Shown here piece after piece: positions 1 through 64,000 of a stretch of 64,000 bases of DNA. Positions within the stretch are counted from its first letter, which is position 1, and the number at the start of each line of letters is the position of its first letter. The position numbers and the translations under genes were made by a program. This stretch comes from Candidatus Hodarchaeota archaeon (GTDB lineage: Archaea; Asgardarchaeota; Heimdallarchaeia; Hodarchaeales; Hodarchaeaceae). The stretch is taken from contig JAEOTC010000038.1 in the NCBI GenBank assembly GCA_016840035.1, positions 78,760 to 142,759 on the forward strand, in the 5' to 3' direction. Under the pieces are notes generated by a model. It did no database searches and had not been told where the DNA came from. It saw nothing but the letters and a program-made list of their open reading frames with translations.

Positions 1-245
1 AGAGCACTTACTCCTGCCCAATGATCAGGGTGGGTATGAGTTAGGACTAAATACTTAATATCTGAAGTATCTCTACCTTCTTTCTTCACAAAAGATATTA
101 TATCTTTCCCAACTGATCTTGAAGGTAAATCAATTATTGCAATCTTTTCCCCCATGACCAGATAACTGGCAAATTCTTCTTCTTGCTTACCTGTTTTTCC
201 TACAATCCGAAAAACTCCTGGTGCCCATTCTACAAAGTTTCCCAA
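1..245 (-). CDS. Metallo-beta-lactamase-fold hydrolase, N-terminal part
   Basis: The reverse strand is open from a TTG at 243-245 to the window edge, giving about 81 residues without a stop. The translated end carries LTHTHPDHWAG, the HxHxDH metal-binding signature of the metallo-beta-lactamase superfamily, which normally coordinates two metal ions. Before it runs a typical beta-strand-rich N terminus (GVFRIVG, KIAIIDLPS). A GGTGA sequence 7 bases upstream of the TTG supports the start. The rest of the gene lies outside the window, so the subfamily (glyoxalase II, RNase Z-like, lactonase) cannot be decided. Confidence 0.8.
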   Translation of the reverse strand, partial: MGNFVEWAPGVFRIVGKTGKQEEEFASYLVMGEKIAIIDLPSRSVGKDIISFVKKEGRDTSDIKYLVLTHTHPDHWAGVSA

Positions 246-418
246 AAATATTCACCTATTTCAGTTTGATGTGACTTTTTCTGAATAAAACCCTCGTAAT
301 TTCTTTATTAATGCTTTTTGGTGGAGGAGGTCGCTTTTCTGTAAAAGATTTTCTCTGCAACAATAAAGGATAATTTTTAAAAAGAATCTCTAGAATCAAG
401 ATCGTATATGAGAGTCCT

Positions 419-1450
419 TTGAGGGATACCATATTGAACTTAGACGAATTAATCGAACATGGTTTTATACCAACCATTGATCCTACTTCCCCGGATTCAC
501 TAGCTAGTCAAGGAGCCAATGCTTTTCTTGCTGAATATGGAGGAGTAGTTGAAGAAGTAGCACTTGTTTGTAAAAAAGAGGACGGTTTAGTTACTTTTCG
601 AAGTGGAGCCGCTCCTAGTGACCGTAATTATGAAAACTTTTTCACAGACTTTACCGAATTAGCTAATGACCTTGGTATGAAAACCCATGCCTTTTCCTAT
701 GCTTTTGGTGATTCTTATCTTGGATCAGATCCAAATTATTCAATAGGTCGCTCTGATGGGACACTCATGACGACTTATGTTGATCCAAGTATGGAGGGAT
801 ACTGGAAACATCTTAGTCAAATTTCACGTGAGGTTGCTCGTAAACCTATTAGGTCATTAGTTCTGCAAGAATTTCTATTTCCTAGACAGGAGTTTTCTTT
901 TTCAAAGAGAGCTGTTCGAAAATTCGCAGAATTATCAGGTGTAAGCTTAGACACGAGTTACCTTGACATTCAAAAAGACCCTTCAATTCAACGAATGTTT
1001 GAAGATTGGCGTACTGATCTCATAAGCAGAGCATTTCGTCAAGCCGTAGAAAACGCAAGAAGCGAACGTCCAAGTTTAGACATAGGCATGGTCGTACCTG
1101 TCGATCCTGAAACAGAATGGCACAACGGATTTGTGCGTCATTATGGGATAAATCTGGATAGAATTATCGAAATTTGTGGTTATGTTATTTATCACATTAT
1201 GCCCTATTCCCCTATGTACCCTGAGCCAGGTTCCCCTAGTTGGGATACTCTAACGCAAGCCCTCCGTAGTTCCAATCTCTATGAAGAAAGTGGATATAAA
1301 AAAGCCCTTTTTGTCTGGGGCTTGGATTCAGAAGACGATGTCACGTGGTTAGAAACTTTAAAACAAGAAGTTAATGCTGATAAAATATTCGCACGTCTAG
1401 AATATCCGGAGAAATATTCTGTGAAGCGTGAAATACACCGTGGGGTATAA
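419..1450 (+). CDS. Conserved-looking hypothetical protein, possible TIM-barrel glycosidase-like fold
   Basis: I do not recognise the 343-residue product with certainty. It has no signal peptide and no membrane segment. Blocks such as YVDPSMEGYWKHL, LVLQEFLFPRQEF and MVVPVDPETEWHNGFVRHYG, followed by regular alternation of hydrophobic strands and helices, vaguely resemble hypothetical glycosyl-hydrolase-like TIM barrels, but no catalytic pair can be assigned. The listed start is TTG at 419. A second in-frame TTG at 434 has GAGGGA (421-426) about 8 bases upstream and may be the true start. The gene is convergent with the E2-like gene, with 7 bases between them. Confidence 0.6.
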   Translation: MRDTILNLDELIEHGFIPTIDPTSPDSLASQGANAFLAEYGGVVEEVALVCKKEDGLVTFRSGAAPSDRNYENFFTDFTELANDLGMKTHAFSYAFGDSYLGSDPNYSIGRSDGTLMTTYVDPSMEGYWKHLSQISREVARKPIRSLVLQEFLFPRQEFSFSKRAVRKFAELSGVSLDTSYLDIQKDPSIQRMFEDWRTDLISRAFRQAVENARSERPSLDIGMVVPVDPETEWHNGFVRHYGINLDRIIEICGYVIYHIMPYSPMYPEPGSPSWDTLTQALRSSNLYEESGYKKALFVWGLDSEDDVTWLETLKQEVNADKIFARLEYPEKYSVKREIHRGV

Positions 1451-1457
1451 ATCCCGA

Positions 1458-1910
1458 CTATTTTTGGTTCCAATGCGCATAACGTCGAATATAATCGCCA
1501 ACCTGATTTTGAAAGACCCTTCGATTTCGCTTCCATTGGCGCGCAGCAGTCGCATTTAGGGGGTCATCGGGATTGGGACTTGTTAGAAGGAATCGAATTG
1601 TCTCCACCACCTGCACTAAACTATAAGCTGGACTCCAATCCTTCCCAAGAATACCTACACACACTTTTTCTCTGAATATGTTCACATGCCAAATGGGAGT
1701 CTTAAACCTGACCTTTGGAGGTTCAAATGGATAACTACGAGGAATTTTTATTTCAATTACAAACACTCCCCCCTCATATAACCCAGATCCTAAAATTTCA
1801 CCTTTCCAGAAAGTCAAATCGTTGTTAACTGATCTAAAAGTTGGTTGTTCCCGAGTCAACTCTTGAGCTTCGATTGCAAGTCGATCTAACCATTCTTCTT
1901 CAGTTAACAG
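1458..1910 (-). CDS. Ubiquitin-conjugating enzyme E2-like (UBC fold) protein
   Basis: The protein has the UBC core in order: an N-terminal amphipathic helix (WLDRLAIEAQEL), NDLTFWKGEI, the SYPFEPPKVRF strand-turn, the HVN version of the HPN oxyanion motif (H75, N77), then VCVGILGKDWSPA with the candidate catalytic Cys84, and a C-terminal helical region. E2 enzymes carry ubiquitin-like proteins as a thioester on this Cys. An ATG/GTG/TTG-only reading would begin at TTG 1859 and cut off helix 1. The open frame continues upstream, and a CTG at 1908-1910 preceded by GGTGA seven bases away restores the normal E2 N terminus, giving 150 residues. No E1, ubiquitin or deubiquitinase gene is visible nearby. 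E2 homologs are known from some Asgard archaea and a few other archaea. Confidence 0.85.
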   Translation of the reverse strand: MLTEEEWLDRLAIEAQELTREQPTFRSVNNDLTFWKGEILGSGLYEGGVFVIEIKIPRSYPFEPPKVRFKTPIWHVNIFREKVCVGILGKDWSPAYSLVQVVETIRFLLTSPNPDDPLNATAARQWKRNRRVFQNQVGDYIRRYAHWNQK

Positions 1911-2157
1911 ATCTTTTTCACCCTTATTTTTCTCTATATTAAAGGACTGGAACTTTGTTAATAAGTATAAGCAAATGAACCTTAATTATTACTTTCAATA
2001 GATTGGGTATAAAATTAGGTTTATAGGAAAGATGAATTCTAGAAAAGACATAATCTGACAATAACATTTTTATTTATTTCAGAAGGCATAAACTTACAAT
2101 CAAACTTCCCTATACCACAATCTCCGAAAAAAAATACTTGAAAGGTGACTCTGTTAA

Positions 2158-2454
2158 ATGAGTGAAGCATACTTAGACATCCTCGAGAGGTTTACAAAGA
2201 TCCAAGAAATTATGATTCTAGATGATAAGGAGTATCGGAAAAATCCGAAAAAAACCGCCAGAATCGCAAGCATGCTAGTAATGGCGAGTCTTTATTCGAG
2301 ATTCTCCTTAGATCGTCAATATGCAGTATTCAAAGCCATGAAACAATCGATGCGTGAGAAGCTTGATAGTTTTAAGGCACTAGGGGATTCCGTTGATGAT
2401 ATTGCAGCAACCCTGATTTATGCATCTGAAGTTAATAAAAGCAAAACAGGCTAA
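2158..2454 (+). CDS. Small helical hypothetical protein
   Basis: A 98-residue protein, probably all alpha-helical and soluble, rich in Lys, Asp, Ser and Met (for example MLVMASLYSRFSLDRQYAVFK). ATG 2158 is preceded by GGTGA about 9 bases upstream, a good fit to the ribosome-binding sites used in this genome. I recognise no family. The gene stands alone between the E2-like gene and a 700-base gene-free stretch. Confidence 0.65.
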   Translation: MSEAYLDILERFTKIQEIMILDDKEYRKNPKKTARIASMLVMASLYSRFSLDRQYAVFKAMKQSMREKLDSFKALGDSVDDIAATLIYASEVNKSKTG

Positions 2455-3175
2455 TGATCAGAATTTCTAGTCAATACAGGTTATTAATCATTAAACCCGA
2501 TTTCATCCACGATAATTCTTCTTTTCCTTTACTCTTATATTTGGATTAGATAGCCATTCAGTAGACTAATTCAACAATAGAAGGAATTGGTTGGTATGTC
2601 TACAATCTAAGCTGGTATTAGAACTTAAATAGTAATCTACCAGTTGAAATGCAATCTATACAAAGAAGAATTAAGAGGGGGGAGGGAGGGGATCCAGCGC
2701 TAATAAAAAACAGAGTTTTTTGGCACGCTGAATCCCAAGGTATTCTCGTTTTTCTTCCAACCATACTAGAAGTGAATGATTGGACAAGAAAGCTTCCGTT
2801 GTAGAACTATATAATATTTTTTGTAAGGTACCCGAAAAAAGCCCTCTTTCTCTTTGCAGATAATATACTTACTTCGTACTTAGTTCTCTCGAATAGCATT
2901 TAGCTTAGATTTCTATCAACTAGTAACAAAATCCTTAGAGAGTATTTAAGCTCGAAAGAATTTTAAACACTCCCTTATTTGCTTTTTCTGAGGCGAAATA
3001 ACATGTGGGATTGCCAAATGCTTGAATCACTTTGAACTCTTTTCTGGTCTCTTTCAAGCTAATGTTTTACTTCGCCTAAGCAGAATTGAAACACGGAATT
3101 TTGCGGATCCCTCAACTCCTCTCTTAATTATATTTGATAATTATAATAGTAGAAGTAAAAATCAGTATTTAGGAT
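2455..3175. other. Gene-free intergenic stretch before metG
   Basis: About 720 bases with no convincing open frame on either strand and no tRNA-like structure that I can see. It holds one striking purine tract (2677-2691, listed separately) and an AT-rich stretch just before the metG start (about 3126-3150, TATATTTGATAATTATAATAG-like) that probably contains the metG promoter. A small structured RNA here cannot be excluded by eye. Confidence 0.5.
2677..2691 (+). other. G-rich tract, possible G-quadruplex
   Basis: The plus strand reads six G, A, three G, A, four G without interruption, inside an AT-rich, gene-free region. G-runs with one-base loops like these can fold into a two- or three-tetrad quadruplex. 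Function is unknown. Confidence 0.4.
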
Positions 3176-5266
3176 GTGTCTTACTTGGAAGATTTAACTG
3201 ATAAGAAATTTGTTGTGTGTCCCGCGTGGCCTTACGTGAATGCTGTTCCTCATCTCGGAACAGTGTTACATTTACTTAGTGCGGATATATATGTTCGTTA
3301 CTTAAGGCTTCGTGGAGCAAATGTAATCTCAGCTACTGGTTCAGACTGTCATGGAACACCAATAGAGGTGGCTGCGCTAGCCACTGGAATATCACCTGAA
3401 AAATTGGTAGAACAACATCATGCTCAAATTTTAGACTTACTGCGGAAATGGAATATTGATCTAAATTATTCAAAAACAGAGAGCTCGCACCATTATTCTT
3501 GGGTACAGGATTTCTATCATCGATGTTTCGAAAATGGATTTATTTTCAGTAAAGAAATTGAACAATTGTACTGTGAGACAGACAAGCGTTTCCTACCCGA
3601 CAGATTCGTTGAAGGAACCTGTCCTCACTGTGAAACCCCAGGAGCTCGTGGAGATCAATGTGATTCCCCTTCTTGTGGAAAACCATTAAGTCCTGTTGAG
3701 TTAATAAATCCTGTGTGTAAAATTTGTGGAAAACCACCTATTACTAAAGTTACAACTCAATGGTATTATGATTTCAGTGCTTTCCAAGAAGAATTGACCG
3801 ATTTTATTAACAAGAATGAAAATTTCCCTGATAATGCACGTAAATTCTCAAATCATATCCTTCAGGAAGGATTACAAGCCCGAACTTTAACACGTGATCT
3901 CGCATGGGGAATACCTGCTGGGCCCGCAATACCTGGAGCAGAAGGAAAATCGATCTATGTATGGTTGGAAGCAGTTTTAGGATATGTTTCAGCATCAGCA
4001 GAATTAGGATTACGTTTATACAAAGACCCTGATTTTTGGAAACAATTTTGGCTTGAACAAGATACTCGGACTATTTTCTTTATTGGAAAAGACAATATTT
4101 TCTTTCATACACTTTTATTTCCAGCTCTTTTATTGGGAACTAAAGATACTTATGGTAAGCCATTTGTTCTTCCATACAATGTTAGTACAACCGAATTTCT
4201 TATTTTTGAGGAGGACAAATTTAGTAAATCCAGAGGTATAGGTGTCTGGATTGATGAAGCTGCCAAGCTCCTTCCTACTGATTATTGGAGGTATTATTTA
4301 GCAGCGACACGTCCAGAAATTAAAGATACGTCATTTACTTGGACTGAATTTGAGCAACGTGTAAACAATGATCTTAATGACGTATTAGGGAACTATATTC
4401 ATCGTGTCTTTGTACTAATTCACAAGTACTTTGAAGGAAAAATCCCAGAATGCCACAGGTTAGATACTACCGATAGAGAATTTGTTTCAGCCATAAATAA
4501 TGTTCCTGAGGCTGTAGCAGACCATTTTGACAATTTTGAATTTAAAAAAGCAGTCGCTGCAATCATTGATTTCGCTCGTGTCGCCAATGGATATCTAAGT
4601 ACAAAAGAACCCTGGAAATTAATAAAATCTGATCCTACAACAGTTGAAACTACATTATACCTTTGTGCTCAATCAGTTGCGACTTTAAGTGTTATTTTAT
4701 CACCTATTATTCCCGACACTGTGAAAAAAATTTGGGAAATCCTGAAACAGGATGGAAGTGTCCACGACCAGCAATTAGAGGATGCTGGAAAGCTAAGATT
4801 AGATCCAGGATCAGTCATTTTAGAATCAAAACCCCTTTTTGCTAAGGTTGAAAGCGAAGAATTACAGAAGGAACTCAACGCTATTCATAAAACGGAGTCT
4901 AAAAAACCAAAAAAGGTGAAAAAATTGCCAGATAGAGAAACAATTCCATTCAAAGATTTTGAGAGACTTGATATCCGAATAGGTACAATCATTAAAGCAG
5001 AAAAAGTTCCTAAAGCCAAGAATCTATTGAAACTAAGAGTAGATCTAGGCGAAGACATCGGAGAAAGACAGCTAGTCGCTGGACTTGCATCTTTTCGTGA
5101 CCCTAAAGACTTAATTAACCAAAGAATCACGGTTATAGTTAATCTGGAACCTACAACAATCAGAGGGGTCAGATCTGAAGGAATGCTCCTCGCTGCAGTC
5201 GAAGGTAAGGAATTAGGATTAATAGTCCCTGATAAAAATATCGCTAATGGCACTAGAGTTAGCTAA
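3176..5266 (+). CDS. metG: Methionyl-tRNA synthetase
   Basis: A 696-residue class I aminoacyl-tRNA synthetase that charges tRNA-Met. Visible features are the HIGH-type motif HLGT near residues 26-29, the KMSKS equivalent KFSKS near 347-351, and zinc-knuckle cysteines (CPHC near residue 150, then CDSPSC and CKICGK) as in archaeal MetRS. A C-terminal OB-fold tRNA-binding domain (about 590-696, DFERLDIRIGTI) is fused, as in many bacterial and some archaeal enzymes. The start is GTG 3176, overlapping an AGGATG context. The next gene follows after 45 bases. Confidence 0.97.
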   Translation: MSYLEDLTDKKFVVCPAWPYVNAVPHLGTVLHLLSADIYVRYLRLRGANVISATGSDCHGTPIEVAALATGISPEKLVEQHHAQILDLLRKWNIDLNYSKTESSHHYSWVQDFYHRCFENGFIFSKEIEQLYCETDKRFLPDRFVEGTCPHCETPGARGDQCDSPSCGKPLSPVELINPVCKICGKPPITKVTTQWYYDFSAFQEELTDFINKNENFPDNARKFSNHILQEGLQARTLTRDLAWGIPAGPAIPGAEGKSIYVWLEAVLGYVSASAELGLRLYKDPDFWKQFWLEQDTRTIFFIGKDNIFFHTLLFPALLLGTKDTYGKPFVLPYNVSTTEFLIFEEDKFSKSRGIGVWIDEAAKLLPTDYWRYYLAATRPEIKDTSFTWTEFEQRVNNDLNDVLGNYIHRVFVLIHKYFEGKIPECHRLDTTDREFVSAINNVPEAVADHFDNFEFKKAVAAIIDFARVANGYLSTKEPWKLIKSDPTTVETTLYLCAQSVATLSVILSPIIPDTVKKIWEILKQDGSVHDQQLEDAGKLRLDPGSVILESKPLFAKVESEELQKELNAIHKTESKKPKKVKKLPDRETIPFKDFERLDIRIGTIIKAEKVPKAKNLLKLRVDLGEDIGERQLVAGLASFRDPKDLINQRITVIVNLEPTTIRGVRSEGMLLAAVEGKELGLIVPDKNIANGTRVS

Positions 5267-5311
5267 AGTTTAATAAAACCCAGTTCCCATTCAGAGTTTA
5301 GGGATGAGTTT

Positions 5312-6445
5312 ATGCCTGAATGGGATTTAATTCTTTACACAGACGAAAAACAGAAAAATGTTCTGAATAAACTAAAACTTTCTGATAAAACTTTGTCCGC
5401 TGCGGGCCAACACGGAAAAGCCACTATTCTCGTGGATCATCAGGGGAAAGAATGGCTTTTGAAGATTTTCTCTAATATTCTAGATTTAGAGGTAAAAAAA
5501 GTATCCGACTTGGATATCGATATTCAAGATACTCCCGAACGGAGTCGTGACCGACTTCATTTATGGCGAGTATTAAATGAGATTACAGCATCACGACTTG
5601 GAAGACGTTTGTACCTAAATGTTCCCGAAACACGGATAATTTGTTCAGGTAAGGTTGCCAAATTTAAGTTAAAGTCCTCAACAGTCCTTAAAGAAGAAGA
5701 TGTGGTAGTTTTAGATGAGGAAGAGGAAGAAGGGGAATCAGCAGAGGAATTTTATTCTTTTTCTGAGCGAGAAATTGGGTCTTTGAAAACTTCTGATCGG
5801 TTTGAAGAAATTCTAGCTCAAAAAAGTCCACGGAAAAATCCCACAGATATTTTAGCTCTTCTCCAAGAAAAAGTTCCAGATTCTCGGAATATTGATGAAT
5901 ACTTAGATGATCATAAGGCCGATTTAGATGCAGCCTTTGAAAATATTCAAAGCATAGATGATGCTTTTCTCCTTCTGCCTTTTGATATCTGGTTAAACGA
6001 TCCTGATCGAAATGCTGGCAATTATTTAGTCCAGCTGAACGAGAAAAATGAAGCTTCACGAATTTGGGGGATAGATTATGAAATGTGGTCCTTTGGAAGC
6101 GATATTTGGATGGAAGAAGATAATGTAACCCAAGGAAGAAGTTATCTTACCGCAATAATCCATCCAAAAAGTCATATTTTCGATTCACGGGTCAATCAAA
6201 CATTCTACAGAATAAGAATGCTTTCCGATGAGGAAATAGTTCAAATGACTAAAGCTCCTCAATTGGCTTGTAAGTTTTTCGAATTCCACATAAATACGGG
6301 CGATCTACACCCTGATGAGAGAGATAAATTAAAGCAAGTGGAGATTAACCTTGAAGATTTTCTGATTGAGTCCCGTCCACGTTCAGATAAATTAAGTGAA
6401 ATCATCACACGTCAAATAGGTTTACCTAAAGACTTTAAGACTTGA
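5312..6445 (+). CDS. HipA-like / PI3K-like kinase-fold protein
   Basis: The 377-residue protein reads like an atypical protein-kinase-fold enzyme. A Lys in WLLKIF (K51) sits where the ATP-binding Lys is expected. FDIWLNDPDRNAGNYLV (D230/D232, N234/N237) resembles the catalytic loop of HipA and PI3/4-kinase families, and GIDYEMWSFG (D255) resembles the metal-binding DFG-like motif. An acidic low-complexity insert (DEEEEEGESAEE, about 135-146) lies between the lobes. No HipB-type DNA-binding partner is adjacent, so a classic toxin-antitoxin role is doubtful. The substrate is unknown. Confidence 0.6.
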   Translation: MPEWDLILYTDEKQKNVLNKLKLSDKTLSAAGQHGKATILVDHQGKEWLLKIFSNILDLEVKKVSDLDIDIQDTPERSRDRLHLWRVLNEITASRLGRRLYLNVPETRIICSGKVAKFKLKSSTVLKEEDVVVLDEEEEEGESAEEFYSFSEREIGSLKTSDRFEEILAQKSPRKNPTDILALLQEKVPDSRNIDEYLDDHKADLDAAFENIQSIDDAFLLLPFDIWLNDPDRNAGNYLVQLNEKNEASRIWGIDYEMWSFGSDIWMEEDNVTQGRSYLTAIIHPKSHIFDSRVNQTFYRIRMLSDEEIVQMTKAPQLACKFFEFHINTGDLHPDERDKLKQVEINLEDFLIESRPRSDKLSEIITRQIGLPKDFKT

Positions 6446-6470
6446 AAATAAATTGGTAAATTTCGGGTCT

Positions 6471-7649
6471 TCATAAAACAGCACTCTCAAGCAAGTTCTT
6501 TGTCTTTAAGGCCATCATGTATTCTTCATCGGTAGGAATAACCACAACTTCTATTTTGGATTCTGAAGATGAAATAATCACTTCTTCCTCTCCATTAGCT
6601 CCCTCGTTCTTTGAGATATCAATGGAAACATCTATACTATTCAGTCCCTTCACTATCAGTCTTCGAAAGTAAGAAGATCTCTCACCTATCCCACCTGTGA
6701 ACACAATCGCGTCTAATCCTCCCAAAGCAATAAGGTACGCTCCAATATATTTCCGAATTCTGTAGGCAGCCATCTGAACAGCTAATTCTGCAGAGTGACT
6801 CCCCTTCAGAGCACTTTCCTGGATATCCCGCATATCTCTAAAATTCCCTGTAATTCCCAATAAGCCACTCCTTGAATTTAATTCTTGATCGATTTGATCA
6901 ATGGTCAAATTTCCAGAACGCATCATAGCTAGTATTAAACCTGGGTCTATATCCCCCGATCGCGTGCCCATTATTAGGCCCTCTAAAGGAGTTAACCCCA
7001 TACTTGTATCAATTGATTTTCCATCATATACAGCTGTTACTGAAGCTCCATTCCCAAGATGTAAGACGATTAGCTTTTTAGATTTCTTTAAACTAAGTAA
7101 ACTTCTCGTTCTATTAGTCACATATTCAATAGATGTTCCATGAAACCCATATCTCCGGAAAGAATTTTCCTCATACCACTTTCCTGAAATCGCATATCTG
7201 TATGCATATTCTGGAATCGTAGCATGAAAAGAAGTATCAAAAACTGCAATATGAGGAATAGCTGTTAATTTTTTTTTACTAGCTCGGATTCCAATTAGAT
7301 TAGCGGGATTATGAAGTGGGGCAAGCTTTGATAGTTTTTCTATCTGAGATTCAACCTCAGTATCAATGATCAATTCTCTTCGGAACTGTTCTCCCCCATG
7401 TACTACACGGTGAGCTACAGCTTTAATCGTATTAATGTCGAAGAATGTTAAGACATAATCTACAGCCTCTTCATGAGTAGCACAACTTATTACCTTGGTA
7501 ACTTCCTCCTCCTTGCTTTTATGATATATCTTTGGTTCAGGGAGGCCTATTCGTTCCACTAATCCTTTAGCTATTAGCTGTTCTTTCTCCATGTTATAGA
7601 TCGAATATTTTAGAGAGGAAGATCCTGAATTTATCGTTAAAATTGTCAA
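6471..7649 (-). CDS. ackA: Acetate kinase
   Basis: A 392-residue acetate/propionate kinase that makes ATP and acetate from acetyl phosphate. The N terminus TILTINSGSSSLKYSIY and the blocks VAHRVVHGGEQF, RRYGFHGTSIEYV, LHLGNGASVTAV, GLTPLEGLIMGTRSGDIDP and FTGGIGERS are hallmarks of the family. The start is TTG 7649, with GAGGGG 5 bases upstream. It is the last gene of the microcompartment operon, 10 bases after deoC. Its product would turn the PduL-made acyl phosphate into ATP, probably in the cytosol, because no encapsulation-like helix is seen. Confidence 0.97.
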   Translation of the reverse strand: MTILTINSGSSSLKYSIYNMEKEQLIAKGLVERIGLPEPKIYHKSKEEEVTKVISCATHEEAVDYVLTFFDINTIKAVAHRVVHGGEQFRRELIIDTEVESQIEKLSKLAPLHNPANLIGIRASKKKLTAIPHIAVFDTSFHATIPEYAYRYAISGKWYEENSFRRYGFHGTSIEYVTNRTRSLLSLKKSKKLIVLHLGNGASVTAVYDGKSIDTSMGLTPLEGLIMGTRSGDIDPGLILAMMRSGNLTIDQIDQELNSRSGLLGITGNFRDMRDIQESALKGSHSAELAVQMAAYRIRKYIGAYLIALGGLDAIVFTGGIGERSSYFRRLIVKGLNSIDVSIDISKNEGANGEEEVIISSSESKIEVVVIPTDEEYMMALKTKNLLESAVL

Positions 7650-7659
7650 AAAGACCCCT

Positions 7660-9108
7660 CTAGTAGGTACCTTTAGGTGTATCAGTCCCTTTTACAATAG
7701 CAATGGATGCTGATGCACCAATCCTAGTTGCTCCAGCGTTTATCATCTGCTCTGCAATCTCGTGAGTTCTTATCCCTCCAGCTGCTTTTACACCCATTTC
7801 TGGACCTACTGTTTTTCTCATCAGAGCAATATCCTCAACTAATGCTCCTGCAGTACTGAAACCTGTAGAAGTTTTAACAAAATCTGCTCCACTTAATTTT
7901 GTTAACAGACTACCTTTAACTATTTGTTCCTTGGTTAGTAGAGCAGTTTCAAGAATGACCTTTACTATGGCTTTCCCTGCAGCGGCATTTACTACCGCTT
8001 GGATATCCTCCCTAACTAAGTCATCGTTACCTGATTTCAACGCTCCCACGTTAATAACCATGTCTACTTCATCTGCTCCATTTGCTACAGCATCTCGAGT
8101 TTCAATTGCCTTTACGGTGGGGGTAGTTGCTCCTAATGGAAATCCAATTACAGTACATACTTTCACTGAGCTACTTTTCAAATATTTGGCTGCTTTTGCT
8201 ACATTTGTAGGATTAATACATACTGATGCGAATTTATACGTTGCAGCTTCTTCACATAGTTGTTTAATCTCTTCTTCAGTTGCATCTGCACGGAGATTAG
8301 TATGGTCGATATACTGAGCAAGCTCCATATCATACCCATTTATCCCTGTCTCAGAGGTAATTCTTGTTGCTCCTCCATTAACTAATGCTTTAACAGCAGC
8401 TTGAGACTTTCCATCTAATCCAATCTCTTTCCCTGAAGTCCCAATTGTGTATGATCGATCAGAGGTGGTTGGGATATAGGGAGAGGGTTCTTGATCAGTT
8501 ATCTGATGAACATCAACAATTTTGATTCCCATAGTCCTTAATTGATCAATAATTCCCTCAATACGTCTATTCATTGCAGGTGGGACTTGATCTTTCTCAA
8601 TCTGACAACAGTAGATGGAATCATATGCTGCAATAACTGGTTTTCCATACATCAATCCAAATACTAGGGTTATAGTTCCCAAGGAATCTGCGTTCAAGGC
8701 CGCTACTTTAGCTGCAGTATTTAAGGATAATATAGGCACATAAATAACATCTACCCGACTTAAAATATTGTCAAAAAACTGTTCAGAATAATCAGTAATA
8801 ATTGTGGCTCCTTCAGAGACTTGTCTAATATCAGGTAAACCAATTATTTTTATTGCTGCACGAGTCATTACGATGTAAGTATTAGTATACGATTTTGAGA
8901 TTTTTTCTATTTGGTGCATAACTTCATTAATCTCTTTATTCCCCCCACATAGTAGAATTAAAGCTGAGTTTCCTGAAGCTATTGTATAATTGATTTTCCG
9001 ATTAGAAGTCTGTAAATTCGAATCGAACTGTTGTTTGGGAGCGAGATTATCTTGATCAAGCTTCCTCATCACTTCTTCAGTGATTTTCTGTATCATCTCA
9101 TTACTCAT
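7660..9108 (-). CDS. deoC: Flavoprotein-like domain fused to deoxyribose-phosphate aldolase
   Basis: A 482-residue fusion. Residues 1-20 form an amphipathic helix ([13 protein letters not shown]) of the type that targets enzymes into BMC shells. Residues 41-210 resemble the flavoprotein-like family found in BMC loci ([39 protein letters not shown]). After a linker, residues about 258-480 are a complete class I DeoC aldolase: EVDMV (D349), FVKTSTGF with the Schiff-base Lys412, and KAAGGIR with Lys441. DeoC cleaves 2-deoxyribose 5-phosphate into acetaldehyde and glyceraldehyde 3-phosphate, so it is the likely aldehyde-producing signature enzyme of this compartment. An extra family-like N-terminal domain makes it about twice the usual 220-260 residues. 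Confidence 0.93.
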
Positions 9109-9128
9109 TTTCTTTACCCAAAATTATT

Positions 9129-9419
9129 TTAACTTAATTCAGTTTGTTTTCCATCCACTTCAATATAATCAATAACACCTACTATTAATGCATCCACAGC
9201 GGCTTTGTCATTATGCATTATACCTCGTATAGAGTTACCTTCTCGGATAACAAGGACACAATCCCCGATTCCAGATTTGGCTACATCTAGAGCGATGATA
9301 GAAGGCTCAGTGAAATTTCCTTTCAGATCTATCGGACGTACCACAAGTATTTTTCCGTTTTCATGACTCTCAGTTTTAATTGGAGCAACTACATTGCCGA
9401 TTACTTTAGCAAGAATCAT
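9129..9419 (-). CDS. BMC-P shell protein (EutN/CcmL family pentamer)
   Basis: A 96-residue pentameric vertex protein. The EutN/CcmL fold is recognisable from AKVIGNVVAPIKTE, KILVVRPIDLKG, IIALDVAKSGIGDCVLVIREGNSI and the C-terminal VGVIDYIEVDG. These pentamers cap the vertices of the polyhedral shell. The ATG overlaps the TGA stop of the preceding BMC-P gene (ATGA at 9416-9419), suggesting translational coupling of two different pentamers. Confidence 0.95.
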   Translation of the reverse strand: MILAKVIGNVVAPIKTESHENGKILVVRPIDLKGNFTEPSIIALDVAKSGIGDCVLVIREGNSIRGIMHNDKAAVDALIVGVIDYIEVDGKQTELS

Positions 9420-9958
9420 TCTGTTTCACTTTCTACAATTTTTGGTTTAATTTCACGAATCTTTTTTGGTTTCTTCTTTCGAGTGGCCCTTTTTCTTGGT
9501 TTTGGTTTAACTACGGGCTTAATTTCTTCAACTACTTCGGGTTCCTCTACTTTCGTTTTCGGGATCGGTTCAAGTATCTCCTCTTTGGGAATTTCCCCGA
9601 TTTCTTCATCTAGACTTATATCAACTTGTTTTAATGTTGCTGGAGGGGCCTTCTTCTTCTTTCTCTTCTGAGGTTTGCGTTTTGCACTTTTTGTAACATA
9701 ATATTCCTCAATATATCCAACTATACACTCATCAATCGGAACGAGTTCCTTTGGAAAGACAATAGCTGCCTCCTTTTTACTTACTACATACACAATATCT
9801 CCAGGTCCTGCAGTTTCAATGCCATCAGCGGCAACATATGGACTTCCCAAGGGTTGAAGATTATCATCTAGACCTTGAACTACTAGAAGTCGGAGAGAAT
9901 TTAATCCTGGATCTTTTGTTGAGGCAACAACATTCCCTATTACTTTTCCAAGTTTCAT
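9416..9958 (-). CDS. BMC-P shell protein with long polyelectrolyte C-terminal tail
   Basis: Residues 1-88 are a standard EutN/CcmL pentamer domain (LGKVIGNVVASTKD, LLVVQGLDDN, YVAADGIETAGPGDIVYVV, CIVGYIEEYYV). About 90 further residues follow: a Lys/Arg-rich block (SAKRKPQKRKKKKAPP), an acidic Glu/Pro-rich block (EIPKEEILEPIP, VEEPEVVEEI) and a second basic block (KPKPRKRATRKKKPKK) before an acidic end. Ordinary family members are about 85-105 residues, so the tail is a true addition. It lies in frame with no sign of a sequencing error. A tail of this kind could bind nucleic acid, cargo or membranes, but this is inference. The start is ATG 9958, four bases after the rpiB stop. Confidence 0.93.
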   Translation of the reverse strand: MKLGKVIGNVVASTKDPGLNSLRLLVVQGLDDNLQPLGSPYVAADGIETAGPGDIVYVVSKKEAAIVFPKELVPIDECIVGYIEEYYVTKSAKRKPQKRKKKKAPPATLKQVDISLDEEIGEIPKEEILEPIPKTKVEEPEVVEEIKPVVKPKPRKRATRKKKPKKIREIKPKIVESETE

Positions 9959-9962
9959 GTAA

Positions 9963-10421
9963 TCACGCTGATTTTAAATATTTCAATTCAATCTCGGAAA
10001 TCTTATTTACTCTGGTCTCGTGTCTTCCACCACCGAAAGGAGTAGATAACCAAATCTTAACAATATTTTGCGCAATTCCTGGACCAATTACTCTCGCACC
10101 TAAAGTCAGGATGTTAGAATTATTGTGTTCACGAGCGGAATTCGCAGTAAATTCATCCGTGCAAGGAGTTGCTCGAATTCCTTTAATTTTATTTGCTACA
10201 ATTGCGCTAGCTACGCCTGTACCATCGATGAGAATCCCAACGGATTCAACTGAGACTGCAACTGTTTGTGCTACTAATAATGCAATATCAGGATAATCCA
10301 CAGGATCTGTAGAATAACAACCATAGTCCGCAACTTCGTATCCTATTCCTTTCAGGAATTTTATCAGATCATTTTTGAGATGGAAACCACCATGATCCGA
10401 TCCAATTATTATTTTCTTCAT
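9963..10421 (-). CDS. rpiB: Ribose-5-phosphate isomerase B family protein
   Basis: A 152-residue RpiB/LacAB-fold protein: IIIGSDHGGFHLKNDLIKFL at the N terminus, DYPDIA, GTGVASAIVANKIKGIRA, REHNNSNILTLGARVIG with the conserved His99, and GGGRHETRV. The family interconverts aldose and ketose phosphates (ribose 5-phosphate and ribulose 5-phosphate). The residue that is the catalytic Cys in enteric RpiB (CGTG) is Asp66 here (IDGTG), so the catalytic base or substrate may differ. Its place between shell genes suggests a sugar-phosphate feed step for the compartment. Confidence 0.93.
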   Translation of the reverse strand: MKKIIIGSDHGGFHLKNDLIKFLKGIGYEVADYGCYSTDPVDYPDIALLVAQTVAVSVESVGILIDGTGVASAIVANKIKGIRATPCTDEFTANSAREHNNSNILTLGARVIGPGIAQNIVKIWLSTPFGGGRHETRVNKISEIELKYLKSA

Positions 10422-10446
10422 TTGACTTCAACTTGTAATATAAAAC

Positions 10447-10998
10447 TCAAAGCAGAGTTTTTACTAGATCTGGATGAGGAGCAGGAATTACAGCAGTGGA
10501 TAATACTAATCCTTCTCCTTTTACACGATTAACCCCAGCATCTACAGCTGCTCGCACGGCACCCACTTCTCCTGTTAAAACAACAAACGCCTTTCCACCT
10601 ATTGCGCGACTCATCCGAATTTCGATTAACTGTACCTGCGCACTTTTAACAGCTTCGTCACCAACCATGATCGCTGTAGGAGCAGAATAAGTTTCTACTA
10701 CTCCTATCGCGCCTACTTTTTCAACTCCAGATGTACCCGCAATTGCTGGAAAAACCTCAGGATGTATATTGGGAATTACTGTGTAATTTACTAAGGTTTC
10801 ACCTGCTATTTCACTTCCAGCGATTAGAGAGCTTTGAACAGCTGCAACTGCTCCTTGAATAATGATTAAATATTTTCCAGGACATACTGGTGAGGCGAAT
10901 AATAGCTCGACTTCTGCTGTTTTCGCTATTGTATCGGCACTCAGTATACCTCGAGCAATTACATTTGTTTCTAGAACTCCTATAGCACGCATTTTCAT
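10447..10998 (-). CDS. BMC-T shell protein, PduT-like, with probable Fe-S site
   Basis: A 183-residue tandem-domain shell protein. Domain 1 spans about 1-88 and domain 2 about 94-183 (VGAIGVVETYSAPTAIMVGDEAVKSA). In the first domain PVCPGKY contains Cys39. PduT-type trimers carry a Cys in the same CPGKY context that binds a 4Fe-4S cluster at the central pore. The next-but-one upstream gene encodes the matching PduS-type flavoprotein/Fe-S protein. Two in-frame ATGs (10998 and 10992) lie close together. GAGG is better spaced for the second, giving MRAIGVLE as N terminus. Confidence 0.95.
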   Translation of the reverse strand: MKMRAIGVLETNVIARGILSADTIAKTAEVELLFASPVCPGKYLIIIQGAVAAVQSSLIAGSEIAGETLVNYTVIPNIHPEVFPAIAGTSGVEKVGAIGVVETYSAPTAIMVGDEAVKSAQVQLIEIRMSRAIGGKAFVVLTGEVGAVRAAVDAGVNRVKGEGLVLSTAVIPAPHPDLVKTLL

Positions 10999-11068
10999 TT
11001 TCCTCTAAGATTGTAAACAAAGATGAAAGTAGTGAGCATTAGCTGCTCTCTTGCAGCTAATTGTTTAT

Positions 11069-11347
11069 TCAACCTTTCTTTGGGAGAATACTCTCAACTT
11101 CATCATGGGGTCGAGGAATTACATGAGCTGAGGTTAGTTCACCAACTTTTCGTGCAGCGACTGCACCAGCTTCAACAGAAGCTTTCACAGCACCAACGTC
11201 ACCTCTAACCATTACAGTAACAAAACCACCGCCAATAACTTCGCGTCCCATTAAATGAACGTTCGCTGCTTTCACCATAGCGTCAGCTGCTTCAATAGAT
11301 GCAACTAACCCTTTTGTTTCTATCAATCCAAGTGCTTCTTTAGCCAT
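11069..11347 (-). CDS. BMC-H shell protein (hexamer)
   Basis: A single-domain Pfam00936-type shell protein of 92 residues: [60 protein letters not shown]. The segment after GREVI (GGGF) lines the hexamer pore. A longer frame begins with TTG 11359, but GGTGA at 11353-11357 is spaced five bases before ATG 11347, so that ATG is the better start. It is the most canonical of the two BMC-H proteins in the operon and probably the main facet tile. Confidence 0.96.
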
Positions 11348-11371
11348 TTTTTTCACCAATTTTTTTGTCTT

Positions 11372-12697
11372 TTATTTTGTCTTTTCAATGACAATTTCTT
11401 GTCCAATTTTGCGAATAATTCCGCTAATACTAGCATGAATTACTGCACCTAGTGACCCATCTGGAATCTTTCCTATGAGTGCACCTTTTTCAACCGAATC
11501 TCCTACTTTTACCGTTGGAATTGCAGGATCTCCGATATGTTGTTTGAGAGGGATGGAAACTTTTCGAATCTGTAATTTTCGTTTTCGTATTGGACATTCA
11601 TGATTATAATTCAATAGATCCAATCGTGAAATTAATCTTTTTACAGGTAATTTTCGATATTCCCTCTCAGGATGAATCGATAATACTTTTCGATTATGAG
11701 TATTCTTTAAACCCTCTACCCTCAACTGTCCCTTTACTTCTGTCATCATTTTACATGGATCCAACCCCATAGGACATCCATAATATGTACAAGCTCCACA
11801 TTCCACACAAAGGAATGTTCCCGTCATATAATCGGGTCTTTCTGGAGCACCCCATGCTATTCCTCGCATAACTTTGTCAGGATGTAATTCATGGCCCAAT
11901 AAGAATCTAGGACAGACATCTGTACATAATTGACATCTTATGCATGCTGCTTTGGTAACAATTACTTTGGATGAGATCCGTTCAGTTTTCATTCTGATTA
12001 CAAAATGATTCTCTGGCAAAACAATTATTCCAGAAGTTAATTTGGTAATAGGTTTTTTAGGGGCAATTACTGTACCCATCATGGGTCCATTTATCAATAC
12101 TTGATAATCATCGATTGTAGCTCCCCCTGCAGCTTTTATTGCATCCTTTATTGAGGTACCAATTGGAAATTCCATCGTAGAGGGGTTTTTAACAGCGCCT
12201 GTTATGGTTACATAACGAGATACTATGGGATTTCCTTCAGCGGCCTCAGCTAGATTGATCAATGTATAGACATTATTTACTACGACTCCAATGTCAAGAG
12301 GGAGTCCACTTTCCGGAATTATTTTACCTAAAGCTTCATAAACAAGAACATGTTCATCTCCAGCAGGATAAACATCATCGAGAAGGAATATCTCGATTCT
12401 GGAATCAGCTTTGACCACTTGTTTAAGCTTCTTAATTGCAGTTTTATACTTCCTTTTTACAGCGATTATTCCTCGCTTCGCCCCAGTGGCTTTCATTCCT
12501 AGCTGTAATCCAGTTATTAATTTTCCTGGACAGGTTGTCATTAATTGCTGATCCACTCTTAATAATGGTTCACATTCAGCTGCATTAACTATAAACGTAT
12601 CTACTTTCGCAGAAAGCTTCACATGTGTAGGAAAACCAGCTCCACCAGCTCCAACTATTCCAGAATTTCGTGCCATGTCTGCTATTTCGGAGCTCAC
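11372..12697 (-). CDS. pduS: PduS/RnfC-like Fe-S flavoprotein
   Basis: A 441-residue protein. It has an N-terminal RnfC/NuoF-like nucleotide and flavin domain (GIVGAGGAGFPTHVK, residues 13-27), an SLBB-like region (ITGAVKNPSTMEFPIGTSI), and a ferredoxin-like segment with C252, C255, C258, C262 and C297, C300, C303, C308 (CIRCQLCTDVCPR, CVECGACTYYGCP) for two Fe-S clusters. A C-terminal barrel-sandwich domain (VKVGDSVEKGALIGKI) completes it. PduS was first described as a cobalamin reductase. Here no B12 enzyme is present, so recycling NADH from the aldehyde dehydrogenase by passing electrons through the PduT-like shell protein is more likely (inference). The start is GTG 12697. Confidence 0.93.
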   Translation of the reverse strand: MSSEIADMARNSGIVGAGGAGFPTHVKLSAKVDTFIVNAAECEPLLRVDQQLMTTCPGKLITGLQLGMKATGAKRGIIAVKRKYKTAIKKLKQVVKADSRIEIFLLDDVYPAGDEHVLVYEALGKIIPESGLPLDIGVVVNNVYTLINLAEAAEGNPIVSRYVTITGAVKNPSTMEFPIGTSIKDAIKAAGGATIDDYQVLINGPMMGTVIAPKKPITKLTSGIIVLPENHFVIRMKTERISSKVIVTKAACIRCQLCTDVCPRFLLGHELHPDKVMRGIAWGAPERPDYMTGTFLCVECGACTYYGCPMGLDPCKMMTEVKGQLRVEGLKNTHNRKVLSIHPEREYRKLPVKRLISRLDLLNYNHECPIRKRKLQIRKVSIPLKQHIGDPAIPTVKVGDSVEKGALIGKIPDGSLGAVIHASISGIIRKIGQEIVIEKTK

Positions 12698-12724
12698 TTA
12701 TATTTGCCTCGTTTTCTTTTGATT

Positions 12725-14152
12725 TCAAATGATTCTAAAAGCATCCACTAGAGTACAACGTCTTTGACGTGTAAAAGTTCTTGCTGAGGTAAGTCCTTCT
12801 CCCGTTGGTCCTGCAATTGTCATAGTAGTATAGCCTTCCCCTCCGAATCCAATCCCAGCAAAGGAGGGGGCATTTTTGACAAAAATTGTAGTTTCGATAT
12901 CTTTTGCCACAAGACTCATATTTCCAACTGAATCGCTCCACATCATTGCTGTGTGTTTGAATCCATGTTCAGCCTTCTTTGCTTTTTGCAAAGCTTCTTC
13001 TATTGATTTCACTCTAACTATTGGTAAGACTGGCATCAACATTTCAGATATTACGAAGGGATGTTCATCATCAGGCACCTCTGCAATTATCAACCGGATA
13101 TTGTCACTAACCTGCACTCCGATTCCCTCAAGAAGTATTTTGGCATCTTTTCCGATGAAGTCCCTGTTTACTATGGGAAATCTCCCTTTCTTTCCTTTGA
13201 AAACGAGATTAGTCAGTTGGACTATCTGATCTCCAACAATTTCATATGCACCATAATTCTTCATTTCTGCTTTTAATCGATCAGTGATGACATCAAATGC
13301 GAATACTTCTTTTTCTACAATACATACAATATTATTATCAAAACTTGCGCCTTCTACTATTCCTCGGGCTGCTTTTTGAATATTTGCAGTATCATCAACT
13401 ATTACAGGAGGATTTCCTGGTCCTGCACATATCGCTTTTTTTCCAGATTGCATTGCAGCTTTTACTACTGCACTTCCTCCTGTTACAACTAGACACCGAA
13501 TCTTTTTGTGTGTCATTAAAGTCTGGGCTGACTCAATCGTAGGGGATATGGTTGATGTAAGAACATTTTCTGGTCCCCCCGCTTCGAGAATTGCCCTATT
13601 CAATAATCTCACAGCTTCATTACTTGCTCTTTTAGCTGATGGATGAGGATTAAATACTACGCTATTTCCTGCCGTAACCATTGATATTCCATTGTTAATT
13701 ATCGTTGCTGTTGGGTTTGTTGAAGGAGTAATTGACCCAATTACGCCATAAGGAGCCATTTCAACAAGTGTTAATCCTTTATCACCCGTCCATGTATTTG
13801 GTACCAGATCTTCTAAGCCTGGAGTTTTTCGAGCACAGAGCAAATTCTTTGCTACTTTATCCTCTAATCTCCCTAGACCAGTTTCTTGGATTGCTAATTC
13901 AGCTAGATATCGTGCATGTTTAATAGCGGAGTCACGCATCGATTGTATGATTTCTTTTCTTCTCTCCAAAGATAAATCCATTAGTGCTACTTGACTCTTT
14001 TCCGCAGCCTCTATTGCCTGTTCAATGTCCTGGAATATTCCTCCACCTGCACTAGTGGGAATATTCTCCAATCCTGAATAGACTTGATAAGCTCTTATTT
14101 TCTGTACAACAGAATTGACGATTTTTGCAATTTGTTGTTCGTCATATGACAT
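12725..14152 (-). CDS. pduP: CoA-acylating aldehyde dehydrogenase, PduP/EutE type
   Basis: A 475-residue enzyme that converts an aldehyde, CoA and NAD+ into acyl-CoA and NADH. Motifs are APYGVIGSITPSTNP, FNPHPSAK, VTGGSAVVKAAM, AGPGNPPVIVD, and NNIVCIVEKE with the catalytic Cys277. The first 20 residues (DEQQIAKIVNSVVQKI) form an amphipathic helix followed by a linker, the classic encapsulation peptide. With DeoC in the same operon the substrate is probably acetaldehyde. The gene lies between a BMC-P gene and pduS. Confidence 0.96.
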   Translation of the reverse strand: MSYDEQQIAKIVNSVVQKIRAYQVYSGLENIPTSAGGGIFQDIEQAIEAAEKSQVALMDLSLERRKEIIQSMRDSAIKHARYLAELAIQETGLGRLEDKVAKNLLCARKTPGLEDLVPNTWTGDKGLTLVEMAPYGVIGSITPSTNPTATIINNGISMVTAGNSVVFNPHPSAKRASNEAVRLLNRAILEAGGPENVLTSTISPTIESAQTLMTHKKIRCLVVTGGSAVVKAAMQSGKKAICAGPGNPPVIVDDTANIQKAARGIVEGASFDNNIVCIVEKEVFAFDVITDRLKAEMKNYGAYEIVGDQIVQLTNLVFKGKKGRFPIVNRDFIGKDAKILLEGIGVQVSDNIRLIIAEVPDDEHPFVISEMLMPVLPIVRVKSIEEALQKAKKAEHGFKHTAMMWSDSVGNMSLVAKDIETTIFVKNAPSFAGIGFGGEGYTTMTIAGPTGEGLTSARTFTRQRRCTLVDAFRII

Positions 14153-14199
14153 TTATCTACCTTCGTTTCGTTTTTTATTTTCTTACATAAAGGGAAATC

Positions 14200-14490
14200 T
14201 TATTTTCGATAAGTTTCTTTTCCATTTATTTGGATAAAATCTATGATAGCTTGGATCGTTGCATCTGTGGGTTTATCCTTGGTCATTGCAGTTAAACGAG
14301 ATGAACTTCCAGTAACAACTAGTACTAATTCGTTCTCTCCCGCACCAACTGCATCAATTGCCACGAAAGGAGAACTCTCTGGTTTTAAATCAGTCATATC
14401 CACTGGTTGTACTATCATTAATTTAAAGCCTTTAATACTGGCATCCTTCTCGGTACTTACTACATTTCCTATTACTTTACACACTTTCAT
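14200..14490 (-). CDS. BMC-P shell protein (EutN/CcmL family pentamer)
   Basis: A third pentameric shell protein of the operon, 96 residues: CKVIGNVVSTEKD, KLMIVQPVDM, FVAIDAVGAGENELVLVVTGSSSRL, and IIDFIQINGKE at the end. The fold is complete and without extension. GGAG lies about 8 bases before ATG 14490. Three different BMC-P proteins in one operon is common in sugar-phosphate type loci and implies mixed or conditional vertices. Confidence 0.95.
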   Translation of the reverse strand: MKVCKVIGNVVSTEKDASIKGFKLMIVQPVDMTDLKPESSPFVAIDAVGAGENELVLVVTGSSSRLTAMTKDKPTDATIQAIIDFIQINGKETYRK

Positions 14491-14501
14491 GTAAATATCT
14501 C

Positions 14502-15221
14502 CTAAATCTTAATTATCTTTATATCAAGCATTTTAGCTTTTTCTTGTGCTAAGGGGGTAATAATAGTTGAATGGGGTACAAATATTTCGTGAATTTTACC
14601 TTTTAATCCCTCTAAATAATCCTCGGTAATTAAATCTGGTATAGCTGGAGTATGTTTGACAAATTGATCTTCTAAGTCCTCTATGTCAACAAGTCTGAAT
14701 CCCATTTCGATTAAAGTAGATAAATATCGACTCAGATTATTAGTTAACATACCCGATGGGCCATAGTCAAATGTTAAATCTGTGGGAGGAAAAGGTGTTA
14801 CAATATAAACAGGAATTTTAAATAACAACCCTTGAAGTAATAAATTAACAGTTGAATTGGAATCTTCAAATTTTGTTATTTTTTTTGCTATTTCAAAACT
14901 AAAGGCACCAAACATAATTGATTTAAGATTACTGTAAAAATTTAGGCAAAAATCTCCAAAAGGATTAACTAAAACGTCCATTGTGGGAATTGAACCTGCT
15001 TTTGTGGTTATTTTCTTAGCCTGGTCAATTTCATCCTTTGTCCAGATCAGGACTTGCATTTTTTGTTCGGCTAATCTAATTAGGGATTGTAATAATTCAT
15101 CCAATCCTTGTCCCATATGGGTTAAGACACCTAGGACATCGTAAGGACCTAGGTTATGCTCATTCTTGAGAACACTCTTAACTTGCTGTGTAACGAGTAA
15201 TTCGAGCTCTTTCTCATTCAT
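14502..15221 (-). CDS. BMC-associated flavoprotein-like protein
   Basis: A 239-residue soluble protein. It starts with an amphipathic helix (ELELLVTQQVKSVLKNE) like a BMC encapsulation peptide. The body alternates strands and helices (DVLGVLTHMGQGLDELLQSL, MQVLIWTKDEI, SIMFGAFSFEIAKKI, IPVYIVTPFP) and resembles in layout the N-terminal half of the DeoC fusion protein of this operon. The C terminus (HSTIITPLAQEKAKMLDIKIIKI) looks like the end of PduM or flavoprotein-like BMC proteins. I assign it to this loosely defined group only. A cofactor role is not shown by any motif. Confidence 0.6.
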   Translation of the reverse strand: MNEKELELLVTQQVKSVLKNEHNLGPYDVLGVLTHMGQGLDELLQSLIRLAEQKMQVLIWTKDEIDQAKKITTKAGSIPTMDVLVNPFGDFCLNFYSNLKSIMFGAFSFEIAKKITKFEDSNSTVNLLLQGLLFKIPVYIVTPFPPTDLTFDYGPSGMLTNNLSRYLSTLIEMGFRLVDIEDLEDQFVKHTPAIPDLITEDYLEGLKGKIHEIFVPHSTIITPLAQEKAKMLDIKIIKI

Positions 15222-15236
15222 GATGCTTCACTCTTG

Positions 15237-15548
15237 TTAATCTCTTCCAGGATCCTCTTCTACGCTTGAAGTTCGACTTCTGACTTTCTCAATAAGATCA
15301 ACCGTCACCTGATCAGGTCTTGGAATTACATTAGTTAATAAACCACAGGAGATCTGACGTAGTTGGACTTTTGCTGCTTCAATTGCTTCACGGACAGCAG
15401 CGACCTCTCCCTCAATTATCACAATAACCAATCCCCCTGAAACACGTTTTAAGGAAATAAGGCTCACATCTGCGGTTTTCATGGCCGTATCTGTTGCCAC
15501 AATGGCTCCTATCCGACCGCATGTCTCCATAAATCCTAAAGCTTTCAT
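15237..15548 (-). CDS. BMC-H shell protein (hexamer)
   Basis: A single-domain shell protein of about 103 residues (KALGFMETCGRIGAIVATDTAMKTADV, GGLVIVIIEGEVAAVREAIEAAKVQL, NVIPRPDQVTVDL) with a short acidic C-terminal extension (SVEEDPGRD). An in-frame GTG at 15557 exists, but GGTGA at 15554-15558 lies five bases before ATG 15548. That same GGTGA contains the TGA stop of the upstream citrate synthase-PduL gene, so the two are translationally linked. Cys12 and Cys34-region differences from the other BMC-H suggest a specialised tile. Confidence 0.95.
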   Translation of the reverse strand: MKALGFMETCGRIGAIVATDTAMKTADVSLISLKRVSGGLVIVIIEGEVAAVREAIEAAKVQLRQISCGLLTNVIPRPDQVTVDLIEKVRSRTSSVEEDPGRD

Positions 15549-15553
15549 TAAAA

Positions 15554-17410
15554 TCACCTGAACGGAGAATAAGATCCTTCTTTTAAATCCAAAATCAGAC
15601 TCCCCATTTCTCCCGTATTCAGTGCAAGAGCATTACCCTCGTCAAGGTCTAAATGGAGCTCCAAATTATAATCCGGGTGAATTCTAACCATGATCTCGTC
15701 TAGGATTCCAGCTCGGGTTCCAGGAAATTGAACAGCAACTATCTGTCGATCTGACACATTTAACCTTTGCGCATCTTTTGGTGACATGTGGATGTGTCGC
15801 GCTGCGAAAATGACTCCCTTATCCAAAGTGATAGCTCCCTTTGGACCAATTATGTGTACTCCTGGAGTATCTCTTAAATCTCCTGATTGACGTGTTGGTG
15901 GATTAATACCTAATACATAACCGTCACTCCGAGATATTTCAACTTGAGTTTCGTCTCTGAAGGGGCCAAGAATACGAACTCCATAGATGGCTCTTTTGGG
16001 GCCGATTAGATCAACAACTTCTTTGCATGCATACTGTTTTGGTTGAGTTAAGGAATTAAGGGGAGTTAAAACTGCTTTTTCTCCAAATAATTTGTGAAAA
16101 TCGGCTTTTGAAAGGTGGATGTGACGTGCAGATAAGGATACTGGAATTAAATGATCATCGAATACTTTAGTCAGCTCATCGGTGACTAATCTCTTCACTA
16201 GTTCTCCAGCTGCTGACTGTGTACTTCGTTGTGAAATGGGTTGATATTCACAACCTAATGGACCGCAATATCTTCCTACATATTCAGCAGAGGGTCTATA
16301 AATCACTGGTTTGACGGTAGGAGTTTCGGGATACTTCTCTTCTAAAACATGAGCAGTCCAACCAGCGACTCTCGATGTAGTAAAAATCGGTGTAAAGAGT
16401 TCAACTGGGATATTTAAGCTTGTATATACCGTGGCACCATATAGATCCACATTAGGATATATTCCACGATTTTTTCGCTTCTTAAATTCTTTTTGAGTAA
16501 TCTCAACCAACTTATTGGTAGTTTCATACATCCATTGAGCTAATCCACCCTTCCTTCTCACAAGATCTGCAGCCATTTCCTTCAATATTTTGGCTCTCGG
16601 ATCTGTAGTTTTATATACGGCATGTCCCATCCCCATAATTCGTTTACCTTCATTAAATCGATTTTTGACCCATTCCTCAGCACTTGAGACTTTCTTAATC
16701 TCCATTAAGCTTTCATAAACTAAATGATTAGCTCCCCCATGATACATCCCTGATAAAGAACCAATGGCACCAGAAATAGATGCATATAGATCCGCTCCAG
16801 TAGATGCAATGACCCGAGCTGTGAATGTGGAAGCATTGAAAGAGTGTTCTGCATGTAGAATTAGTGTGACATCAAAGATCCTTGCTTCTTCATCAGTTGG
16901 GATACTCCCATGAAGCATGTAGAGGAAATTTGATGCATATTTTAGATTCTTATTTGGAGCGATTGGTTCTTTATTGCTACGAATTCTCTCCCATGCGGTC
17001 ACAATAATAGGAAGCCGAGCTATTATTCTAATTGCAATATTTCGATCGGATTCTCTTTTTCCAGTCCCGATCTCGTTGTTGTATCCTGCTAGTAAAGCTA
17101 ATGAAGATTGGAGTACACTCATAGAAGGGGTATTCTTTGAGGTTTTCTGTAAATGTGAGATTAATTGTGGTGGTAAATCCTGATTTGAAATTATTGCGTT
17201 CTTAAAACTCTCCAATTGATCAAAAGAGGGGAGGTTTCCGTACAGAAGTAAGTAAACTACCTCTTCGTAGGTTGAATTTCTTGCTAACTCATTAATGTCA
17301 TAACCTCGGATAAATAGATTGCCTTTTTCACCTTCTATAAGACAAATATTTGTATCCGCAACCTCAACACCGCGAAGTCCTGTTGATTTGTGGCTATGTT
17401 CTTCAATCAT
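15554..17410 (-). CDS. Citrate synthase - PduL phosphotransacylase fusion protein
   Basis: One uninterrupted 618-residue frame with two complete enzymes. Residues 1-390 are a short-type citrate synthase with the catalytic set: LHAEHSFNAST (His189), GMYHGGANH (His224), GMGHAVYKTTDPRA (His263), NVDLYGATVY (Asp322), FTTSRVAGW. Residues about 420-610 are PduL, the BMC-type phosphate acyltransferase: ARHIHLS (H430, H432), ARHIHMS (H539, H541) and ELHLDLDEGN (H586), the zinc ligands of that family. Between them, 400-418 (AGELVKRLVTDELTKVF) is an amphipathic helix like the encapsulation peptide normally at the PduL N terminus. Citrate synthase releases CoA by joining acetyl-CoA to oxaloacetate, while PduL releases CoA by forming acetyl phosphate. 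The first gene of the operon. A 2-methylcitrate synthase activity is possible. Confidence 0.93.
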   Translation of the reverse strand: MIEEHSHKSTGLRGVEVADTNICLIEGEKGNLFIRGYDINELARNSTYEEVVYLLLYGNLPSFDQLESFKNAIISNQDLPPQLISHLQKTSKNTPSMSVLQSSLALLAGYNNEIGTGKRESDRNIAIRIIARLPIIVTAWERIRSNKEPIAPNKNLKYASNFLYMLHGSIPTDEEARIFDVTLILHAEHSFNASTFTARVIASTGADLYASISGAIGSLSGMYHGGANHLVYESLMEIKKVSSAEEWVKNRFNEGKRIMGMGHAVYKTTDPRAKILKEMAADLVRRKGGLAQWMYETTNKLVEITQKEFKKRKNRGIYPNVDLYGATVYTSLNIPVELFTPIFTTSRVAGWTAHVLEEKYPETPTVKPVIYRPSAEYVGRYCGPLGCEYQPISQRSTQSAAGELVKRLVTDELTKVFDDHLIPVSLSARHIHLSKADFHKLFGEKAVLTPLNSLTQPKQYACKEVVDLIGPKRAIYGVRILGPFRDETQVEISRSDGYVLGINPPTRQSGDLRDTPGVHIIGPKGAITLDKGVIFAARHIHMSPKDAQRLNVSDRQIVAVQFPGTRAGILDEIMVRIHPDYNLELHLDLDEGNALALNTGEMGSLILDLKEGSYSPFR

Positions 17411-17587
17411 TGGTAGGCCTTTTTATTTCAAGTAAGATTTCGGTATCAAAAGGTGAAACTTCCTTCCCTTAAAAATCGCTCTTTCAAACGTCTGACGATT
17501 CAAAATGGTAATTTCTTCCCAAACTTACTGAATGTTAATCTGGTTAATATGAGAGAGTTATTTTGTATTATAGATAACCAATAACAC

Positions 17588-17595
17588 TATATAAT
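17588..17595 (+). promoter_or_regulatory. TATA box upstream of the Cys-cluster protein gene
   Basis: TATATAAT lies about 52 bases before the GTG at 17644, within a short AT-rich run, and GGAGGT (17630-17635) follows as ribosome-binding site. Spacing fits an archaeal promoter with a leader of roughly 25-30 bases. The same divergent region must also hold the promoter of the BMC operon, which I could not place. Confidence 0.5.
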
Positions 17596-17643
17596 AGATA
17601 GTAGCTTTTATTAGAAGACTATTCTCTTTGGAGGTTATTATCT

Positions 17644-18591
17644 GTGATGATTAGAGGCTTTTCAAAATATACTTCTTTTACTTGTTCGGATTGTCACATG
17701 AAATGCTGTGCGACCGAGTTCAATCTTCCAATAAGTGGGTTAGAAAAAGAATATCTTACCCAAAATTTTCCAGAATATCGACATTACTTACAATCTACAG
17801 AAAAAGGATCTTTTATACTCCGAGGAAACTCATGTCCTTTCTTGACAACCGCTGGATTGTGCCAACTGCATGCTAAATCAATAAAACCTCTTACATGTAG
17901 AATTTACCCCTTAATTTTCTGGCGATTCAACCAAAAAGATACTTTAGTTTCTATACATCCCTGTCGGGGACATGGATTTCAATGGTATTCTAGAAAGAAA
18001 TCATCTGTTGGTAATAGCTTTATCAATCAGCTATTATCTGCTAGTAAGGAGTATTATGACACTTATTGGGGGGAAGAAATCGATGCAAACAATCCTTATG
18101 AGGGAATTTCTCAAGCAAGAATTAAAGACCAACTCGAAGCTTATCGTCATACTTCAAAGGATAAATTGCTAGTAACCAACTTGAAAAACCCTGATTTATC
18201 CTCACGAATTCCATTTTCTCAGGCGTTTCAGGAGAAGGCTTTAGAGATCATCGATGGAGGGAGCATTGGAAATTTTTTAAATTCTGTTTTCAACTGGTTA
18301 ATTTGGAGTCCAGTAGGCTTGCACTTATCAATAAAAAATGCTCAAACGCTTTTTACTACCGCTGCATTATGGTTAATTGACCAAACTGAGGTAAATTCGA
18401 ACATACTTTCCTCTATTCCTCCTGAATCACAGTATTATGAGCAAACATCCTCGTTCTATGCGAGTTCCTTAACTCCTTCTTTCTGGGAAAATATCCTCGC
18501 TCAGAAAACCCTCCCCACTCTAAGTACCTTTGCAGAGAAAGTCCGCTTAATTCTCATGGGAGAACTTCCACAAGATGATTTACTTAAATGA
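17644..18591 (+). CDS. YkgJ-family Cys-cluster (Zn/Fe-chelating) protein
   Basis: A 315-residue protein. Its first 115 residues hold the YkgJ-type cysteine pattern: CSDCHMKCC near the N terminus, then CPFL, GLCQLH, LTCRIYPL, and a later HPCRGHG. The family is named as a putative zinc- or iron-binding domain and its role is poorly known. Some members are linked to protein or RNA modification. The remaining 200 residues are helical and unassigned. It starts at GTG 17644 or ATG 17647, both served by GGAGGT. It is divergent from the BMC operon, so a regulatory link is possible but unsupported. Confidence 0.75.
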   Translation: MMIRGFSKYTSFTCSDCHMKCCATEFNLPISGLEKEYLTQNFPEYRHYLQSTEKGSFILRGNSCPFLTTAGLCQLHAKSIKPLTCRIYPLIFWRFNQKDTLVSIHPCRGHGFQWYSRKKSSVGNSFINQLLSASKEYYDTYWGEEIDANNPYEGISQARIKDQLEAYRHTSKDKLLVTNLKNPDLSSRIPFSQAFQEKALEIIDGGSIGNFLNSVFNWLIWSPVGLHLSIKNAQTLFTTAALWLIDQTEVNSNILSSIPPESQYYEQTSSFYASSLTPSFWENILAQKTLPTLSTFAEKVRLILMGELPQDDLLK

Positions 18592-18691
18592 AATCGTTCT
18601 TTTTGAAAAACGTGAACTTGTAGGTAAACTGTTAAGAAGGAATCAGAAAAGACTATAGAATGACGAAGAGTCGCTATACGAGTGATTTATT

Positions 18692-18874
18692 ATGGCAGGA
18701 AGTCACGGAAGCCTTACAAAAGCTGGGAAAGTTCGAAATCAAACTCCTAAAGTTGAAGGACGTAAAAGAAAAGGATTAACACCTATCTTACGCAACAAAA
18801 AGAATTATATTAAGAGAATTGTTAAAGAGATGCCGGTAGGTCAACCTGAATATCGTCAAGAACGTCGAAGGTAA
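18692..18874 (+). CDS. rps30e: 30S ribosomal protein eS30
   Basis: A 60-residue basic protein with the family signature GSHGSLTKAGKVRNQTPKV and a basic C terminus. eS30 is a small-subunit protein shared by eukaryotes and some archaea, where it lies near the decoding centre. Unlike in eukaryotes, it is not fused to a ubiquitin-like domain. The length is normal for archaea. Confidence 0.92.
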   Translation: MAGSHGSLTKAGKVRNQTPKVEGRKRKGLTPILRNKKNYIKRIVKEMPVGQPEYRQERRR

Positions 18875-18951
18875 ATTTACCGATTTTTACTTTTAAAATT
18901 AACCTTTGAATTAAATTTCTTTTTGCTTCTAAATATCTACTATTTTTTAAC

Positions 18952-19473
18952 CTATTTTATTGCTTTCACTACCCCATATTTTCCTCGAGAGTAGGTTAAC
19001 ATTCCTTTATAACCCTCTAATCTCCATTGATTATCTATATGCAATGCCACAATTCGTGAAAGGAATAAATCGTGTGTCCCAAGGGGAATAATCTGTTCTA
19101 CCTTGCATTCCATACTCACTGGGCATTCTTTAATCGAGGGAATATTAACCATTTTACTTTCTTCTCTGGTGAAATTACACTCCGACCATTTATCTATGTC
19201 TCTTCCAGACTGTGTTCCACAAATTTCAACTTGTTTAAGTATTGTTTCTGTTGGAAAGTTAATTACAAATTCCTTGGTTTCTTTTATTAGAGAGTATGTG
19301 TACCTTCCAGGTCTCACTCCAATGGAAACAATGGGAGGATCAGAACAACATGTGCCAGCCCATGAAAGTGTAATAATGGATTCTTTTGTACCTTGTTTCG
19401 CTGATACTAATATAACTGGATTAGGATAAAAGAAAGTACTAATTTTAACTTCATTTTTCATAATGAAACTCAT
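18952..19473 (-). CDS. Flavin reductase-like (flavoredoxin) domain protein
   Basis: A 173-residue FMN-binding split-barrel protein. PNPVILVSAKQGTKESIITLSWAGTCCSDPPIVSIGV at the start and the later LIKETKEFVINFP and GRDIDKW are typical of the flavin reductase/flavoredoxin family, which moves electrons between NAD(P)H, FMN and partner proteins. Partner and substrate cannot be deduced. The start could be M1 or the internal M5, which differ by 12 bases. Confidence 0.85.
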   Translation of the reverse strand: MSFIMKNEVKISTFFYPNPVILVSAKQGTKESIITLSWAGTCCSDPPIVSIGVRPGRYTYSLIKETKEFVINFPTETILKQVEICGTQSGRDIDKWSECNFTREESKMVNIPSIKECPVSMECKVEQIIPLGTHDLFLSRIVALHIDNQWRLEGYKGMLTYSRGKYGVVKAIK

Positions 19474-19548
19474 CCAATGTCGAGAGGTTTCTATTTTGTT
19501 ACCTTTAGAATGGATAATTTTACGATAATAAAGGAAGTAAAAAAGGCC

Positions 19549-19562
19549 TTGGTATATAAATC
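19549..19562 (-). promoter_or_regulatory. TATA box for the flavoredoxin gene
   Basis: Read on the minus strand the element is TTTATATA flanked by GG and CC, a near-consensus archaeal TATA box, about 80 bases before ATG 19473. It implies a leader of roughly 50 bases. No plus-strand gene follows it. Confidence 0.45.
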
Positions 19563-19608
19563 CCTTCCCAAATTAATAATGTTTCATGCCTCAGGTTGAG
19601 AAAACCAG

Positions 19609-19899
19609 CTATCTTTTAATATGATTTCCGCACCTTTCACAAAATCGTGATTCGGGAGATAATTGAGCTCCGCACTGAGTACAGAAACGAATTTGTTTCA
19701 TTTTTGGTTTTAAATCACTTTTTGGATCCTTTTTTTTCGCATAATCCGCCCAAGCTGATTTATGAGGATCTAATCCCTTTTCCTCAGCATATTTAAACCA
19801 TACAGACTTTTCTGTTCTCTTTTTTTTCAATTGCGCACCCCTGGCTGCCACTAGCAATGTTACTCCTTTAGTTAGGAATTCGATTGAATTATGCCTCAA
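19609..19899 (-). CDS. Zinc-ribbon protein
   Basis: A small protein with a C-terminal double CxxC ribbon (FCTQCGAQLSPESRFCERCGNHI) after a helical basic segment (SVWFKYAEEKGLDPHKSAWADYAKK). The listed frame begins at ATG 19899 (96 residues). The first 23 residues look unlike the rest, and a TTG at 19830 with GGTG five bases upstream may be the real start, giving 73 residues. Its 5' end lies close to a tRNA gene on the same strand. Function is unknown; such ribbons commonly bind nucleic acid or protein. Confidence 0.65.
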   Translation of the reverse strand: MRHNSIEFLTKGVTLLVAARGAQLKKKRTEKSVWFKYAEEKGLDPHKSAWADYAKKKDPKSDLKPKMKQIRFCTQCGAQLSPESRFCERCGNHIKR

Positions 19900-20095
19900 G
19901 GACTAAAAAAGGGTTATCATTACGGAATTCATACACTATTTTCTCGTAGGAATTCCACCTTTGCACAACTAAGACTTGAACAGGTGGAATTGCCCTTTAT
20001 AGCGGATTATAAAGAATTTAACTCCTTCTATTCACGTATTTCCTCCCAAAAACAGCAAAGATTTCTTAAAGACAGTTTCAAGGATAAAAATAGAG

Positions 20096-20193
20096 TGGTA
20101 GCGGCTGGAGGATTTGAACCATCCGATCTCGGGGTATCGCAAGAATTCCATCTTTATGAGCCCCGCGGGATAACCTAGCTACCCTAAGCCGCT
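20096..20193 (-). tRNA. tRNA-Met(CAT), initiator type, with intron
   Basis: The minus strand folds as a tRNA: acceptor AGCGGCU/AGCCGCU with encoded CCA, D-arm GGGU..UCCC, anticodon stem CGGGG/CCCCG and loop CTCATAA with anticodon CAT. A 19-base intron (about 20136-20154) sits at the usual 37/38 position. The A1:U72 pair and three G:C pairs at the base of the anticodon stem are archaeal initiator tRNA features. The T-arm reads GGATGG-TTCAAAT-CCTCC, so one extra U must bulge or the stem carries mismatches. Confidence 0.8.
20136..20154 (-). other. Intron of tRNA-Met
   Basis: Nineteen bases that interrupt the anticodon loop after base 37. Removing them restores a normal seven-base loop CTCATAA closed by CGGGG/CCCCG. 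The exact ends can shift by one base because of flanking A residues. Confidence 0.6.
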
Positions 20194-20696
20194 AGTCCAA
20201 TCAGATAAGGAGACTTCCACATATGCAGGGAGAAGGATGTTTCTTTCTTTAGATGTTCAATACAAGCATCTCCAAGCAAAAGGAAAATACTAACAGATTC
20301 AATTTAACTTTTTCTAATAAAATATCCATCTACTATTCTATCCATTTTTTATAGTTAATAATCGAACTAGTTCCTATTCTTGATTTTTATCTTCAAATCT
20401 GAATTGGTTTAATCATTGTTGCATCTAGATATTCAGGTACATTTTTCAACATTCATGACTAATCTTCATAGGCAATCTTGAATATAGGAATAGAATTTTA
20501 CTGGATTAAAGCTTTCAATAATACTCATAGTAATTATGGATGAATCTTATGCTAAAAAGTATATATTATTCCTTTAGTAGCATGATCGATAAATCTTACA
20601 AGAATTTAGAAAGAAAGATGGACACTGAAAGAAACTGATAGAAAAAGTAAAGGAAGGATTAAATCATATTTTCTGTCTCAAACCCTCTAATTTATA
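20194..20696. other. Gene-free stretch between tRNA-Met and the amidohydrolase
   Basis: About 500 AT-rich bases without a convincing frame. The first part holds the upstream region of the tRNA. A TATATATTA-like element near 20562-20572 and TTTATA near 20691 are candidate promoter elements for the downstream gene. I see no repeats or structured RNA. Confidence 0.45.
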
Positions 20697-21634
20697 TTGA
20701 AAATAATCACCCGATTAAGATTTTCGATTCGCATGTCCATCTTTGGGGTCTTAGATACTTTAGCGAATATTTAGAATATATTAAGCAATTCGGTATTTGC
20801 AAAATAGTGGGAATAGGGGATCGGAAATTAAAACGTAAATTTGCTTCAAAGGGGCTCAGTGATAATATTGTTTTTTGTAACTACCTGAGCTCTTATGATT
20901 TTTTGAAATTTAATATAAAAAAGTTGCTGGATCAGATTGATAAGGCTCATGCCACTGGGATTAGCCATCTGAAAATTTTTGTAGGCCCGATGTTTCAATT
21001 TTTTACCAGAAATAAATCTTTCTTTAGAATTAATGATTCTAGATTAGACTCTGTATATTCACAGATAGAAAACTATGATATGACAGTTTTGATACACGTA
21101 GCAGATCCAGATATTTCGTACATGAAGAAATACAAGAACAAACAAAAATATGGATCGAAAACCGAAAGAATTAATGATTTTTCAGATATGCTCGATAAAT
21201 TTCCTAAGATTAGAATGATTTCTGCTCATTTAGGATGTTTACCAGAAGATGTTGACAAATTAGGAGATTTATTAGAAAGACATCCCCAGCTTTATGTTGA
21301 TACCGCATCTACTCGTTGGATGATACGTGAGCTTGGAAAAAACGTAAGTAGATCTAAAGAATGGTTAGAAAAATATCAAGATAGAATATTATTTGGTTCA
21401 GATCTCGGGAATTTCGAATTCAATTTAAAATTCTTCATGAGTAAGAAGCGTCGTGAATATTACTGGGGTAGTAGGTACTGGTCTCAACGATTATTCTGGG
21501 AAACATCTCACCAGACTCCTTTACCCTTTAAGGACAAGGATAATCCAGAAGGAACAATTATAAAAGGATTAAATCTGTCAGAATCGACATTAAAAAAATT
21601 ATATTTTGGAAATGCATCAAAAATTCTAGACTGA
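20697..21634 (+). pseudogene. Amidohydrolase (amidohydrolase_2-like) split by a frameshift
   Basis: From TTG 20697 one frame encodes MKNNHPIKIFDSHVHLWGLRY, whose HVH is the N-terminal metal motif of amidohydrolases, and then meets a stop at 20772. The matching continuation (SEYLEYIKQFGICKIVGIGDRK and onwards) runs in another frame to 21634. Adding one T at about 20757-20762 (TACTTA to TACTTTA) joins both into one product of about 312 residues. The C-terminal part keeps MISAHLGCL and LFGSDLG, which supply further metal-site residues. Without the repair, the longest piece starts at GTG 20807 and lacks HxH. It is either a decaying gene or a sequencing error. Confidence 0.8.
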
Positions 21635-21774
21635 TTGGATTCTCTCTAAAGAAAATTCTGAATGATCTGTTTTCATATTCCTTTATCTGTGCTATTACCT
21701 TATAATTTCCTTTTATACCCGAAAATTATACATTGATTCTGAATTACTCGTGATATATCACTTGTTGATAGTAA

Positions 21775-22182
21775 CTAATTCAGGAAACCTATCATAAGTA
21801 TTCCTAGACCGAAGCATATTAACGCTGCTAATATCGTAGGTAGGTCTCTCATCTGCCTAGTTATTATTTCATCAGAATACCGTGTGGGACCACTAGGAGC
21901 TCGACCCCATTGTGTTGTCATTACTGCAACACTTTTTGTACGCTGAGCGGTAAATGATAACGCCAGAAGGACTATGATCCCAGTAAGTGTCAAAATAGTC
22001 GCAAAAGTTAGAAACAAGTCGTGTAAATTTGATGAACTTAGAACATTTGTGAGGTTTGGTGAACCAAACACGATAAAAATAATAATTGACAATGGAATGT
22101 CAAATAATAGAAATTTATTTAGTACTTTGACAACAAGTCGTACTACGGATCTAAACTCTCCTCGATCAGGTGTTAAATTCAT
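21775..22182 (-). CDS. Small membrane protein, three predicted helices
   Basis: A 135-residue protein with hydrophobic segments at about 24-42 (FLLFDIPLSIIIFIVFG), 58-80 (LFLTFATILTLTGIIVLLAL) and 115-134 (LPTILAALICFGLGILMIGFL). The middle loop is basic and Gln/Arg-containing. No family is recognised. A TATA element lies 33-43 bases upstream, so the transcript would have almost no leader. Confidence 0.65.
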   Translation of the reverse strand: MNLTPDRGEFRSVVRLVVKVLNKFLLFDIPLSIIIFIVFGSPNLTNVLSSSNLHDLFLTFATILTLTGIIVLLALSFTAQRTKSVAVMTTQWGRAPSGPTRYSDEIITRQMRDLPTILAALICFGLGILMIGFLN

Positions 22183-22214
22183 TTTGACTCACAATACTCA
22201 ACGGAGAGAAGTAT

Positions 22215-22225
22215 GGTATATATAA
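22215..22225 (-). promoter_or_regulatory. TATA box for the 21775-22182 membrane protein gene
   Basis: On the minus strand TTATATATACC ends about 33 bases before ATG 22182. With initiation about 25 bases downstream, the transcript would have a very short leader. Confidence 0.5.
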
Positions 22226-22283
22226 TGCCTGATACTGGAATCCAATGAGTGAAAGATGATTGTATTTGTTAGTATTTGAGTCT

Positions 22284-22652
22284 TTACTCGAAGAAAAATG
22301 CCTTGAATTCAGTATCTTGCTGTAATAGTTCTGTCACCTGGAGACCTAAAGGTGTTAATTGCCACCCTTTCTCTCCCCGTTCGACTAATCCTATATCTAA
22401 AAGTGAGCGACTATACTTCCCAGTTCGAATGTGACTTCTTATTGTGTCTAAACCGACCCCTATGATTTTACTCAATCTTTTATAGCCAACGGAGTCACGG
22501 TATAATTCGATCAAAATACGTTTTTTCGTACGCCCCAATCGTTCCATGATTTCCTTCGGATCTTGAGCAATTGCTGAATCTTCAGTATGTTTTATATCAT
22601 TATTAACATCAGAATTCGATAAATCACTTTTAGGGTCTTCTTTATCCGCCAT
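22284..22652 (-). CDS. Winged-helix DNA-binding domain protein
   Basis: A 122-residue protein with a disordered acidic N terminus (about 1-32) and a winged-helix-like body: ERLGRTKKRILIELYRDSVGYKRLSKIIGVGLDTIRSHI forms the helix-turn-helix, and SLLDIGLVERGEKGWQLTPLGLQVTELL the wing and last helix. It ends in FFFE. Probably a transcription regulator. The target is unknown. It is transcribed in the same direction as the downstream membrane protein and the upstream eL42 gene, 44 bases after the latter. Confidence 0.7.
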   Translation of the reverse strand: MADKEDPKSDLSNSDVNNDIKHTEDSAIAQDPKEIMERLGRTKKRILIELYRDSVGYKRLSKIIGVGLDTIRSHIRTGKYSRSLLDIGLVERGEKGWQLTPLGLQVTELLQQDTEFKAFFFE

Positions 22653-22695
22653 ATTGAAATCCCAAAGATACCATTAGTAAAGAATGCGAAATAAT

Positions 22696-22998
22696 TTAGG
22701 CTCTTTGAAGTTCAGATCTTCTTGCTCTGGGTCGGCTACGAATCCATTTTTTCCCGCATTCTTCACATGTAATTCGGATATCAACCTTCTTGGTAGTTTT
22801 TGAGGTCATATTTCGTGAAGCGATTGGTCTTCGAGAATAACGTCCATGATTTCCAATTCGAGAAGTCCATCGAGCCATACGTCGACTTCCTTGCCCCATT
22901 CCACCTCCACGTTGTTTCGCTTTTTCAAGTTTCACTGCTTGAACTGTATGTTTATTGCAATGTGGACAGAATGTTCGCATCTTTGCGGGAATTTTCAC
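22696..22998 (-). CDS. rpl42e: 50S ribosomal protein eL42 (L44e)
   Basis: A 100-residue basic zinc protein: MRTFCPHCNKHT and ITCEECGKKW provide the CxxC pairs, with QRGGGMGQGSRRMARWTSRIGNHGRYSRRP between. eL42 sits at the E site of the large subunit in archaea and eukaryotes. M1 and M7 are both possible starts. The wHTH gene lies directly downstream. Confidence 0.95.
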   Translation of the reverse strand: MKIPAKMRTFCPHCNKHTVQAVKLEKAKQRGGGMGQGSRRMARWTSRIGNHGRYSRRPIASRNMTSKTTKKVDIRITCEECGKKWIRSRPRARRSELQRA

Positions 22999-23187
22999 CT
23001 TAATTAGCTCCAGTCCGATTACCGTTTTATCCCTTCTGTAAATGTAAGAAGGTTGTTAGTAACTCACTTTTTCCCTAATGTTAAAAACTTCTGCTTTTCT
23101 GATGACTATTCCCTATATTTTTGTTATTCTGCAGACTCCTGCGATAGTCCTAAAAAGTTGATGTTGTTCCACTGAATTTGAACTGAC

Positions 23188-24321
23188 TTGCCTTTAGACA
23201 AAAAGTACAAAACAATTTTTGAATCAGGGATATTATTAGGGTCAGCTGTAATCCTAGCGATTATTATATCACTATCATTAGTAGGTTTTCTCGGTAATTC
23301 GTCTATGCCCAATGTGGCTGTATCTACATATAGTATGATGCCGATTTATAAGGGATTTGAAGGTTCAACTACCCTACACCCACTTCAGGGGGATATCCTC
23401 TTAGTAAAAAATGTTCCAGCCGAATCTCTGGAAATTGGAGATGTGATTGTATTTGATACACCCTCCATTCCTGATCCTGTAGTACATAGGATAATAGCGC
23501 GGTGGCAGAATAGTTCAGGTCATTTCTTCTTCAAAACTAATGGAGATAACAAAGAAACAAATAAATATCCTGATTCGTGGACTGTTCATGAAAAAGACGT
23601 TATTGGCAAGGTTGTCATTCGAATCCCTCATATAGGATGGTTCCTACTAACTTTACAAACAAATTTAGGTAAAATTTTGATCCTTTCTCTAGCTATTCTG
23701 GTTTTATTTGGAGAGGATATCTTTGGTTATCTCGGTCTTACAAAGAAAGAGGATAATAACAGCTCTACACGAACCGAACTACAAAAAAATGGGAATTCCG
23801 AAGCTAAAAAACCATCCAGATCGTATATTAATATTATAAAAAGGAAAGAATCAATCTACATATTTTTGGGAACAAGCATATTCCTAATATTTATCTTTAG
23901 TAATTTCTTGGCTGGATTCTCGCAGACCCCTTCAATTGATGTTTTTAAAATCAATGATTCGGCAGAGAGCAATAGTCTTCTAGATTCTTCACCTGATTCA
24001 CTTATGTCTCTCAATCCTCAAGGGGAATGGACAGAAATAATTGAAAATTTTCCACAGAGAGTCTATTTCTATCCAATATTGATTAAGCTTCGATCAGGGG
24101 GAATTTTCAATAATATACATTACTTTGAAATTCGTGTTAACCAAAATCAAGGTCTTTATAGATGGACAATCGTCAATAATTATATCGGAACCCATACAAT
24201 AAGCGGGGGAATCATTTCGCAAATAAACGGAACTGTTAACATCTCTATTCACTTATATTCAAGAGGTTTGTTTGCAAGCCCAATACAAACGTTTACTTTT
24301 CCATTATTTCTTCAAGGTTAG
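23188..24321 (+). CDS. Signal peptidase I-like protein with C-terminal extracellular domain
   Basis: A 377-residue membrane protein. After an N-terminal membrane helix (about 12-34) come STYSMMP (Ser49, the S26B nucleophile), GDILLVKNV, GDVIVFD and VVHRI (His100, the general base of the archaeal/ER form, replacing bacterial Lys), then TNGDNKETNKYPDSW and VIGKVVIRIP. A second helix (about 158-180) and a third (about 225-250) follow, then a 130-residue domain outside. Family members are usually 150-220 residues, so the last part is an addition of unknown role. The start is TTG 23188. Confidence 0.85.
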   Translation: MPLDKKYKTIFESGILLGSAVILAIIISLSLVGFLGNSSMPNVAVSTYSMMPIYKGFEGSTTLHPLQGDILLVKNVPAESLEIGDVIVFDTPSIPDPVVHRIIARWQNSSGHFFFKTNGDNKETNKYPDSWTVHEKDVIGKVVIRIPHIGWFLLTLQTNLGKILILSLAILVLFGEDIFGYLGLTKKEDNNSSTRTELQKNGNSEAKKPSRSYINIIKRKESIYIFLGTSIFLIFIFSNFLAGFSQTPSIDVFKINDSAESNSLLDSSPDSLMSLNPQGEWTEIIENFPQRVYFYPILIKLRSGGIFNNIHYFEIRVNQNQGLYRWTIVNNYIGTHTISGGIISQINGTVNISIHLYSRGLFASPIQTFTFPLFLQG

Positions 24322-24331
24322 TGCATTCATC

Positions 24332-25087
24332 ATGGTAAACATATGTTATTTAGTTGGTACAGCAGGTTCAGGAAAAACTATGCTGATTTCATCTCTTCAG
24401 CAATATCTAAAACAAAAAGGAGCAAGTTTGACAATAGTTAACCTTGATCCTGCCGTTCGACATATCCCTTATCAAGCTGATATAGATATAAGAGACTATA
24501 TTGATTTTGATCAGCTTGTAGATGAATACAAACTTGGACCAAATGGGGCGTTAATAGCTGCGACTGATCTTGTTGCCGATTACATAAATGATATCAGAGA
24601 AAACGTTGAGGAGTTAGGAGAAAGTTCCGATATCGTATTAGTAGATACTCCGGGTCAAGTGGAACTTTTTGCTTACCGAAACGCGAGTATAAGAATCACC
24701 AAGAGCTTTCCAACAGATTCAACTTTACTTGCCTTTTTGTTTGATTCTGCCTTGGTTTCGAATATTTCAGGCTATTTGTCTGTAAACCTGTTAGCGACTT
24801 CTGTACAAATTCGTTTGAACTTACCTATTATTCATGTAATGTCAAAAACCGATTTACTTAAACCTCATCAAGTTGATGATATTTTGGATTGGAGAGAAAA
24901 TCCGTATGATGCCATTGATCAGCTATACGGAATGAACCGTGAATTTGCATTCAAAACTGGCCAAATTTTTGAAGATATGGGCGATATACCCTTAATACCT
25001 GTTAGCTCATTGTCTGGAGAAGGATTAGAGCTTCTCAGCGCTCAATTAAGCAGAACTTTTTCTGCGGGGGATGATTGGTCCATTTAA
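24332..25087 (+). CDS. GPN-loop GTPase
   Basis: A P-loop GTPase of about 251 residues: NICYLVGTAGSGKT (Walker A), NLDPAVRHIPYQADIDIRDYI, the family GPN motif in KLGPNGALI, DTPGQVELF (Walker B/G3) and SKTDLL (G4). GPN GTPases form dimers and, in eukaryotes, help assemble RNA polymerase II. The frame is open further upstream to 24272, overlapping the end of the signal peptidase gene, but the domain begins exactly at ATG 24332, which I take as the start. Confidence 0.93.
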   Translation: MVNICYLVGTAGSGKTMLISSLQQYLKQKGASLTIVNLDPAVRHIPYQADIDIRDYIDFDQLVDEYKLGPNGALIAATDLVADYINDIRENVEELGESSDIVLVDTPGQVELFAYRNASIRITKSFPTDSTLLAFLFDSALVSNISGYLSVNLLATSVQIRLNLPIIHVMSKTDLLKPHQVDDILDWRENPYDAIDQLYGMNREFAFKTGQIFEDMGDIPLIPVSSLSGEGLELLSAQLSRTFSAGDDWSI

Positions 25088-25098
25088 TCGCTATTTCT

Positions 25099-25500
25099 CT
25101 AGTGTATGGGTCCAGGAAGCATCCAAATTAGAGAAGTAATCACGATGAATAACAAGGTGAATGTAAATGTCCCCGAAAAGATTAATCGTTTCTGATCAAC
25201 TTCTTCAGGAGTAATCCTTAAACCTAGTCTGACAAATGTAATGCAAATCCCTAAACCAGAAAGCCAGAAGAGAAACCATGATCCAGGAGAAATTGCAGGA
25301 AAAAGGACAAATGTGCTTCCAGTTATTATACCACTGATTGCACCGAAAATTACTTTTGTATAATACATCTGAGTGTTGGGAGACAGTCCTTTGAAATTGA
25401 AGTTTGATCTTTTCACTGGGGCGCTGATAATTTCATCCTCGGGCTTTTGACTTATCCTCCGGATCTTCCTCTGACTGATATTTCGTCGTTCTCTTGACAT
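25099..25500 (-). CDS. Small membrane protein, hypothetical
   Basis: A 133-residue protein with a basic cytoplasmic N terminus (SRERRNISQRKIRRISQK) and three hydrophobic segments: about 49-70, 76-94 (WFLFWLSGLGICITFVRLGL) and 107-126 (FSGTFTFTLLFIVITSLIWML). No family recognised. It is convergent with the GPN GTPase gene, 11 bases apart. Confidence 0.7.
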   Translation of the reverse strand: MSRERRNISQRKIRRISQKPEDEIISAPVKRSNFNFKGLSPNTQMYYTKVIFGAISGIITGSTFVLFPAISPGSWFLFWLSGLGICITFVRLGLRITPEEVDQKRLIFSGTFTFTLLFIVITSLIWMLPGPIH

Positions 25501-25786
25501 GATTACTTCCTTCTTTATAAAATGTTACAAGTTTCGGTTAAATTGAGGAATATTTGAATATACGAATTATGTATACATATTAAGGTCATAAATGACAATA
25601 ATAGATGATTAGAAACAAAGTTTTAATTTTTGTGAGAGCGGCTAGTAACTAACTCAGAAGTCAAGAATTAAAGAAATTAAGTTTTAATCTTTAATTATGG
25701 ATATTCCTTAATACCCATAAAATCACTATTAATATTCGTAGACATAATTACTATAATTAGTATGAAATAGTGGGTTGCTTTGAAAA

Positions 25787-26401
25787 ATGAGTTATTCTGG
25801 AGAATATTTAGTTAAGCTTGCTAGAAGGACTATTGAGACTTTTTTAAGAAGCAAAATCAAAATCAAGTCACCCAAAGATGCTCCTTCTGATCTCAAGGAT
25901 CAATCAGGAGTTTTTGTTACCCTCCACCGTATTGACCAAGGCGATAAACCAGTTTTAAGGGGGTGTATTGGAAGAATACAGAGCCCAGGAAGTACTCTTA
26001 TTCAATCTACTATTGATTCAGCAATAGATGCAATAATTCATGATTATCGCTTTCCTAATGTCACGTACTCTGAATTAGACAAGATAACCATAGAAGTTAC
26101 TGTATTATCCATCCCAAAAAAAATCGAAGTAAACGACCCAGAAGAGTATTTCGACATAATAGAAATTGGTCGTCATGGATTAATTGCGGAGAGGGGTTCA
26201 ATTCAGCGTGGATTATTGTTACCACAAGTACCTGTTGAACAGGGGTGGGACATCAAATCATACTTAGATTATGTATGCCAAAAAGCAGGTTTACCATCTA
26301 ATTCTTGGCAAAATCTCGAAACAGCGATTTCATCCTTCGAGGGATTTATATTTTCAGAAATTTCTCCCAATGGAGAGATAAAGCCAAAATTAAGTCATTG
26401 A
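25787..26401 (+). CDS. AMMECR1-domain protein
   Basis: A 204-residue protein with the AMMECR1 signature LRGCIG (about 64-69) and the following blocks FPNVTYSELDKITIEVTVLS, GRHGLIAE, RGLLLPQVPVEQGWD and FEGFIFSE. The family is universal in archaea and eukaryotes. Its biochemical function is unknown, although it often lies near a partner with a MEMO domain, which is absent here. It is convergent with the next gene, with a seven-base overlap of the 3' ends. Confidence 0.93.
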   Translation: MSYSGEYLVKLARRTIETFLRSKIKIKSPKDAPSDLKDQSGVFVTLHRIDQGDKPVLRGCIGRIQSPGSTLIQSTIDSAIDAIIHDYRFPNVTYSELDKITIEVTVLSIPKKIEVNDPEEYFDIIEIGRHGLIAERGSIQRGLLLPQVPVEQGWDIKSYLDYVCQKAGLPSNSWQNLETAISSFEGFIFSEISPNGEIKPKLSH

Positions 26402-27507
26402 GCTAAGATAATATCGAGTACTTCCCGAATTTTTTTGAGATCAAGGTCTTTAGGGAGGGATATTGCGAGTTTAGTTTGGTACTCACAACAAGGAGTATTT
26501 GGTAAATTTTCGCAGGAAGGTTCAACTCCATGAAACCCGAATTGCATGGGCCGTAAGGCCGTTATGTCCACCTCAGATTCTAGTGTTCTTAAAGCTTCTA
26601 AACTGATAAATTCATCATTAAAATTAAATGACGTTGGACTTATGATTGCTTGAACAACTTCATCTGACAAGTATTTTCGACAGATTGTTTCACAAATATA
26701 TTGGCAATAGAAACAAAGATTCTTTCCAGCCTTAAACACGTCAAATAATGGTTTTAAATCAACGAATGAAAGTACTGGAGAGAAATTTGATTCTACATAT
26801 CGAACATACTTTTCTTCCGAGCTTTTCTCAGTTTTAAAGAACAGAGGAATGATCTTTACTCCTCTCTTCTTCATAAGCCAAGCTGATAAAATTGAGTTAA
26901 TATTTGGACGAAGTAAAGCTAATGCAGCTCCCTGAGAAGTAGAGGGTATCCCGTCGATACCATAATTAATCTCTGAATAAATGAATGCTAAATTTCCACG
27001 AATATCAAGGAAAATTTCTGTATCTGGGTTAGTAAGATCTACACGAAGTCCAAGGATATCAGAATCTAGAATATCACTCCCTAATTTCGCAGCAATCTCC
27101 ATGGATGAATAGGCGTGTACGCCTTCACGACGTGCCCTCACGGCAAAAGTACTCTGAGGTAATAAGTATTTTTTAACTTCCTTTACTCCATTAACCAGGA
27201 TTTCCTCTTCACTACTCTCACTCACGAAAACTCGGCTTATTGACGAAATCCCACTGATTTGGCTGGTAATCGTTTTGTCAATTGCTCGAGGGAAGTCATC
27301 AGTACTGAATGCAATCAATAGCCGTCCACGGAAATCAACTATCGAATAGGATAAATCAAACCTCTCTAAAAGTGAATTAAGATTCGACCGTAGTAAGCTA
27401 ATCATTCGCCGTCTGGTTCGACGACTTTTGATACCTAACTCCCCTCCCAATCTAAGCAATAGAACATATCTACCGATTAGATTAGAGTATGGTTGATTGT
27501 GCTCCAA
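26395..27507 (-). CDS. THUMP-domain ThiI-like protein with degenerate PP-loop
   Basis: A 370-residue protein with ThiI organisation: an N-terminal ferredoxin-like/THUMP region (about 1-175, RARREGVHAYSSMEIAAKLG, VDLTNPDTEIFLDIRG) and a C-terminal domain beginning GIDGIPSTSQGAALALLRPNINSILSAWLMKKRG. ThiI thiolates U8 of tRNA using an ATP PP-loop of the form SGGxDS at this spot. Here it reads RPNINS, so the glycines and Asp are missing. Cys pairs CFYCQYICETIC and CENLPNTPCC occur near the end. It may bind tRNA without activating it. Family assignment is good, activity doubtful. Confidence 0.8.
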   Translation of the reverse strand: MEHNQPYSNLIGRYVLLLRLGGELGIKSRRTRRRMISLLRSNLNSLLERFDLSYSIVDFRGRLLIAFSTDDFPRAIDKTITSQISGISSISRVFVSESSEEEILVNGVKEVKKYLLPQSTFAVRARREGVHAYSSMEIAAKLGSDILDSDILGLRVDLTNPDTEIFLDIRGNLAFIYSEINYGIDGIPSTSQGAALALLRPNINSILSAWLMKKRGVKIIPLFFKTEKSSEEKYVRYVESNFSPVLSFVDLKPLFDVFKAGKNLCFYCQYICETICRKYLSDEVVQAIISPTSFNFNDEFISLEALRTLESEVDITALRPMQFGFHGVEPSCENLPNTPCCEYQTKLAISLPKDLDLKKIREVLDIILAQ

Positions 27508-27663
27508 TGTTAACCCAATAGTATTTGGATAAGAGACTTCAAGGAACTACACATATCATTATTTTGAACAGGACATGAGCGATTCAGAGTAACTATAATC
27601 TATCATAGCAAAGCTCATACTTGTCAGGTTTCATCATTACGCTCATAGACTGTTGGGATCTAT

Positions 27664-28080
27664 TTAATCCTCAATATCAGTGTCGTCTTCTTTGAGTTCC
27701 TCTGAAGATCTTATTAATTCAGCCATGGAATATTGTTGATCAAATTTTTTCCAGATTGAGGAGACTATAACTTCGTCTAAGCCTTTTATCTTCTTTGTGA
27801 CAACTTTTTTAGCTGCATCTCGCTTCTCTGGTAATTCTGTGAAACCCCACATAGCTGCTGGAACAGCTTCTGGGTTTTTTTCAATTATATATACTGTACC
27901 CTCCTGTTGTTGAAAAGAAAAAAACTGTGGTTGAATAAGTGGACAATCAGATAGCTTATGCAGTCCAGTAACTGTGAATAGGTGATTACATCTTGTTTTC
28001 TCAGGGGATGTAGCAGATGACTTAAATGCGCAATGACCTTTGTCAAGGTATCTCCATGCTGTAATTAATTCAGTTTTCAT
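27664..28080 (-). CDS. Mak16/L28e-like protein
   Basis: A 138-residue protein that follows the N-terminal half of eukaryotic Mak16: ITAWRYLDKGHCAFKS, CNHLFTVTGLHKLSDCPL, GTVYIIEKNPEAVPAAMW, DEVIVSSIWKKFDQQY. Mak16 is needed for 60S ribosomal subunit assembly and shares a fold with ribosomal protein L28e. L28e/Mak16-like proteins have been reported in Asgard archaea. Three Cys in the first half (C17, C31, C46) could form part of a metal site. The acidic tail EELKEDDTDIED resembles the acidic Mak16 C terminus. It lies just downstream of tRNA-Thr on the same strand. Confidence 0.8.
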   Translation of the reverse strand: MKTELITAWRYLDKGHCAFKSSATSPEKTRCNHLFTVTGLHKLSDCPLIQPQFFSFQQQEGTVYIIEKNPEAVPAAMWGFTELPEKRDAAKKVVTKKIKGLDEVIVSSIWKKFDQQYSMAELIRSSEELKEDDTDIED

Positions 28081-28136
28081 TATTGGTCACTTTTTGTTCT
28101 TGAAAGTCGATATAATTTCGTATTTGTTGAGATAAT

Positions 28137-28209
28137 AGCCGCTGGTGGGACTTGAACCCACGGCCAACAGATTACAAGTCTGTCGCTCTACCAACTAAGC
28201 CACAGCGGC
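28137..28209 (-). tRNA. tRNA-Thr(TGT)
   Basis: A complete intronless tRNA on the minus strand: acceptor GCCGCTG/CAGCGGC, D-arm, anticodon stem ACAGA/TCTGT with loop CTTGTAA (anticodon TGT), T-arm GTGGG/CCCAC with TTCAAGT, discriminator T, no encoded CCA. Confidence 0.93.
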
Positions 28210-28228
28210 AAACTCTGCAGTTAAATCT

Positions 28229-28237
28229 ATTTTAAAT
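28229..28237 (-). promoter_or_regulatory. TATA-like element for tRNA-Thr
   Basis: Minus-strand TTTAAAATA centred about 24 bases before the 5' end of tRNA-Thr, inside an AT-rich run. Position and composition fit an archaeal tRNA promoter. Confidence 0.4.
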
Positions 28238-28421
28238 AATAGATCTTTGTTGATAGGATGATTAAGTTTGTTTAATTCGGCTTAGGTTTGGATAATAATA
28301 TAGGGGACATCCTATACACTATTCAACCTACAGGTGGCTTCTATCTCCACTCCTTTAAACTCCTCTTAAATTTGTTTAAAACATTCTCCAATAAGGGCTA
28401 GTCAGAAAGAAGCTATTCTTC

Positions 28422-28892
28422 TTACTCAACCATTAAATAGGTCTGATTTCTGATAAAAACTGTTTGCAACCCTTTTTTTCTAGCTAATCGTTTCAATTGT
28501 TTATCATTAGTAGCAATGACCCCATTGTAACGCTCTCCATATTCTAGAAGTATAAAATCAATATTCTTATGGTCATAATCTGTATCCCAAATCTCACATT
28601 CTTTATCTACGAAAAAAAGAGCAATTTGAGCCTCTTTTTCTACCTTTTTTTTACCAGACTTATTTAATTTTGATAACTCATCGAAAACTGGTTTCAATAC
28701 CACGAGCTTCCTTTTTTCAGGAAAAACACGATCGAGCTCAAAGGTTAAATTAAAGCCTTTCATTTGACCCATGGCCATAAGAAAGTTAGTATCAAGAAAA
28801 ATAGTTTTTACAGAATCTCCAAATGACGAGATTATTGCCCCGCCCGTTGTTCTTTTCCACCTGTGATAGTTCCCCATCCTATCAAACGCCAT
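28422..28892 (-). CDS. PIN-domain RNase-like protein (FCF1/UTP24-like)
   Basis: A 156-residue protein. The PIN core starts with IFLDTNFLM and includes KPVFDELSKL, DFILLEYGERY and IATNDKQLKRLARKKGL, supplying the usual acidic metal residues. In archaea and eukaryotes single-domain PIN proteins of this type process rRNA. The 5' end overlaps the 3' end of the aIF2-gamma gene by 61 bases in another frame; no later ATG, GTG or TTG precedes the domain, so this overlap, or a non-standard start, must be real. No antitoxin gene is next to it, which argues against VapC. Confidence 0.8.
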   Translation of the reverse strand: MAFDRMGNYHRWKRTTGGAIISSFGDSVKTIFLDTNFLMAMGQMKGFNLTFELDRVFPEKRKLVVLKPVFDELSKLNKSGKKKVEKEAQIALFFVDKECEIWDTDYDHKNIDFILLEYGERYNGVIATNDKQLKRLARKKGLQTVFIRNQTYLMVE

Positions 28893-30343
28893 CTCCTGTC
28901 AATTTGGCGACTGATCGCAATTCTAATTCCAGTCTCGGCGCATACTGGTAACCGTAAGTTCACCGCGATGTTACCTTTTGCAGACATAACAACTTTCCCA
29001 ACAGTTTTTGCCGTTCCCACGCTAAGCATTAGATTTTCATTCATCTCGATATTTTGAACCGTACTTTGAGATTCACTCCCCACAACCCTTTCCATGAGGT
29101 GTGATTCAAACTCTAGAGTATCCCAACTCGGTGGTAATGAGTCAGAGTATCCAACAACATGTCCAACTAGCATATCGCTTTTTGTTAGTGCAGGATCAAG
29201 ATTAGTCCCAATGCCAATTAATCCCCCTGGATGAGCAGTATCTAATTCTCCGAAACCAGACCGTAAGCTTACAATCTTCGTATTTAGAAATTTATATTTG
29301 TTCCCTCTCCGAACACCTGGTCTAATCTGTATATCATCCCCCACAGAGAATTTTCCCTGAATTATACTTCCTCCAACAACACCACCTTTGAGTTTTTCAG
29401 GTGATTGACCAGGTTTATTGACATCAAATGATCTAGCAATAAGCATTTGAGGGGATAAATCCGCGTCGCGAGGAGGAGTTGGAAGATTTTCCTCAATACT
29501 TTGTATTAATAAATCGATATTTGAGTGGTGAACTGCACTAATAGGAATTACTGGAGATTTTTTTGCAGAGGTGGTAGAAATAAACTTTTTTAAATCCTTA
29601 AAATTATTGAGGGCTTCTTTTTCAGAGACTAACTCAATTTTATTTTGACAGACTATAACCTTCTCCATCCCAATAATGTCCATGGCTGCAAGATGTTCCC
29701 GAGTTTGAGGCATAGGCACTCGTTCATTTGTGGCTACAACAAGGATTGCTCCATCCATGATACTTGCACCAGAAAGCATTGTAGCCATTAATACTTCGTG
29801 TCCTGGTGCATCTACAAACGCTACGCGTCTTAGCAGAATAGTTTCCTTACCACAGTTCGGACATTCTTTTTTTGTTGTATATTTAGTAGGAGCTTTGCAG
29901 GTAGGACATTCACGGAATTCTGTTTCTGCGTACCCAAGACGTATTGAAATTCCTCTTCTGATTTCTTCGCTATGAGTATCAGGGAATTTACCAGTAAGCG
30001 CTTGAGTTAATGTGGACTTTCCGTGATCTACATGTCCGATCATACCCAAGCTAATCTCTGCCTGATTAGGTGCTGTTTCAACAACTTTCTTTTTTGTAGT
30101 GGCTTTTTTCTTAGCTTTACTGGCCGTTTTTGCCTTAGATTTCTTTGCTTTAGTTGTTGTTGATTTTGCAGTCTTTTTTGTTGCAGCAGGAGCTTTTTTC
30201 ACCGCGGTTTTCTTCTTTTTTGCTGTAGTTTTCTTTGTAGTCTTCTTCGTCGTTTTCGACGATTTAGTGGATTCTACCTCTTTTGTCTTGGATGAGGTAT
30301 CTTCTTTCTTACTTGTAGAAGCTTTCTTCTTTCGCGGTGACAT
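28832..30343 (-). CDS. eif2g: Translation initiation factor aIF2 gamma subunit
   Basis: The 503-residue GTPase that, with alpha and beta, brings initiator Met-tRNA to the small subunit. From residue about 93 the sequence is canonical: LGMIGHVDHGKSTLTQAL, EEIRRGISIRLGYAE, the zinc ribbon (CPTC, CPNCGKE), DAPGHEVLMATMLSGA, QNKIEL, and the C-terminal beta-barrels. The first 92 residues are an unusual Lys/Thr/Ala/Ser-rich extension (TKKTAKSTTTKAKKSKAK and similar), resembling histone H1 tails. Archaeal homologs are about 410 residues. The extension may bind rRNA or tRNA (inference). Confidence 0.96.
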   Translation of the reverse strand: MSPRKKKASTSKKEDTSSKTKEVESTKSSKTTKKTTKKTTAKKKKTAVKKAPAATKKTAKSTTTKAKKSKAKTASKAKKKATTKKKVVETAPNQAEISLGMIGHVDHGKSTLTQALTGKFPDTHSEEIRRGISIRLGYAETEFRECPTCKAPTKYTTKKECPNCGKETILLRRVAFVDAPGHEVLMATMLSGASIMDGAILVVATNERVPMPQTREHLAAMDIIGMEKVIVCQNKIELVSEKEALNNFKDLKKFISTTSAKKSPVIPISAVHHSNIDLLIQSIEENLPTPPRDADLSPQMLIARSFDVNKPGQSPEKLKGGVVGGSIIQGKFSVGDDIQIRPGVRRGNKYKFLNTKIVSLRSGFGELDTAHPGGLIGIGTNLDPALTKSDMLVGHVVGYSDSLPPSWDTLEFESHLMERVVGSESQSTVQNIEMNENLMLSVGTAKTVGKVVMSAKGNIAVNLRLPVCAETGIRIAISRQIDRRWRLIGWGTITGGKEQRAGQ

Positions 30344-30363
30344 ATGAATCCTCGAATTTTATT

Positions 30364-30738
30364 TTAAAGTAATTCTTCTATAGGGCTGCTGCCTCTTTCA
30401 GTAATCTTCAGGTTAATCTGATAAATATCTTCACTAATCAGGGAGCCTCGGACACGTTTCCGTCTTCTCCTTCCTTTCCGTTTAGGTTTGTATCCTACTC
30501 CTCTATGACCAATGAGTATTCGTTTTGGCATTGCACCATCTACACCAGGAGCCATTGGAAATCCAGAATGATCAGAACCGCCTGTGATCTTGAATTTATA
30601 TCCTTCAAAACCGATAATTGAACCTTCTAGCTCATCACCAACGGACATTCCGATTAGTGGACGAGTCATAGAGTCCTCATCTATTTCTTTCTTGTAGCTC
30701 TGTTTCTCATCAGCTAAATTTATTTGAAATCGAACCAT
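30364..30738 (-). CDS. rps6e: 30S ribosomal protein eS6
   Basis: A 124-residue archaeal-size eS6: FQINLADEKQSYKKEI, PLIGMSVGDELEG, GYKFKITGGSDHSGFPM, MPKRILIGHRGVGYKPKRKGRRRRKRVRG. It lies 20 bases before the aIF2-gamma gene on the same strand, the order common in archaea, so they probably form one operon. Confidence 0.96.
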   Translation of the reverse strand: MVRFQINLADEKQSYKKEIDEDSMTRPLIGMSVGDELEGSIIGFEGYKFKITGGSDHSGFPMAPGVDGAMPKRILIGHRGVGYKPKRKGRRRRKRVRGSLISEDIYQINLKITERGSSPIEELL

Positions 30739-30977
30739 GTTATCATCTCTAACCGTTTTACATTACTACAAGGGCGTGAACTCGTAGTAGCCAATAGTAG
30801 TATTGTTAACAGGTCAATGGTGTCATTAGATGTTCTTAAGCTCCAGATTCTTATTTCTTCTGATGAAAGATTTTAAGTCTTTACCGAGGAGCTTTTTCCT
30901 CTTGGTTTGTTTGTTATAGAAGAAAATATGTCATATTAAGAATAATGGCATAGTTTTCAGTGTGAAATATTCCTACA

Positions 30978-32771
30978 TTAAAAAGCCCAATATTTATTGA
31001 CAGTTCGTCGTTTTATTTCTATTAATTCACTTAACGCATCCATTTCTGATCCAGAAAGAATTTTATCCGCCAGTATCTTTCGTGCATGAGTCTCGGGAAC
31101 ATTTACCCAGAGCTCATCATCTTCTCTAATTTGTCTACCTGCTGTAGGGCCTTTTAATGCCACTGCAACTTGATTACTGACCTCTGCTTTAGGTAAATTT
31201 TCTCCACGATCTTGGATCTGCAACAAATGTCCGATTATTTTGTTATCACGATTTATGAGATCAACTTTTGGAGTAAGTACTCCAGAGAGAACTTCAACAC
31301 CAACAATACAGGGTTTACACTGTCTAAAGATATAGGGGAGAACTTTTATCTTACTTGGTCGTATGATATCTTTAAGAGCTTCTTCTTCTTCTTCCTGTTG
31401 GACTTTATATTGATATTCTTGATATTCCTCACTTAATTGGTAGATAATATCACTTTGTAGTATAGGTATTCCTAACCTATTTCCCTCTTCTTGTGCATCC
31501 TCAAGAACTATGGTTCTAAACGCAAGAATGATTCCAAATGATTTATCCTTTTCCTTAGCAAGAGAGGCTTGATAAATATCCTTTTTTGTAACATCTCCGA
31601 CAGCAGCAAATCGAATTTGAATACTCGAATCCCTAAGAAAATTGACTAACGCTTCTAAAGAACCTAACGCATCAGCTTTTACAATTACCCCTGCATCGTC
31701 AGTTTCAACTAAAATACTTGCTAATTCGTCCTCAATCTTTTTAACAGCTTCATCTTCAGATTCCTCTGAAACAACGTAGAGAGAGGATCCCGCAATTGCA
31801 TCTTCTAACTCAGGGGCTACTATTTTCACTCCTATCGCAGCTATTGCTTCATTTACGTTTCCAAATTTATTACGAGGGTCACGAATTTCATCAAGATCTT
31901 TCGGTAGCAGAAGTGCCCTAACTTTGGTTGATATAACACCATTCTTACCAGCAAGTACAATGTGGGAATTATTTCGTATTATTCCATCGAATAAAATCAC
32001 ATCAAGGGTTGTTCCAAGACCTACTTCCTTTTTGACTTCTAGAACCACTCCCTTTCCACTATCAAGATGTAGAGCAAGCTGTGTTTTTAAGTACTGTTCC
32101 GTTAAAGTTGCTAAAACAAGGAATAATTCAGGGATGCCTTCTCCTGTGACCGCAGAAGTCGGTATAATGGCAATTTTCTTTGCAAAATTCTTTATCTTGT
32201 CGTATCTCTCGGGTTCTAGATTGAAATGACTTAATTCAGCCATAATTTCATAAATAACAGTTTGGAGTGCATCCTGAGTTGTGCTAGACTGTTTTTTTAA
32301 TGATTGAACAAGTGATAATTTTGGATAACTACGCCAACCTGGTAATCTATCAATTTTATTTGCAGCAATAAGAAAGGGTACTTTATTTCGAACTAAAATT
32401 CGTAAAGATTCCACTGTTTGAGGTTGTATACCTCGTCGCACATCAATCACAAGTATTGAAAAGTTGGCTGTGCTTGCTCCTCTTGACCTGAGATTCATAA
32501 AGGCAGCATGACCTGGTGTATCAATAATAAGAATTCCAGGTATATTAAGACTTTTCTTACCATCTCCCAATAATTTTCCACACAAAGCAGTAACCGTATC
32601 GATAGGAAAAAAACTAGCTCCAATATGTTGAGTTATCCCGCCAGTTTCTCTTGCCTGTACTGCTGTACCTCTCACTTTATCCAGTAAGCTTGTTTTTCCG
32701 GAGTCAACATGTCCCAAGATAACTGTAATTGGACTCCTCATTAATTCTTTAGAATTATTGTCTTCGGTCAA
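30978..32771 (-). CDS. infB: Translation initiation factor aIF5B (IF-2 type)
   Basis: The GTPase that joins ribosomal subunits: ITVILGHVDSGKTSLLDKVRG (G1), GGITQHIGASFF (G2), IDTPGHAAFMNLRSRG (G3), AANKIDRL (G4), then beta-barrels and the C-terminal domain ending in KYWAF. A longer frame starts at GTG 32828, but the TTG at 32769-32771 has GGAGTGA five bases upstream and leaves a short N terminus like other archaeal homologs, so I prefer it. Glu-rich EYQYKVQQEEEEEALKD lies between domains III and IV. It is typical in length at about 597 residues. Confidence 0.95.
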   Translation of the reverse strand: MTEDNNSKELMRSPITVILGHVDSGKTSLLDKVRGTAVQARETGGITQHIGASFFPIDTVTALCGKLLGDGKKSLNIPGILIIDTPGHAAFMNLRSRGASTANFSILVIDVRRGIQPQTVESLRILVRNKVPFLIAANKIDRLPGWRSYPKLSLVQSLKKQSSTTQDALQTVIYEIMAELSHFNLEPERYDKIKNFAKKIAIIPTSAVTGEGIPELFLVLATLTEQYLKTQLALHLDSGKGVVLEVKKEVGLGTTLDVILFDGIIRNNSHIVLAGKNGVISTKVRALLLPKDLDEIRDPRNKFGNVNEAIAAIGVKIVAPELEDAIAGSSLYVVSEESEDEAVKKIEDELASILVETDDAGVIVKADALGSLEALVNFLRDSSIQIRFAAVGDVTKKDIYQASLAKEKDKSFGIILAFRTIVLEDAQEEGNRLGIPILQSDIIYQLSEEYQEYQYKVQQEEEEEALKDIIRPSKIKVLPYIFRQCKPCIVGVEVLSGVLTPKVDLINRDNKIIGHLLQIQDRGENLPKAEVSNQVAVALKGPTAGRQIREDDELWVNVPETHARKILADKILSGSEMDALSELIEIKRRTVNKYWAF

Positions 32772-33056
32772 GATAATCACTCCAGAGTTAATTAATTTTC
32801 CATACTCCTCAGAATACTGTTTGATCACCTGAAATACAGGTTATCTCAATTTCAAACGCGCGTTAAATTAGTGATACCATATTAAATAAGCTATTTCACC
32901 AGATTTCTTTGGTAAACTTGCGATCGTTTAGCTTACAGGTCATGGAATAGGAAATCCTAACACATTGAATTACTTACCGTTGATTGAAAGCTAAAATTTA
33001 TGACCATATTGATTGTGTGTTGATATATCGTAGAAAGGTTCGGAGAATGTAAATTT

Positions 33057-33464
33057 TTGCGCAGAGATAATACCCATTATTTTATATATCCAGAATATTT
33101 CGATAAATCTCTTAAACGTCGTGAAGGACGAAGATTACCTATTAGTGATTCATTAGAAAATCCCTCATTATTAGAAATTCGATTAGCGGCAGAGAAAATA
33201 GGTTTGGATTATGAAATTAGGGAAAATGGAAGTTACCCCCGTCAATGGTGGAATCCAAAAGGTTTGATTCTTATTGAGAAAAAGGATTCAAAATTGACGA
33301 CTATTCGGAAGTTAAGCCTTGAAATAGAAAAGAATATCAAACCTGCTCTTGAGAAAAAGAGAAAGGAAGTTAAGGAAGCCAAAAAAAAGAAGAGTTCGAA
33401 ACCTAGATATAAAACCACAAAAAAGAAATCTCAAACAGAATTTCGACCTAAGCGTCGTAGATAA
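33057..33464 (+). CDS. srp19: Signal recognition particle 19 kDa protein
   Basis: A 135-residue RNA-binding protein that organises SRP RNA so that SRP54 can bind. The family pattern is present: FIYPEYFDKSLKRREGRRLP, AAEKIGLDYEI, SYPRQWWNPKGLILIE. A Lys/Arg-rich C-terminal tail of about 45 residues (EVKEAKKKKSSKPRYK and on) exceeds the basic tail of most archaeal SRP19 proteins. The start is TTG 33057. Confidence 0.93.
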   Translation: MRRDNTHYFIYPEYFDKSLKRREGRRLPISDSLENPSLLEIRLAAEKIGLDYEIRENGSYPRQWWNPKGLILIEKKDSKLTTIRKLSLEIEKNIKPALEKKRKEVKEAKKKKSSKPRYKTTKKKSQTEFRPKRRR

Positions 33465-33565
33465 CTTTAAACTATTGAATCTATCTATTCTGGAATCTAG
33501 ATTCAATTTATAAAAGCTAGATTAGGTGTTCAAATATGTTAACATCCTACTAAGGGGAGGTACGA

Positions 33566-34207
33566 ATGAGAAAAAAACGTGATGTTTACACCAAACGCGC
33601 GAAACAGGAAGGGTATAGAAGTCGAGCTTTCTATAAACTACAACAGATCAACAGCAAATTTAAGATCTTTCACTCCAACCAAATCATAATTGATCTCTGT
33701 GGTGCCCCTGGGGGATTTTCTCAGGTAGCAAGAGATTGTACGCGAGGAAAAGCATCAATAATCCTTGTTGATCTTGCTAGAATTAAACCAATTCCCGGTA
33801 TTACAGAAATAATTAAAGGAAATATTACTGATGTCTCTACTGTCTTCAAAATTCGCGAAGTTGTTGAAAAACATCGATCTCGTAAACAGGAAATAGTAGT
33901 TCTTGCTGATTGTTCTCCTAATGTTTCGGGAAATTGGCCTACCGATCATGCAATACAAATATGGTTATCGAGAGTGGCTCTTGGAATTTCAAATTATTTT
34001 TTAGCCGTCAAATTTATTTCTAAAGCTTTTCAGGGAGAATCATTCCCAGATTTTCTTGCAGAAATTAAGGAATACTTTCAGGATGTAAAAATTAGTAAAC
34101 CCCCTACTTCACGAAAAACCAGTGCGGAAGTATATATCGTTGCACAGAATAGACGAGATTCAAATCTGACATTATTTGATACGAATATACTCCTTAAAGA
34201 TGAATGA
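33566..34207 (+). CDS. rlmE: RlmE/FtsJ-like RNA 2'-O-methyltransferase
   Basis: A 213-residue Rossmann methyltransferase. The K-D-K-E tetrad of the FtsJ family is visible in RSRAFYKLQQI (K24), VLADCSPNVSGNW, LAVKFISK and SAEVYIVAQ. The SAM motif is IIDLCGAPGGFSQVA. Members methylate rRNA in the peptidyl-transferase A-loop or tRNA wobble positions; which one cannot be decided here. GGGAGG precedes the ATG. trm1 follows after 17 bases, forming an RNA-modification pair. Confidence 0.93.
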   Translation: MRKKRDVYTKRAKQEGYRSRAFYKLQQINSKFKIFHSNQIIIDLCGAPGGFSQVARDCTRGKASIILVDLARIKPIPGITEIIKGNITDVSTVFKIREVVEKHRSRKQEIVVLADCSPNVSGNWPTDHAIQIWLSRVALGISNYFLAVKFISKAFQGESFPDFLAEIKEYFQDVKISKPPTSRKTSAEVYIVAQNRRDSNLTLFDTNILLKDE

Positions 34208-34224
34208 TCGGTTAAGGGATAATT

Positions 34225-35403
34225 GTGGATTTAACCAAGATTATTGAGGGAAGAAGAGAATATTTTATTCCTTCTCCTATCGTTGATGGTTCAATTCCCA
34301 GAAAAGTAGACGATGCATTCTTTAATCCTCATCAAAAGTTGAATAGGGATTTTTCTGTTCTAATACTGAGAATTTATGCCAAAATAAATAAAAAACTCAC
34401 ACTCAGAATATGCGAACCCTTCGGAGGGGTTGGTGTAAGAACTTGTCGTTATGCAGTAGAGGTTCCTTCTGAAGCAATTCACTATAATGATGTCAATTCT
34501 GATGCTATTAAGGTAGCTCACCAGAATTTCTCGACTCTATCAAAGCAGGATCGGAATAAAATCAGTATTTACAATAAGGAGTTTACTGATTTCTTGCATT
34601 CACTATATATTGATCATCCAATAATGGATTTCATTGATATAGATCCATATGGATCTCCAATTCCTTTCGTTTCTAGAAGTCTTAAATTCGTTACATTACG
34701 CGGGTTACTTGCTTTTACGGCAACTGATTTGGCTAGCCTATCTGGACTATATCCTCGAGCTTTATACTCAAAATATGGTATTGGTATATTTGAGACACGA
34801 ATTGGGAATGTTCATGAACTTGCTGCACGTAATTTAATCACTGGAATTCAAAAAATAGGTTTAACTCAAAATCAATCAGTTCTTCCAGTTTTTACAGTTT
34901 ATTATCGACATTTCATTAGGACATTTCTGATTAGAGAACGGGGAGTTGATAAAGTTCTCGATTCAACTGGTTTTCTCCACAAATGCCAAAAATGCAATTG
35001 CATTTTCCACACTTCTCTGAAATCCAAAAATGTTAGATGTATTTCATGCGATAGTGTTCAGCTTCGGAGTATTGGTCCTTTATATCTGGGAAAACTTCAC
35101 GATGAGATGTACCTATCATATCTCAAGGAAGAACCTCATCTTATGGATTTAAATGGCGCTAAGAAGATAAAAAAATTAATTAATTTAATTAATGAAGAAA
35201 ATAAGCTTGATATTCCTTGGTCATTTGATGTACAGAACATTGCAAAAGATATTAATGAACCAATTCCTCCTATGAATTTCATTGTTAAAAGAATTATTGA
35301 TAGGGGTCACAAATGTTACAAAACCCATTTTTCAGGATCTTGTCTAAAGACAAATGCGAGTTATAACGATTTATGTGAAATTGTGAAGGCTGGTATCGAG
35401 TAG
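34225..35403 (+). CDS. trm1: tRNA (guanine26-N2)-dimethyltransferase Trm1
   Basis: A 392-residue enzyme that makes N2,N2-dimethylguanosine at position 26 of tRNA. Family motifs: DDAFFNPHQKLNRDFSVLI, CEPFGGVGVRTCRYAVEV (SAM site), HYNDVNSDAIKVAHQN, FIDIDPYGSPIPF, GLLAFTATDLASLSG, and a zinc-binding set (CQKCNCIF, CISCDSV). The start is GTG 34225. Probably co-transcribed with rlmE. Confidence 0.96.
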   Translation: MDLTKIIEGRREYFIPSPIVDGSIPRKVDDAFFNPHQKLNRDFSVLILRIYAKINKKLTLRICEPFGGVGVRTCRYAVEVPSEAIHYNDVNSDAIKVAHQNFSTLSKQDRNKISIYNKEFTDFLHSLYIDHPIMDFIDIDPYGSPIPFVSRSLKFVTLRGLLAFTATDLASLSGLYPRALYSKYGIGIFETRIGNVHELAARNLITGIQKIGLTQNQSVLPVFTVYYRHFIRTFLIRERGVDKVLDSTGFLHKCQKCNCIFHTSLKSKNVRCISCDSVQLRSIGPLYLGKLHDEMYLSYLKEEPHLMDLNGAKKIKKLINLINEENKLDIPWSFDVQNIAKDINEPIPPMNFIVKRIIDRGHKCYKTHFSGSCLKTNASYNDLCEIVKAGIE

Positions 35404-35529
35404 TGTTATTCATCGTTTTTCCGAAAAAAGATTTGTTTAAGTAGAAATGAAACAAACAAAAACAAATTCATGAACGAAGATAAAAAACAAGAGTAGGGAC
35501 GGCGGGATTTGAACCCACGACCTCTTGGT

Positions 35530-35558
35530 ATTCTGATAACCAACATCGGTTGGTTATT
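35530..35558 (-). other. Anticodon-loop intron (37/38) of tRNA-Pro
   Basis: A 29-base insert after base 37, containing a perfect nine-base-pair hairpin (ATAACCAAC, loop CGAT, GTTGGTTAT). Removal restores the loop TTTGGGA. Ends may shift by one base. Confidence 0.7.
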
Positions 35559-35575
35559 CCCAAACCAAGAATCAT

Positions 35576-35614
35576 CTAGTCGTTATTTCCGTGTTATTCC
35601 AGAGAATAACTAAA
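35576..35614 (-). other. D-loop intron of tRNA-Pro
   Basis: A 39-base insert in the D-loop, directly after GG-T (positions 18-20). It contains GTTATTC, loop TCTG, GAATAAC as a perfect seven-base-pair hairpin. Introns outside position 37/38 are non-canonical but known in archaea. Removal yields a regular D-arm with GTCT pairing TGAT. Confidence 0.65.
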
Positions 35615-35924
35615 ACCATGCTAGACTACGTCCCTAATGTTCACACGAAAAATTTCTGAAGCTCCTGACTAATTGTTTCACCTAAATCTTTCAGTAGAAA
35701 GACTCTTCAATTCAGGTTTAATTTTTTTTCTCTCTTTTCTCCATTTAAAGCTTTTCCAAAAGAAAAAGATTGAAGAAAAATTATTCCATCAAGTCTTGTT
35801 ACCAAAATCAATTTTGACATTTGTGTCTTTCTGCTCTATTAGATCATAATAACAGCATCTCATTAGTTCAAAAAAAGCATTCCTTAATTCTCTGGATTTT
35901 CCATGGTCATTCTCTTTACCACGT

Positions 35925-36524
35925 TTACTTAGGATTTTTCTGAGATAATCTTATAGTATCCACTAATTCTTTCTGTTTAACAGGACTGGATTCAATTTCT
36001 TGGTAATTAAAAAGTTCCATTTCAAACGATAGCGCTTTTAGTTCCTCTAAACAAATTTTATTTTGATGTTTCTCTTTTGCAACTTTTACATTCACTTTTC
36101 TATTGATTTGAGACTCAGAACGATTTTCAATGTTAAGTTTTTGATCAACCGTATCATTTAAATCCTTCATATATGTTTCCAATTTCTCTTCTATCTGTCT
36201 GTCCTTTGAGTCAGTTTCTTTAAGTTGCTTATCTCTAATGCAATCTTCAAGGTAATTATGATCTATATTATAATCAATTCTGGATTGTTTTAGGAATTTC
36301 TCACAATCCTCCTCATTTTCTTTTACAATTGTCGGTTCTTTCTCTTCAAAATAAGAAACCTCACTTTTTTTACTATCTTCATTAAAGACCACAATTTGAT
36401 CCTCATATGGCCCCTCTGCGAGTAGAATTTCCTCTAATTTCTCAATCTCTTTGTATTTATCTCTAGTTTTCTGTTCTAGTTCCTTATCCTTTTCCTTCCA
36501 TTTCATAGCTTCCTCTGGTGACAA
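35925..36524 (-). CDS. Charged coiled-coil hypothetical protein
   Basis: A 199-residue protein very rich in Glu, Lys and Asp with long heptad-like helices (MKWKEKDKELEQKTRDKYKEIEKLEEILL, RQIEEKLETYMKDLNDTVDQKL). Two central Cys (C73-area EEDCEKF, and LEDCIRDK) are present. No membrane segment or recognised domain. It stands alone between tRNA-Pro and the SDR gene. A real start beyond ATG 36524 is unlikely, since a gene-free region follows. Confidence 0.55.
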   Translation of the reverse strand: MSPEEAMKWKEKDKELEQKTRDKYKEIEKLEEILLAEGPYEDQIVVFNEDSKKSEVSYFEEKEPTIVKENEEDCEKFLKQSRIDYNIDHNYLEDCIRDKQLKETDSKDRQIEEKLETYMKDLNDTVDQKLNIENRSESQINRKVNVKVAKEKHQNKICLEELKALSFEMELFNYQEIESSPVKQKELVDTIRLSQKNPK

Positions 36525-36869
36525 TTCAGGAGTTCACTCCAAAAAATTCTTTGAATTACCGATGTTCAATATGGATCAGTTGATCCCCTTAAATATCAAA
36601 AATCACAAGTGAGTAAACAATGAGAACTTTTCTTTCGGAAATTGGATTTATCCGTTCAGTTTACTACAAATGCATTTTTTCATCACAATGTGCCTAATTT
36701 CAGCCAATCAAAAAATATTTTTACCCCACTCTTAATAAAGCCTATACAGATTGAGAGAGATGAGTAAAAATGAAACCGATATTGAATCCCGTCGTCCCTA
36801 CTTTTCTAATTATTTTTAAAGTCTAATAAGGATATATTGAATACCTAGACAAGTTGGATAGAAGTTAAT
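36525..36869. other. Gene-free stretch before the SDR gene
   Basis: About 345 AT-rich bases between divergent genes. ATATATT at 36832-36838 lies about 35 bases before ATG 36870 and could be the SDR promoter. A 19-codon frame at about 36761-36820 has no support and I do not call it. Confidence 0.4.
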
Positions 36870-37745
36870 ATGAAAAAATTGTCAATGAACGGAAAAATCT
36901 GTCTTATAACAGGCGCAAATAGTGGAATTGGAAAATTCACGGCCCTAGAATTAGCGAAATTAGGATCACACGTTGTGATGATCTGTCGAAATTATGAAAG
37001 GGGTGTAAAGGCTCAAAAAGAAATTATTGAGCAGTCAAAAAATCCTGATATTGACCTTTATATTGTAGATTTGGCTTCTCAATCAGCAATTAAGAATTTC
37101 GCCGAGGATTTCAAAAAGAAGTATGATATGTTACACATCCTAATTAATAATGCAGGTACAATTACCAAAACTTGGACAGCGACAGAAGATGGAATTGAAA
37201 GGACTTTTGCTGTTAATCATCTTGGTCCATTCTTAATTACAAACCTCCTCCTTGATTTTTTAAACGCTGGAGCCCCCTCGAGGATAATTACTATAACCTC
37301 AGGAATGCATTCTAAGGATCCTATTTCTATTGATAGTATTCAATCTCAGGAAAATTACAGTAATTTAAAGGCGTATTCCATCTCCAAACTAGCAAATATT
37401 CTCTTTACTTATGAATTGAGCAATCGCTTACTTAATTCAGGAATTAAGACTGTTACAGCTAATGTTGTTCATCCTGGTTTCACTCGTACGAATTTTGGAA
37501 AGGAGGGCCTCTCTTTTCTACAAAAACTAGGTCTTACGCTTATTCATCCATTTATGGCTGTGTCTCTGCAAAAAGGTGCAGAAACTCCGATTTTTCTAGC
37601 TATTTCCCCCGATGTTGAAGGGATTACTGGTAAATATTATGTAAACAAGAAGATTGAACAATCAGCTCCAAATACTTATGATCAAGAGAATCAGAACCTG
37701 TTATGGAAAATAAGTGAAAAATTAACCGCTATTAAGACAATATAA
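36870..37745 (+). CDS. Short-chain dehydrogenase/reductase, retinol-dehydrogenase-like
   Basis: A 291-residue NAD(P)-dependent oxidoreductase. The Rossmann motif TGANSGIG (about 16-23), CRN after strand 2 (NADP preference), NNAGTI, and the active-site YSISKLAN (Tyr-xxx-Lys) with an upstream Ser (TSGMHS) are all present, followed by VVHPGFTRTNFG. The overall pattern resembles eukaryotic retinol dehydrogenases and WWOX-like enzymes. The substrate cannot be read from sequence. Confidence 0.92.
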   Translation: MKKLSMNGKICLITGANSGIGKFTALELAKLGSHVVMICRNYERGVKAQKEIIEQSKNPDIDLYIVDLASQSAIKNFAEDFKKKYDMLHILINNAGTITKTWTATEDGIERTFAVNHLGPFLITNLLLDFLNAGAPSRIITITSGMHSKDPISIDSIQSQENYSNLKAYSISKLANILFTYELSNRLLNSGIKTVTANVVHPGFTRTNFGKEGLSFLQKLGLTLIHPFMAVSLQKGAETPIFLAISPDVEGITGKYYVNKKIEQSAPNTYDQENQNLLWKISEKLTAIKTI

Positions 37746-37762
37746 GTAGAATTTAGAACAGT

Positions 37763-39898
37763 TTACTCTTGTAATTCTGCGATTAGTTCTTCACTAAGCG
37801 TTTTAGGTGAGGGAAAACGAATTCGGTTCACATATAATTCTTGACGTTGAACTGTTTCTTCTTGTACTTCTTGAGTCTTTAATTGAATACGTCCTTTTAA
37901 TTGAACAGTTTTACCCTCAGATTCATTCTGCATTTCTTCAAATATTTGGTCATCTGTTTTTCCTTCATTAATCATCTGCTCAATATCTCTTTCTTTAAAT
38001 CCCGTTAGAATTTCACCTGAAATTCCAAAGAAAGTTACTTTTATTGTACCTGTACCATCATCCAGTAATCCACTTATTCTCACTCGAATCGTAGGTTCAA
38101 CAATTCCATGTTCACGACAATTCCATTCATTGCCATCTTCTGTTTGATCAACCTTTTTCTTACAAATAGAGCAACCATGATAGTAAGGAGATTGTTGGAA
38201 TAGTCTGATTACCTTTCCTACGACCTCAATAGTGTCACCATCTGCTTCATTAGATAACTCTGCAAGATGAGTTTTTATATAATCAATCGTTGATTGACTG
38301 GTCTCAGTGGTATATTGCTTCTTTTGAATATGCTGTAAGCTTGAGGGAATTTCACTCTCTTCTCGAACTTCACTCTGAAAGTTTAAGTGAATCTCGACCC
38401 GTCCTTCTTGGTTTTCACGGATCCCCCCGTATAATATTTTGACATAGTTTGTCTTCTCAGGATCTAAATGATCAAATTTCTCGACATTATCATTCCATGC
38501 AACGATACGTATACTATCTGAATCGTCTTCAAGTTCTATAGACCTAACTTTTCCAGAAGATCCATCTGATCGATTAAATTCCCTTATATCGGATACAGAT
38601 TGTAAAATACCTTGAACGCATCCGATTCCCTTTTCTGTTTGAAGAGATGTAATTTGAGTTACAGGAGGCCCTGAATTGATTTTATTTGTTGTATCTTCTG
38701 AAAAAGTTGTATTCGTTGTTGTATGGAGTTCTATTGTATTAAATTTTGATAGAGAAACTCGTAAATTACTAATTTGAATTGATTGATCATTAAAATTGTC
38801 AAATTCAGAATTTCCATCACCCCATAGGACGATAGATACTACTCCAGTATTATCAAATATGATTCCACGACGTACGCTCCCAATCGATCCATCTTTTCGA
38901 GTAAACTCGCGAATATCACTTATAGGCCCTTTTTTCACTTCAACTGATATAAAATTATCTTCTGAGCTGATATCTTGAATTTCTTTCACTTTAGAACTTT
39001 GAATTTCCCCCTCTGGTCCGATTTTTTCTTCCAATGGTGGTAAAGAGGTATGTCCAACTTTCGTTACGTTAGTAGATCGATTAGAATGTAATTCTGGTTT
39101 TCCATCACGATCCAGCTTTACATTTGCTCCCTGAATCAGGAGTTCATCCCCACGGGTGAAATTGAATGCATCCTCTGCTCTTTGATCCCAAAAAACTATT
39201 CGTGTACTTACTCGATTTCCCTTCAGGAACACATTTGATACACGCCCTTCTGTCCCATCAGCCCTATTAAATGTGACAAGACGACCGAGTTTTGTAACAG
39301 TTCCTTTGGTGTCTATTTCTTCCATTTCTTCATCTAGTACATCGAGATCAATTATTTCGTCTTCTGGATCAGGGTAAGCTTCTTTTTCTGCATCGATTAT
39401 AATATTAACAAATCCACGATCTCCTAAGTGTAATTCTAGATCCTTATTTCTTCCTAATTTTGTATAACCCTGTTTTAGATTAACTATGGTACCTCGTCTC
39501 AGTTGATTCTCTGTGACTTGACGAGCTTTTGTTCCCCAGAGGAGAGTTCTTATACTATCAGAGCCGTCATGCAGAAGAATCGGGGCTAAAAGACTTTTTC
39601 CTCCCTCTCGTGAAAATTCTATTGGATTATATATACGTAAAATAACTCCTGTTATATTAACTCCTGATAATCCTGGTTCCATTTGCTTTAATTTCTTTAT
39701 TGTTAATTCAGGTTTTTTTTGAGATTCTGGTCTCCCAATAGGGACATTAAAGTCCTTTGCAATGATATGCGCTGCCGCAATATCATTTATGAGATGCTCA
39801 AGTTCTTCTTTTTTTGCATCAATCTTTTGCTTTATTTCCGCTCGTGAAAGCCCTGTATGTTGAGAAATTTTCTGTATCAAGTCTTCAATGTTAGCCAC
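37763..39898 (-). CDS. RPA-like multi-OB single-stranded DNA-binding protein
   Basis: A 711-residue replication protein A large-subunit-like protein with at least four OB-fold repeats. Repeated phrases GVILRIYNPIEFSREGG, GTVTKLGRLVTFNRADG, GPISDIREFTRKDGSIG and SVSDIREFNRSDGSSGKV mark equivalent strands. A C-terminal domain has a zinc-ribbon (CSICKKK, CREHG) within the last OB fold, followed by GTIKVTFFGISGEIL. RPA protects single-stranded DNA in replication and repair. The N terminus is a helical domain (about 1-50). The start is GTG 39898. No RPA32-like partner is seen in the window. Confidence 0.9.
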   Translation of the reverse strand: MANIEDLIQKISQHTGLSRAEIKQKIDAKKEELEHLINDIAAAHIIAKDFNVPIGRPESQKKPELTIKKLKQMEPGLSGVNITGVILRIYNPIEFSREGGKSLLAPILLHDGSDSIRTLLWGTKARQVTENQLRRGTIVNLKQGYTKLGRNKDLELHLGDRGFVNIIIDAEKEAYPDPEDEIIDLDVLDEEMEEIDTKGTVTKLGRLVTFNRADGTEGRVSNVFLKGNRVSTRIVFWDQRAEDAFNFTRGDELLIQGANVKLDRDGKPELHSNRSTNVTKVGHTSLPPLEEKIGPEGEIQSSKVKEIQDISSEDNFISVEVKKGPISDIREFTRKDGSIGSVRRGIIFDNTGVVSIVLWGDGNSEFDNFNDQSIQISNLRVSLSKFNTIELHTTTNTTFSEDTTNKINSGPPVTQITSLQTEKGIGCVQGILQSVSDIREFNRSDGSSGKVRSIELEDDSDSIRIVAWNDNVEKFDHLDPEKTNYVKILYGGIRENQEGRVEIHLNFQSEVREESEIPSSLQHIQKKQYTTETSQSTIDYIKTHLAELSNEADGDTIEVVGKVIRLFQQSPYYHGCSICKKKVDQTEDGNEWNCREHGIVEPTIRVRISGLLDDGTGTIKVTFFGISGEILTGFKERDIEQMINEGKTDDQIFEEMQNESEGKTVQLKGRIQLKTQEVQEETVQRQELYVNRIRFPSPKTLSEELIAELQE

Positions 39899-40150
39899 AA
39901 TACTTCATTCCACTGCTTTTTTGAATGATTACTTTGATCGGATTCAATACGTTTCCGAATATTTTATCGCTAATAAGTTGGGTTTAGTAATTTCATTAAC
40001 TTATTTTTGCTTCAATGACTGTTTGCTTGAGATTATCAATCAACATATATTCTTGATGTAGCTTATATATTCATAAAAATCGGTTAACATTGAAGAATAG
40101 ACCCAAAATTAGGATATTTCATCATAAAAATGGGTTTTCTTCTTAAAACC

Positions 40151-40744
40151 CTACCAATTTTGATATTTTACACCCAATTCTTTTACAATTAAATTACGAA
40201 CCATACTACGGAAATCACGGCATCCATCTTTTGTTTTAAAAGAAGTAGGAAGAATTTCTATCCTTGGTAACTTATATGTGGAAAGAATATCTACATTTCG
40301 GTTAAATAGAACAGTATTAACCTTATCAATCTTATTCATTAGCACTATGGGAGGGTTCTTTGTCACTTCTCCTAAGAACTGTATCATCTCAATGTCAATT
40401 GGGATTATTCCTTTTTTCTCAAGATTTTCTGTGACGATGTGAAATGTTGAGGAATCGATGACATGTATTCCGAATATTATGGGATTTTCTGGGTTTTCCA
40501 GAAAATTGACAATCTGATCCTTAATCTTTTCCTCGAGAGATTTAGAGCGTCGTGTAATTCTTCCAAATCCGGGTAAATCTACTAAGAAAACGTCATTAAC
40601 TAGCTGTACAGGAGCAATTCGAAGTGTAGTTCCAGCTCTTTTCCCCACGGGACGTTTAGAACGTGCCAGAAAGTTAATTACAGTTGTTTTACCTGCATTA
40701 GGTCTACCAGTTACTGGGATATTGTAAGAGTTGTTCATAATCAA
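40151..40744 (-). CDS. engB: EngB/YihA-like GTPase
   Basis: A 197-residue small GTPase of the TrmE-Era-EngA-EngB group: PVTGRPNAGKTTVINFL (G1), GTTLRIAPVQ (G2), VDLPGFG (G3), MNKIDKV (G4), LPTSFKTKDG (G5). EngB proteins assist assembly of the large ribosomal subunit in bacteria; the archaeal role is less clear. Its ATG overlaps the stop codon region of the upstream membrane protein gene by four bases, so they are coupled. Confidence 0.9.
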   Translation of the reverse strand: MIMNNSYNIPVTGRPNAGKTTVINFLARSKRPVGKRAGTTLRIAPVQLVNDVFLVDLPGFGRITRRSKSLEEKIKDQIVNFLENPENPIIFGIHVIDSSTFHIVTENLEKKGIIPIDIEMIQFLGEVTKNPPIVLMNKIDKVNTVLFNRNVDILSTYKLPRIEILPTSFKTKDGCRDFRSMVRNLIVKELGVKYQNW

Positions 40745-41391
40745 AACTTTAACAGGAAAGTGAGTAATAAACCAGATAGGACTGGCACGGTAATATTATC
40801 GTTTAATTTATCCCCTGTGGTTAATTCGACAAGGGCAGATATGAAGCAGACGAGGAAATTGATAACGATAAAGTATATCGTTTGGAGATCTTCAGGTCCT
40901 TTAATTCTAAAAAATGTAAGATCAGGTGTAATTTCTGGATTCAACCCTACAAAAAAGAAAAGAATCGAACTGCTGATGAATCCTGCAAGAAGGAAGGCTA
41001 AAAAACCCTCAAAACTTTTATTTTGAAAACGTGGAAATCTTCTTCGACCGAATCTCGATCCAATGACATTAGCAAAACCATCACCGAAAGCCATTATACA
41101 GAAAACAGCAGCTGCAATCCGCAAATCCAAAAGTATTACGGAGATCATAACCATGAGAATATATAGCAGGGGGCCGTATAAATAACCTGTTTTAACATCC
41201 CTTTCACGTGATGCCATAGCTTCAAACCCTCTCTTCCACATATTTGGCCGGGCAATGACTATGATAAAGAACAAAGCAATCAGAGTAATTAAAATCAGTA
41301 ACATGCGTGGAAATATTGCTATCAAGGGAGTAAGAAACCCAAATCCGATATGGATTGATTTTCTTTTAGTTTCTTGATCCATCAAGATCAC
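40741..41391 (-). CDS. Dolichol/phytol-kinase-like membrane protein
   Basis: A 216-residue polytopic protein with about six membrane segments. It carries TKRKSIHIGFGFL near the N terminus and AFGDGFANVIGSRFGRRRFP...NKSFEGFLAF in the middle, matching the CTP-dependent polyprenol (dolichol, phytol) kinase family related to CDP-diglyceride synthases. It may make dolichyl or archaeal polyprenyl phosphate for glycosylation or lipid recycling. ATG 41391 or the internal M4 may start it. It is followed by engB with a four-base overlap. Confidence 0.8.
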   Translation of the reverse strand: MILMDQETKRKSIHIGFGFLTPLIAIFPRMLLILITLIALFFIIVIARPNMWKRGFEAMASRERDVKTGYLYGPLLYILMVMISVILLDLRIAAAVFCIMAFGDGFANVIGSRFGRRRFPRFQNKSFEGFLAFLLAGFISSSILFFFVGLNPEITPDLTFFRIKGPEDLQTIYFIVINFLVCFISALVELTTGDKLNDNITVPVLSGLLLTFLLKF

Positions 41392-41424
41392 TTCTTGCTC
41401 TGAGAATCAGAGAAGTCTATCCCA

Positions 41425-41721
41425 TTATGATTCATCAGTAATGTTGGGACTTTCGTCTGATATTTTAGTTTCCTGTCCTTTTTCAGAGTCTTCTACTAGA
41501 GCATCAAGCCAATCTCCAAAAACATCAACGCGTTCTTCAATTGGACGGATGGGTTTAGTGGTCTGAACTTTACATTTTCCACAAAATATTACTGCTGTGC
41601 GGATTTTTCGATTGATGTCGATATTGATCGAATTTGTAGTGCCACATATAGGACAATCAAACACAGTAGGTAATGTAGGTATTGGTTTTGTTCTTACTAT
41701 TCTTTTTCTTTTTCGACCCAT
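41425..41721 (-). CDS. Elf1-like transcription elongation factor
   Basis: A 98-residue protein with the Elf1 layout: basic N terminus (GRKRKRIVRTKPIPTLP), zinc ribbon FDCPICGTT and IFCGKCKV (CxxC pairs), and the conserved end RVDVFGDWLDAL. Eukaryotic Elf1/ELOF1 binds RNA polymerase II at the DNA entry side. Archaeal Elf1 homologs are known in several lineages. A poorly conserved acidic tail follows. It lies upstream of the lipid kinase gene and 6 bases after the exported protein gene. Confidence 0.88.
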   Translation of the reverse strand: MGRKRKRIVRTKPIPTLPTVFDCPICGTTNSINIDINRKIRTAVIFCGKCKVQTTKPIRPIEERVDVFGDWLDALVEDSEKGQETKISDESPNITDES

Positions 41722-41726
41722 AAGAT

Positions 41727-42896
41727 TTACTTCCTCCGATCGCTTTTAGCATGTTTTTGAATCTGACGTAGACGTCTATCACGCTTTGTTTGTTTTGCTG
41801 GCGTCTTTCTAACTTTTTCTTCAGAAGAAACATCCTTATCTTTTTTCTCTTTTGCTTCAACCTTTTCTTTTACTTTTAATACGGTAATTTCTTGACCAGA
41901 GCCAACCATGAATATTGCAGCTCCTCCAACTACAAAAATAACGGCTATTGTACTCATACCTAGTAAAAACGGATCGTAAAGTTCTTTATTTGGTTGTTGA
42001 ATTGTCTCTTCTTCTATCTCATCCCCTAACCATCTAACAACATTTCTCCATAATTTTGCATTATCACCCGCTTCATACCATGAAGTTGCAAGTAAGGGAT
42101 CCACAAGATCACTAAACATCGTTGTAGATCCACCCAGAGCCACTTTTGCGTCGAAGGTTTCCGACGTTCCAGCAAGAGCAAATAAAACGATATTAGTTGA
42201 ATATGTATGAGGATCACCCACTGGTGGATCTGCATAAGCCTGGGTTGAACCAATGATTATTTCATTTCTCGAGTTTTTAATTGAGCAACTTGTTGTAACT
42301 ATCGTACTCACATTTTCGTGGTTAGAGAGGATCTCGTGATTTGTCGCATTTATGTCTAAAATTAAATATTCGGGTTTTCCTGCATTGTGGAAATCATTCT
42401 TAACTATATCAGTAGGCTTCTTTGGTTGTGCTGAAGTTTCATCTGTCCAGAAACTTGATACAATTCCAAACTCTTGCGCATCTAAGACAAAATTAAGATA
42501 GTCACTGTGTCCGTCAAGAGTATCATTTGTCTCTGTTAAGGGATTTGCTAAAACGAGCATTGAATTTTCTGCTAGGAGAAAATCTCGAACATGGATCCTT
42601 TCATCAAAGCTTATCTTCTCCTGTGGATCAGTTAGAATGAGTAGGTCAACACCTTCAAAAGTAGTCTCATTAAATTCTTCAGTATTAAATTCAACTCGTA
42701 AACCTAAATCTTCAAGATCAGCAATGGCCTTACTATATAAGGTTCGATTAAAAAACTGTCCGTGACCTTCGTCAAATAATACAATCATTGGATCTTCATC
42801 TGCAAGAATTGCACCATTAACTTCAACGACGAAGGTAACACTGACTAAAACACATAGAAGAGAACAAAGTAACAAATGTTTAATGCTAACTGACAA
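41727..42896 (-). CDS. Exported membrane-anchored protein, DUF4350-like
   Basis: A 389-residue protein with a signal peptide (SVSIKHLLLCSLLCVLVSVTFVVEVNGAI), a large extracellular domain (DPMIVLFDEGHGQFFNRTLYS, VDLLILTDPQE, SMLVLANPLTE) and a C-terminal membrane helix (about 325-345) with a Lys/Arg-rich cytoplasmic tail (KVKEKVEAKEKKDKD...RRLRQIQKHAKSDRRK). The extracellular part resembles the Rossmann-like domain of DUF4350 and GldG-type proteins. The function is unknown. The exported protein at 63528 starts with a related phrase. Confidence 0.7.
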   Translation of the reverse strand: MSVSIKHLLLCSLLCVLVSVTFVVEVNGAILADEDPMIVLFDEGHGQFFNRTLYSKAIADLEDLGLRVEFNTEEFNETTFEGVDLLILTDPQEKISFDERIHVRDFLLAENSMLVLANPLTETNDTLDGHSDYLNFVLDAQEFGIVSSFWTDETSAQPKKPTDIVKNDFHNAGKPEYLILDINATNHEILSNHENVSTIVTTSCSIKNSRNEIIIGSTQAYADPPVGDPHTYSTNIVLFALAGTSETFDAKVALGGSTTMFSDLVDPLLATSWYEAGDNAKLWRNVVRWLGDEIEEETIQQPNKELYDPFLLGMSTIAVIFVVGGAAIFMVGSGQEITVLKVKEKVEAKEKKDKDVSSEEKVRKTPAKQTKRDRRLRQIQKHAKSDRRK

Positions 42897-43154
42897 CGTT
42901 TTTTCCTCAATACCAGAAACACCACTAGAATTGCTAAAACTAGCAAAGTGAAGAGAATTTTCAAAAAAGAGGGAATTTGTGAATATCTTTTGTGTCTTTC
43001 CTGAACAACGCTACAACTAAAAACCTCAACTAATTTCTTCCTAGTTGGTTTAAGATAAGAATTCAATCCGAGTATGTGTATCTTATTAGAAATAAAGATA
43101 TTCCTTTACTATTAAACACATCTTATCTGAATTTCAATTATTGGAGAACAAACA

Positions 43155-43601
43155 ATGGTTTCAGCACAGATGGTCCCCAGTGAGTTATTAATAGAAGTCA
43201 TTGCTGAGGAACTAAGATCGAATGAAAAAGTATTCCAACCCCCGAATTGGGCAGACTATGTAAAAACCGGAGTCTCACGTGAGAACGCTCCAGAAAACCG
43301 AAAAGACTGGTGGTATACTCGTGTAGCCTCTATATTAAGAAAAATTTACCTAAAAGGTCCAATAGGAGTTATCCATCTAAGGAAATCATACGGGGGGCGA
43401 AAAAATAGGGGTAGTAAACCTGAACATTCAAGAACTGGATCAGGTGCCATTATTAGACTTGCTATTCACCAACTTGAAAAAGCTGGGTACGTTACTATTG
43501 CCAATACTAGTGGTAGAATAGTTACACCTGCTGGAAGAAGTTTTGTTGATAAATTAGCGATGAAAGCGAAGGAAGAGCTTCCAGAACTTGCCAACTACTA
43601 A
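43155..43601 (+). CDS. rps19e: 30S ribosomal protein eS19
   Basis: A 148-residue small-subunit protein: VPSELLIEVIAEELRSNEK, PPNWADYVKTGVSRENAPE, DWWYTRVASILRKIYLKGPIG, HSRTGSGAIIRLAIHQLEKAGYV, GRIVTPAGRSFVDKLA. Full family length. It heads a plus-strand cluster with the PDCD5-like gene and a membrane protein gene, an arrangement common in archaea. Confidence 0.96.
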   Translation: MVSAQMVPSELLIEVIAEELRSNEKVFQPPNWADYVKTGVSRENAPENRKDWWYTRVASILRKIYLKGPIGVIHLRKSYGGRKNRGSKPEHSRTGSGAIIRLAIHQLEKAGYVTIANTSGRIVTPAGRSFVDKLAMKAKEELPELANY

Positions 43602-43728
43602 TTCAGTTCCTATTTCGAGAAAATAATTAATTTGATTAAGAATTTGGGGATACAAAGATTGACTGTTCTTATCACGTAAAATTTAATAATTAAGTTTCCT
43701 AATATCTCCTCAATAAGGGGTATAATCA

Positions 43729-44082
43729 ATGGTTGATGATGATCGTGAATTGGAAGAACTTCGAAAAAGACGTGCTGCCCAACTCCAAAATGACCAATTA
43801 GAGCAACAACAATTACAAAAACAGCAAGAAGAACAGCTTCGTCAGATTGAACAGCAGCGTCAAATAGTTTTGAAAAGTATTTTGACTGACGAAGCACGCG
43901 AACGTCTTGGTCGGATAAAATTAGCAAAACCTGACTATGCCACATCTTTAGAGAATCAATTAATTCAGCTCGCCTCATCTCGTAGAATTTCAGAGAAAAT
44001 CACAGATGATCAATTAAAATCTCTCCTGCAACAGATGACAAAATCTAAGAGAGAAAGCAAAATCACTTTTAAAAGACGTTAA
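43729..44082 (+). CDS. PDCD5-family DNA-binding protein
   Basis: A 117-residue helical protein. The N-terminal coiled region (DRELEELRKRRAAQLQNDQLEQQQLQKQQEEQLRQIEQ) and the core (ILTDEARERLGRIKLAKPDYATSLENQLIQLASS, ITDDQLKSLLQQM) are characteristic of PDCD5. It binds DNA in archaea, and its exact role is unknown. It follows eS19, the usual archaeal neighbour. Confidence 0.94.
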   Translation: MVDDDRELEELRKRRAAQLQNDQLEQQQLQKQQEEQLRQIEQQRQIVLKSILTDEARERLGRIKLAKPDYATSLENQLIQLASSRRISEKITDDQLKSLLQQMTKSKRESKITFKRR

Positions 44083-44092
44083 TGGGTTTAAT

Positions 44093-44542
44093 ATGAGTAC
44101 TATATCAAAGTTTTCTTGGAAACGTACGGAGGGTATAGGTCTAATAGTTTCATCACTTGGGATTGCACTTATCTTACAGATTCCTCCAACATTCTTCACT
44201 CTTCACTTATTAGAATTCAATCTTGAAATAGATTTCTTAATAATGATAGGTGTAATTTTTGGTACAATGATTCTAATATCAGCGATTTCTTGTTCACTTA
44301 CAGAAGATTGGGATAACAAAAAATCACCCACTTTAAGATCAACCGTTACTGTATCTTTCTTATTGAGTATTATATTCATTGCTGGATTCTTTGTGTTTTT
44401 TGTACTTCAACCGAACTTTCCTCCAGAAATGCGGGATCTTGAAACAAATCAACGATATCTAGCTGCCTATACAACCGGTTTAAGCTTGATCGGGATCCTT
44501 GTAGTAATTTTCTATAAAGGTAGGGCATTTTTTAGTAGATAA
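44093..44542 (+). CDS. Membrane protein, hypothetical
   Basis: A 149-residue protein with four membrane helices (about 14-34, 44-66, 83-105, 128-145). A short charged loop CSLTEDWDNKKSPT separates the pairs. No family is recognised. It begins 10 bases after the PDCD5 gene, so it is co-transcribed. Confidence 0.7.
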   Translation: MSTISKFSWKRTEGIGLIVSSLGIALILQIPPTFFTLHLLEFNLEIDFLIMIGVIFGTMILISAISCSLTEDWDNKKSPTLRSTVTVSFLLSIIFIAGFFVFFVLQPNFPPEMRDLETNQRYLAAYTTGLSLIGILVVIFYKGRAFFSR

Positions 44543-44653
44543 ATTATTATAACGGGAGAAACAGATTAAATCCCAATTCTACATTTTCTGCTTATTGATC
44601 GTTTATCCTCCAGTATTCGTTACTAATAATTGTAACTTAAACGATTAATTATT

Positions 44654-45445
44654 TTGGAGAAACAGTCAATGTCTGGTTTACTAAGAAAAACATACTTAGA
44701 TTCAGATCTTATCTCTACAGTTTTCCACTTTTCAGAGGTGGGGTCAACAAATAATATTGCGAAAAAGATGATCTTAAAGGAAAAAGAGGGGGGTTTCGCA
44801 GTTATTTCAGATATTCAAACTGCTGGATATGGTCGACGGGGAGATTTCTGGGAATCTCCTAAAGGTGGTTTATGGTGTTCTTTAGCGATTAAACCAGACA
44901 TAAATCCTAGTATAATTGGTCTAATCCCCATCATATGTGCTTTAAGCGTATCTAAAGCTCTTGAATCGCATGATATTAAAACACGACTGAAATGGCCTAA
45001 TGACATCTTACATTCCAGGGATGAAGCAAAAATTGCAGGTATAATCGTTGAGGGCAAAGTATCATCAAAAATGGTTGAGTACATCATTATTGGTATTGGT
45101 ATCAATGTGAATATCGAATTAGAGCAATTTTCACCCCCCTTGCGAAATCACATTACTTCAACCTTGAAAATTAAACGAACTAAGATCTCTTTGGAGGAAC
45201 TGCTACACACAATCATATTCTATCTTGAAGAAGGATTTGACAAGATGAAGAAGGGAGAAGAGAATCACATTCTTTCACAATGGAAACAAAGAGATAATAT
45301 TTTGGGGAGAAAAATTGTAATAACATCAAATAATATTGAATATGAAGGAATTGCAAAAGATCTTACATTATATGGACAAATGATATTGGAACTTGTAGAT
45401 GGAAGGAAAATTACTTTTTCTTCAGGAAATGTTAAACTATTATAA
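44654..45445 (+). CDS. birA: Biotin-protein ligase
   Basis: A 263-residue catalytic-only biotin ligase. Motifs: SEVGSTNNIAKKM, DIQTAGYGRRGDFWESPKGGLWCSL (biotinyl-AMP site with GRRG), LKWPNDI, KIAGIIVEGK (Lys of the active site), IIGIGINVN. A C-terminal SH3-like domain (GRKIVITSNNIEYEGIAKDL) is present. There is no N-terminal DNA-binding domain, so it is not a repressor. Start: TTG 44654 (also a later ATG, M5, in this frame). Confidence 0.94.
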   Translation: MEKQSMSGLLRKTYLDSDLISTVFHFSEVGSTNNIAKKMILKEKEGGFAVISDIQTAGYGRRGDFWESPKGGLWCSLAIKPDINPSIIGLIPIICALSVSKALESHDIKTRLKWPNDILHSRDEAKIAGIIVEGKVSSKMVEYIIIGIGINVNIELEQFSPPLRNHITSTLKIKRTKISLEELLHTIIFYLEEGFDKMKKGEENHILSQWKQRDNILGRKIVITSNNIEYEGIAKDLTLYGQMILELVDGRKITFSSGNVKLL

Positions 45446-45496
45446 TCAAGTAATTCTTGGAGTTTAAGTTGTTGTAACAGAATGAGGTGAAAAATC

Positions 45497-46054
45497 ATTG
45501 TCTACAATATCAAGACTGGATCTAATACTGTTCTACGAGGATTAATTGCGGAAGAGTTTGCTCGTTATACTCTTAGCAAACGTTATTCATTATTAATACT
45601 TAGACCGACGAAAGTTATAGAATTTTTGTCCGATTATCAAATTAAGGGATCACATTATAATTTTTTAGTCCAATACCAGCAAACGATGGATTTTATAGGA
45701 TTTGGACCAATAAAAAATAACGAAACGTCTCTCCCAGAGCTAGGGAGTGGATTGGTTAGGAATTACTTCTATGAACAAGATGGATTAACACCCTTCTTGC
45801 CATCCAACTCGGAACAGACCAAAATTAACGGATACATTATTGAGGTCAAGTCTCGGACAACAAAAAATCATTGGAAGCCATTTACTTATTCATTTTCAAT
45901 AAACCAAGAGAAAATGTTCTCAAAATCCGTGAAATATAAGTTTAAAGTAGTTTTATGTGGAGTATCGTTTGCAGAGGATTGGGAACTATCGGTAGTTCTC
46001 ACAAATCCTCAAGGAAAAATCCTCCCAGAAGATTATTTTAATTCAGATCAATAA
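45497..46054 (+). CDS. PD-(D/E)XK-nuclease-like hypothetical protein, probable ATT start
   Basis: A protein of about 185 residues. It shows RGLIAEEFARYTLSKRY near the N terminus, an acidic residue in QDGLTPF (D95) and INGYIIEVKSRT (E116, K118), an arrangement typical of the PD-(D/E)XK nuclease core. No frame start with ATG, GTG or TTG lies before codon 44 (TTG 45626). GAGGTGA at 45484-45490 stands six bases before ATT 45497, so ATT (or ATC 45494) is the likely start codon. Beginning at TTG 45626 would remove the first helix. The 3' end overlaps the convergent peptidase gene by 17 bases. Confidence 0.6.
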   Translation: MVYNIKTGSNTVLRGLIAEEFARYTLSKRYSLLILRPTKVIEFLSDYQIKGSHYNFLVQYQQTMDFIGFGPIKNNETSLPELGSGLVRNYFYEQDGLTPFLPSNSEQTKINGYIIEVKSRTTKNHWKPFTYSFSINQEKMFSKSVKYKFKVVLCGVSFAEDWELSVVLTNPQGKILPEDYFNSDQ

Positions 46055-47198
46055 AAATGGGTTCTGCGTTTGTAAGGACTTTAGGACCATTACGAGTCAT
46101 AAGAACATCATTTTCTAACCTAAATCCTCCAACATCCTTTTCGTATATGCCAGGTTCAATAGTAAAGATCATTCCTTCTTCTATACGCGTAGGTGTCCAG
46201 TGTTTGAGCAGAGATTCATGTGATGGTTTCTGTCGCAACAGGGGGGAGTCATGCACCGTCAACCCAATTCCATGACCCAAAGAATGAGGCATCTTGTATC
46301 CTTGCTTTTCAATGATATTGTGAGCGATCTCTGCAACTTCATGTAAATATTGCGACTCTGAGATTGCATCAATTGCACTATCATGAGCAGATTTAACTGT
46401 TTCAACAATCGTTTTCATTTTCTCGTTCATTGAACCCATTATAAAAGGGAGAGTGACATCTGAAGTTAATGCTTCAGCTTGTACACCAAAGTCGATCAGT
46501 GCAAGTCCTTTTTGAAATAGTGATTGATTTGGATCTGCTCGTGGATATGTATGTATCTGCCAAGATCGGGCACTACTAGCTACAAGAGATTCAAATCCAA
46601 CAGCAAAAGCCCCTAATTCTCGCATTCTGCTCTCAACAAAAACTGCAAGATCCATTTCCGTTTTAATCTTTGATTGAGAGATAACTACCTCTTCAATTTC
46701 CGTAACGAGTTGATTACTAATCTCGATAGATTTTTTCATCATAGTGATTTCTTCTTTTGATTTTGTGGATCTTAAGTCTGCTAACAGACTATCAATTATC
46801 GTGGGATTATAGATAATCTCTGCACTCGGAACTTTATCTAATATTAGTTGTACATTATCATATGGAATCCCTCTTGGAATTCCAACCTTCGGATTAGATG
46901 TAGATGATTCAGAAAATACTTCAACCGTAGCAGCAGTTACTCCTTTGTATTCTGCCATATTAATGATTCTATCAGCTTCTGAATACATTTTCGCTAGCTG
47001 ATAATCCCATGGTATAAGTGTAGTCTGTCGATTCTTCACATCGATAAATAAAGTAGCGTCCTCTGGATGACCAGTAAGGTATTTCACGTTAACATCTCTA
47101 TGTGCCTCTGAATCGGTAAGATAGAGAAAATCTAGATTGTGGGTAGTTAAGGAGTCATACAACTTTGTTAATTTATCTTGAGTAATATAACGTGCCAC
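46038..47198 (-). CDS. pepQ: M24-family Xaa-Pro dipeptidase/aminopeptidase
   Basis: A 386-residue metallopeptidase with an N-terminal creatinase-like domain (DFLYLTDSEAHRDVNVKYLTGHPEDA) and a C-terminal pita-bread domain. The metal ligands can be read: two Asp in LALIDFGVQAEALTSDVTLPF, His in HSLGHGIGLTVHD, Glu in FTIEPGIYE and Glu in FRLENDVLM. It removes N-terminal residues before proline or cleaves X-Pro dipeptides. Start ATG 47198, with GGTGAAACTA just before. Confidence 0.92.
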   Translation of the reverse strand: MARYITQDKLTKLYDSLTTHNLDFLYLTDSEAHRDVNVKYLTGHPEDATLFIDVKNRQTTLIPWDYQLAKMYSEADRIINMAEYKGVTAATVEVFSESSTSNPKVGIPRGIPYDNVQLILDKVPSAEIIYNPTIIDSLLADLRSTKSKEEITMMKKSIEISNQLVTEIEEVVISQSKIKTEMDLAVFVESRMRELGAFAVGFESLVASSARSWQIHTYPRADPNQSLFQKGLALIDFGVQAEALTSDVTLPFIMGSMNEKMKTIVETVKSAHDSAIDAISESQYLHEVAEIAHNIIEKQGYKMPHSLGHGIGLTVHDSPLLRQKPSHESLLKHWTPTRIEEGMIFTIEPGIYEKDVGGFRLENDVLMTRNGPKVLTNAEPIFIDLN

Positions 47199-47427
47199 TT
47201 AGTTTCACCTAAAAAATTCTTCGAGTTGTTAGGAAAATCAAGTTTAGAATTTTAAAAATCTGCTCTTGTACTATTGTATTTATCATCTAGATATTTATTT
47301 TCACCAAAATAATCTTTTAAGAGAGTCTCTCAAGGACCATGAAAAGAGAGAATTTAGGATGCTAAGAATCATAAAAACAATATTTTAGATACGGTTCAGA
47401 ACAAAGGTTGTCAAATTTATCCAGTTT

Positions 47428-47658
47428 TTATTCTACCTTAATTTTGTGCCACTTCTTGTTTTTGGACTCAGGACGTAATGTTTTTCTTTGAGTATTACTC
47501 AATTTTTGCCCTTGCTGTTGTTTAAGCAGATTTCTTTGGGTCATTTTGGATATTTTACGCGTAATTAATTGTAATTCTGAACTATTTGGACGATAGGATT
47601 TTAATAGTTTCTGAAATTCAAGGAGAAGCGCGTTTACCTTTTTTTTGTCTACTGCCAT
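47428..47658 (-). CDS. Small basic hypothetical protein
   Basis: A 76-residue protein rich in Lys, Gln, Leu and Arg (AVDKKKVNALLLEFQKLLKSYRPNSSELQLITRKISKM, then QQQGQKLSNTQRKTLRP). Likely helical with a disordered basic end. No family recognised. It stands alone between the peptidase and the EF-2 gene, on the minus strand. Confidence 0.5.
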   Translation of the reverse strand: MAVDKKKVNALLLEFQKLLKSYRPNSSELQLITRKISKMTQRNLLKQQQGQKLSNTQRKTLRPESKNKKWHKIKVE

Positions 47659-47899
47659 TCTGTTTTACCATAATATTTACTAAAAATAAATTTTTGGGAA
47701 CGGTTCAGCAATCCTCTCTGATTTCTCCTCGAGACAAAATCATTGTTAAAGTAAATATATCATTTCCAAAATTTCCTGAATGAAGATCTTCATGCTTTTA
47801 GTCTCCGTTTCACTAATTATACGGTAAAAGAAAGTATGATACCAATTTGAATTGATAATAACTACTAAATCTAATCATATTATTATGGAGTAATGTCAA

Positions 47900-50335
47900 A
47901 TGCCAAAATTTACTATCGAAGAAGCTCAAAAACTTCTCGTCGATCGAGATTATGTGCGAAACCTTGGAGTTATAGCACACATCGACCATGGTAAAAGTAC
48001 ACTCACAGACTCGCTTCTTGCTGCGAGTGGATTATTAGCAGAAAAAGTAGCTGGCGAAGCTAGAGCAACAGACACACGAGAAGACGAACAAGAACGTGGT
48101 ATCACTATAAAGACTACAGGAATCTCTCTAGTTCACGAATTAAAAGAAAGGACTTTTCTCGTGAACTTACAAGACACTCCAGGGCACGTTGACTTTTCTG
48201 GAGAAGTCACATCAGCACTACGAGTTGTAGACGGAGCTCTTGTTGTAGTAGATGCAGTTGAAGGTGTTATGGTTCAAACTGAAGTAGTTACTCAGCAAGC
48301 ACTTGCAGAACGAGTTCGTCCTGTCTTGATTATCAATAAAGTTGACCGTTTAATAACTGAGATGCGTATGACACCCGATAACGCATATGAACAATTCAAA
48401 AAGATTATTAGTGATTTCAACGTACTAGTTGAAACCTATGCTCCTCCTGAATTTAAAAAGAAATGGAGAGTTGATCCTAGACAAGGTACTGTTGCATTTG
48501 GATCTGCTATTCATCGGTTTGGTTTGACAATTCCAGCTCTAGCCGAAATTTGGCATGAAAAAACTGGTCAACCAATTGACAAATTAGTAAAGAATCTCTG
48601 GATGAAAAATAATTTCGTTAATGGAGTTCTTAAACCAACCTATGAAATATATGAAAAAGCTGAAGAAAATGATACAGAATCTCTAAAAAAGGTAGCAGAA
48701 CAATTAACGCTTCGTATTGATGAAAGCGTTTGGCTTGAACCACCTAAGAGAATTGCAAAAGCATTGTTGGAAAAATGGCTACCTGTAGAGAAGGCAGTAC
48801 TCGATATGGTTGTCGCATTCTGTCCTTCTCCAATAGACGCACAAAAGTATCGATTTAAAAGCTTCTGGACTGGAGAAATGGAATCTCCTGAAGGTAAAGG
48901 TCTTCTTACTTGTGATCCCGACGCTCCCGTTATGATATCAATATCTAAAATGATTCCGGGAAGAGCAAAACGAATAATTGCCATGGGACGAGTATTTTCT
49001 GGAACCGTTAAGGCTGGACAGAAGATCACCGCTCTTCTACCAGGTTATCAGCCTGGAAGTAAGGAACGGACGTTTACAACGAATATCCAACAGGTTTCTA
49101 TGTTAATGGGAGCAAAGGCTGAAAAAGTTGATTTTATCCCTGCTGGAAACATTGTTGCATTACAAGGCCTTCGTGGTGCGACAGCAAGTAGTACAATCAC
49201 AAGTCTGGAATCAGCACTTCCATTTAAAGCATTGAGTTATGCAGTGGAACCAGTCGTTACAATTGCAATTGAAGCAAAATCTCCTAGTGAACTACCAAAG
49301 CTTGCAGAAGGATTACAACTAATGGAATTAGTGGATCCATCATTAAAAACAAAAGTGAACGAAGAAACTGGAGAATTCCTTCTCTCTGGGACAGGAGAGC
49401 TTCATCTGGAAATAGCCGTAAAAGACTTGCAGGACTTACAAAAAATAGAAGTAACGCAAAGTGAACCCATTGTTGTATTTAGGGAATCAGTCTCTGCTGA
49501 ATCTACTCAACAAGCCCTTGCAAAGTCTCCGAACAAACACAATCGTCTATGGGTTCGAGCTGCTCCATTAGAGGAAGATGTCATAAAAATCATTGAAGCT
49601 GGAACTATACACCAATATACAGATCGAAAGGAAATGGGACAAATTCTGAGAGATCAAGCTGGATGGGATGCCAAAGTTGGTCGTAAAGTCTTAGGTATGG
49701 GACCAGCGGAAAATGATCCAAATTTCTACATTGATGCAACTAAAGGTGTTCAATACCTACGTGAAGTTAAGGATTATCTCCTACAAGGTTTCCGTTGGGC
49801 TGCAAGGGAAGGGCCTTTGTGTGGTGAACCGTTCTACGGTATTAAATTTTTGTTAGAAGATGTTAAGCTTCATGAGGATCCTGTACACCGAGGAGCAGGG
49901 CAAACAATGCCTGTTTCGCGAAGAGCGTGTTTCGGTGCAGCTTTATTGGCATCTCCCATACTTCTTGAACCTGTTTATAAGGTTCAAGTTCAAGTTCCAG
50001 AGCAGTACCTCGGTAATGTCTATAAAGTTCTTACAAAACGAAGAGGTAGAGTAATTGATACTCAAAAGCGAGAAGGAACCCCCTTAAATATTATCATTGC
50101 AGAGGTTCCTGTTTCTGAATCTTTTGGAATTACGACTGATTTACGATCTGAGACTTCAGGCTTTGCATTTTCTCAAATGGTTTTTGATCATTGGGAGAAA
50201 GTTCCTGGAAATCCAGCCAAGGAAGAAGAACAAGGCGGTGGATTAGCACGTAAGTTTGTTATAGAAACACGAAAGCGTAAAGGATTTCACAATCCTAATC
50301 CTCCAAAACCTGAAGACTATTACGATAAACTCTAA
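47900..50335 (+). CDS. fusA: Elongation factor 2 (aEF-2)
   Basis: An 811-residue translocation GTPase, longer than most archaeal EF-2 (about 730) and nearer the eukaryotic size. G1 NLGVIAHIDHGKSTLTDSLL, G2 EDEQERGITIKTTG, G3 LQDTPGHVDFSGEV, G4 INKVDRL. The domain IV tip reads HEDPVHRGAGQTMPVSRR, keeping the His that eukaryotes and many archaea convert to diphthamide. The C terminus RKRKGFHNPNPPKPEDYYDKL resembles the eukaryotic RKRKGL...DKL ending. A spacer with RVDPRQGTVAFGSAIHRFGLTIPALAEIWHEKTG fits the eEF-2-like domain I insert. The ATG is preceded by TGGAGTAATGTCAA. Confidence 0.97.
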   Translation: MPKFTIEEAQKLLVDRDYVRNLGVIAHIDHGKSTLTDSLLAASGLLAEKVAGEARATDTREDEQERGITIKTTGISLVHELKERTFLVNLQDTPGHVDFSGEVTSALRVVDGALVVVDAVEGVMVQTEVVTQQALAERVRPVLIINKVDRLITEMRMTPDNAYEQFKKIISDFNVLVETYAPPEFKKKWRVDPRQGTVAFGSAIHRFGLTIPALAEIWHEKTGQPIDKLVKNLWMKNNFVNGVLKPTYEIYEKAEENDTESLKKVAEQLTLRIDESVWLEPPKRIAKALLEKWLPVEKAVLDMVVAFCPSPIDAQKYRFKSFWTGEMESPEGKGLLTCDPDAPVMISISKMIPGRAKRIIAMGRVFSGTVKAGQKITALLPGYQPGSKERTFTTNIQQVSMLMGAKAEKVDFIPAGNIVALQGLRGATASSTITSLESALPFKALSYAVEPVVTIAIEAKSPSELPKLAEGLQLMELVDPSLKTKVNEETGEFLLSGTGELHLEIAVKDLQDLQKIEVTQSEPIVVFRESVSAESTQQALAKSPNKHNRLWVRAAPLEEDVIKIIEAGTIHQYTDRKEMGQILRDQAGWDAKVGRKVLGMGPAENDPNFYIDATKGVQYLREVKDYLLQGFRWAAREGPLCGEPFYGIKFLLEDVKLHEDPVHRGAGQTMPVSRRACFGAALLASPILLEPVYKVQVQVPEQYLGNVYKVLTKRRGRVIDTQKREGTPLNIIIAEVPVSESFGITTDLRSETSGFAFSQMVFDHWEKVPGNPAKEEEQGGGLARKFVIETRKRKGFHNPNPPKPEDYYDKL

Positions 50336-50455
50336 TTTTCTTGAGTTTACTTTCCTTTTTTCTTATTATTCCCAACCGCTTGAAAAATAACAATATCTTT
50401 ACTGCTAGATACCTTTCTAAAAGACTGAAGCAAATGAAAGGAATTGTTAAAAAAG

Positions 50456-50530
50456 CGGATCCGGAGGGATTTGAACCCACGACATTCTGCTCCGAAGGCA
50501 GACGCTCTATCCATGCTGAGCCACGGATCC
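50456..50530 (-). tRNA. tRNA-Arg(TCG)
   Basis: Minus strand, 75 bases, no intron, no encoded CCA: acceptor GGATCCG/CGGATCC, D-arm GCTC..GAGC, anticodon stem TCTGC/GCAGA with loop CTTCGGA (anticodon TCG), T-arm GTGGG TTCAAAT CCCTC with one T-T mismatch. Discriminator G. Confidence 0.92.
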
Positions 50531-50714
50531 ATTAATATCTAATTCAATGGTTTTGTTAAAATCTGTTTCTAGAGGGGATTACAAGACAATTGTTTGAATA
50601 ATAAGAATATATTGGAAACAAGATTAGTAACTTAGTTTGAAATAGAGGAGCTATTTCAAATCATGAACAGTTTAGCAATTCATTTTCAAATTTCAAGACT
50701 GAAGGAGAATCTAT

Positions 50715-50990
50715 TCATCTATTCTTCCGTTCAGCTGAAGATCGGATTTTCACTTGATGTCTGTGAATTGCACAGGAAACGCAGAAGTATCGAACATATG
50801 GAACTCGAGCAATTTGGGTTCCAGCTTGACGTAATTCCTTTGCAATCGTGAAATCAACTAAGTTTTTATAGCTGGTTTTTCGCTTGGCCTTATCTCTTGG
50901 GACTAATCGTCCACATGAAGAGCATTGAACTTTACCTAAGTTGCCTTTCCCACCTTTACTTCGACCGCCAGATTTTCTTTTTTTGCCCAT
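50715..50990 (-). CDS. rps26e: 30S ribosomal protein eS26
   Basis: A 91-residue small-subunit protein with a zinc site: VQCSSCGRLVPRDKAKRK and YFCVSCAIHRHQVKIRSSAERKNR. This family occurs in eukaryotes and some archaea. A frame start at ATG 51008 would add six residues, but GGTG is correctly spaced (8 bases) before ATG 50990, giving MGKKRKSGG, so that start is chosen. Confidence 0.94.
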   Translation of the reverse strand: MGKKRKSGGRSKGGKGNLGKVQCSSCGRLVPRDKAKRKTSYKNLVDFTIAKELRQAGTQIARVPYVRYFCVSCAIHRHQVKIRSSAERKNR

Positions 50991-51066
50991 TACGAGAACA
51001 CCTTTCATATGTGAAGTTACGTTAAAAAAACTGTTTAAATCGAATTTTACCTACAATTTCATGTCT

Positions 51067-51738
51067 TTATGGGTTGTTTTTATTCTCTCCCATTACTTGT
51101 GGAATGGTTTTCTTGGTAATGAACAACGCTAAATTTTCTAAATTTAAGTGATAAGATTGTTCCGAATCGTAAAAAGGTGCAATCTCAGGAAATTCTCCTT
51201 TTATATATTCGAAGACACTTTTTTTAATCAGATCAATTTGTTTAAAATAATCCTCTGAATACCTTTGGATCTTCTGGTAGAGCTCACTTGTCAAGAGGAC
51301 AAAATGTGGGGTTTCATCACCAGAGAGAATTTTCTCACTGATTAAATCATATAATTGTTCTTGATTCTTCCCGTTTGAAAGAATCAGGAAAAAACCAGGC
51401 ATAGGTAATAGAAATAAAATCATTATTGGGGAAAGAAATCCAAACTGAGTTTCAAATCGTACTATAGAATCGTTCGAAATAATCATTGCTGAAATTATAA
51501 GATTTAGTGACGCTGTAAGTGTCGATTGAAAGGACCCTCGTCCTATCCAGTAAAGTTTACCTGAATATTGATGAATTGGATCTTTATTGGAAAAACTCAC
51601 CCCTTGGTAGTTAATTATTGAATAAAAAATTATCGTCCAAGGAAGGACGCATAGGAGTAAGAGGTAGTTATCGTAAAAGCCGATAAAAAAGATAAATGTA
51701 AAATTTATCAAAGAGAGAATAAAAAAAAGAGAGGGCAC
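51067..51738 (-). CDS. Membrane protein, hypothetical
   Basis: A 223-residue protein with four hydrophobic segments in the first 125 residues (LFFILSLINFTFIFFIGFY, YLLLLCVLPWTIIFYSII, LTASLNLIISAMII, LSPIMILFLLPMPGFFLIL). The rest is a cytoplasmic helical domain. No family recognised. It lies downstream of the roadblock gene on the same strand. Confidence 0.65.
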   Translation of the reverse strand: MPSLFFILSLINFTFIFFIGFYDNYLLLLCVLPWTIIFYSIINYQGVSFSNKDPIHQYSGKLYWIGRGSFQSTLTASLNLIISAMIISNDSIVRFETQFGFLSPIMILFLLPMPGFFLILSNGKNQEQLYDLISEKILSGDETPHFVLLTSELYQKIQRYSEDYFKQIDLIKKSVFEYIKGEFPEIAPFYDSEQSYHLNLENLALFITKKTIPQVMGENKNNP

Positions 51739-51771
51739 AGAAATTACATTCCTGTATTTTAAAAAGACCGT

Positions 51772-52206
51772 CTAACTCAAAAGATCTTTTAATTCTGAAA
51801 CCAAGCTGGAAATGTCTTTTTCCTCTTCTTTGAATATTTCAGGTATTTTGTGGCTGTAGCGTCGAAGTACTCGAATTGCTAGCCCTAGTGAATGTGCTTC
51901 GTTTGATGCACCAATTAAAATAAAATCTTCTGCAGAACTTAATACCGTGTAACCTTTCTCTCCACGGACTAGGACTTCCCATAGTTGTCCATGATCCATT
52001 CTGTCAACGACCATACCACCTGTAGATAGTACAGCGGCTGAAAGGGCAGAGAATAAATCTGGGTCTGCATCTTTTTCGGAGAAGAATGCTACACTCATCC
52101 CAGTACGAGTAACTAGTGCTAACGCTTCTAAATCTGCATAACGTACGATTTCTTGTAATAATTTAATCAATTTCTTTTTTTGCTCAACTGTAAGTGCAAA
52201 GGCCAT
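51772..52206 (-). CDS. Roadblock/LC7-domain protein
   Basis: A 144-residue protein. Its core (LIKLLQEIVRYADLEALALVTRTGMSVAFFS, LFSALSAAVLSTGGMVVDRM, GQLWEVLVRGEKGYTVLSSAEDFILIGAS, LGLAIRVLRRYSHKI) is the roadblock/LC7 fold, a longin-like dimer. These proteins scaffold small GTPases (MglB, Ragulator type) and are abundant in Asgard archaea. No GTPase gene is adjacent in this window. Charged C-terminal helix. Confidence 0.93.
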   Translation of the reverse strand: MAFALTVEQKKKLIKLLQEIVRYADLEALALVTRTGMSVAFFSEKDADPDLFSALSAAVLSTGGMVVDRMDHGQLWEVLVRGEKGYTVLSSAEDFILIGASNEAHSLGLAIRVLRRYSHKIPEIFKEEEKDISSLVSELKDLLS

Positions 52207-52508
52207 TTTTTCACCTTCAGGAAGGTTCTCACAATACTTAAAGTTCCTTTTTAATATGAGATACGTTTCTAGATTGAGATAATGGTCTGGACGACGATTA
52301 TACTCTAATTAGGTAATTATCATCGGGTAATGATTTAAACCTTACTAAACCTCGAATCAGCAGAAATTGATTTTCACTAATCTTAGTTAAAGAACATGTA
52401 ACGGGTATCAATCTTGGGTTTGTGGAAAACACTAGAAATTTCTAAAAATTAAAATATATCTTATCTATCAGTGTTAAAGTGAATCTGATCTAAATATCAG
52501 GGTGAGAT
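52207..52508. other. Gene-free divergent region between roadblock and PfkB genes
   Basis: About 300 AT-rich bases, holding promoters for both flanking genes. AAATATATCT near 52450-52460, about 55 bases before the PfkB start, is a candidate TATA box. No other structure is evident. Confidence 0.4.
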
Positions 52509-53498
52509 ATGATGGATACTTCTCAAGAAAAGGTGATTCTAGGATTATTTGTACTAGATAAAATCATCACAACTCATTCTCCGTCTTCCTTTACTAAACA
52601 AGATAATCGTATTGATTTTTCACTTGGAGGCCCACCCACTTTCATGTTGTTTTTTTCTGATATATTAGGGACTTTTTTTCCAATTATCAAATCACCAACG
52701 GTTTTTTCACATATTTCTCCTGAAACTAAGGATTTCCACGAGGAATTTTCCTTTATTTCCCAAGCTCAAGTACAATTCATCAATTATGAAAAAACTCCGA
52801 AATTCATACTTGATTACTCCCAAGGATCTCCTGAAAGAAAATTGGTTTTATATGATCCTCCTGATGATTTTAAATTTGAATCTTTTAACTGGAATTTTCA
52901 TCATCCTCCAATATTAATAATTAGTTCGATTTATCAAGAGTTTAATTCAATTAAAACTTTTTCTTTTTTTCGTGAGAGAGGAAGCTTTCTAGCTTTTGAT
53001 CCCCAAGGATGTTTTAGAGAGAGATTATCGAATGGGGAAATAAGATATTCTGAATGGTTAGAAAAGGACATAATTTCACAACTCGACTGTATTAAACTCT
53101 CGAAAAATGAAGCAGAACTCCTTGGATTGGGATACGATGAGGTAGAGATTATCAAGAAACTACTAAATATCTCTCCAAAATTTGTGATTATTACAAAGGG
53201 AAAAAAAGGATCTTTACTTGGTGTCAGATACACAGGATCAGAAAAGAGTAAGATATTCTACATTCCACCATTTCCTGTAGAGAATGTAAAAACCGAAACT
53301 GGGGCTGGAGATGGCTTTTTGTATTGTTTTATTAGTTTTTTACAATTGTTAAACGATGAATTAGCTGCTATTGCTTATGCAACGAGTTTAATATCTTTAT
53401 TTTTGGAACATGGCCTTGATAAAGAAAAATTTACCTTACAAGAAATTAAATATCGACAGAAATTAATTCATTCTAAGATTCGAAATATACTGGATTAA
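52509..53498 (+). CDS. PfkB-family carbohydrate kinase
   Basis: A 329-residue sugar-kinase-fold protein (ribokinase/PfkB). The C-terminal ATP site ETGAGDGFLYCFISF with the catalytic Asp, and FVIITKGKKGSLLGV before it, are clear. The N-terminal substrate lid (LGGPPTFMLFFSDILG) is less typical, so the sugar cannot be named. Starts at ATG 52509 or 52512 after GGTGAGATATG. Confidence 0.85.
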   Translation: MMDTSQEKVILGLFVLDKIITTHSPSSFTKQDNRIDFSLGGPPTFMLFFSDILGTFFPIIKSPTVFSHISPETKDFHEEFSFISQAQVQFINYEKTPKFILDYSQGSPERKLVLYDPPDDFKFESFNWNFHHPPILIISSIYQEFNSIKTFSFFRERGSFLAFDPQGCFRERLSNGEIRYSEWLEKDIISQLDCIKLSKNEAELLGLGYDEVEIIKKLLNISPKFVIITKGKKGSLLGVRYTGSEKSKIFYIPPFPVENVKTETGAGDGFLYCFISFLQLLNDELAAIAYATSLISLFLEHGLDKEKFTLQEIKYRQKLIHSKIRNILD

Positions 53499-53535
53499 AT
53501 TTTCGCATCCCAGACATCAATTGTAAAGATAAGGT

Positions 53536-53754
53536 TTAATCAACCTTAATGTAGAGGATATTATTTCCCCGAAGAAATGCTCGTCCATATCGCTTGGTTA
53601 TTTTCCCATCCTCCATTTCGGAACAGTTCTCTAGTATTAAATTCATATATTGGTCTGTTATTTTTAATCGTCCTGTGTAGGACTGGTTACTTTTTAATGT
53701 CACAGTAATTGTTTTACCAATTGCTTTTTCTAATGTTTGTAGTGGATTGGACAT
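53536..53754 (-). CDS. Sm-like archaeal protein (SmAP)
   Basis: A 72-residue Lsm protein: PLQTLEKAIGKTITVTLKSNQSYTGRLKITDQYMNLILENCSE (Sm1 motif) and YGRAFLRGNNILYIKVD (Sm2 motif RGNNI). Such proteins form heptameric rings that bind U-rich RNA. Normal size. Downstream, on the same strand, comes the DUF460 gene. Confidence 0.95.
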   Translation of the reverse strand: MSNPLQTLEKAIGKTITVTLKSNQSYTGRLKITDQYMNLILENCSEMEDGKITKRYGRAFLRGNNILYIKVD

Positions 53755-53853
53755 AATACTAGTTCCTTAAAATTTAATAAAATCAAGAATAAGATTAAAT
53801 GCTCCTCATTTTAAAGAATTCTAAAAATGTTTCTTCACTTACTCTGAGATGAT

Positions 53854-56058
53854 TCATTCTTCTTCCGAATGAAAATCTTGGAGTAGATCAAGATCAGGAG
53901 TGTTATACAGAGCAAAATACTCTTCCTTGAAGTCATTCAATAAATTTTCTATACTAAATTCGGTCACTTGGGTGTCTTTAGAAGCTACTTTCTTTTCAAT
54001 GAGATAAGACATTCTTTTTCGTCGTAGTTTCTCCTCTAATTGTAATTCTCGCTTACGGATCTCTTCTTTAACGGAAATATCGGTTAAATATAATTCATCA
54101 TAAACCCAAATTTCTAAAGGAGGATTGGTTGAAGTTCGATCTCTCTCTGTATACTCACCTAGAGGAAGCTCAAAGCAGGGTACACAATTCTCATCGAAGA
54201 TCTGAATAGCTTGATCGGAGAATTTAGGACTTTCTTCAGGTATAATTACTCCGCGAATCCCAAAATCGATAAGTTTAATGGCTGTTTGAGCTCCTCCACC
54301 ACTTGGATCAAGCACGAGTACAATATCACCCTCATGTAAGCCATAATTGGTGTTTGTATCTCGAATTGCTGAATCAGAAAATGATTTTAATGGTTTCAAT
54401 GGAAACTCATGTCCTTGAACCCAAAAATTCTTTATTTCCTTCAATTTTTTAATTTCTGATTGATTCTTTTTTATCATCTGTCTAAATAATCGATTTTCCT
54501 CTTTAATCTGACCAACTTCTCTATCCACAACTTCAGTTACTTTCTTCCGAGTTTGCTTTGAATTCCTTACTTTTGATTTTTCGAATAAATTATTGATTCT
54601 CTTTAGTTCCTGTGATTGGTCTCGTGATCTGTTCCGCCAGTATCTCACTTCTTGATCGATCTTTTCCATCTCTTCTGATACAGTTTCAAATTTCGCTTGC
54701 CATTGGATATTTTCATTCTTTAATGAGTTAATTAGATGCTTAAAGTCTGTTTCTTTGATTTCAGTGACAAAAGATTCTTCCCTTCCTTGAATTAATGAAA
54801 CTGCATTCGATATGCTATTTCCTGAAAGAACTAATCGCTGAATTTCGGAAATATGGGAAATCAACGATGGGTACGATTCTTCGATCAATCTCCCAATTTT
54901 CTCAAATTGGGGTTTGAGGAGATTAAATCCTTTCAAAGCTCCAAATAATGCATCTCGTTCGTGAGAGTTAAGATGACTATAATTAACAGTCAGATCTGAA
55001 TAATCTTGAAGGTAACTTCTTTTCTGAGCTGCAGTAGCAAGAACAGAGGGGGTTAACAATTTTGCTCCTGTGATTTTTGCGACTCTTTCAACCATTGCGG
55101 GAGCAGGGACTACATCAGCGGCCACACAGCTTACTTTACCGTATTTCGTGGAGATACGAATAATTTCAGAGATTCCACATTCTCGTTTTGATCCTAGATA
55201 TAGTACATTTCCACGATTACAATCTAAAATGGCAATACCCGTTGTTGTCCCTGGATCTAGGCCCAAAATGACATTTTTCAAAGATCTAGCAGAAGGGGCC
55301 ATCGCAACATCCAGTGGTTTGAAGTCAAGAGTTGTTCGAGTAATCCTTTGGAGAATTACTTTGACCAAATCAGTATTCAGACCTTTAATTTTCATCTGTA
55401 AGGTTGAAATTAACTTATTTTCTAATTGAACTAAGTAAACTCGTTTTTGTGGGTATTTGAATATATCCCATTTAAGATTCTGTTCTTTGAGTATTGCTGC
55501 TACTTCTTTTGATGCCTGTTGGACTGCTGTGCTGCTTATTCGCTCATATCGTGGGGCAGACCACCCTCCTTTCCCGTGAGATTTTTTTCGGGTAATCCGA
55601 ATCTTAATTTCATCCTCAAATGCTTCGACAATATGTCCAACTCGTTTTACGCATAATCTTGCTGCTACTTCAGCAGTTTCTATAGATGATAATTTCTGAG
55701 CTTTATATGAAAAACTAACCATTTTTCTAATATTGTGTTTCGTAATAAGATGAGAAATTTTTTCCATTCCTGTACGAGGGTTCCCAGTCACTTGTACTAG
55801 CAATGAGGTGGGAGGAAAAAGTTCAAGTAATCTGATGATTCCCTGAGCATTTGGTGCCAACTCGAAAATATTATCGATCGCAATATAATCTGGACGTATA
55901 TCCTGTATCTTCTTTAATAATTGACGCTTGTTGATTTTTGGATGCTTCTCAAGATGATTATTGTTTATTATCACCAATGAATATACACGAGAAGTCTTTT
56001 TCCCTCTTTCTTTATATGCTAGGACATCAATACCGAATATTATAAGTGAGTTCTTCAT
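53854..56058 (-). CDS. DUF460 protein with RNase H-like domain and coiled coil
   Basis: A 734-residue archaeal protein of the DUF460 family. The N terminus (LIIFGIDVLAYKERGKKTSRVYSLVIINN) is a first nuclease-like half and NVILGLDPGTTTGIAILD (about 264-281) a second RNase H-like/RuvC-like half with an acidic DPG motif. Residues about 445-560 form a long coiled coil (NRSRDQSQELKRINNLFEK), and the remaining part has a separate small domain (LHEGDIVLVLDPSGGGAQTAIKL). Function is unknown; nucleic-acid binding or cleavage is inferred. Confidence 0.85.
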   Translation of the reverse strand: MKNSLIIFGIDVLAYKERGKKTSRVYSLVIINNNHLEKHPKINKRQLLKKIQDIRPDYIAIDNIFELAPNAQGIIRLLELFPPTSLLVQVTGNPRTGMEKISHLITKHNIRKMVSFSYKAQKLSSIETAEVAARLCVKRVGHIVEAFEDEIKIRITRKKSHGKGGWSAPRYERISSTAVQQASKEVAAILKEQNLKWDIFKYPQKRVYLVQLENKLISTLQMKIKGLNTDLVKVILQRITRTTLDFKPLDVAMAPSARSLKNVILGLDPGTTTGIAILDCNRGNVLYLGSKRECGISEIIRISTKYGKVSCVAADVVPAPAMVERVAKITGAKLLTPSVLATAAQKRSYLQDYSDLTVNYSHLNSHERDALFGALKGFNLLKPQFEKIGRLIEESYPSLISHISEIQRLVLSGNSISNAVSLIQGREESFVTEIKETDFKHLINSLKNENIQWQAKFETVSEEMEKIDQEVRYWRNRSRDQSQELKRINNLFEKSKVRNSKQTRKKVTEVVDREVGQIKEENRLFRQMIKKNQSEIKKLKEIKNFWVQGHEFPLKPLKSFSDSAIRDTNTNYGLHEGDIVLVLDPSGGGAQTAIKLIDFGIRGVIIPEESPKFSDQAIQIFDENCVPCFELPLGEYTERDRTSTNPPLEIWVYDELYLTDISVKEEIRKRELQLEEKLRRKRMSYLIEKKVASKDTQVTEFSIENLLNDFKEEYFALYNTPDLDLLQDFHSEEE

Positions 56059-56085
56059 AATTTGAAAACCATTTAATTTATGGTG

Positions 56086-56982
56086 TCAATCCATCATTTT
56101 AACAATTTCTGAGATGTCATAATGAGTTTTTACCGTGAATTTTTTCTCAAAATAATTTATTACATTCTGGCAATCTCGAATTAGAATTTCTTCAGCTTGA
56201 GAATCTGAAGTCGAAATAAATTGTGGCCAGTCTATTAGAACTGGATAGTCGCTCTCATTCAAGCGAATATTATATTCACTCAAATCACCATGAATATATC
56301 CTTGGGAAACAACTTTTTTGATTTCTTCAATAATATTGTGAAATAAAGAGGCAATTTCCTCTTCATTCTCGAAGTCATTTCTCTTCATGCGATAAAGATC
56401 CTGGCCTTTCACGATCTCCATAACAACTAAATGACGGTTTTGAGCAATGGGCTTTGGAACACTGGTATTTGCTTCATAAAGATCTTTTAATACTTTAAAT
56501 TCTCTTTCTGCAGATAATCGACTTTCATACAAGGGAGAAAGATGTCTTTTTTCTGCAATAAAGGCACGGCTTTTCCTAGTTGCGCGGAAATCTAGTTTCC
56601 CAAGACGATGGAATTTGATTATGAACTCAATCTGATCATCATCCATTCCCAGATAGATATTACTTTCTTTTCCTGCACCGATTTCTGGTCCTATCTGAGC
56701 TAATATTCCCTTTTCAACCAGTGCCTTTAGTGCCAGCGCATCATATCCAATAAAGGTTAGGGCTGCACCTAGATAATGACGCTGCGCAATGAAGATTAAC
56801 TTCATTCGTTTTAATCTCCCTAATCGATTCTCAATCCGCTTTTCGGAATATTTCATGAACCGTGCTATCTCTTCAAGAGGAACAAACTCATGTTTAGCCA
56901 TTAGAATTTCAATAACTGAAAGAATTCGAAAATCGAGTTTTTCAATTTCACGAAAAGATTGGGTAATGGTTAAACGAGCCAT
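56086..56982 (-). CDS. rio2: RIO2-type protein kinase
   Basis: A 298-residue atypical kinase. An N-terminal winged helix (FRILSVIEILMAKHEFVPLEEIARFMKYSEKRIENRL) precedes the RIO domain: GAGKESNIYLGMDD (P-loop-like), IIKFHRLG (ATP Lys), YIHGDLSEYNIRL (catalytic Asp and Asn) and VLIDWPQF (metal Asp). RIO2 acts in maturation of the small ribosomal subunit. Gene order RIO2-DUF460 (28 bases apart) suggests co-transcription. Confidence 0.95.
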   Translation of the reverse strand: MARLTITQSFREIEKLDFRILSVIEILMAKHEFVPLEEIARFMKYSEKRIENRLGRLKRMKLIFIAQRHYLGAALTFIGYDALALKALVEKGILAQIGPEIGAGKESNIYLGMDDDQIEFIIKFHRLGKLDFRATRKSRAFIAEKRHLSPLYESRLSAEREFKVLKDLYEANTSVPKPIAQNRHLVVMEIVKGQDLYRMKRNDFENEEEIASLFHNIIEEIKKVVSQGYIHGDLSEYNIRLNESDYPVLIDWPQFISTSDSQAEEILIRDCQNVINYFEKKFTVKTHYDISEIVKMMD

Positions 56983-57248
56983 ATTTCACACTCATGGATA
57001 TATTTTAGATCAGAAAGTGCAACTGTCATCATAAGCAATAGGACTTAGAAATTACTAATCCTATTGGCCTCCGTAGACCGTCTTTTTCATCATCAGGGAT
57101 AAAGAGAAATTTAAAACTCACTTTATCTCCTCAAAGACTTAATCAAACGCTGTTAATTAGCATTAATTTTCTTTTCTGACACAATTTTTGAACTAGTATT
57201 TTTTTAGGTCGTAATTCTCTTCTCAGTAAAATATTTCAATGAAATTCC

Positions 57249-58790
57249 ATGGCATATTCAAACATGAAATCGAGAAAGAAGTACTCTTCGAGGTTAATGA
57301 TCATAGGAGTACTGCTCACCTTTATAACTCCTTTTGTAGATGCTCAAACTGCCGATGCAGGTTCTGAAGACTCACACTTAACAATATTGAGACCTTCTTT
57401 TGCAAATCCTGTTATCTGTGCTGAAGGAGAAACAATTGAAATCTTTTTAAAATCGATAGCTGAAGTTACTCCAATAACTGTGAAATTATCATCCCCCTTC
57501 ATAAGTTATACACTTTCTATCAGTGCTGGAAGCTTTCAGGATGGTATTCTGACCCATTCAATCCTGATTCCTGAACAGGTAATTCCTCAAATCTATGGAT
57601 TATATCTCGAATACTCGGACGAGGTAATTTACGTACCAAATGCTGTAATGATACCTCCCCAAGAGACAGAGAACAACAGTTTTATTGATATGATTCATAT
57701 CACAGATACACAAATTTATGGAGAGGACGAAAGAACGCAACAATTAGAGCATTTAATATCAGAGGTCAATCTATTACGTCCTGATCTCGTTTTATTTACT
57801 GGAGATCTGGTTGAGGGATTAACTACTGTTGATGGGGGCCCTGTGGGTGCAGATATTCAGTTCCCAATATTATACGAGGCCTTAAAGGAATTAAATGTTC
57901 CTGTCCTACTCTGTAATGGGAACCATGATTTTTACATAAATGACTATGGAAATGGAGTAGAACTGTGGGAGAATTATTTTCTTCCCATAGATTATATTAG
58001 TCAATTATATTACAAAAATGTACTTTTTGTTGGAGCCTCTACTTACGATTTAACTGGATTAACTGCCCCTCAGATAAATGACATTACTACAATCTTCAAC
58101 CAAAATTCAGAAGGAATTAACATATTTTTCGCTCATTCAGACTATGCATCGCAGTTTGAAACGGTATATTCCCAAGGAAATGTCATGACAGCATTTTTAG
58201 GACACGAACATATAGGTTCTGTCTATACTGTTGGCACCACGCTTGAAATAATAACTGATAACTCCATTCCTTATCCTCTTCATACAAGCGCTCCTGGGCA
58301 TTTCCGTATTTGTCGTATAAATGATACTGCTATAGAGTTTTATAACGAAGTTGAAAGTCTTAAGCTCTTTTCAACCTATAATCAATCAGCGGTCTCAGAG
58401 AATGAAACAAAAATATCAGGAAGAATTAGAAGTGATCACGCAAGCGAGAGATTTGACCAAATGTTTGAAGAAATTACCCTCCCTGGTTTATGGGAGCTTA
58501 ATTCATTCGAGAATGTATCTGACTTAGCATTGTATCATAACAATTCACATACGAGGATAGACATTAAATTTCAGAATATAACTCATGGACTTCATACCTA
58601 TACGATAAATCTCTCAAAAATTGTGGAGATTACTACTGACACTACTCCTTCCACACAGAGTTCTTCCCAGACTACAAGTAGTTTTGAATCAATGTCTACA
58701 ACCGAAAGATCTACTAATATATTCTACTTGCCCCTTATAATCGGATTAATATATTTGAATCTGAAAAAAAGGAAGAGAGAAAGAGTTTAA
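57249..58790 (+). CDS. Secreted calcineurin-like metallophosphoesterase
   Basis: A 513-residue exported protein. Signal peptide (RLMIIGVLLTFITPFVDAQT), a beta-rich N-terminal domain, then the phosphoesterase motifs: DMIHITDTQIY (D-x-H/Q), LFTGDLVEG (GDxxE), LLCNGNHDFY (GNHD), FFAHSDYA and FLGHEHIG (GHxH). The C terminus has a Ser/Thr-rich linker, a hydrophobic helix (FYLPLIIGLIYLNL) and a basic KKRKRERV end, indicating membrane anchoring outside the cell. The substrate is unknown. Confidence 0.88.
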   Translation: MAYSNMKSRKKYSSRLMIIGVLLTFITPFVDAQTADAGSEDSHLTILRPSFANPVICAEGETIEIFLKSIAEVTPITVKLSSPFISYTLSISAGSFQDGILTHSILIPEQVIPQIYGLYLEYSDEVIYVPNAVMIPPQETENNSFIDMIHITDTQIYGEDERTQQLEHLISEVNLLRPDLVLFTGDLVEGLTTVDGGPVGADIQFPILYEALKELNVPVLLCNGNHDFYINDYGNGVELWENYFLPIDYISQLYYKNVLFVGASTYDLTGLTAPQINDITTIFNQNSEGINIFFAHSDYASQFETVYSQGNVMTAFLGHEHIGSVYTVGTTLEIITDNSIPYPLHTSAPGHFRICRINDTAIEFYNEVESLKLFSTYNQSAVSENETKISGRIRSDHASERFDQMFEEITLPGLWELNSFENVSDLALYHNNSHTRIDIKFQNITHGLHTYTINLSKIVEITTDTTPSTQSSSQTTSSFESMSTTERSTNIFYLPLIIGLIYLNLKKRKRERV

Positions 58791-58801
58791 TCTTAATCTC
58801 T

Positions 58802-60835
58802 TTAGTTCCGCTTTGAACGTCTGTAGATAAAGAATATTGGGATCAGTAATAAGAACTCAAAAAGTAAATACCCAGATGATGCCGTTGTAGTTGTCGTGGT
58901 GGTTTCCGGCATTGTAGTAGTTGTAGTAGTAGGGAGTACGTCTGTAGTGGATGTAGGAAGTTCACCAATCTTTGAGATTGTCACACTTCGAGTTGAATTT
59001 GCAGCTACAGTCATAATAACATCAACTGTAGTTATTCCTCCTCTTGTAGTTTGAGATTCTATAACCCCTGTATCTGTATCATACACGCCTGAATTCATTT
59101 TGAAATGTATGTGAGCTTCAGGTAGATTATGGGCTAATGTATTATTTACCGAGGCACTAAGACTTGTGAGAGTCCCATCATTTGCATCAGAATAGGTCAA
59201 TGAAACATTATTGATTGGATTGGAGGGAGCATAATGCATCGAACCATAGTTTGCTTCAACATAGGCTAGATCAGGAGGGTTTGAGATATCATAGAGATAC
59301 TTTGTAATATTATTATTCTCTACCTCAATCAATCGGTATCCTGGAAAATCTCCTACTGCTTCAGTTGTACCAATGTGTGGAAGATCTCCCACCTCAGTAT
59401 AAACGTTTGCATGATAATGTCCATGGAAAAAGGCATCCGCACCAATTGTTTGAAGTTTATTAACGATCGCATCACTTTCAGTCGCTGAAAGAATAGGTTC
59501 AGGATCAGGTTCCCCATATGTGACTAAGGGATGATGGAGCATAAGATACTTCATATCAGCCGAGTTTATTTCATCTAGAGAATCCATGACAAAATTATAG
59601 GCATCGATTCCATCCTCAACATCAAATTGACGATCTGAACTGTCACCTCTAACGAACGCATGAGTTCCATACCAAAAAATCCCTGCTGATGGGCCAATGA
59701 TGTTATTCCACATTCCGCGACCGCTTCCCCATTCCCAGATTCCAAGAGAGGCAGTACCTTCCCAATCATCATGGTTCCCCATTATTGAAACAACAGGTGT
59801 ATCATCCAAATAAAGATCACACCATTTTCTAAAGTTTAACAAGGCAATTTCATCAGTCCATTCCGTTAAATCACCTACAACTAAGATAAACTCAGGATTA
59901 ACTATATTCACTTCCTGAAGAATTGAAGTAAAATTACCGATACCAGTCTCTAAACTTCTGTATTCATGTCCTGCAGATCCATCACGGTGAAACTGGGGGT
60001 CACCAAACACTGCAAACCTATAAGAGGATTTAAATTCCTCAACTATCTTCAATGAGTTCGGTTCCCAATCAAATTGTGTATTTCCATCAATTAGTGCTGA
60101 AATATTCATATCATAAAGTCCAATGGCCGAAGGGGCAGTAAATGAGATTTCCCATAATTCGGAGCTAAAAAGTGAATTTACTGTCGGTTCTTTTGGATTT
60201 CCCACACCACTCAATGTTACATGCCAATTCGATGCCGTGTCAGACGCATTGACTAGGACAACTACAGCTGAAGATTGGAGTAAAATTTGTGGTTCAGCAA
60301 AAGTTGGACTCAAAACAGTAACACGATCTTCTAAGAGTTGAGAATTGACTAACCAGTAATTATTATCATTTTTATCCTGGTTCCCAATACCATCTTCGAA
60401 ATAACAGGCAAGATAATCAGGTCTATCATTTAGTACAATAGAAATAGACCAAATTCCTGAACTCTCGTCCTTAGTCATTGGGGATTTAGCAAAGCGATAT
60501 GGAGCTAATACTTCAGTATCTTCTGGCCACATTTCAGGCGAAGGAGGAACAGCACCAAAGGGTTTATTTTTTAACAATTGGTTTCCTCTTAGATACATTC
60601 CCCACACGAGTGAAACATTTTCAGCACTTGGTGTGAGGACAGCATTGGTTGCTGAAGGATCGTAAGAAATGGTTACCTCTTCTCCAACATTGGGTATCAA
60701 AGGATTCCAACTCACTGGATCATCAGCGTTGATTTTTCCCGCTATACTTTGAATGTTTACCAATCCTGCCATTAAAAAAAGAGCTAAGGATAGAGAAAGG
60801 ATTTTTATTAATTTAGTTTTGGAAATCGCTCTCAT
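58802..60835 (-). CDS. Secreted calcineurin-like metallophosphoesterase, active-site complete
   Basis: About 677 residues. Signal peptide (SKTKLIKILSLSLALFLMAGL), two beta-sandwich-like domains, then the catalytic domain: RFAVFGDPQFHRDG (D-x-H), LVVGDLTEW (GDxxE-like), SIMGNHDDWEG (GNHD), LMLHHPLV and DAFFHGHYHANV (GHYH). A Thr-rich linker and an anchor (LLFEFLLLIPIFFIY then RRSKRN) follow. A paralog lies divergently at 61183. A longer start, ATG 60868, is possible and sits 31 bases after a TATA box. ATG 60835 has GGTG at good spacing and gives a normal signal peptide. Confidence 0.88.
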   Translation of the reverse strand: MRAISKTKLIKILSLSLALFLMAGLVNIQSIAGKINADDPVSWNPLIPNVGEEVTISYDPSATNAVLTPSAENVSLVWGMYLRGNQLLKNKPFGAVPPSPEMWPEDTEVLAPYRFAKSPMTKDESSGIWSISIVLNDRPDYLACYFEDGIGNQDKNDNNYWLVNSQLLEDRVTVLSPTFAEPQILLQSSAVVVLVNASDTASNWHVTLSGVGNPKEPTVNSLFSSELWEISFTAPSAIGLYDMNISALIDGNTQFDWEPNSLKIVEEFKSSYRFAVFGDPQFHRDGSAGHEYRSLETGIGNFTSILQEVNIVNPEFILVVGDLTEWTDEIALLNFRKWCDLYLDDTPVVSIMGNHDDWEGTASLGIWEWGSGRGMWNNIIGPSAGIFWYGTHAFVRGDSSDRQFDVEDGIDAYNFVMDSLDEINSADMKYLMLHHPLVTYGEPDPEPILSATESDAIVNKLQTIGADAFFHGHYHANVYTEVGDLPHIGTTEAVGDFPGYRLIEVENNNITKYLYDISNPPDLAYVEANYGSMHYAPSNPINNVSLTYSDANDGTLTSLSASVNNTLAHNLPEAHIHFKMNSGVYDTDTGVIESQTTRGGITTVDVIMTVAANSTRSVTISKIGELPTSTTDVLPTTTTTTMPETTTTTTTASSGYLLFEFLLLIPIFFIYRRSKRN

Positions 60836-60868
60836 AAGAATATTACACCTATAATCAGTATAAGACAT

Positions 60869-61182
60869 TAATCTTCCAATCGTACACTAAGCTGGATATA
60901 AAAATATTGTTGGCAAGTTAAATGTGCTTAAAAATGGTCAAATGACGTAAATTCGTGAAACGAATGAAAGTCCATAGGAAATAGATAAAATGTAACCTCT
61001 CCGTTTTTCATTATTATTTTCTTTGTCACTTCCTTATTTTTGACTAATAATAGGTTGAAATGTCACTTTTTAGCCAAGTTTTATACTAGAAAATTATATA
61101 ATAACATCAAATATCCTGAATATCCCCAAAATTAAGTATCTTCTATCTATAATAATATGAAAATAACAGAAGTGAAGAATGA
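60869..61182. other. Divergent promoter region between the two phosphoesterase paralogs
   Basis: About 310 AT-rich bases with candidate TATA boxes for both directions: TTTTTATATCC (minus strand, listed separately) and TTATATAATAAC (near 61093-61104) or CTATAATAAT (near 61143-61153) on the plus strand. I see no repeat or gene. Confidence 0.45.
60894..60904 (-). promoter_or_regulatory. TATA box for the 58802-60835 phosphoesterase gene
   Basis: On the minus strand TTTTTATATCC ends about 27 bases before ATG 60868 and about 60 before ATG 60835. The transcript would start close to 60875. Confidence 0.4.
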
Positions 61183-63162
61183 ATGAAAAAGAATTCTACA
61201 AAATTATTACTAATAGCGTTAATTTTTCTTTTAACATCTATTACAGTTGGATTGAGTCCAATTGGAGCCTCTACCTCTGATACTGTAACAATTTCACCCG
61301 AAAATCCGAACGTGGGTGATATAATTACTATCCAATATGATACCAGCACTGGTACCCTTGATTCCTCTAGTGCTTCTATCTATCTTCAGTGGGCTTTTAT
61401 TTTTAACGGAAATTTTGATGAAAATCAACAAGCATTAACACCAGTGCCACCTAGTAAACTATGGTACGTAGAAAACACCGCAGAAGGATATGCAGGACGT
61501 TTTCTATCATCTCCCATGACTAATATCTCAGCGACAGTTTGGGAGATATCCATTGAAGCTAAGGACGATCTCCCTGATCGTATTCAGTTCTTCTTTTCCG
61601 ATACTGCAGATGGACTAGCAAATAGGGACAGAAATGATAACAATTATTGGTTCATTGATCCACAGTTCGCAGCTGACTATGTATACATTATCGATCCGAG
61701 CTTTGCGGAAACAAATTTCTACCTTCCAGGCGGATCAATTACTATCACTGCCCGTGGTAATGCCGCTTCTACAGATTGGGAAGTTCAATTAACTGATAGA
61801 ACGGATGAACCGATCGATTTAGTGGTTACCACCTCGAGTCATGATGCTGGAACGGAATTGTGGACAATAATAGCCAACATCCCTGCTGTGATTGATGAAG
61901 GTCTTTATGACTTGAAAGTATCGACTTCAGTTGGTGGATTCTTGACAACAGACATTGAAGAAAATTCAATTCAAATAACAGCAGAGTACAAAAACGATTA
62001 TACCATTGTCCTTCTTGGTGATCAAGAAATGAATGCCTATGCTGGAGTTAACTATGCAGTTGATGGGGGACTACATCAAGGCCATAATCTTTCTACATTT
62101 CTTACCGAAATGTCCGTTGTTAATGCAGATTTATTTGTAAATCTTGGATCAGCAACATTCTGGGGTGATGTTGAAACAATGCAACAATATCGGGAGTATG
62201 TAGGCCTTTTCTACAACCTACCGCATGTCTACGTCTCTTCTCATCGTGATAGGTTTATGGGATCAGAAGCAGATTGGGAATATCGAGGTGCAGGAATTGG
62301 TGCTCTAGATAAAATTGTAGGTATTAGACATAAAGAATGGACATACGGAGATCATTATTATGTGAGTATATTCACAGGTGATCATCGGATGGACGATTCA
62401 GAGATTGCATGGTTTGATGCGGCAATGAGTGCTTCTACGGGTGACGCGAAATTCGGTATGATTCATGATCCGATTGGTTATGAAACAGACTATAATCCAG
62501 GAGAAATAAATGCTATTGATGTCGATGGACGCACACAATTAGCTCCAATATGCAAAAGTAATGGATTAGACTACTGGATTCATACTTCTGCAGGTATAGA
62601 TGGATCTCAAGCAGTGACCGAAACTGGTGCATTCCATATTGGAATGGCAGGAGCGATCAGTGGCTATCGAATTCTACAAATTTCTGGAGATGTTATAGCA
62701 GGATGGGGGTATAATGATAGTACGGATGGTCTATATCCGTTCTACAAAGTTAATGCCAACCATACAGGGCTAAATGATGGTACCGAAACAACTGCCGTGG
62801 CAGTAATAACTAATAACCTATTAGAGGATCTTCCAGCTGCACGAACTGTTTTTAAAATGGCTCCTGGAGTCTATGAAACAGATAAAGGGTCAATATTCTC
62901 TCAATACACTAAAGATGGAATGACGTATGTTGAAGTCAATGTGCTAGTGACTTCTGGTGCAAATGAGACACTAACCGTAACTAAAGTTGCAGATCTTCCC
63001 ACATCCACCACTGATGTCCCAACATCTGTTCCTACTACAACAGATACTTCCATACCAACGACTACAACAACTTCTGATGATTCTACACCAATAGAACTCT
63101 ATATGTTCGCATTGGGATTAATTGTGGTCACAGCAGTAAACAGAAAGAAGAATCGCAAATAG
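61183..63162 (+). CDS. Secreted metallophosphoesterase paralog lacking the catalytic motifs
   Basis: A 659-residue exported protein with the same domain plan as the neighbouring divergent gene, over its full length: signal peptide (LLLIALIFLLTSITVGLS), the NPNVGDIITIQYD sandwich domain, NDNNYWFIDPQF, and a phosphoesterase-like domain. In the equivalent positions GDPQFH is GDQEMN, GDLTEW is GSATFW, GNHDDW is SHRDRF, HHPLV is HDPIG and HGHYH is HTSAG. Most metal ligands are thus lost. A Thr-rich linker, membrane helix (LYMFALGLIVVTAV) and NRKKNRK end follow. Probably a non-catalytic binding or structural surface protein. Confidence 0.85.
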   Translation: MKKNSTKLLLIALIFLLTSITVGLSPIGASTSDTVTISPENPNVGDIITIQYDTSTGTLDSSSASIYLQWAFIFNGNFDENQQALTPVPPSKLWYVENTAEGYAGRFLSSPMTNISATVWEISIEAKDDLPDRIQFFFSDTADGLANRDRNDNNYWFIDPQFAADYVYIIDPSFAETNFYLPGGSITITARGNAASTDWEVQLTDRTDEPIDLVVTTSSHDAGTELWTIIANIPAVIDEGLYDLKVSTSVGGFLTTDIEENSIQITAEYKNDYTIVLLGDQEMNAYAGVNYAVDGGLHQGHNLSTFLTEMSVVNADLFVNLGSATFWGDVETMQQYREYVGLFYNLPHVYVSSHRDRFMGSEADWEYRGAGIGALDKIVGIRHKEWTYGDHYYVSIFTGDHRMDDSEIAWFDAAMSASTGDAKFGMIHDPIGYETDYNPGEINAIDVDGRTQLAPICKSNGLDYWIHTSAGIDGSQAVTETGAFHIGMAGAISGYRILQISGDVIAGWGYNDSTDGLYPFYKVNANHTGLNDGTETTAVAVITNNLLEDLPAARTVFKMAPGVYETDKGSIFSQYTKDGMTYVEVNVLVTSGANETLTVTKVADLPTSTTDVPTSVPTTTDTSIPTTTTTSDDSTPIELYMFALGLIVVTAVNRKKNRK

Positions 63163-63203
63163 GGAGTCGAAAAATACTCCTTTTTCCTTTTTTTTTTATT
63201 TTA
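63162..63203 (+). terminator. Hairpin plus T-tract terminator
   Basis: Directly after the stop of the 659-residue protein gene, GGAGT (63163-63167) can pair with ACTCC (63176-63180), and a long T-rich run (TTTTTCC then eleven T) follows at 63181-63202. It looks like an intrinsic or poly-T archaeal terminator. Confidence 0.55.
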
Positions 63204-63527
63204 TCCTTGAGAAAAGATTGAATTTGCTATTTTTTTGTTAGTAATCATCAAAACTACTATTTTCACAATTAATTCTCTAATAATCCATGTTGAATTTTAT
63301 ATTTATCAAAAGATATTGTATCAACTGTTAGAAAGTATAACATTAGCTACATTGTAAAGTGTCTAACCGACAAAAATCAATATCCAAAAAGATAAATAAA
63401 CTTCAGATGAGCACTAATTACTGGTTTTCAGGTAACTGAAAACTCTGGAAATAGTTTATCTCTAATGATAAGAAACTTTCAGATACTTGTTATTAGAAAC
63501 AACCCCGAAATATGATTTATTTTGGAT
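63163..63527. other. AT-rich gene-free stretch
   Basis: After the terminator about 320 AT-rich bases hold no open frame of note. The promoter of the next exported protein gene should lie at the end, but no consensus TATA box is obvious; AAATATGATTTATTTT near 63508-63523 is a weak candidate. Confidence 0.4.
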
Positions 63528-64000
63528 GTGAAAAAATTTTTGAAAACTACACGAAAAATGAGTATAATACTACTTGCCATGGCATTAACTCTCGGTGTAA
63601 TTGCTAGTCAACCCGCATCAGTATCCGCTACCTCCATTATGAGCACAAGGATGCCAAGAATTGTGGTCTTTAATGGAAACGGTGCCTACCACACTGATGT
63701 ATCTGGCTTTGTCACCAATGCTTCTACATGGGGATATGAAGTTTTTACAACTAATGTCCTTGATGCAGGTGTTTTGAGTGCAGCCAGCATGCTTATTCTT
63801 AACGGAAATGATTTCCTCACACAAGGGGAAATGGATCTTGTTGAAGCATGGTGGGAATCAGGTAATTATACTGTCTGGTTTGCTGGAGAAAGCGATTATG
63901 GCGGTCTCTGGAGCCCTGCTAGTATGAACCTTCTGGCGCTACAGCTCGGTTTGAATGTCATTATTCAAGACGACGCATTGAACGATCCCATCTGGAACGA
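63528..64000 (+). CDS. Exported hypothetical protein, 5' part
   Basis: A frame open from GTG 63528 to the window end (157 codons). It has a signal peptide (MSIILLAMALTLGVIASQPASVSA), then RIVVFNGNGAYHTDVSGFVTNASTWGYEV and MLILNGNDFLTQGEMDLVEAWWESGNYTVWFAGESDYGGLWS. This layout (short beta-strand, loop, hydrophobic strand, then a region inspecting 'enlargement of the wall' position) resembles the DUF4350/GldG-like domain of the exported protein at 41727. The function is unknown and the 3' part is missing. Confidence 0.7.
   Translation, partial: MKKFLKTTRKMSIILLAMALTLGVIASQPASVSATSIMSTRMPRIVVFNGNGAYHTDVSGFVTNASTWGYEVFTTNVLDAGVLSAASMLILNGNDFLTQGEMDLVEAWWESGNYTVWFAGESDYGGLWSPASMNLLALQLGLNVIIQDDALNDPIWN

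Follow-up and report, generated by a model that had tools for sequence, protein, structure and literature searches.

A conserved citrate synthase–PduL fusion heads a putative SPU-type microcompartment operon in an Asgard archaeon

Introduction

Among described microcompartments (BMCs), the SPU (sugar-phosphate utilisation) loci are the closest to the locus studied here. According to the passages on this class in PMC4207490 (Axen 2014) and PMC8217296 (Sutter 2021), they encode a DeoC-type pfam01791 aldolase, RpiB (pfam02502), an acylating aldehyde dehydrogenase, PduL and shell proteins of the BMC-H, BMC-T and BMC-P types. In the reasoning given in these passages, sugar phosphate is converted to acetaldehyde and then to acetyl-CoA through DeoC and the acylating dehydrogenase. 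The SPU loci treated in PMC8217296 are bacterial and come from 26 phyla, and the main text of that source mentions neither archaea nor citrate.

The two enzymes joined in the protein described below are known as separate proteins. The PduL of known structure (5cuo) is a free protein with an N-terminal encapsulation peptide, and its zinc ligands are His48, His50, Glu109, His157, His159 and His204, as described in the structural passages of PMC4784909. Citrate synthases (CSs) of the archaeal/Thermus type (1ixe, 1aj8) stand alone. In the 64,000-nucleotide stretch of DNA analysed here (the window), in contrast to the bacterial SPU loci, the host is archaeal and a CS is fused to PduL inside a BMC operon.

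Results

The fusion gene lies on the minus strand at 15554..17410 and reads from 17410 to 15554 as one intact frame of 618 residues. A first-pass annotation, made from the letters alone, had given the same coordinates and length and omitted the strand. It had claimed a complete CS joined to a complete PduL, and a domain search of the whole protein finds both at full length. The CS domain (PF00285, 410 bits) spans residues 11-373 (16292..17380, minus strand) and covers positions 1-356 of the 357 in the profile, while the PduL domain (PF06130, PTAC/PduL, 236.6 bits) spans residues 423-597 (15620..16144, minus strand) and covers 1-175 of 176. Between them, the AlphaFold2 model places a linker helix at residues 400-417 (16160..16213, minus strand). 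In this model, built from 121 sequences, each of the two domains is well folded (mean pLDDT 86.7, pTM 0.63), and the helix falls within a low-confidence interdomain stretch; in an earlier model from 29 sequences the PduL part was poorly folded (mean pLDDT 63.2). With the fusion model as the Foldseek query, all 50 PDB matches listed are citrate/methylcitrate synthases, matched over the CS part. The junction, at which a stop or frameshift had been considered, contains neither, and the fusion is also present in relatives.

Both domains occur together in 34 of the 120 protein matches listed, the window's own included, and 30 of these 34 span at least 99% of the window protein's length. A PduL search added two further fusions (P0128, P0130). 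All named fusion carriers among the matches listed belong to Hodarchaeales, Hodarchaeota or Heimdallarchaeota, and the best three contig matches are metagenome-assembled genomes of Candidatus Hodarchaeota (two) and Candidatus Heimdallarchaeota, with 81-83% identity over the whole length. Of 195 relative genomes, 97 match P0001 (E <= 0.001), mostly via the CS part only. Seven carry the full-length fusion without a stop, namely the window's own (G000) and G001, G002, G005, G006, G008 and G011. An eighth, G010, has CS and PduL as neighbouring separate genes: the CS ends at its own stop and, 80 nt away, PduL has its own start and helix, which makes a frameshift an unlikely cause of the split.

Both domains evolve under purifying selection. 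Against G001, dN/dS is ~0.04 in the CS part and ~0.06 in PduL, synonymous sites being close to saturation (seven genomes, five of them compared pairwise with G000). The linker is less constrained (pN/pS ~0.4), yet its frame remains open. Since the two domains are joined in 34 of the 120 matches listed and in 7 of 195 genomes, and since selection acts on both, chance and assembly error are excluded; the fusion is real and conserved.

The fusion is the first gene of a 13-gene minus-strand operon with six shell genes, in agreement with the first reading of the locus as a BMC operon. The twelve genes behind it, all on the minus strand, begin with a BMC-H shell protein (15237..15557, PF00936), whose gene shares 4 bases with that of the fusion. 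A 239-aa protein with an N-terminal encapsulation-like helix and a C-terminus weakly matching TIGR02536 (14502..15221) and a first BMC-P protein of the EutN/CcmL family (14200..14490, PF03319) come next. The acylating aldehyde dehydrogenase of the PduP/EutE type (12725..14152, PF00171) also begins with an encapsulation-like helix and scores 660 bits against NF011927 (cut-off 403). The nearest named bacterial proteins among its matches are EutE, including Myxococcota EutE at 58-61%. It is followed by a PduS/RnfC-like Fe-S flavoprotein (11372..12697; PF01512, PF10531 and PF13534, with TIGR01945 above cut-off), a second BMC-H protein (11069..11359, PF00936) and a PduT-like BMC-T protein (10447..10998) with two PF00936 stretches and a TIGR02526 match under cut-off. 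This BMC-T protein has a cysteine in a CPGKY motif, which we take to resemble the Fe-S cysteine of PduT. The remaining genes encode the sugar-phosphate isomerase RpiB (9963..10421; PF02502, TIGR01120 above cut-off), a second BMC-P protein with a charged C-terminal extension (9416..9958, PF03319), a third BMC-P protein (9129..9419, PF03319), the deoxyribose-phosphate aldolase DeoC (7660..9108; PF01791, TIGR00126 at 287 bits against a cut-off of 117.3) and, last, acetate kinase (6471..7649; PF00871, TIGR00016 above cut-off). DeoC has an N-terminal extension of ~260 aa that opens with an encapsulation-like helix.

With two BMC-H, one BMC-T and three BMC-P proteins, the shell set is complete. We class the locus as that of a putative SPU-type microcompartment because both defining enzymes, the DeoC-type pfam01791 aldolase and RpiB (pfam02502), occur in it. 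Domain profile scans matched no operon gene to alcohol dehydrogenase, diol dehydratase or the prp families, and no Rfam family matched within window positions 5000-20000. Three BMC-P genes are also a feature of the HO-type BMC of myxobacteria (Haliangium), as the part of PMC8217296 on that type describes. The Myxococcota EutE matches of the aldehyde dehydrogenase are a further point in common. The HO-type BMC is of the double-stacked trimer type; the BMC-T protein of the present locus resembles PduT.

The operon is confined to a small group of genomes. The PF00936 shell domain was found in 8 of 227 phylum genomes (8 of 195 in an earlier set), all of one genus, in a search whose controls, E. 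coli and Synechococcus elongatus, gave the expected matches. These are the same eight in which CS and PduL are fused (seven) or side by side (one); 4 of the 12 genomes of the genus have neither shell genes nor the fusion. The complete 13-gene order is present in six of the eight (the window's G000 and G001, G002, G008, G010, G011). G006 has the same order minus acetate kinase at that spot, and in G005 a run of N interrupts the operon, leaving the fusion visible and the remainder hidden. The gene upstream of the operon is identical in kind across all seven relatives.

The host is an Asgard archaeon, and the nearest named records are Hodarchaeota and Heimdallarchaeota. Contamination or a binning error was considered and rejected: the window encodes proteins with archaeal aIF2-gamma and aIF5B domains, named from those domains, 11-15 kb from the operon; the same neighbours recur in relatives; and the operon of G006 lies within a 4.94-Mb contig. 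In G005 the surroundings of the fusion include a gene for a ubiquitin-conjugating enzyme, one for ribosomal protein L44 and two encoding Arf-type GTPases.

The active sites of both halves are conserved. The CS domain is ~39% identical to the archaeal/Thermus-type enzymes 1ixe and 1aj8 and alike in fold and active site, although it has a second enzyme attached. Its residues H189, H224, H263, R272, D322, R347 and R372 are invariant in 29 of 29 aligned fusions; their roles we take from family knowledge and from alignments to 1iom and 1aj8. The same alignment, from which P0008, P0020, P0032, P0034 and P0038 were omitted as partial, shows S427, H430, H432, E491, H539, H541 and H586 of PduL invariant in all 29. 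The residues on which the first-pass annotation had based its two complete enzymes (H189, H224, H263 and D322; H430, H432, H539, H541 and H586) are thus all present and invariant. Alignment to 5cuo equates H430, H432, E491, H539, H541 and H586 with the zinc ligands His48, His50, Glu109, His157, His159 and His204, so that the domain is the same and the six ligands, with Ser45, are kept in 29/29. Of 15 active-site residues checked, 14 are invariant and R485 is the sole exception. R485 aligns with the phosphate-binding Arg103 of 5cuo and is present in the window's protein and in 22/29 fusions; lysine replaces it in the other seven (P0021, P0022, P0023, P0025, P0027, P0028, P0029).

This conservation bears on a structural reading of the fusion, in which two joined dimeric enzymes would cross-link the core and nucleate its assembly, with the CS chemistry incidental or the citrate staying inside. 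CS is a dimer. So is PduL, according to the passage on its quaternary structure in PMC11157265. Because both partners are dimeric the fusion can form networks, and the helix lies in the hinge of the AlphaFold2 model. A scaffold does not readily explain why seven catalytic or oxaloacetate residues of CS are invariant in all 29 fusions, or why its dN/dS is so low (with dS near saturation), and encapsulation-like helices are also found on CSs without PduL (P0036, P0039, P0041). We regard a purely structural role as quite improbable.

The junction itself can be traced to the ends of the separate proteins. Free CSs of the same clade (P0035, P0044, P0045, P0055, P0071) end shortly after ...C(G)xxxC..P(L)..R, and separate PduLs open with a helix ahead of the core, as in P0135 (MEKDQLTDLTRRLIIQEVQKTQ) and likewise P0131, P0133, P0136, P0138 and P0140. 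Both ends are kept in the fusion, which therefore consists of a CS to its natural end and a PduL from its helix on. By this comparison, the linker helix putatively corresponds to the encapsulation-type helix with which separate PduLs begin. In 5cuo the corresponding peptide is N-terminal; here the helix is an internal linker after a whole CS. The amphipathic helix is N-terminal in the separate PduLs and in P0036, P0039 and P0041, and helices similar to that of the linker begin the aldehyde dehydrogenase, DeoC and the 239-aa protein of the operon. Linker positions 404, 408, 409 and 413 are hydrophobic and positions 406, 411 and 412 polar in 29/29 fusions. The hydrophobic moment, checked in five fusions and by itself weak evidence, is high in P0001 (rank 7 of 602 windows), P0016 (8/602) and P0025 (16/593), and ordinary to moderate in P0002 (102 of 602) and P0030 (110/602). 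We infer that the linker helix may still be able to bind shell proteins.

If this internal helix were blocked, the protein could lie outside the shell, its CS part serving as the cytosolic TCA-cycle enzyme and the fusion achieving co-regulation only. In favour of such a role, the fusion is the sole full-length CS found in five of the eight shell-bearing genomes (G000, G002, G005, G008, G011). These five are 71-89% complete and all eight 70-96%, so that the absence of other CS genes is no proof. Against it, CS-PduL also comes first in the shell operon of the seven other genomes (split into two genes in G010; operon interrupted in G005), the helix pattern is conserved in 29/29, and kindred CSs have terminal encapsulation-like helices. 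We consider the cytosolic reading unlikely.

These kindred CSs suggest a broader pattern. Three CSs without PduL, P0036, P0039 and P0041, carry an N-terminal encapsulation-like helix. The tail L(I/V)TE...(I/V)TPLA ends these three and P0037, P0040, P0043, P0047 and P0049. TIGR02536, an ethanolamine-utilisation family, matches the tails of P0036 (4.5e-6) and P0039 (4.8e-9), both far below the family cut-off. None of the 227 phylum genomes holds one of these CSs with encapsulation-like helices. Matching lengths of the longest contig hint, short of proof, that P0039 (named Odinarchaeota), the PduL P0138 and the aldehyde dehydrogenase P0266 may share a contig (60956), and likewise P0036 and the PduL P0145 (131120), and P0041 and the aldehyde dehydrogenase P0277 (16296). 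Because kindred CSs bear such helices without PduL, CS looks like a recurrent BMC cargo.

Quick trees with SH-aLRT support only were built for both domains. The 95-row CS tree comprises 28 fusions, 10 CSs with tails and a further 29 sequences from P0035-P0120, for the most part every third, together with 16 phylum loci and 12 of 80 contig-search loci; the 28 are drawn from the 30 fusions covering at least 99% of the query, and P0008 (partial), P0009 and the shorter P0020 were omitted. In it the fusions, the tailed CSs and the G010 CS form one clade (SH-aLRT 95), nested in a 69-row group (SH-aLRT 99) that excludes all 11 bacterial rows; named members of this group are archaeal and most members are unnamed. 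The 92-row PduL tree holds 28 fusions, 13 rows called separate and every second of P0146-P0247. Here a single clade (SH-aLRT 98), distinct from the bacterial-type rows, unites the fusions with 12 of the 13 rows called separate; P0143, entered among the separate PduLs, is a fusion fragment. From these clades, an archaeal-type CS appears to have joined a BMC-type PduL within these archaea. The separate PduLs P0135, P0131, P0132 and P0133 are placed among the fusions. In the CS tree, P0024 and P0026 are set off from the remaining fusions, with the tailed P0049 beside them. These placements may reflect fission or repeated fusion; a single origin of the fusion is possible.

The metabolic setting was compared across the genus. 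Besides the fusion, a second full-length CS is found in only two of the eight shell-bearing genomes, G001 and G006, each time immediately before PrpD; in G010 other PF00285 matches occur only as pieces. PrpD is present in 5 of 12 genus genomes (G001, G003, G004, G006, G010) and was not found in five of the eight shell-bearing ones, including the window's own (87% complete). Aconitase occurs in 12/12 genus genomes (as a fragment in G005) and the isocitrate dehydrogenase family in 11/12.

These data allow the substrate of the CS domain to be considered. The first-pass annotation had offered a methylcitrate path as one outcome, and the domain could in principle be a 2-methylcitrate synthase using propionyl-CoA: its best NCBIfam model is TIGR01800 (2-methylcitrate synthase/citrate synthase II; 411 bits, under the 421.3 cut-off), the PduL family accepts propionyl-CoA too, and PrpD is encoded in three of the eight shell-bearing genomes (G001, G006, G010). 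A methylcitrate role is nonetheless unlikely because PrpD was not found in the other five and the second full-length CS, where present, adjoins it; in G006 a separate run encodes PrpB, CS, PrpD and a PrpE-like protein. In addition, the DeoC of the locus would yield acetaldehyde, and no operon gene matched diol dehydratase. Overall, propionyl-CoA is very improbable as the substrate.

The citrate-binding domain of ATP-citrate lyase (PF16114) occurs in 9 of 12 genus genomes, that is, in 6/8 shell-bearing versus 3/4 shell-less ones. It does not track the shell genes, and ATP-citrate lyase as a compartment-specific partner is unsupported. PF16114 was not found in the shell-bearing G001 and G002. 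These two genomes encode short PF00285 proteins (open frames of 266 and 257 aa), the size of citryl-CoA lyase. In G006, genes for aconitase and an isocitrate dehydrogenase-like protein adjoin those of the two lyase-like subunits. The window's genome has two adjacent lyase-like subunits and a 259-aa protein above the citryl-CoA lyase cut-off.

Discussion

The fusion is predicted to reside in an SPU-type microcompartment and to free CoA in two ways, through acetyl phosphate and through citrate, a reading to which we give a probability of roughly 0.55. The first-pass annotation had proposed two such parallel CoA-recycling routes, and we too judge them the likeliest reading. In this model, the lumenal acylating aldehyde dehydrogenase would produce acetyl-CoA and NADH. 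PduL would convert acetyl-CoA to acetyl phosphate, from which acetate kinase would make ATP, and the CS domain would condense acetyl-CoA with oxaloacetate to citrate. The CoA from both reactions would go back to the aldehyde dehydrogenase. Since no operon gene matched alcohol dehydrogenase, electrons would probably exit through PduS and the PduT-like shell protein. On leaving the compartment, citrate would serve aconitase and isocitrate dehydrogenase in the cytosol, or ATP-citrate lyase; the model requires that oxaloacetate and citrate cross the shell. The fusion likely co-locates two competing users of acetyl-CoA and would carry CS in on the encapsulation helix of PduL. Encapsulation, activity, direction and flux of the fusion are predictions at this stage.

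The direction of the CS reaction could also be the opposite. The compartment might break down citrate: CS would work backwards, turning citrate and CoA into oxaloacetate and acetyl-CoA, and the PduL attached to it would draw the acetyl-CoA on towards acetyl phosphate and ATP. In favour, acetate kinase is encoded together with PduL, a fused PduL would be in the best position to pull an unfavourable reverse reaction, and other anaerobes are known to run CS in this direction. However, the equilibrium of CS lies strongly toward citrate, and lumenal acetyl-CoA would already be supplied by DeoC and the acylating dehydrogenase. Citrate cleavage would also be covered elsewhere, by proteins with the ATP-citrate lyase citrate-binding domain in six of the eight shell-bearing genomes and by the citryl-CoA lyase-like protein of the window's own genome. 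Citrate fermentation thus seems an unlikely function, about as improbable as a cytosolic one.

The two-exit model invites comparison with the eukaryotic citrate shuttle, in which CS is mitochondrial and ATP-citrate lyase cytosolic. Here the acetyl-CoA of the compartment would exit as citrate, and cytosolic ATP-citrate lyase would free acetyl-CoA again. The two would work alike, acetyl units leaving a compartment as citrate to be released by the lyase. The eukaryotic shuttle uses a membrane compartment, whereas a protein shell would be used here; the analogy proposed is functional, and homology of the compartments is not claimed. The host group has been proposed as sister to eukaryotes in the portions of PMC10307638 that deal with its phylogeny (a paper with an author correction, PMC12960242), and a compartmental CS with ATP-citrate lyase outside is therefore a testable parallel. 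Recruitment of CS to the organelle may have occurred through fusion to PduL or through encapsulation helices of the CS's own. The joint reading, that an Asgard protein organelle houses CS, runs a citrate shuttle and has recruited CS in several ways, we put forward only tentatively, as possible with the odds against it.

The first-pass annotation knew of no described BMC with CS as a core enzyme, and we found no report of CS as a BMC enzyme, or of BMCs in Asgard or other archaea, in the literature searched, bioRxiv and most subscription papers lying outside its coverage. The main text of PMC10307638 and of PMC8813620 makes no mention of microcompartments. In Atribacterota JS1, CS genes are absent, according to the passage on this group in PMC10826368. 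The archaeal host and the CS-PduL fusion are, as far as found, new relative to SPU-type BMCs. Our results extend catabolic microcompartments, as predicted from their genes, to archaea, and the BMC core gains an enzyme of the TCA cycle. Should lumenal acetyl-CoA be exported in a second form, as citrate, metabolosomes would supply biosynthesis besides ATP formation, and the recycling of CoA would no longer be exclusive to PduL.

The junction region of the citrate synthase–PduL fusion contains a CGPLGC motif (window 16250-16267, minus strand; residues 382-387 of the fusion), both cysteines of which are unchanged in all 29 aligned fusions and are also found in eight compared C-termini of free citrate synthases. 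In the PduL part, the phosphate-contacting Arg103 of structure 5cuo corresponds to R485 of the window's fusion. According to PMC4784909, all PduL homologues have this arginine, whereas seven fusions (P0021, P0022, P0023, P0025, P0027, P0028, and P0029) carry lysine at the equivalent site. A further database protein, P0134 (329 aa), apparently contains two PduL N-terminal halves in tandem.

Among the shell-bearing relatives of the same genus, G010 encodes citrate synthase and PduL as separate genes on the reverse strand (locus L121, 13440-15397), with a gap of 80 nt between them. Another of them, G006, has two ATP-citrate lyase-like subunits adjoining an isocitrate dehydrogenase-like gene and an aconitase gene (locus L156, 4261-10682). 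A second pair in G006, of the citryl-CoA synthetase/ATP-citrate lyase kind, comprises an ATP-grasp protein (428 aa) and a CoA-ligase plus citrate synthase-like protein (713 aa; locus L164, 3075-6499). Some 11-15 kb from the BMC operon, the minus strand of the window carries genes at 28832-30343 and 30978-32828 whose products have the domains of aIF2-gamma and aIF5B.

The separate PduL of G010 bears its own N-terminal helix. DeoC (window 7660-9108) begins with an encapsulation-like helix, located at the start of a ~260-residue N-terminal extension that matches no Pfam family above the cut-off. Three archaeal-type citrate synthases without PduL (P0036, P0039, and P0041) likewise have N-terminal encapsulation-like helices of their own, together with a C-terminal tail, which is TIGR02536-like in P0036 and P0039. 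These helix-bearing citrate synthases probably represent another way of BMC recruitment.
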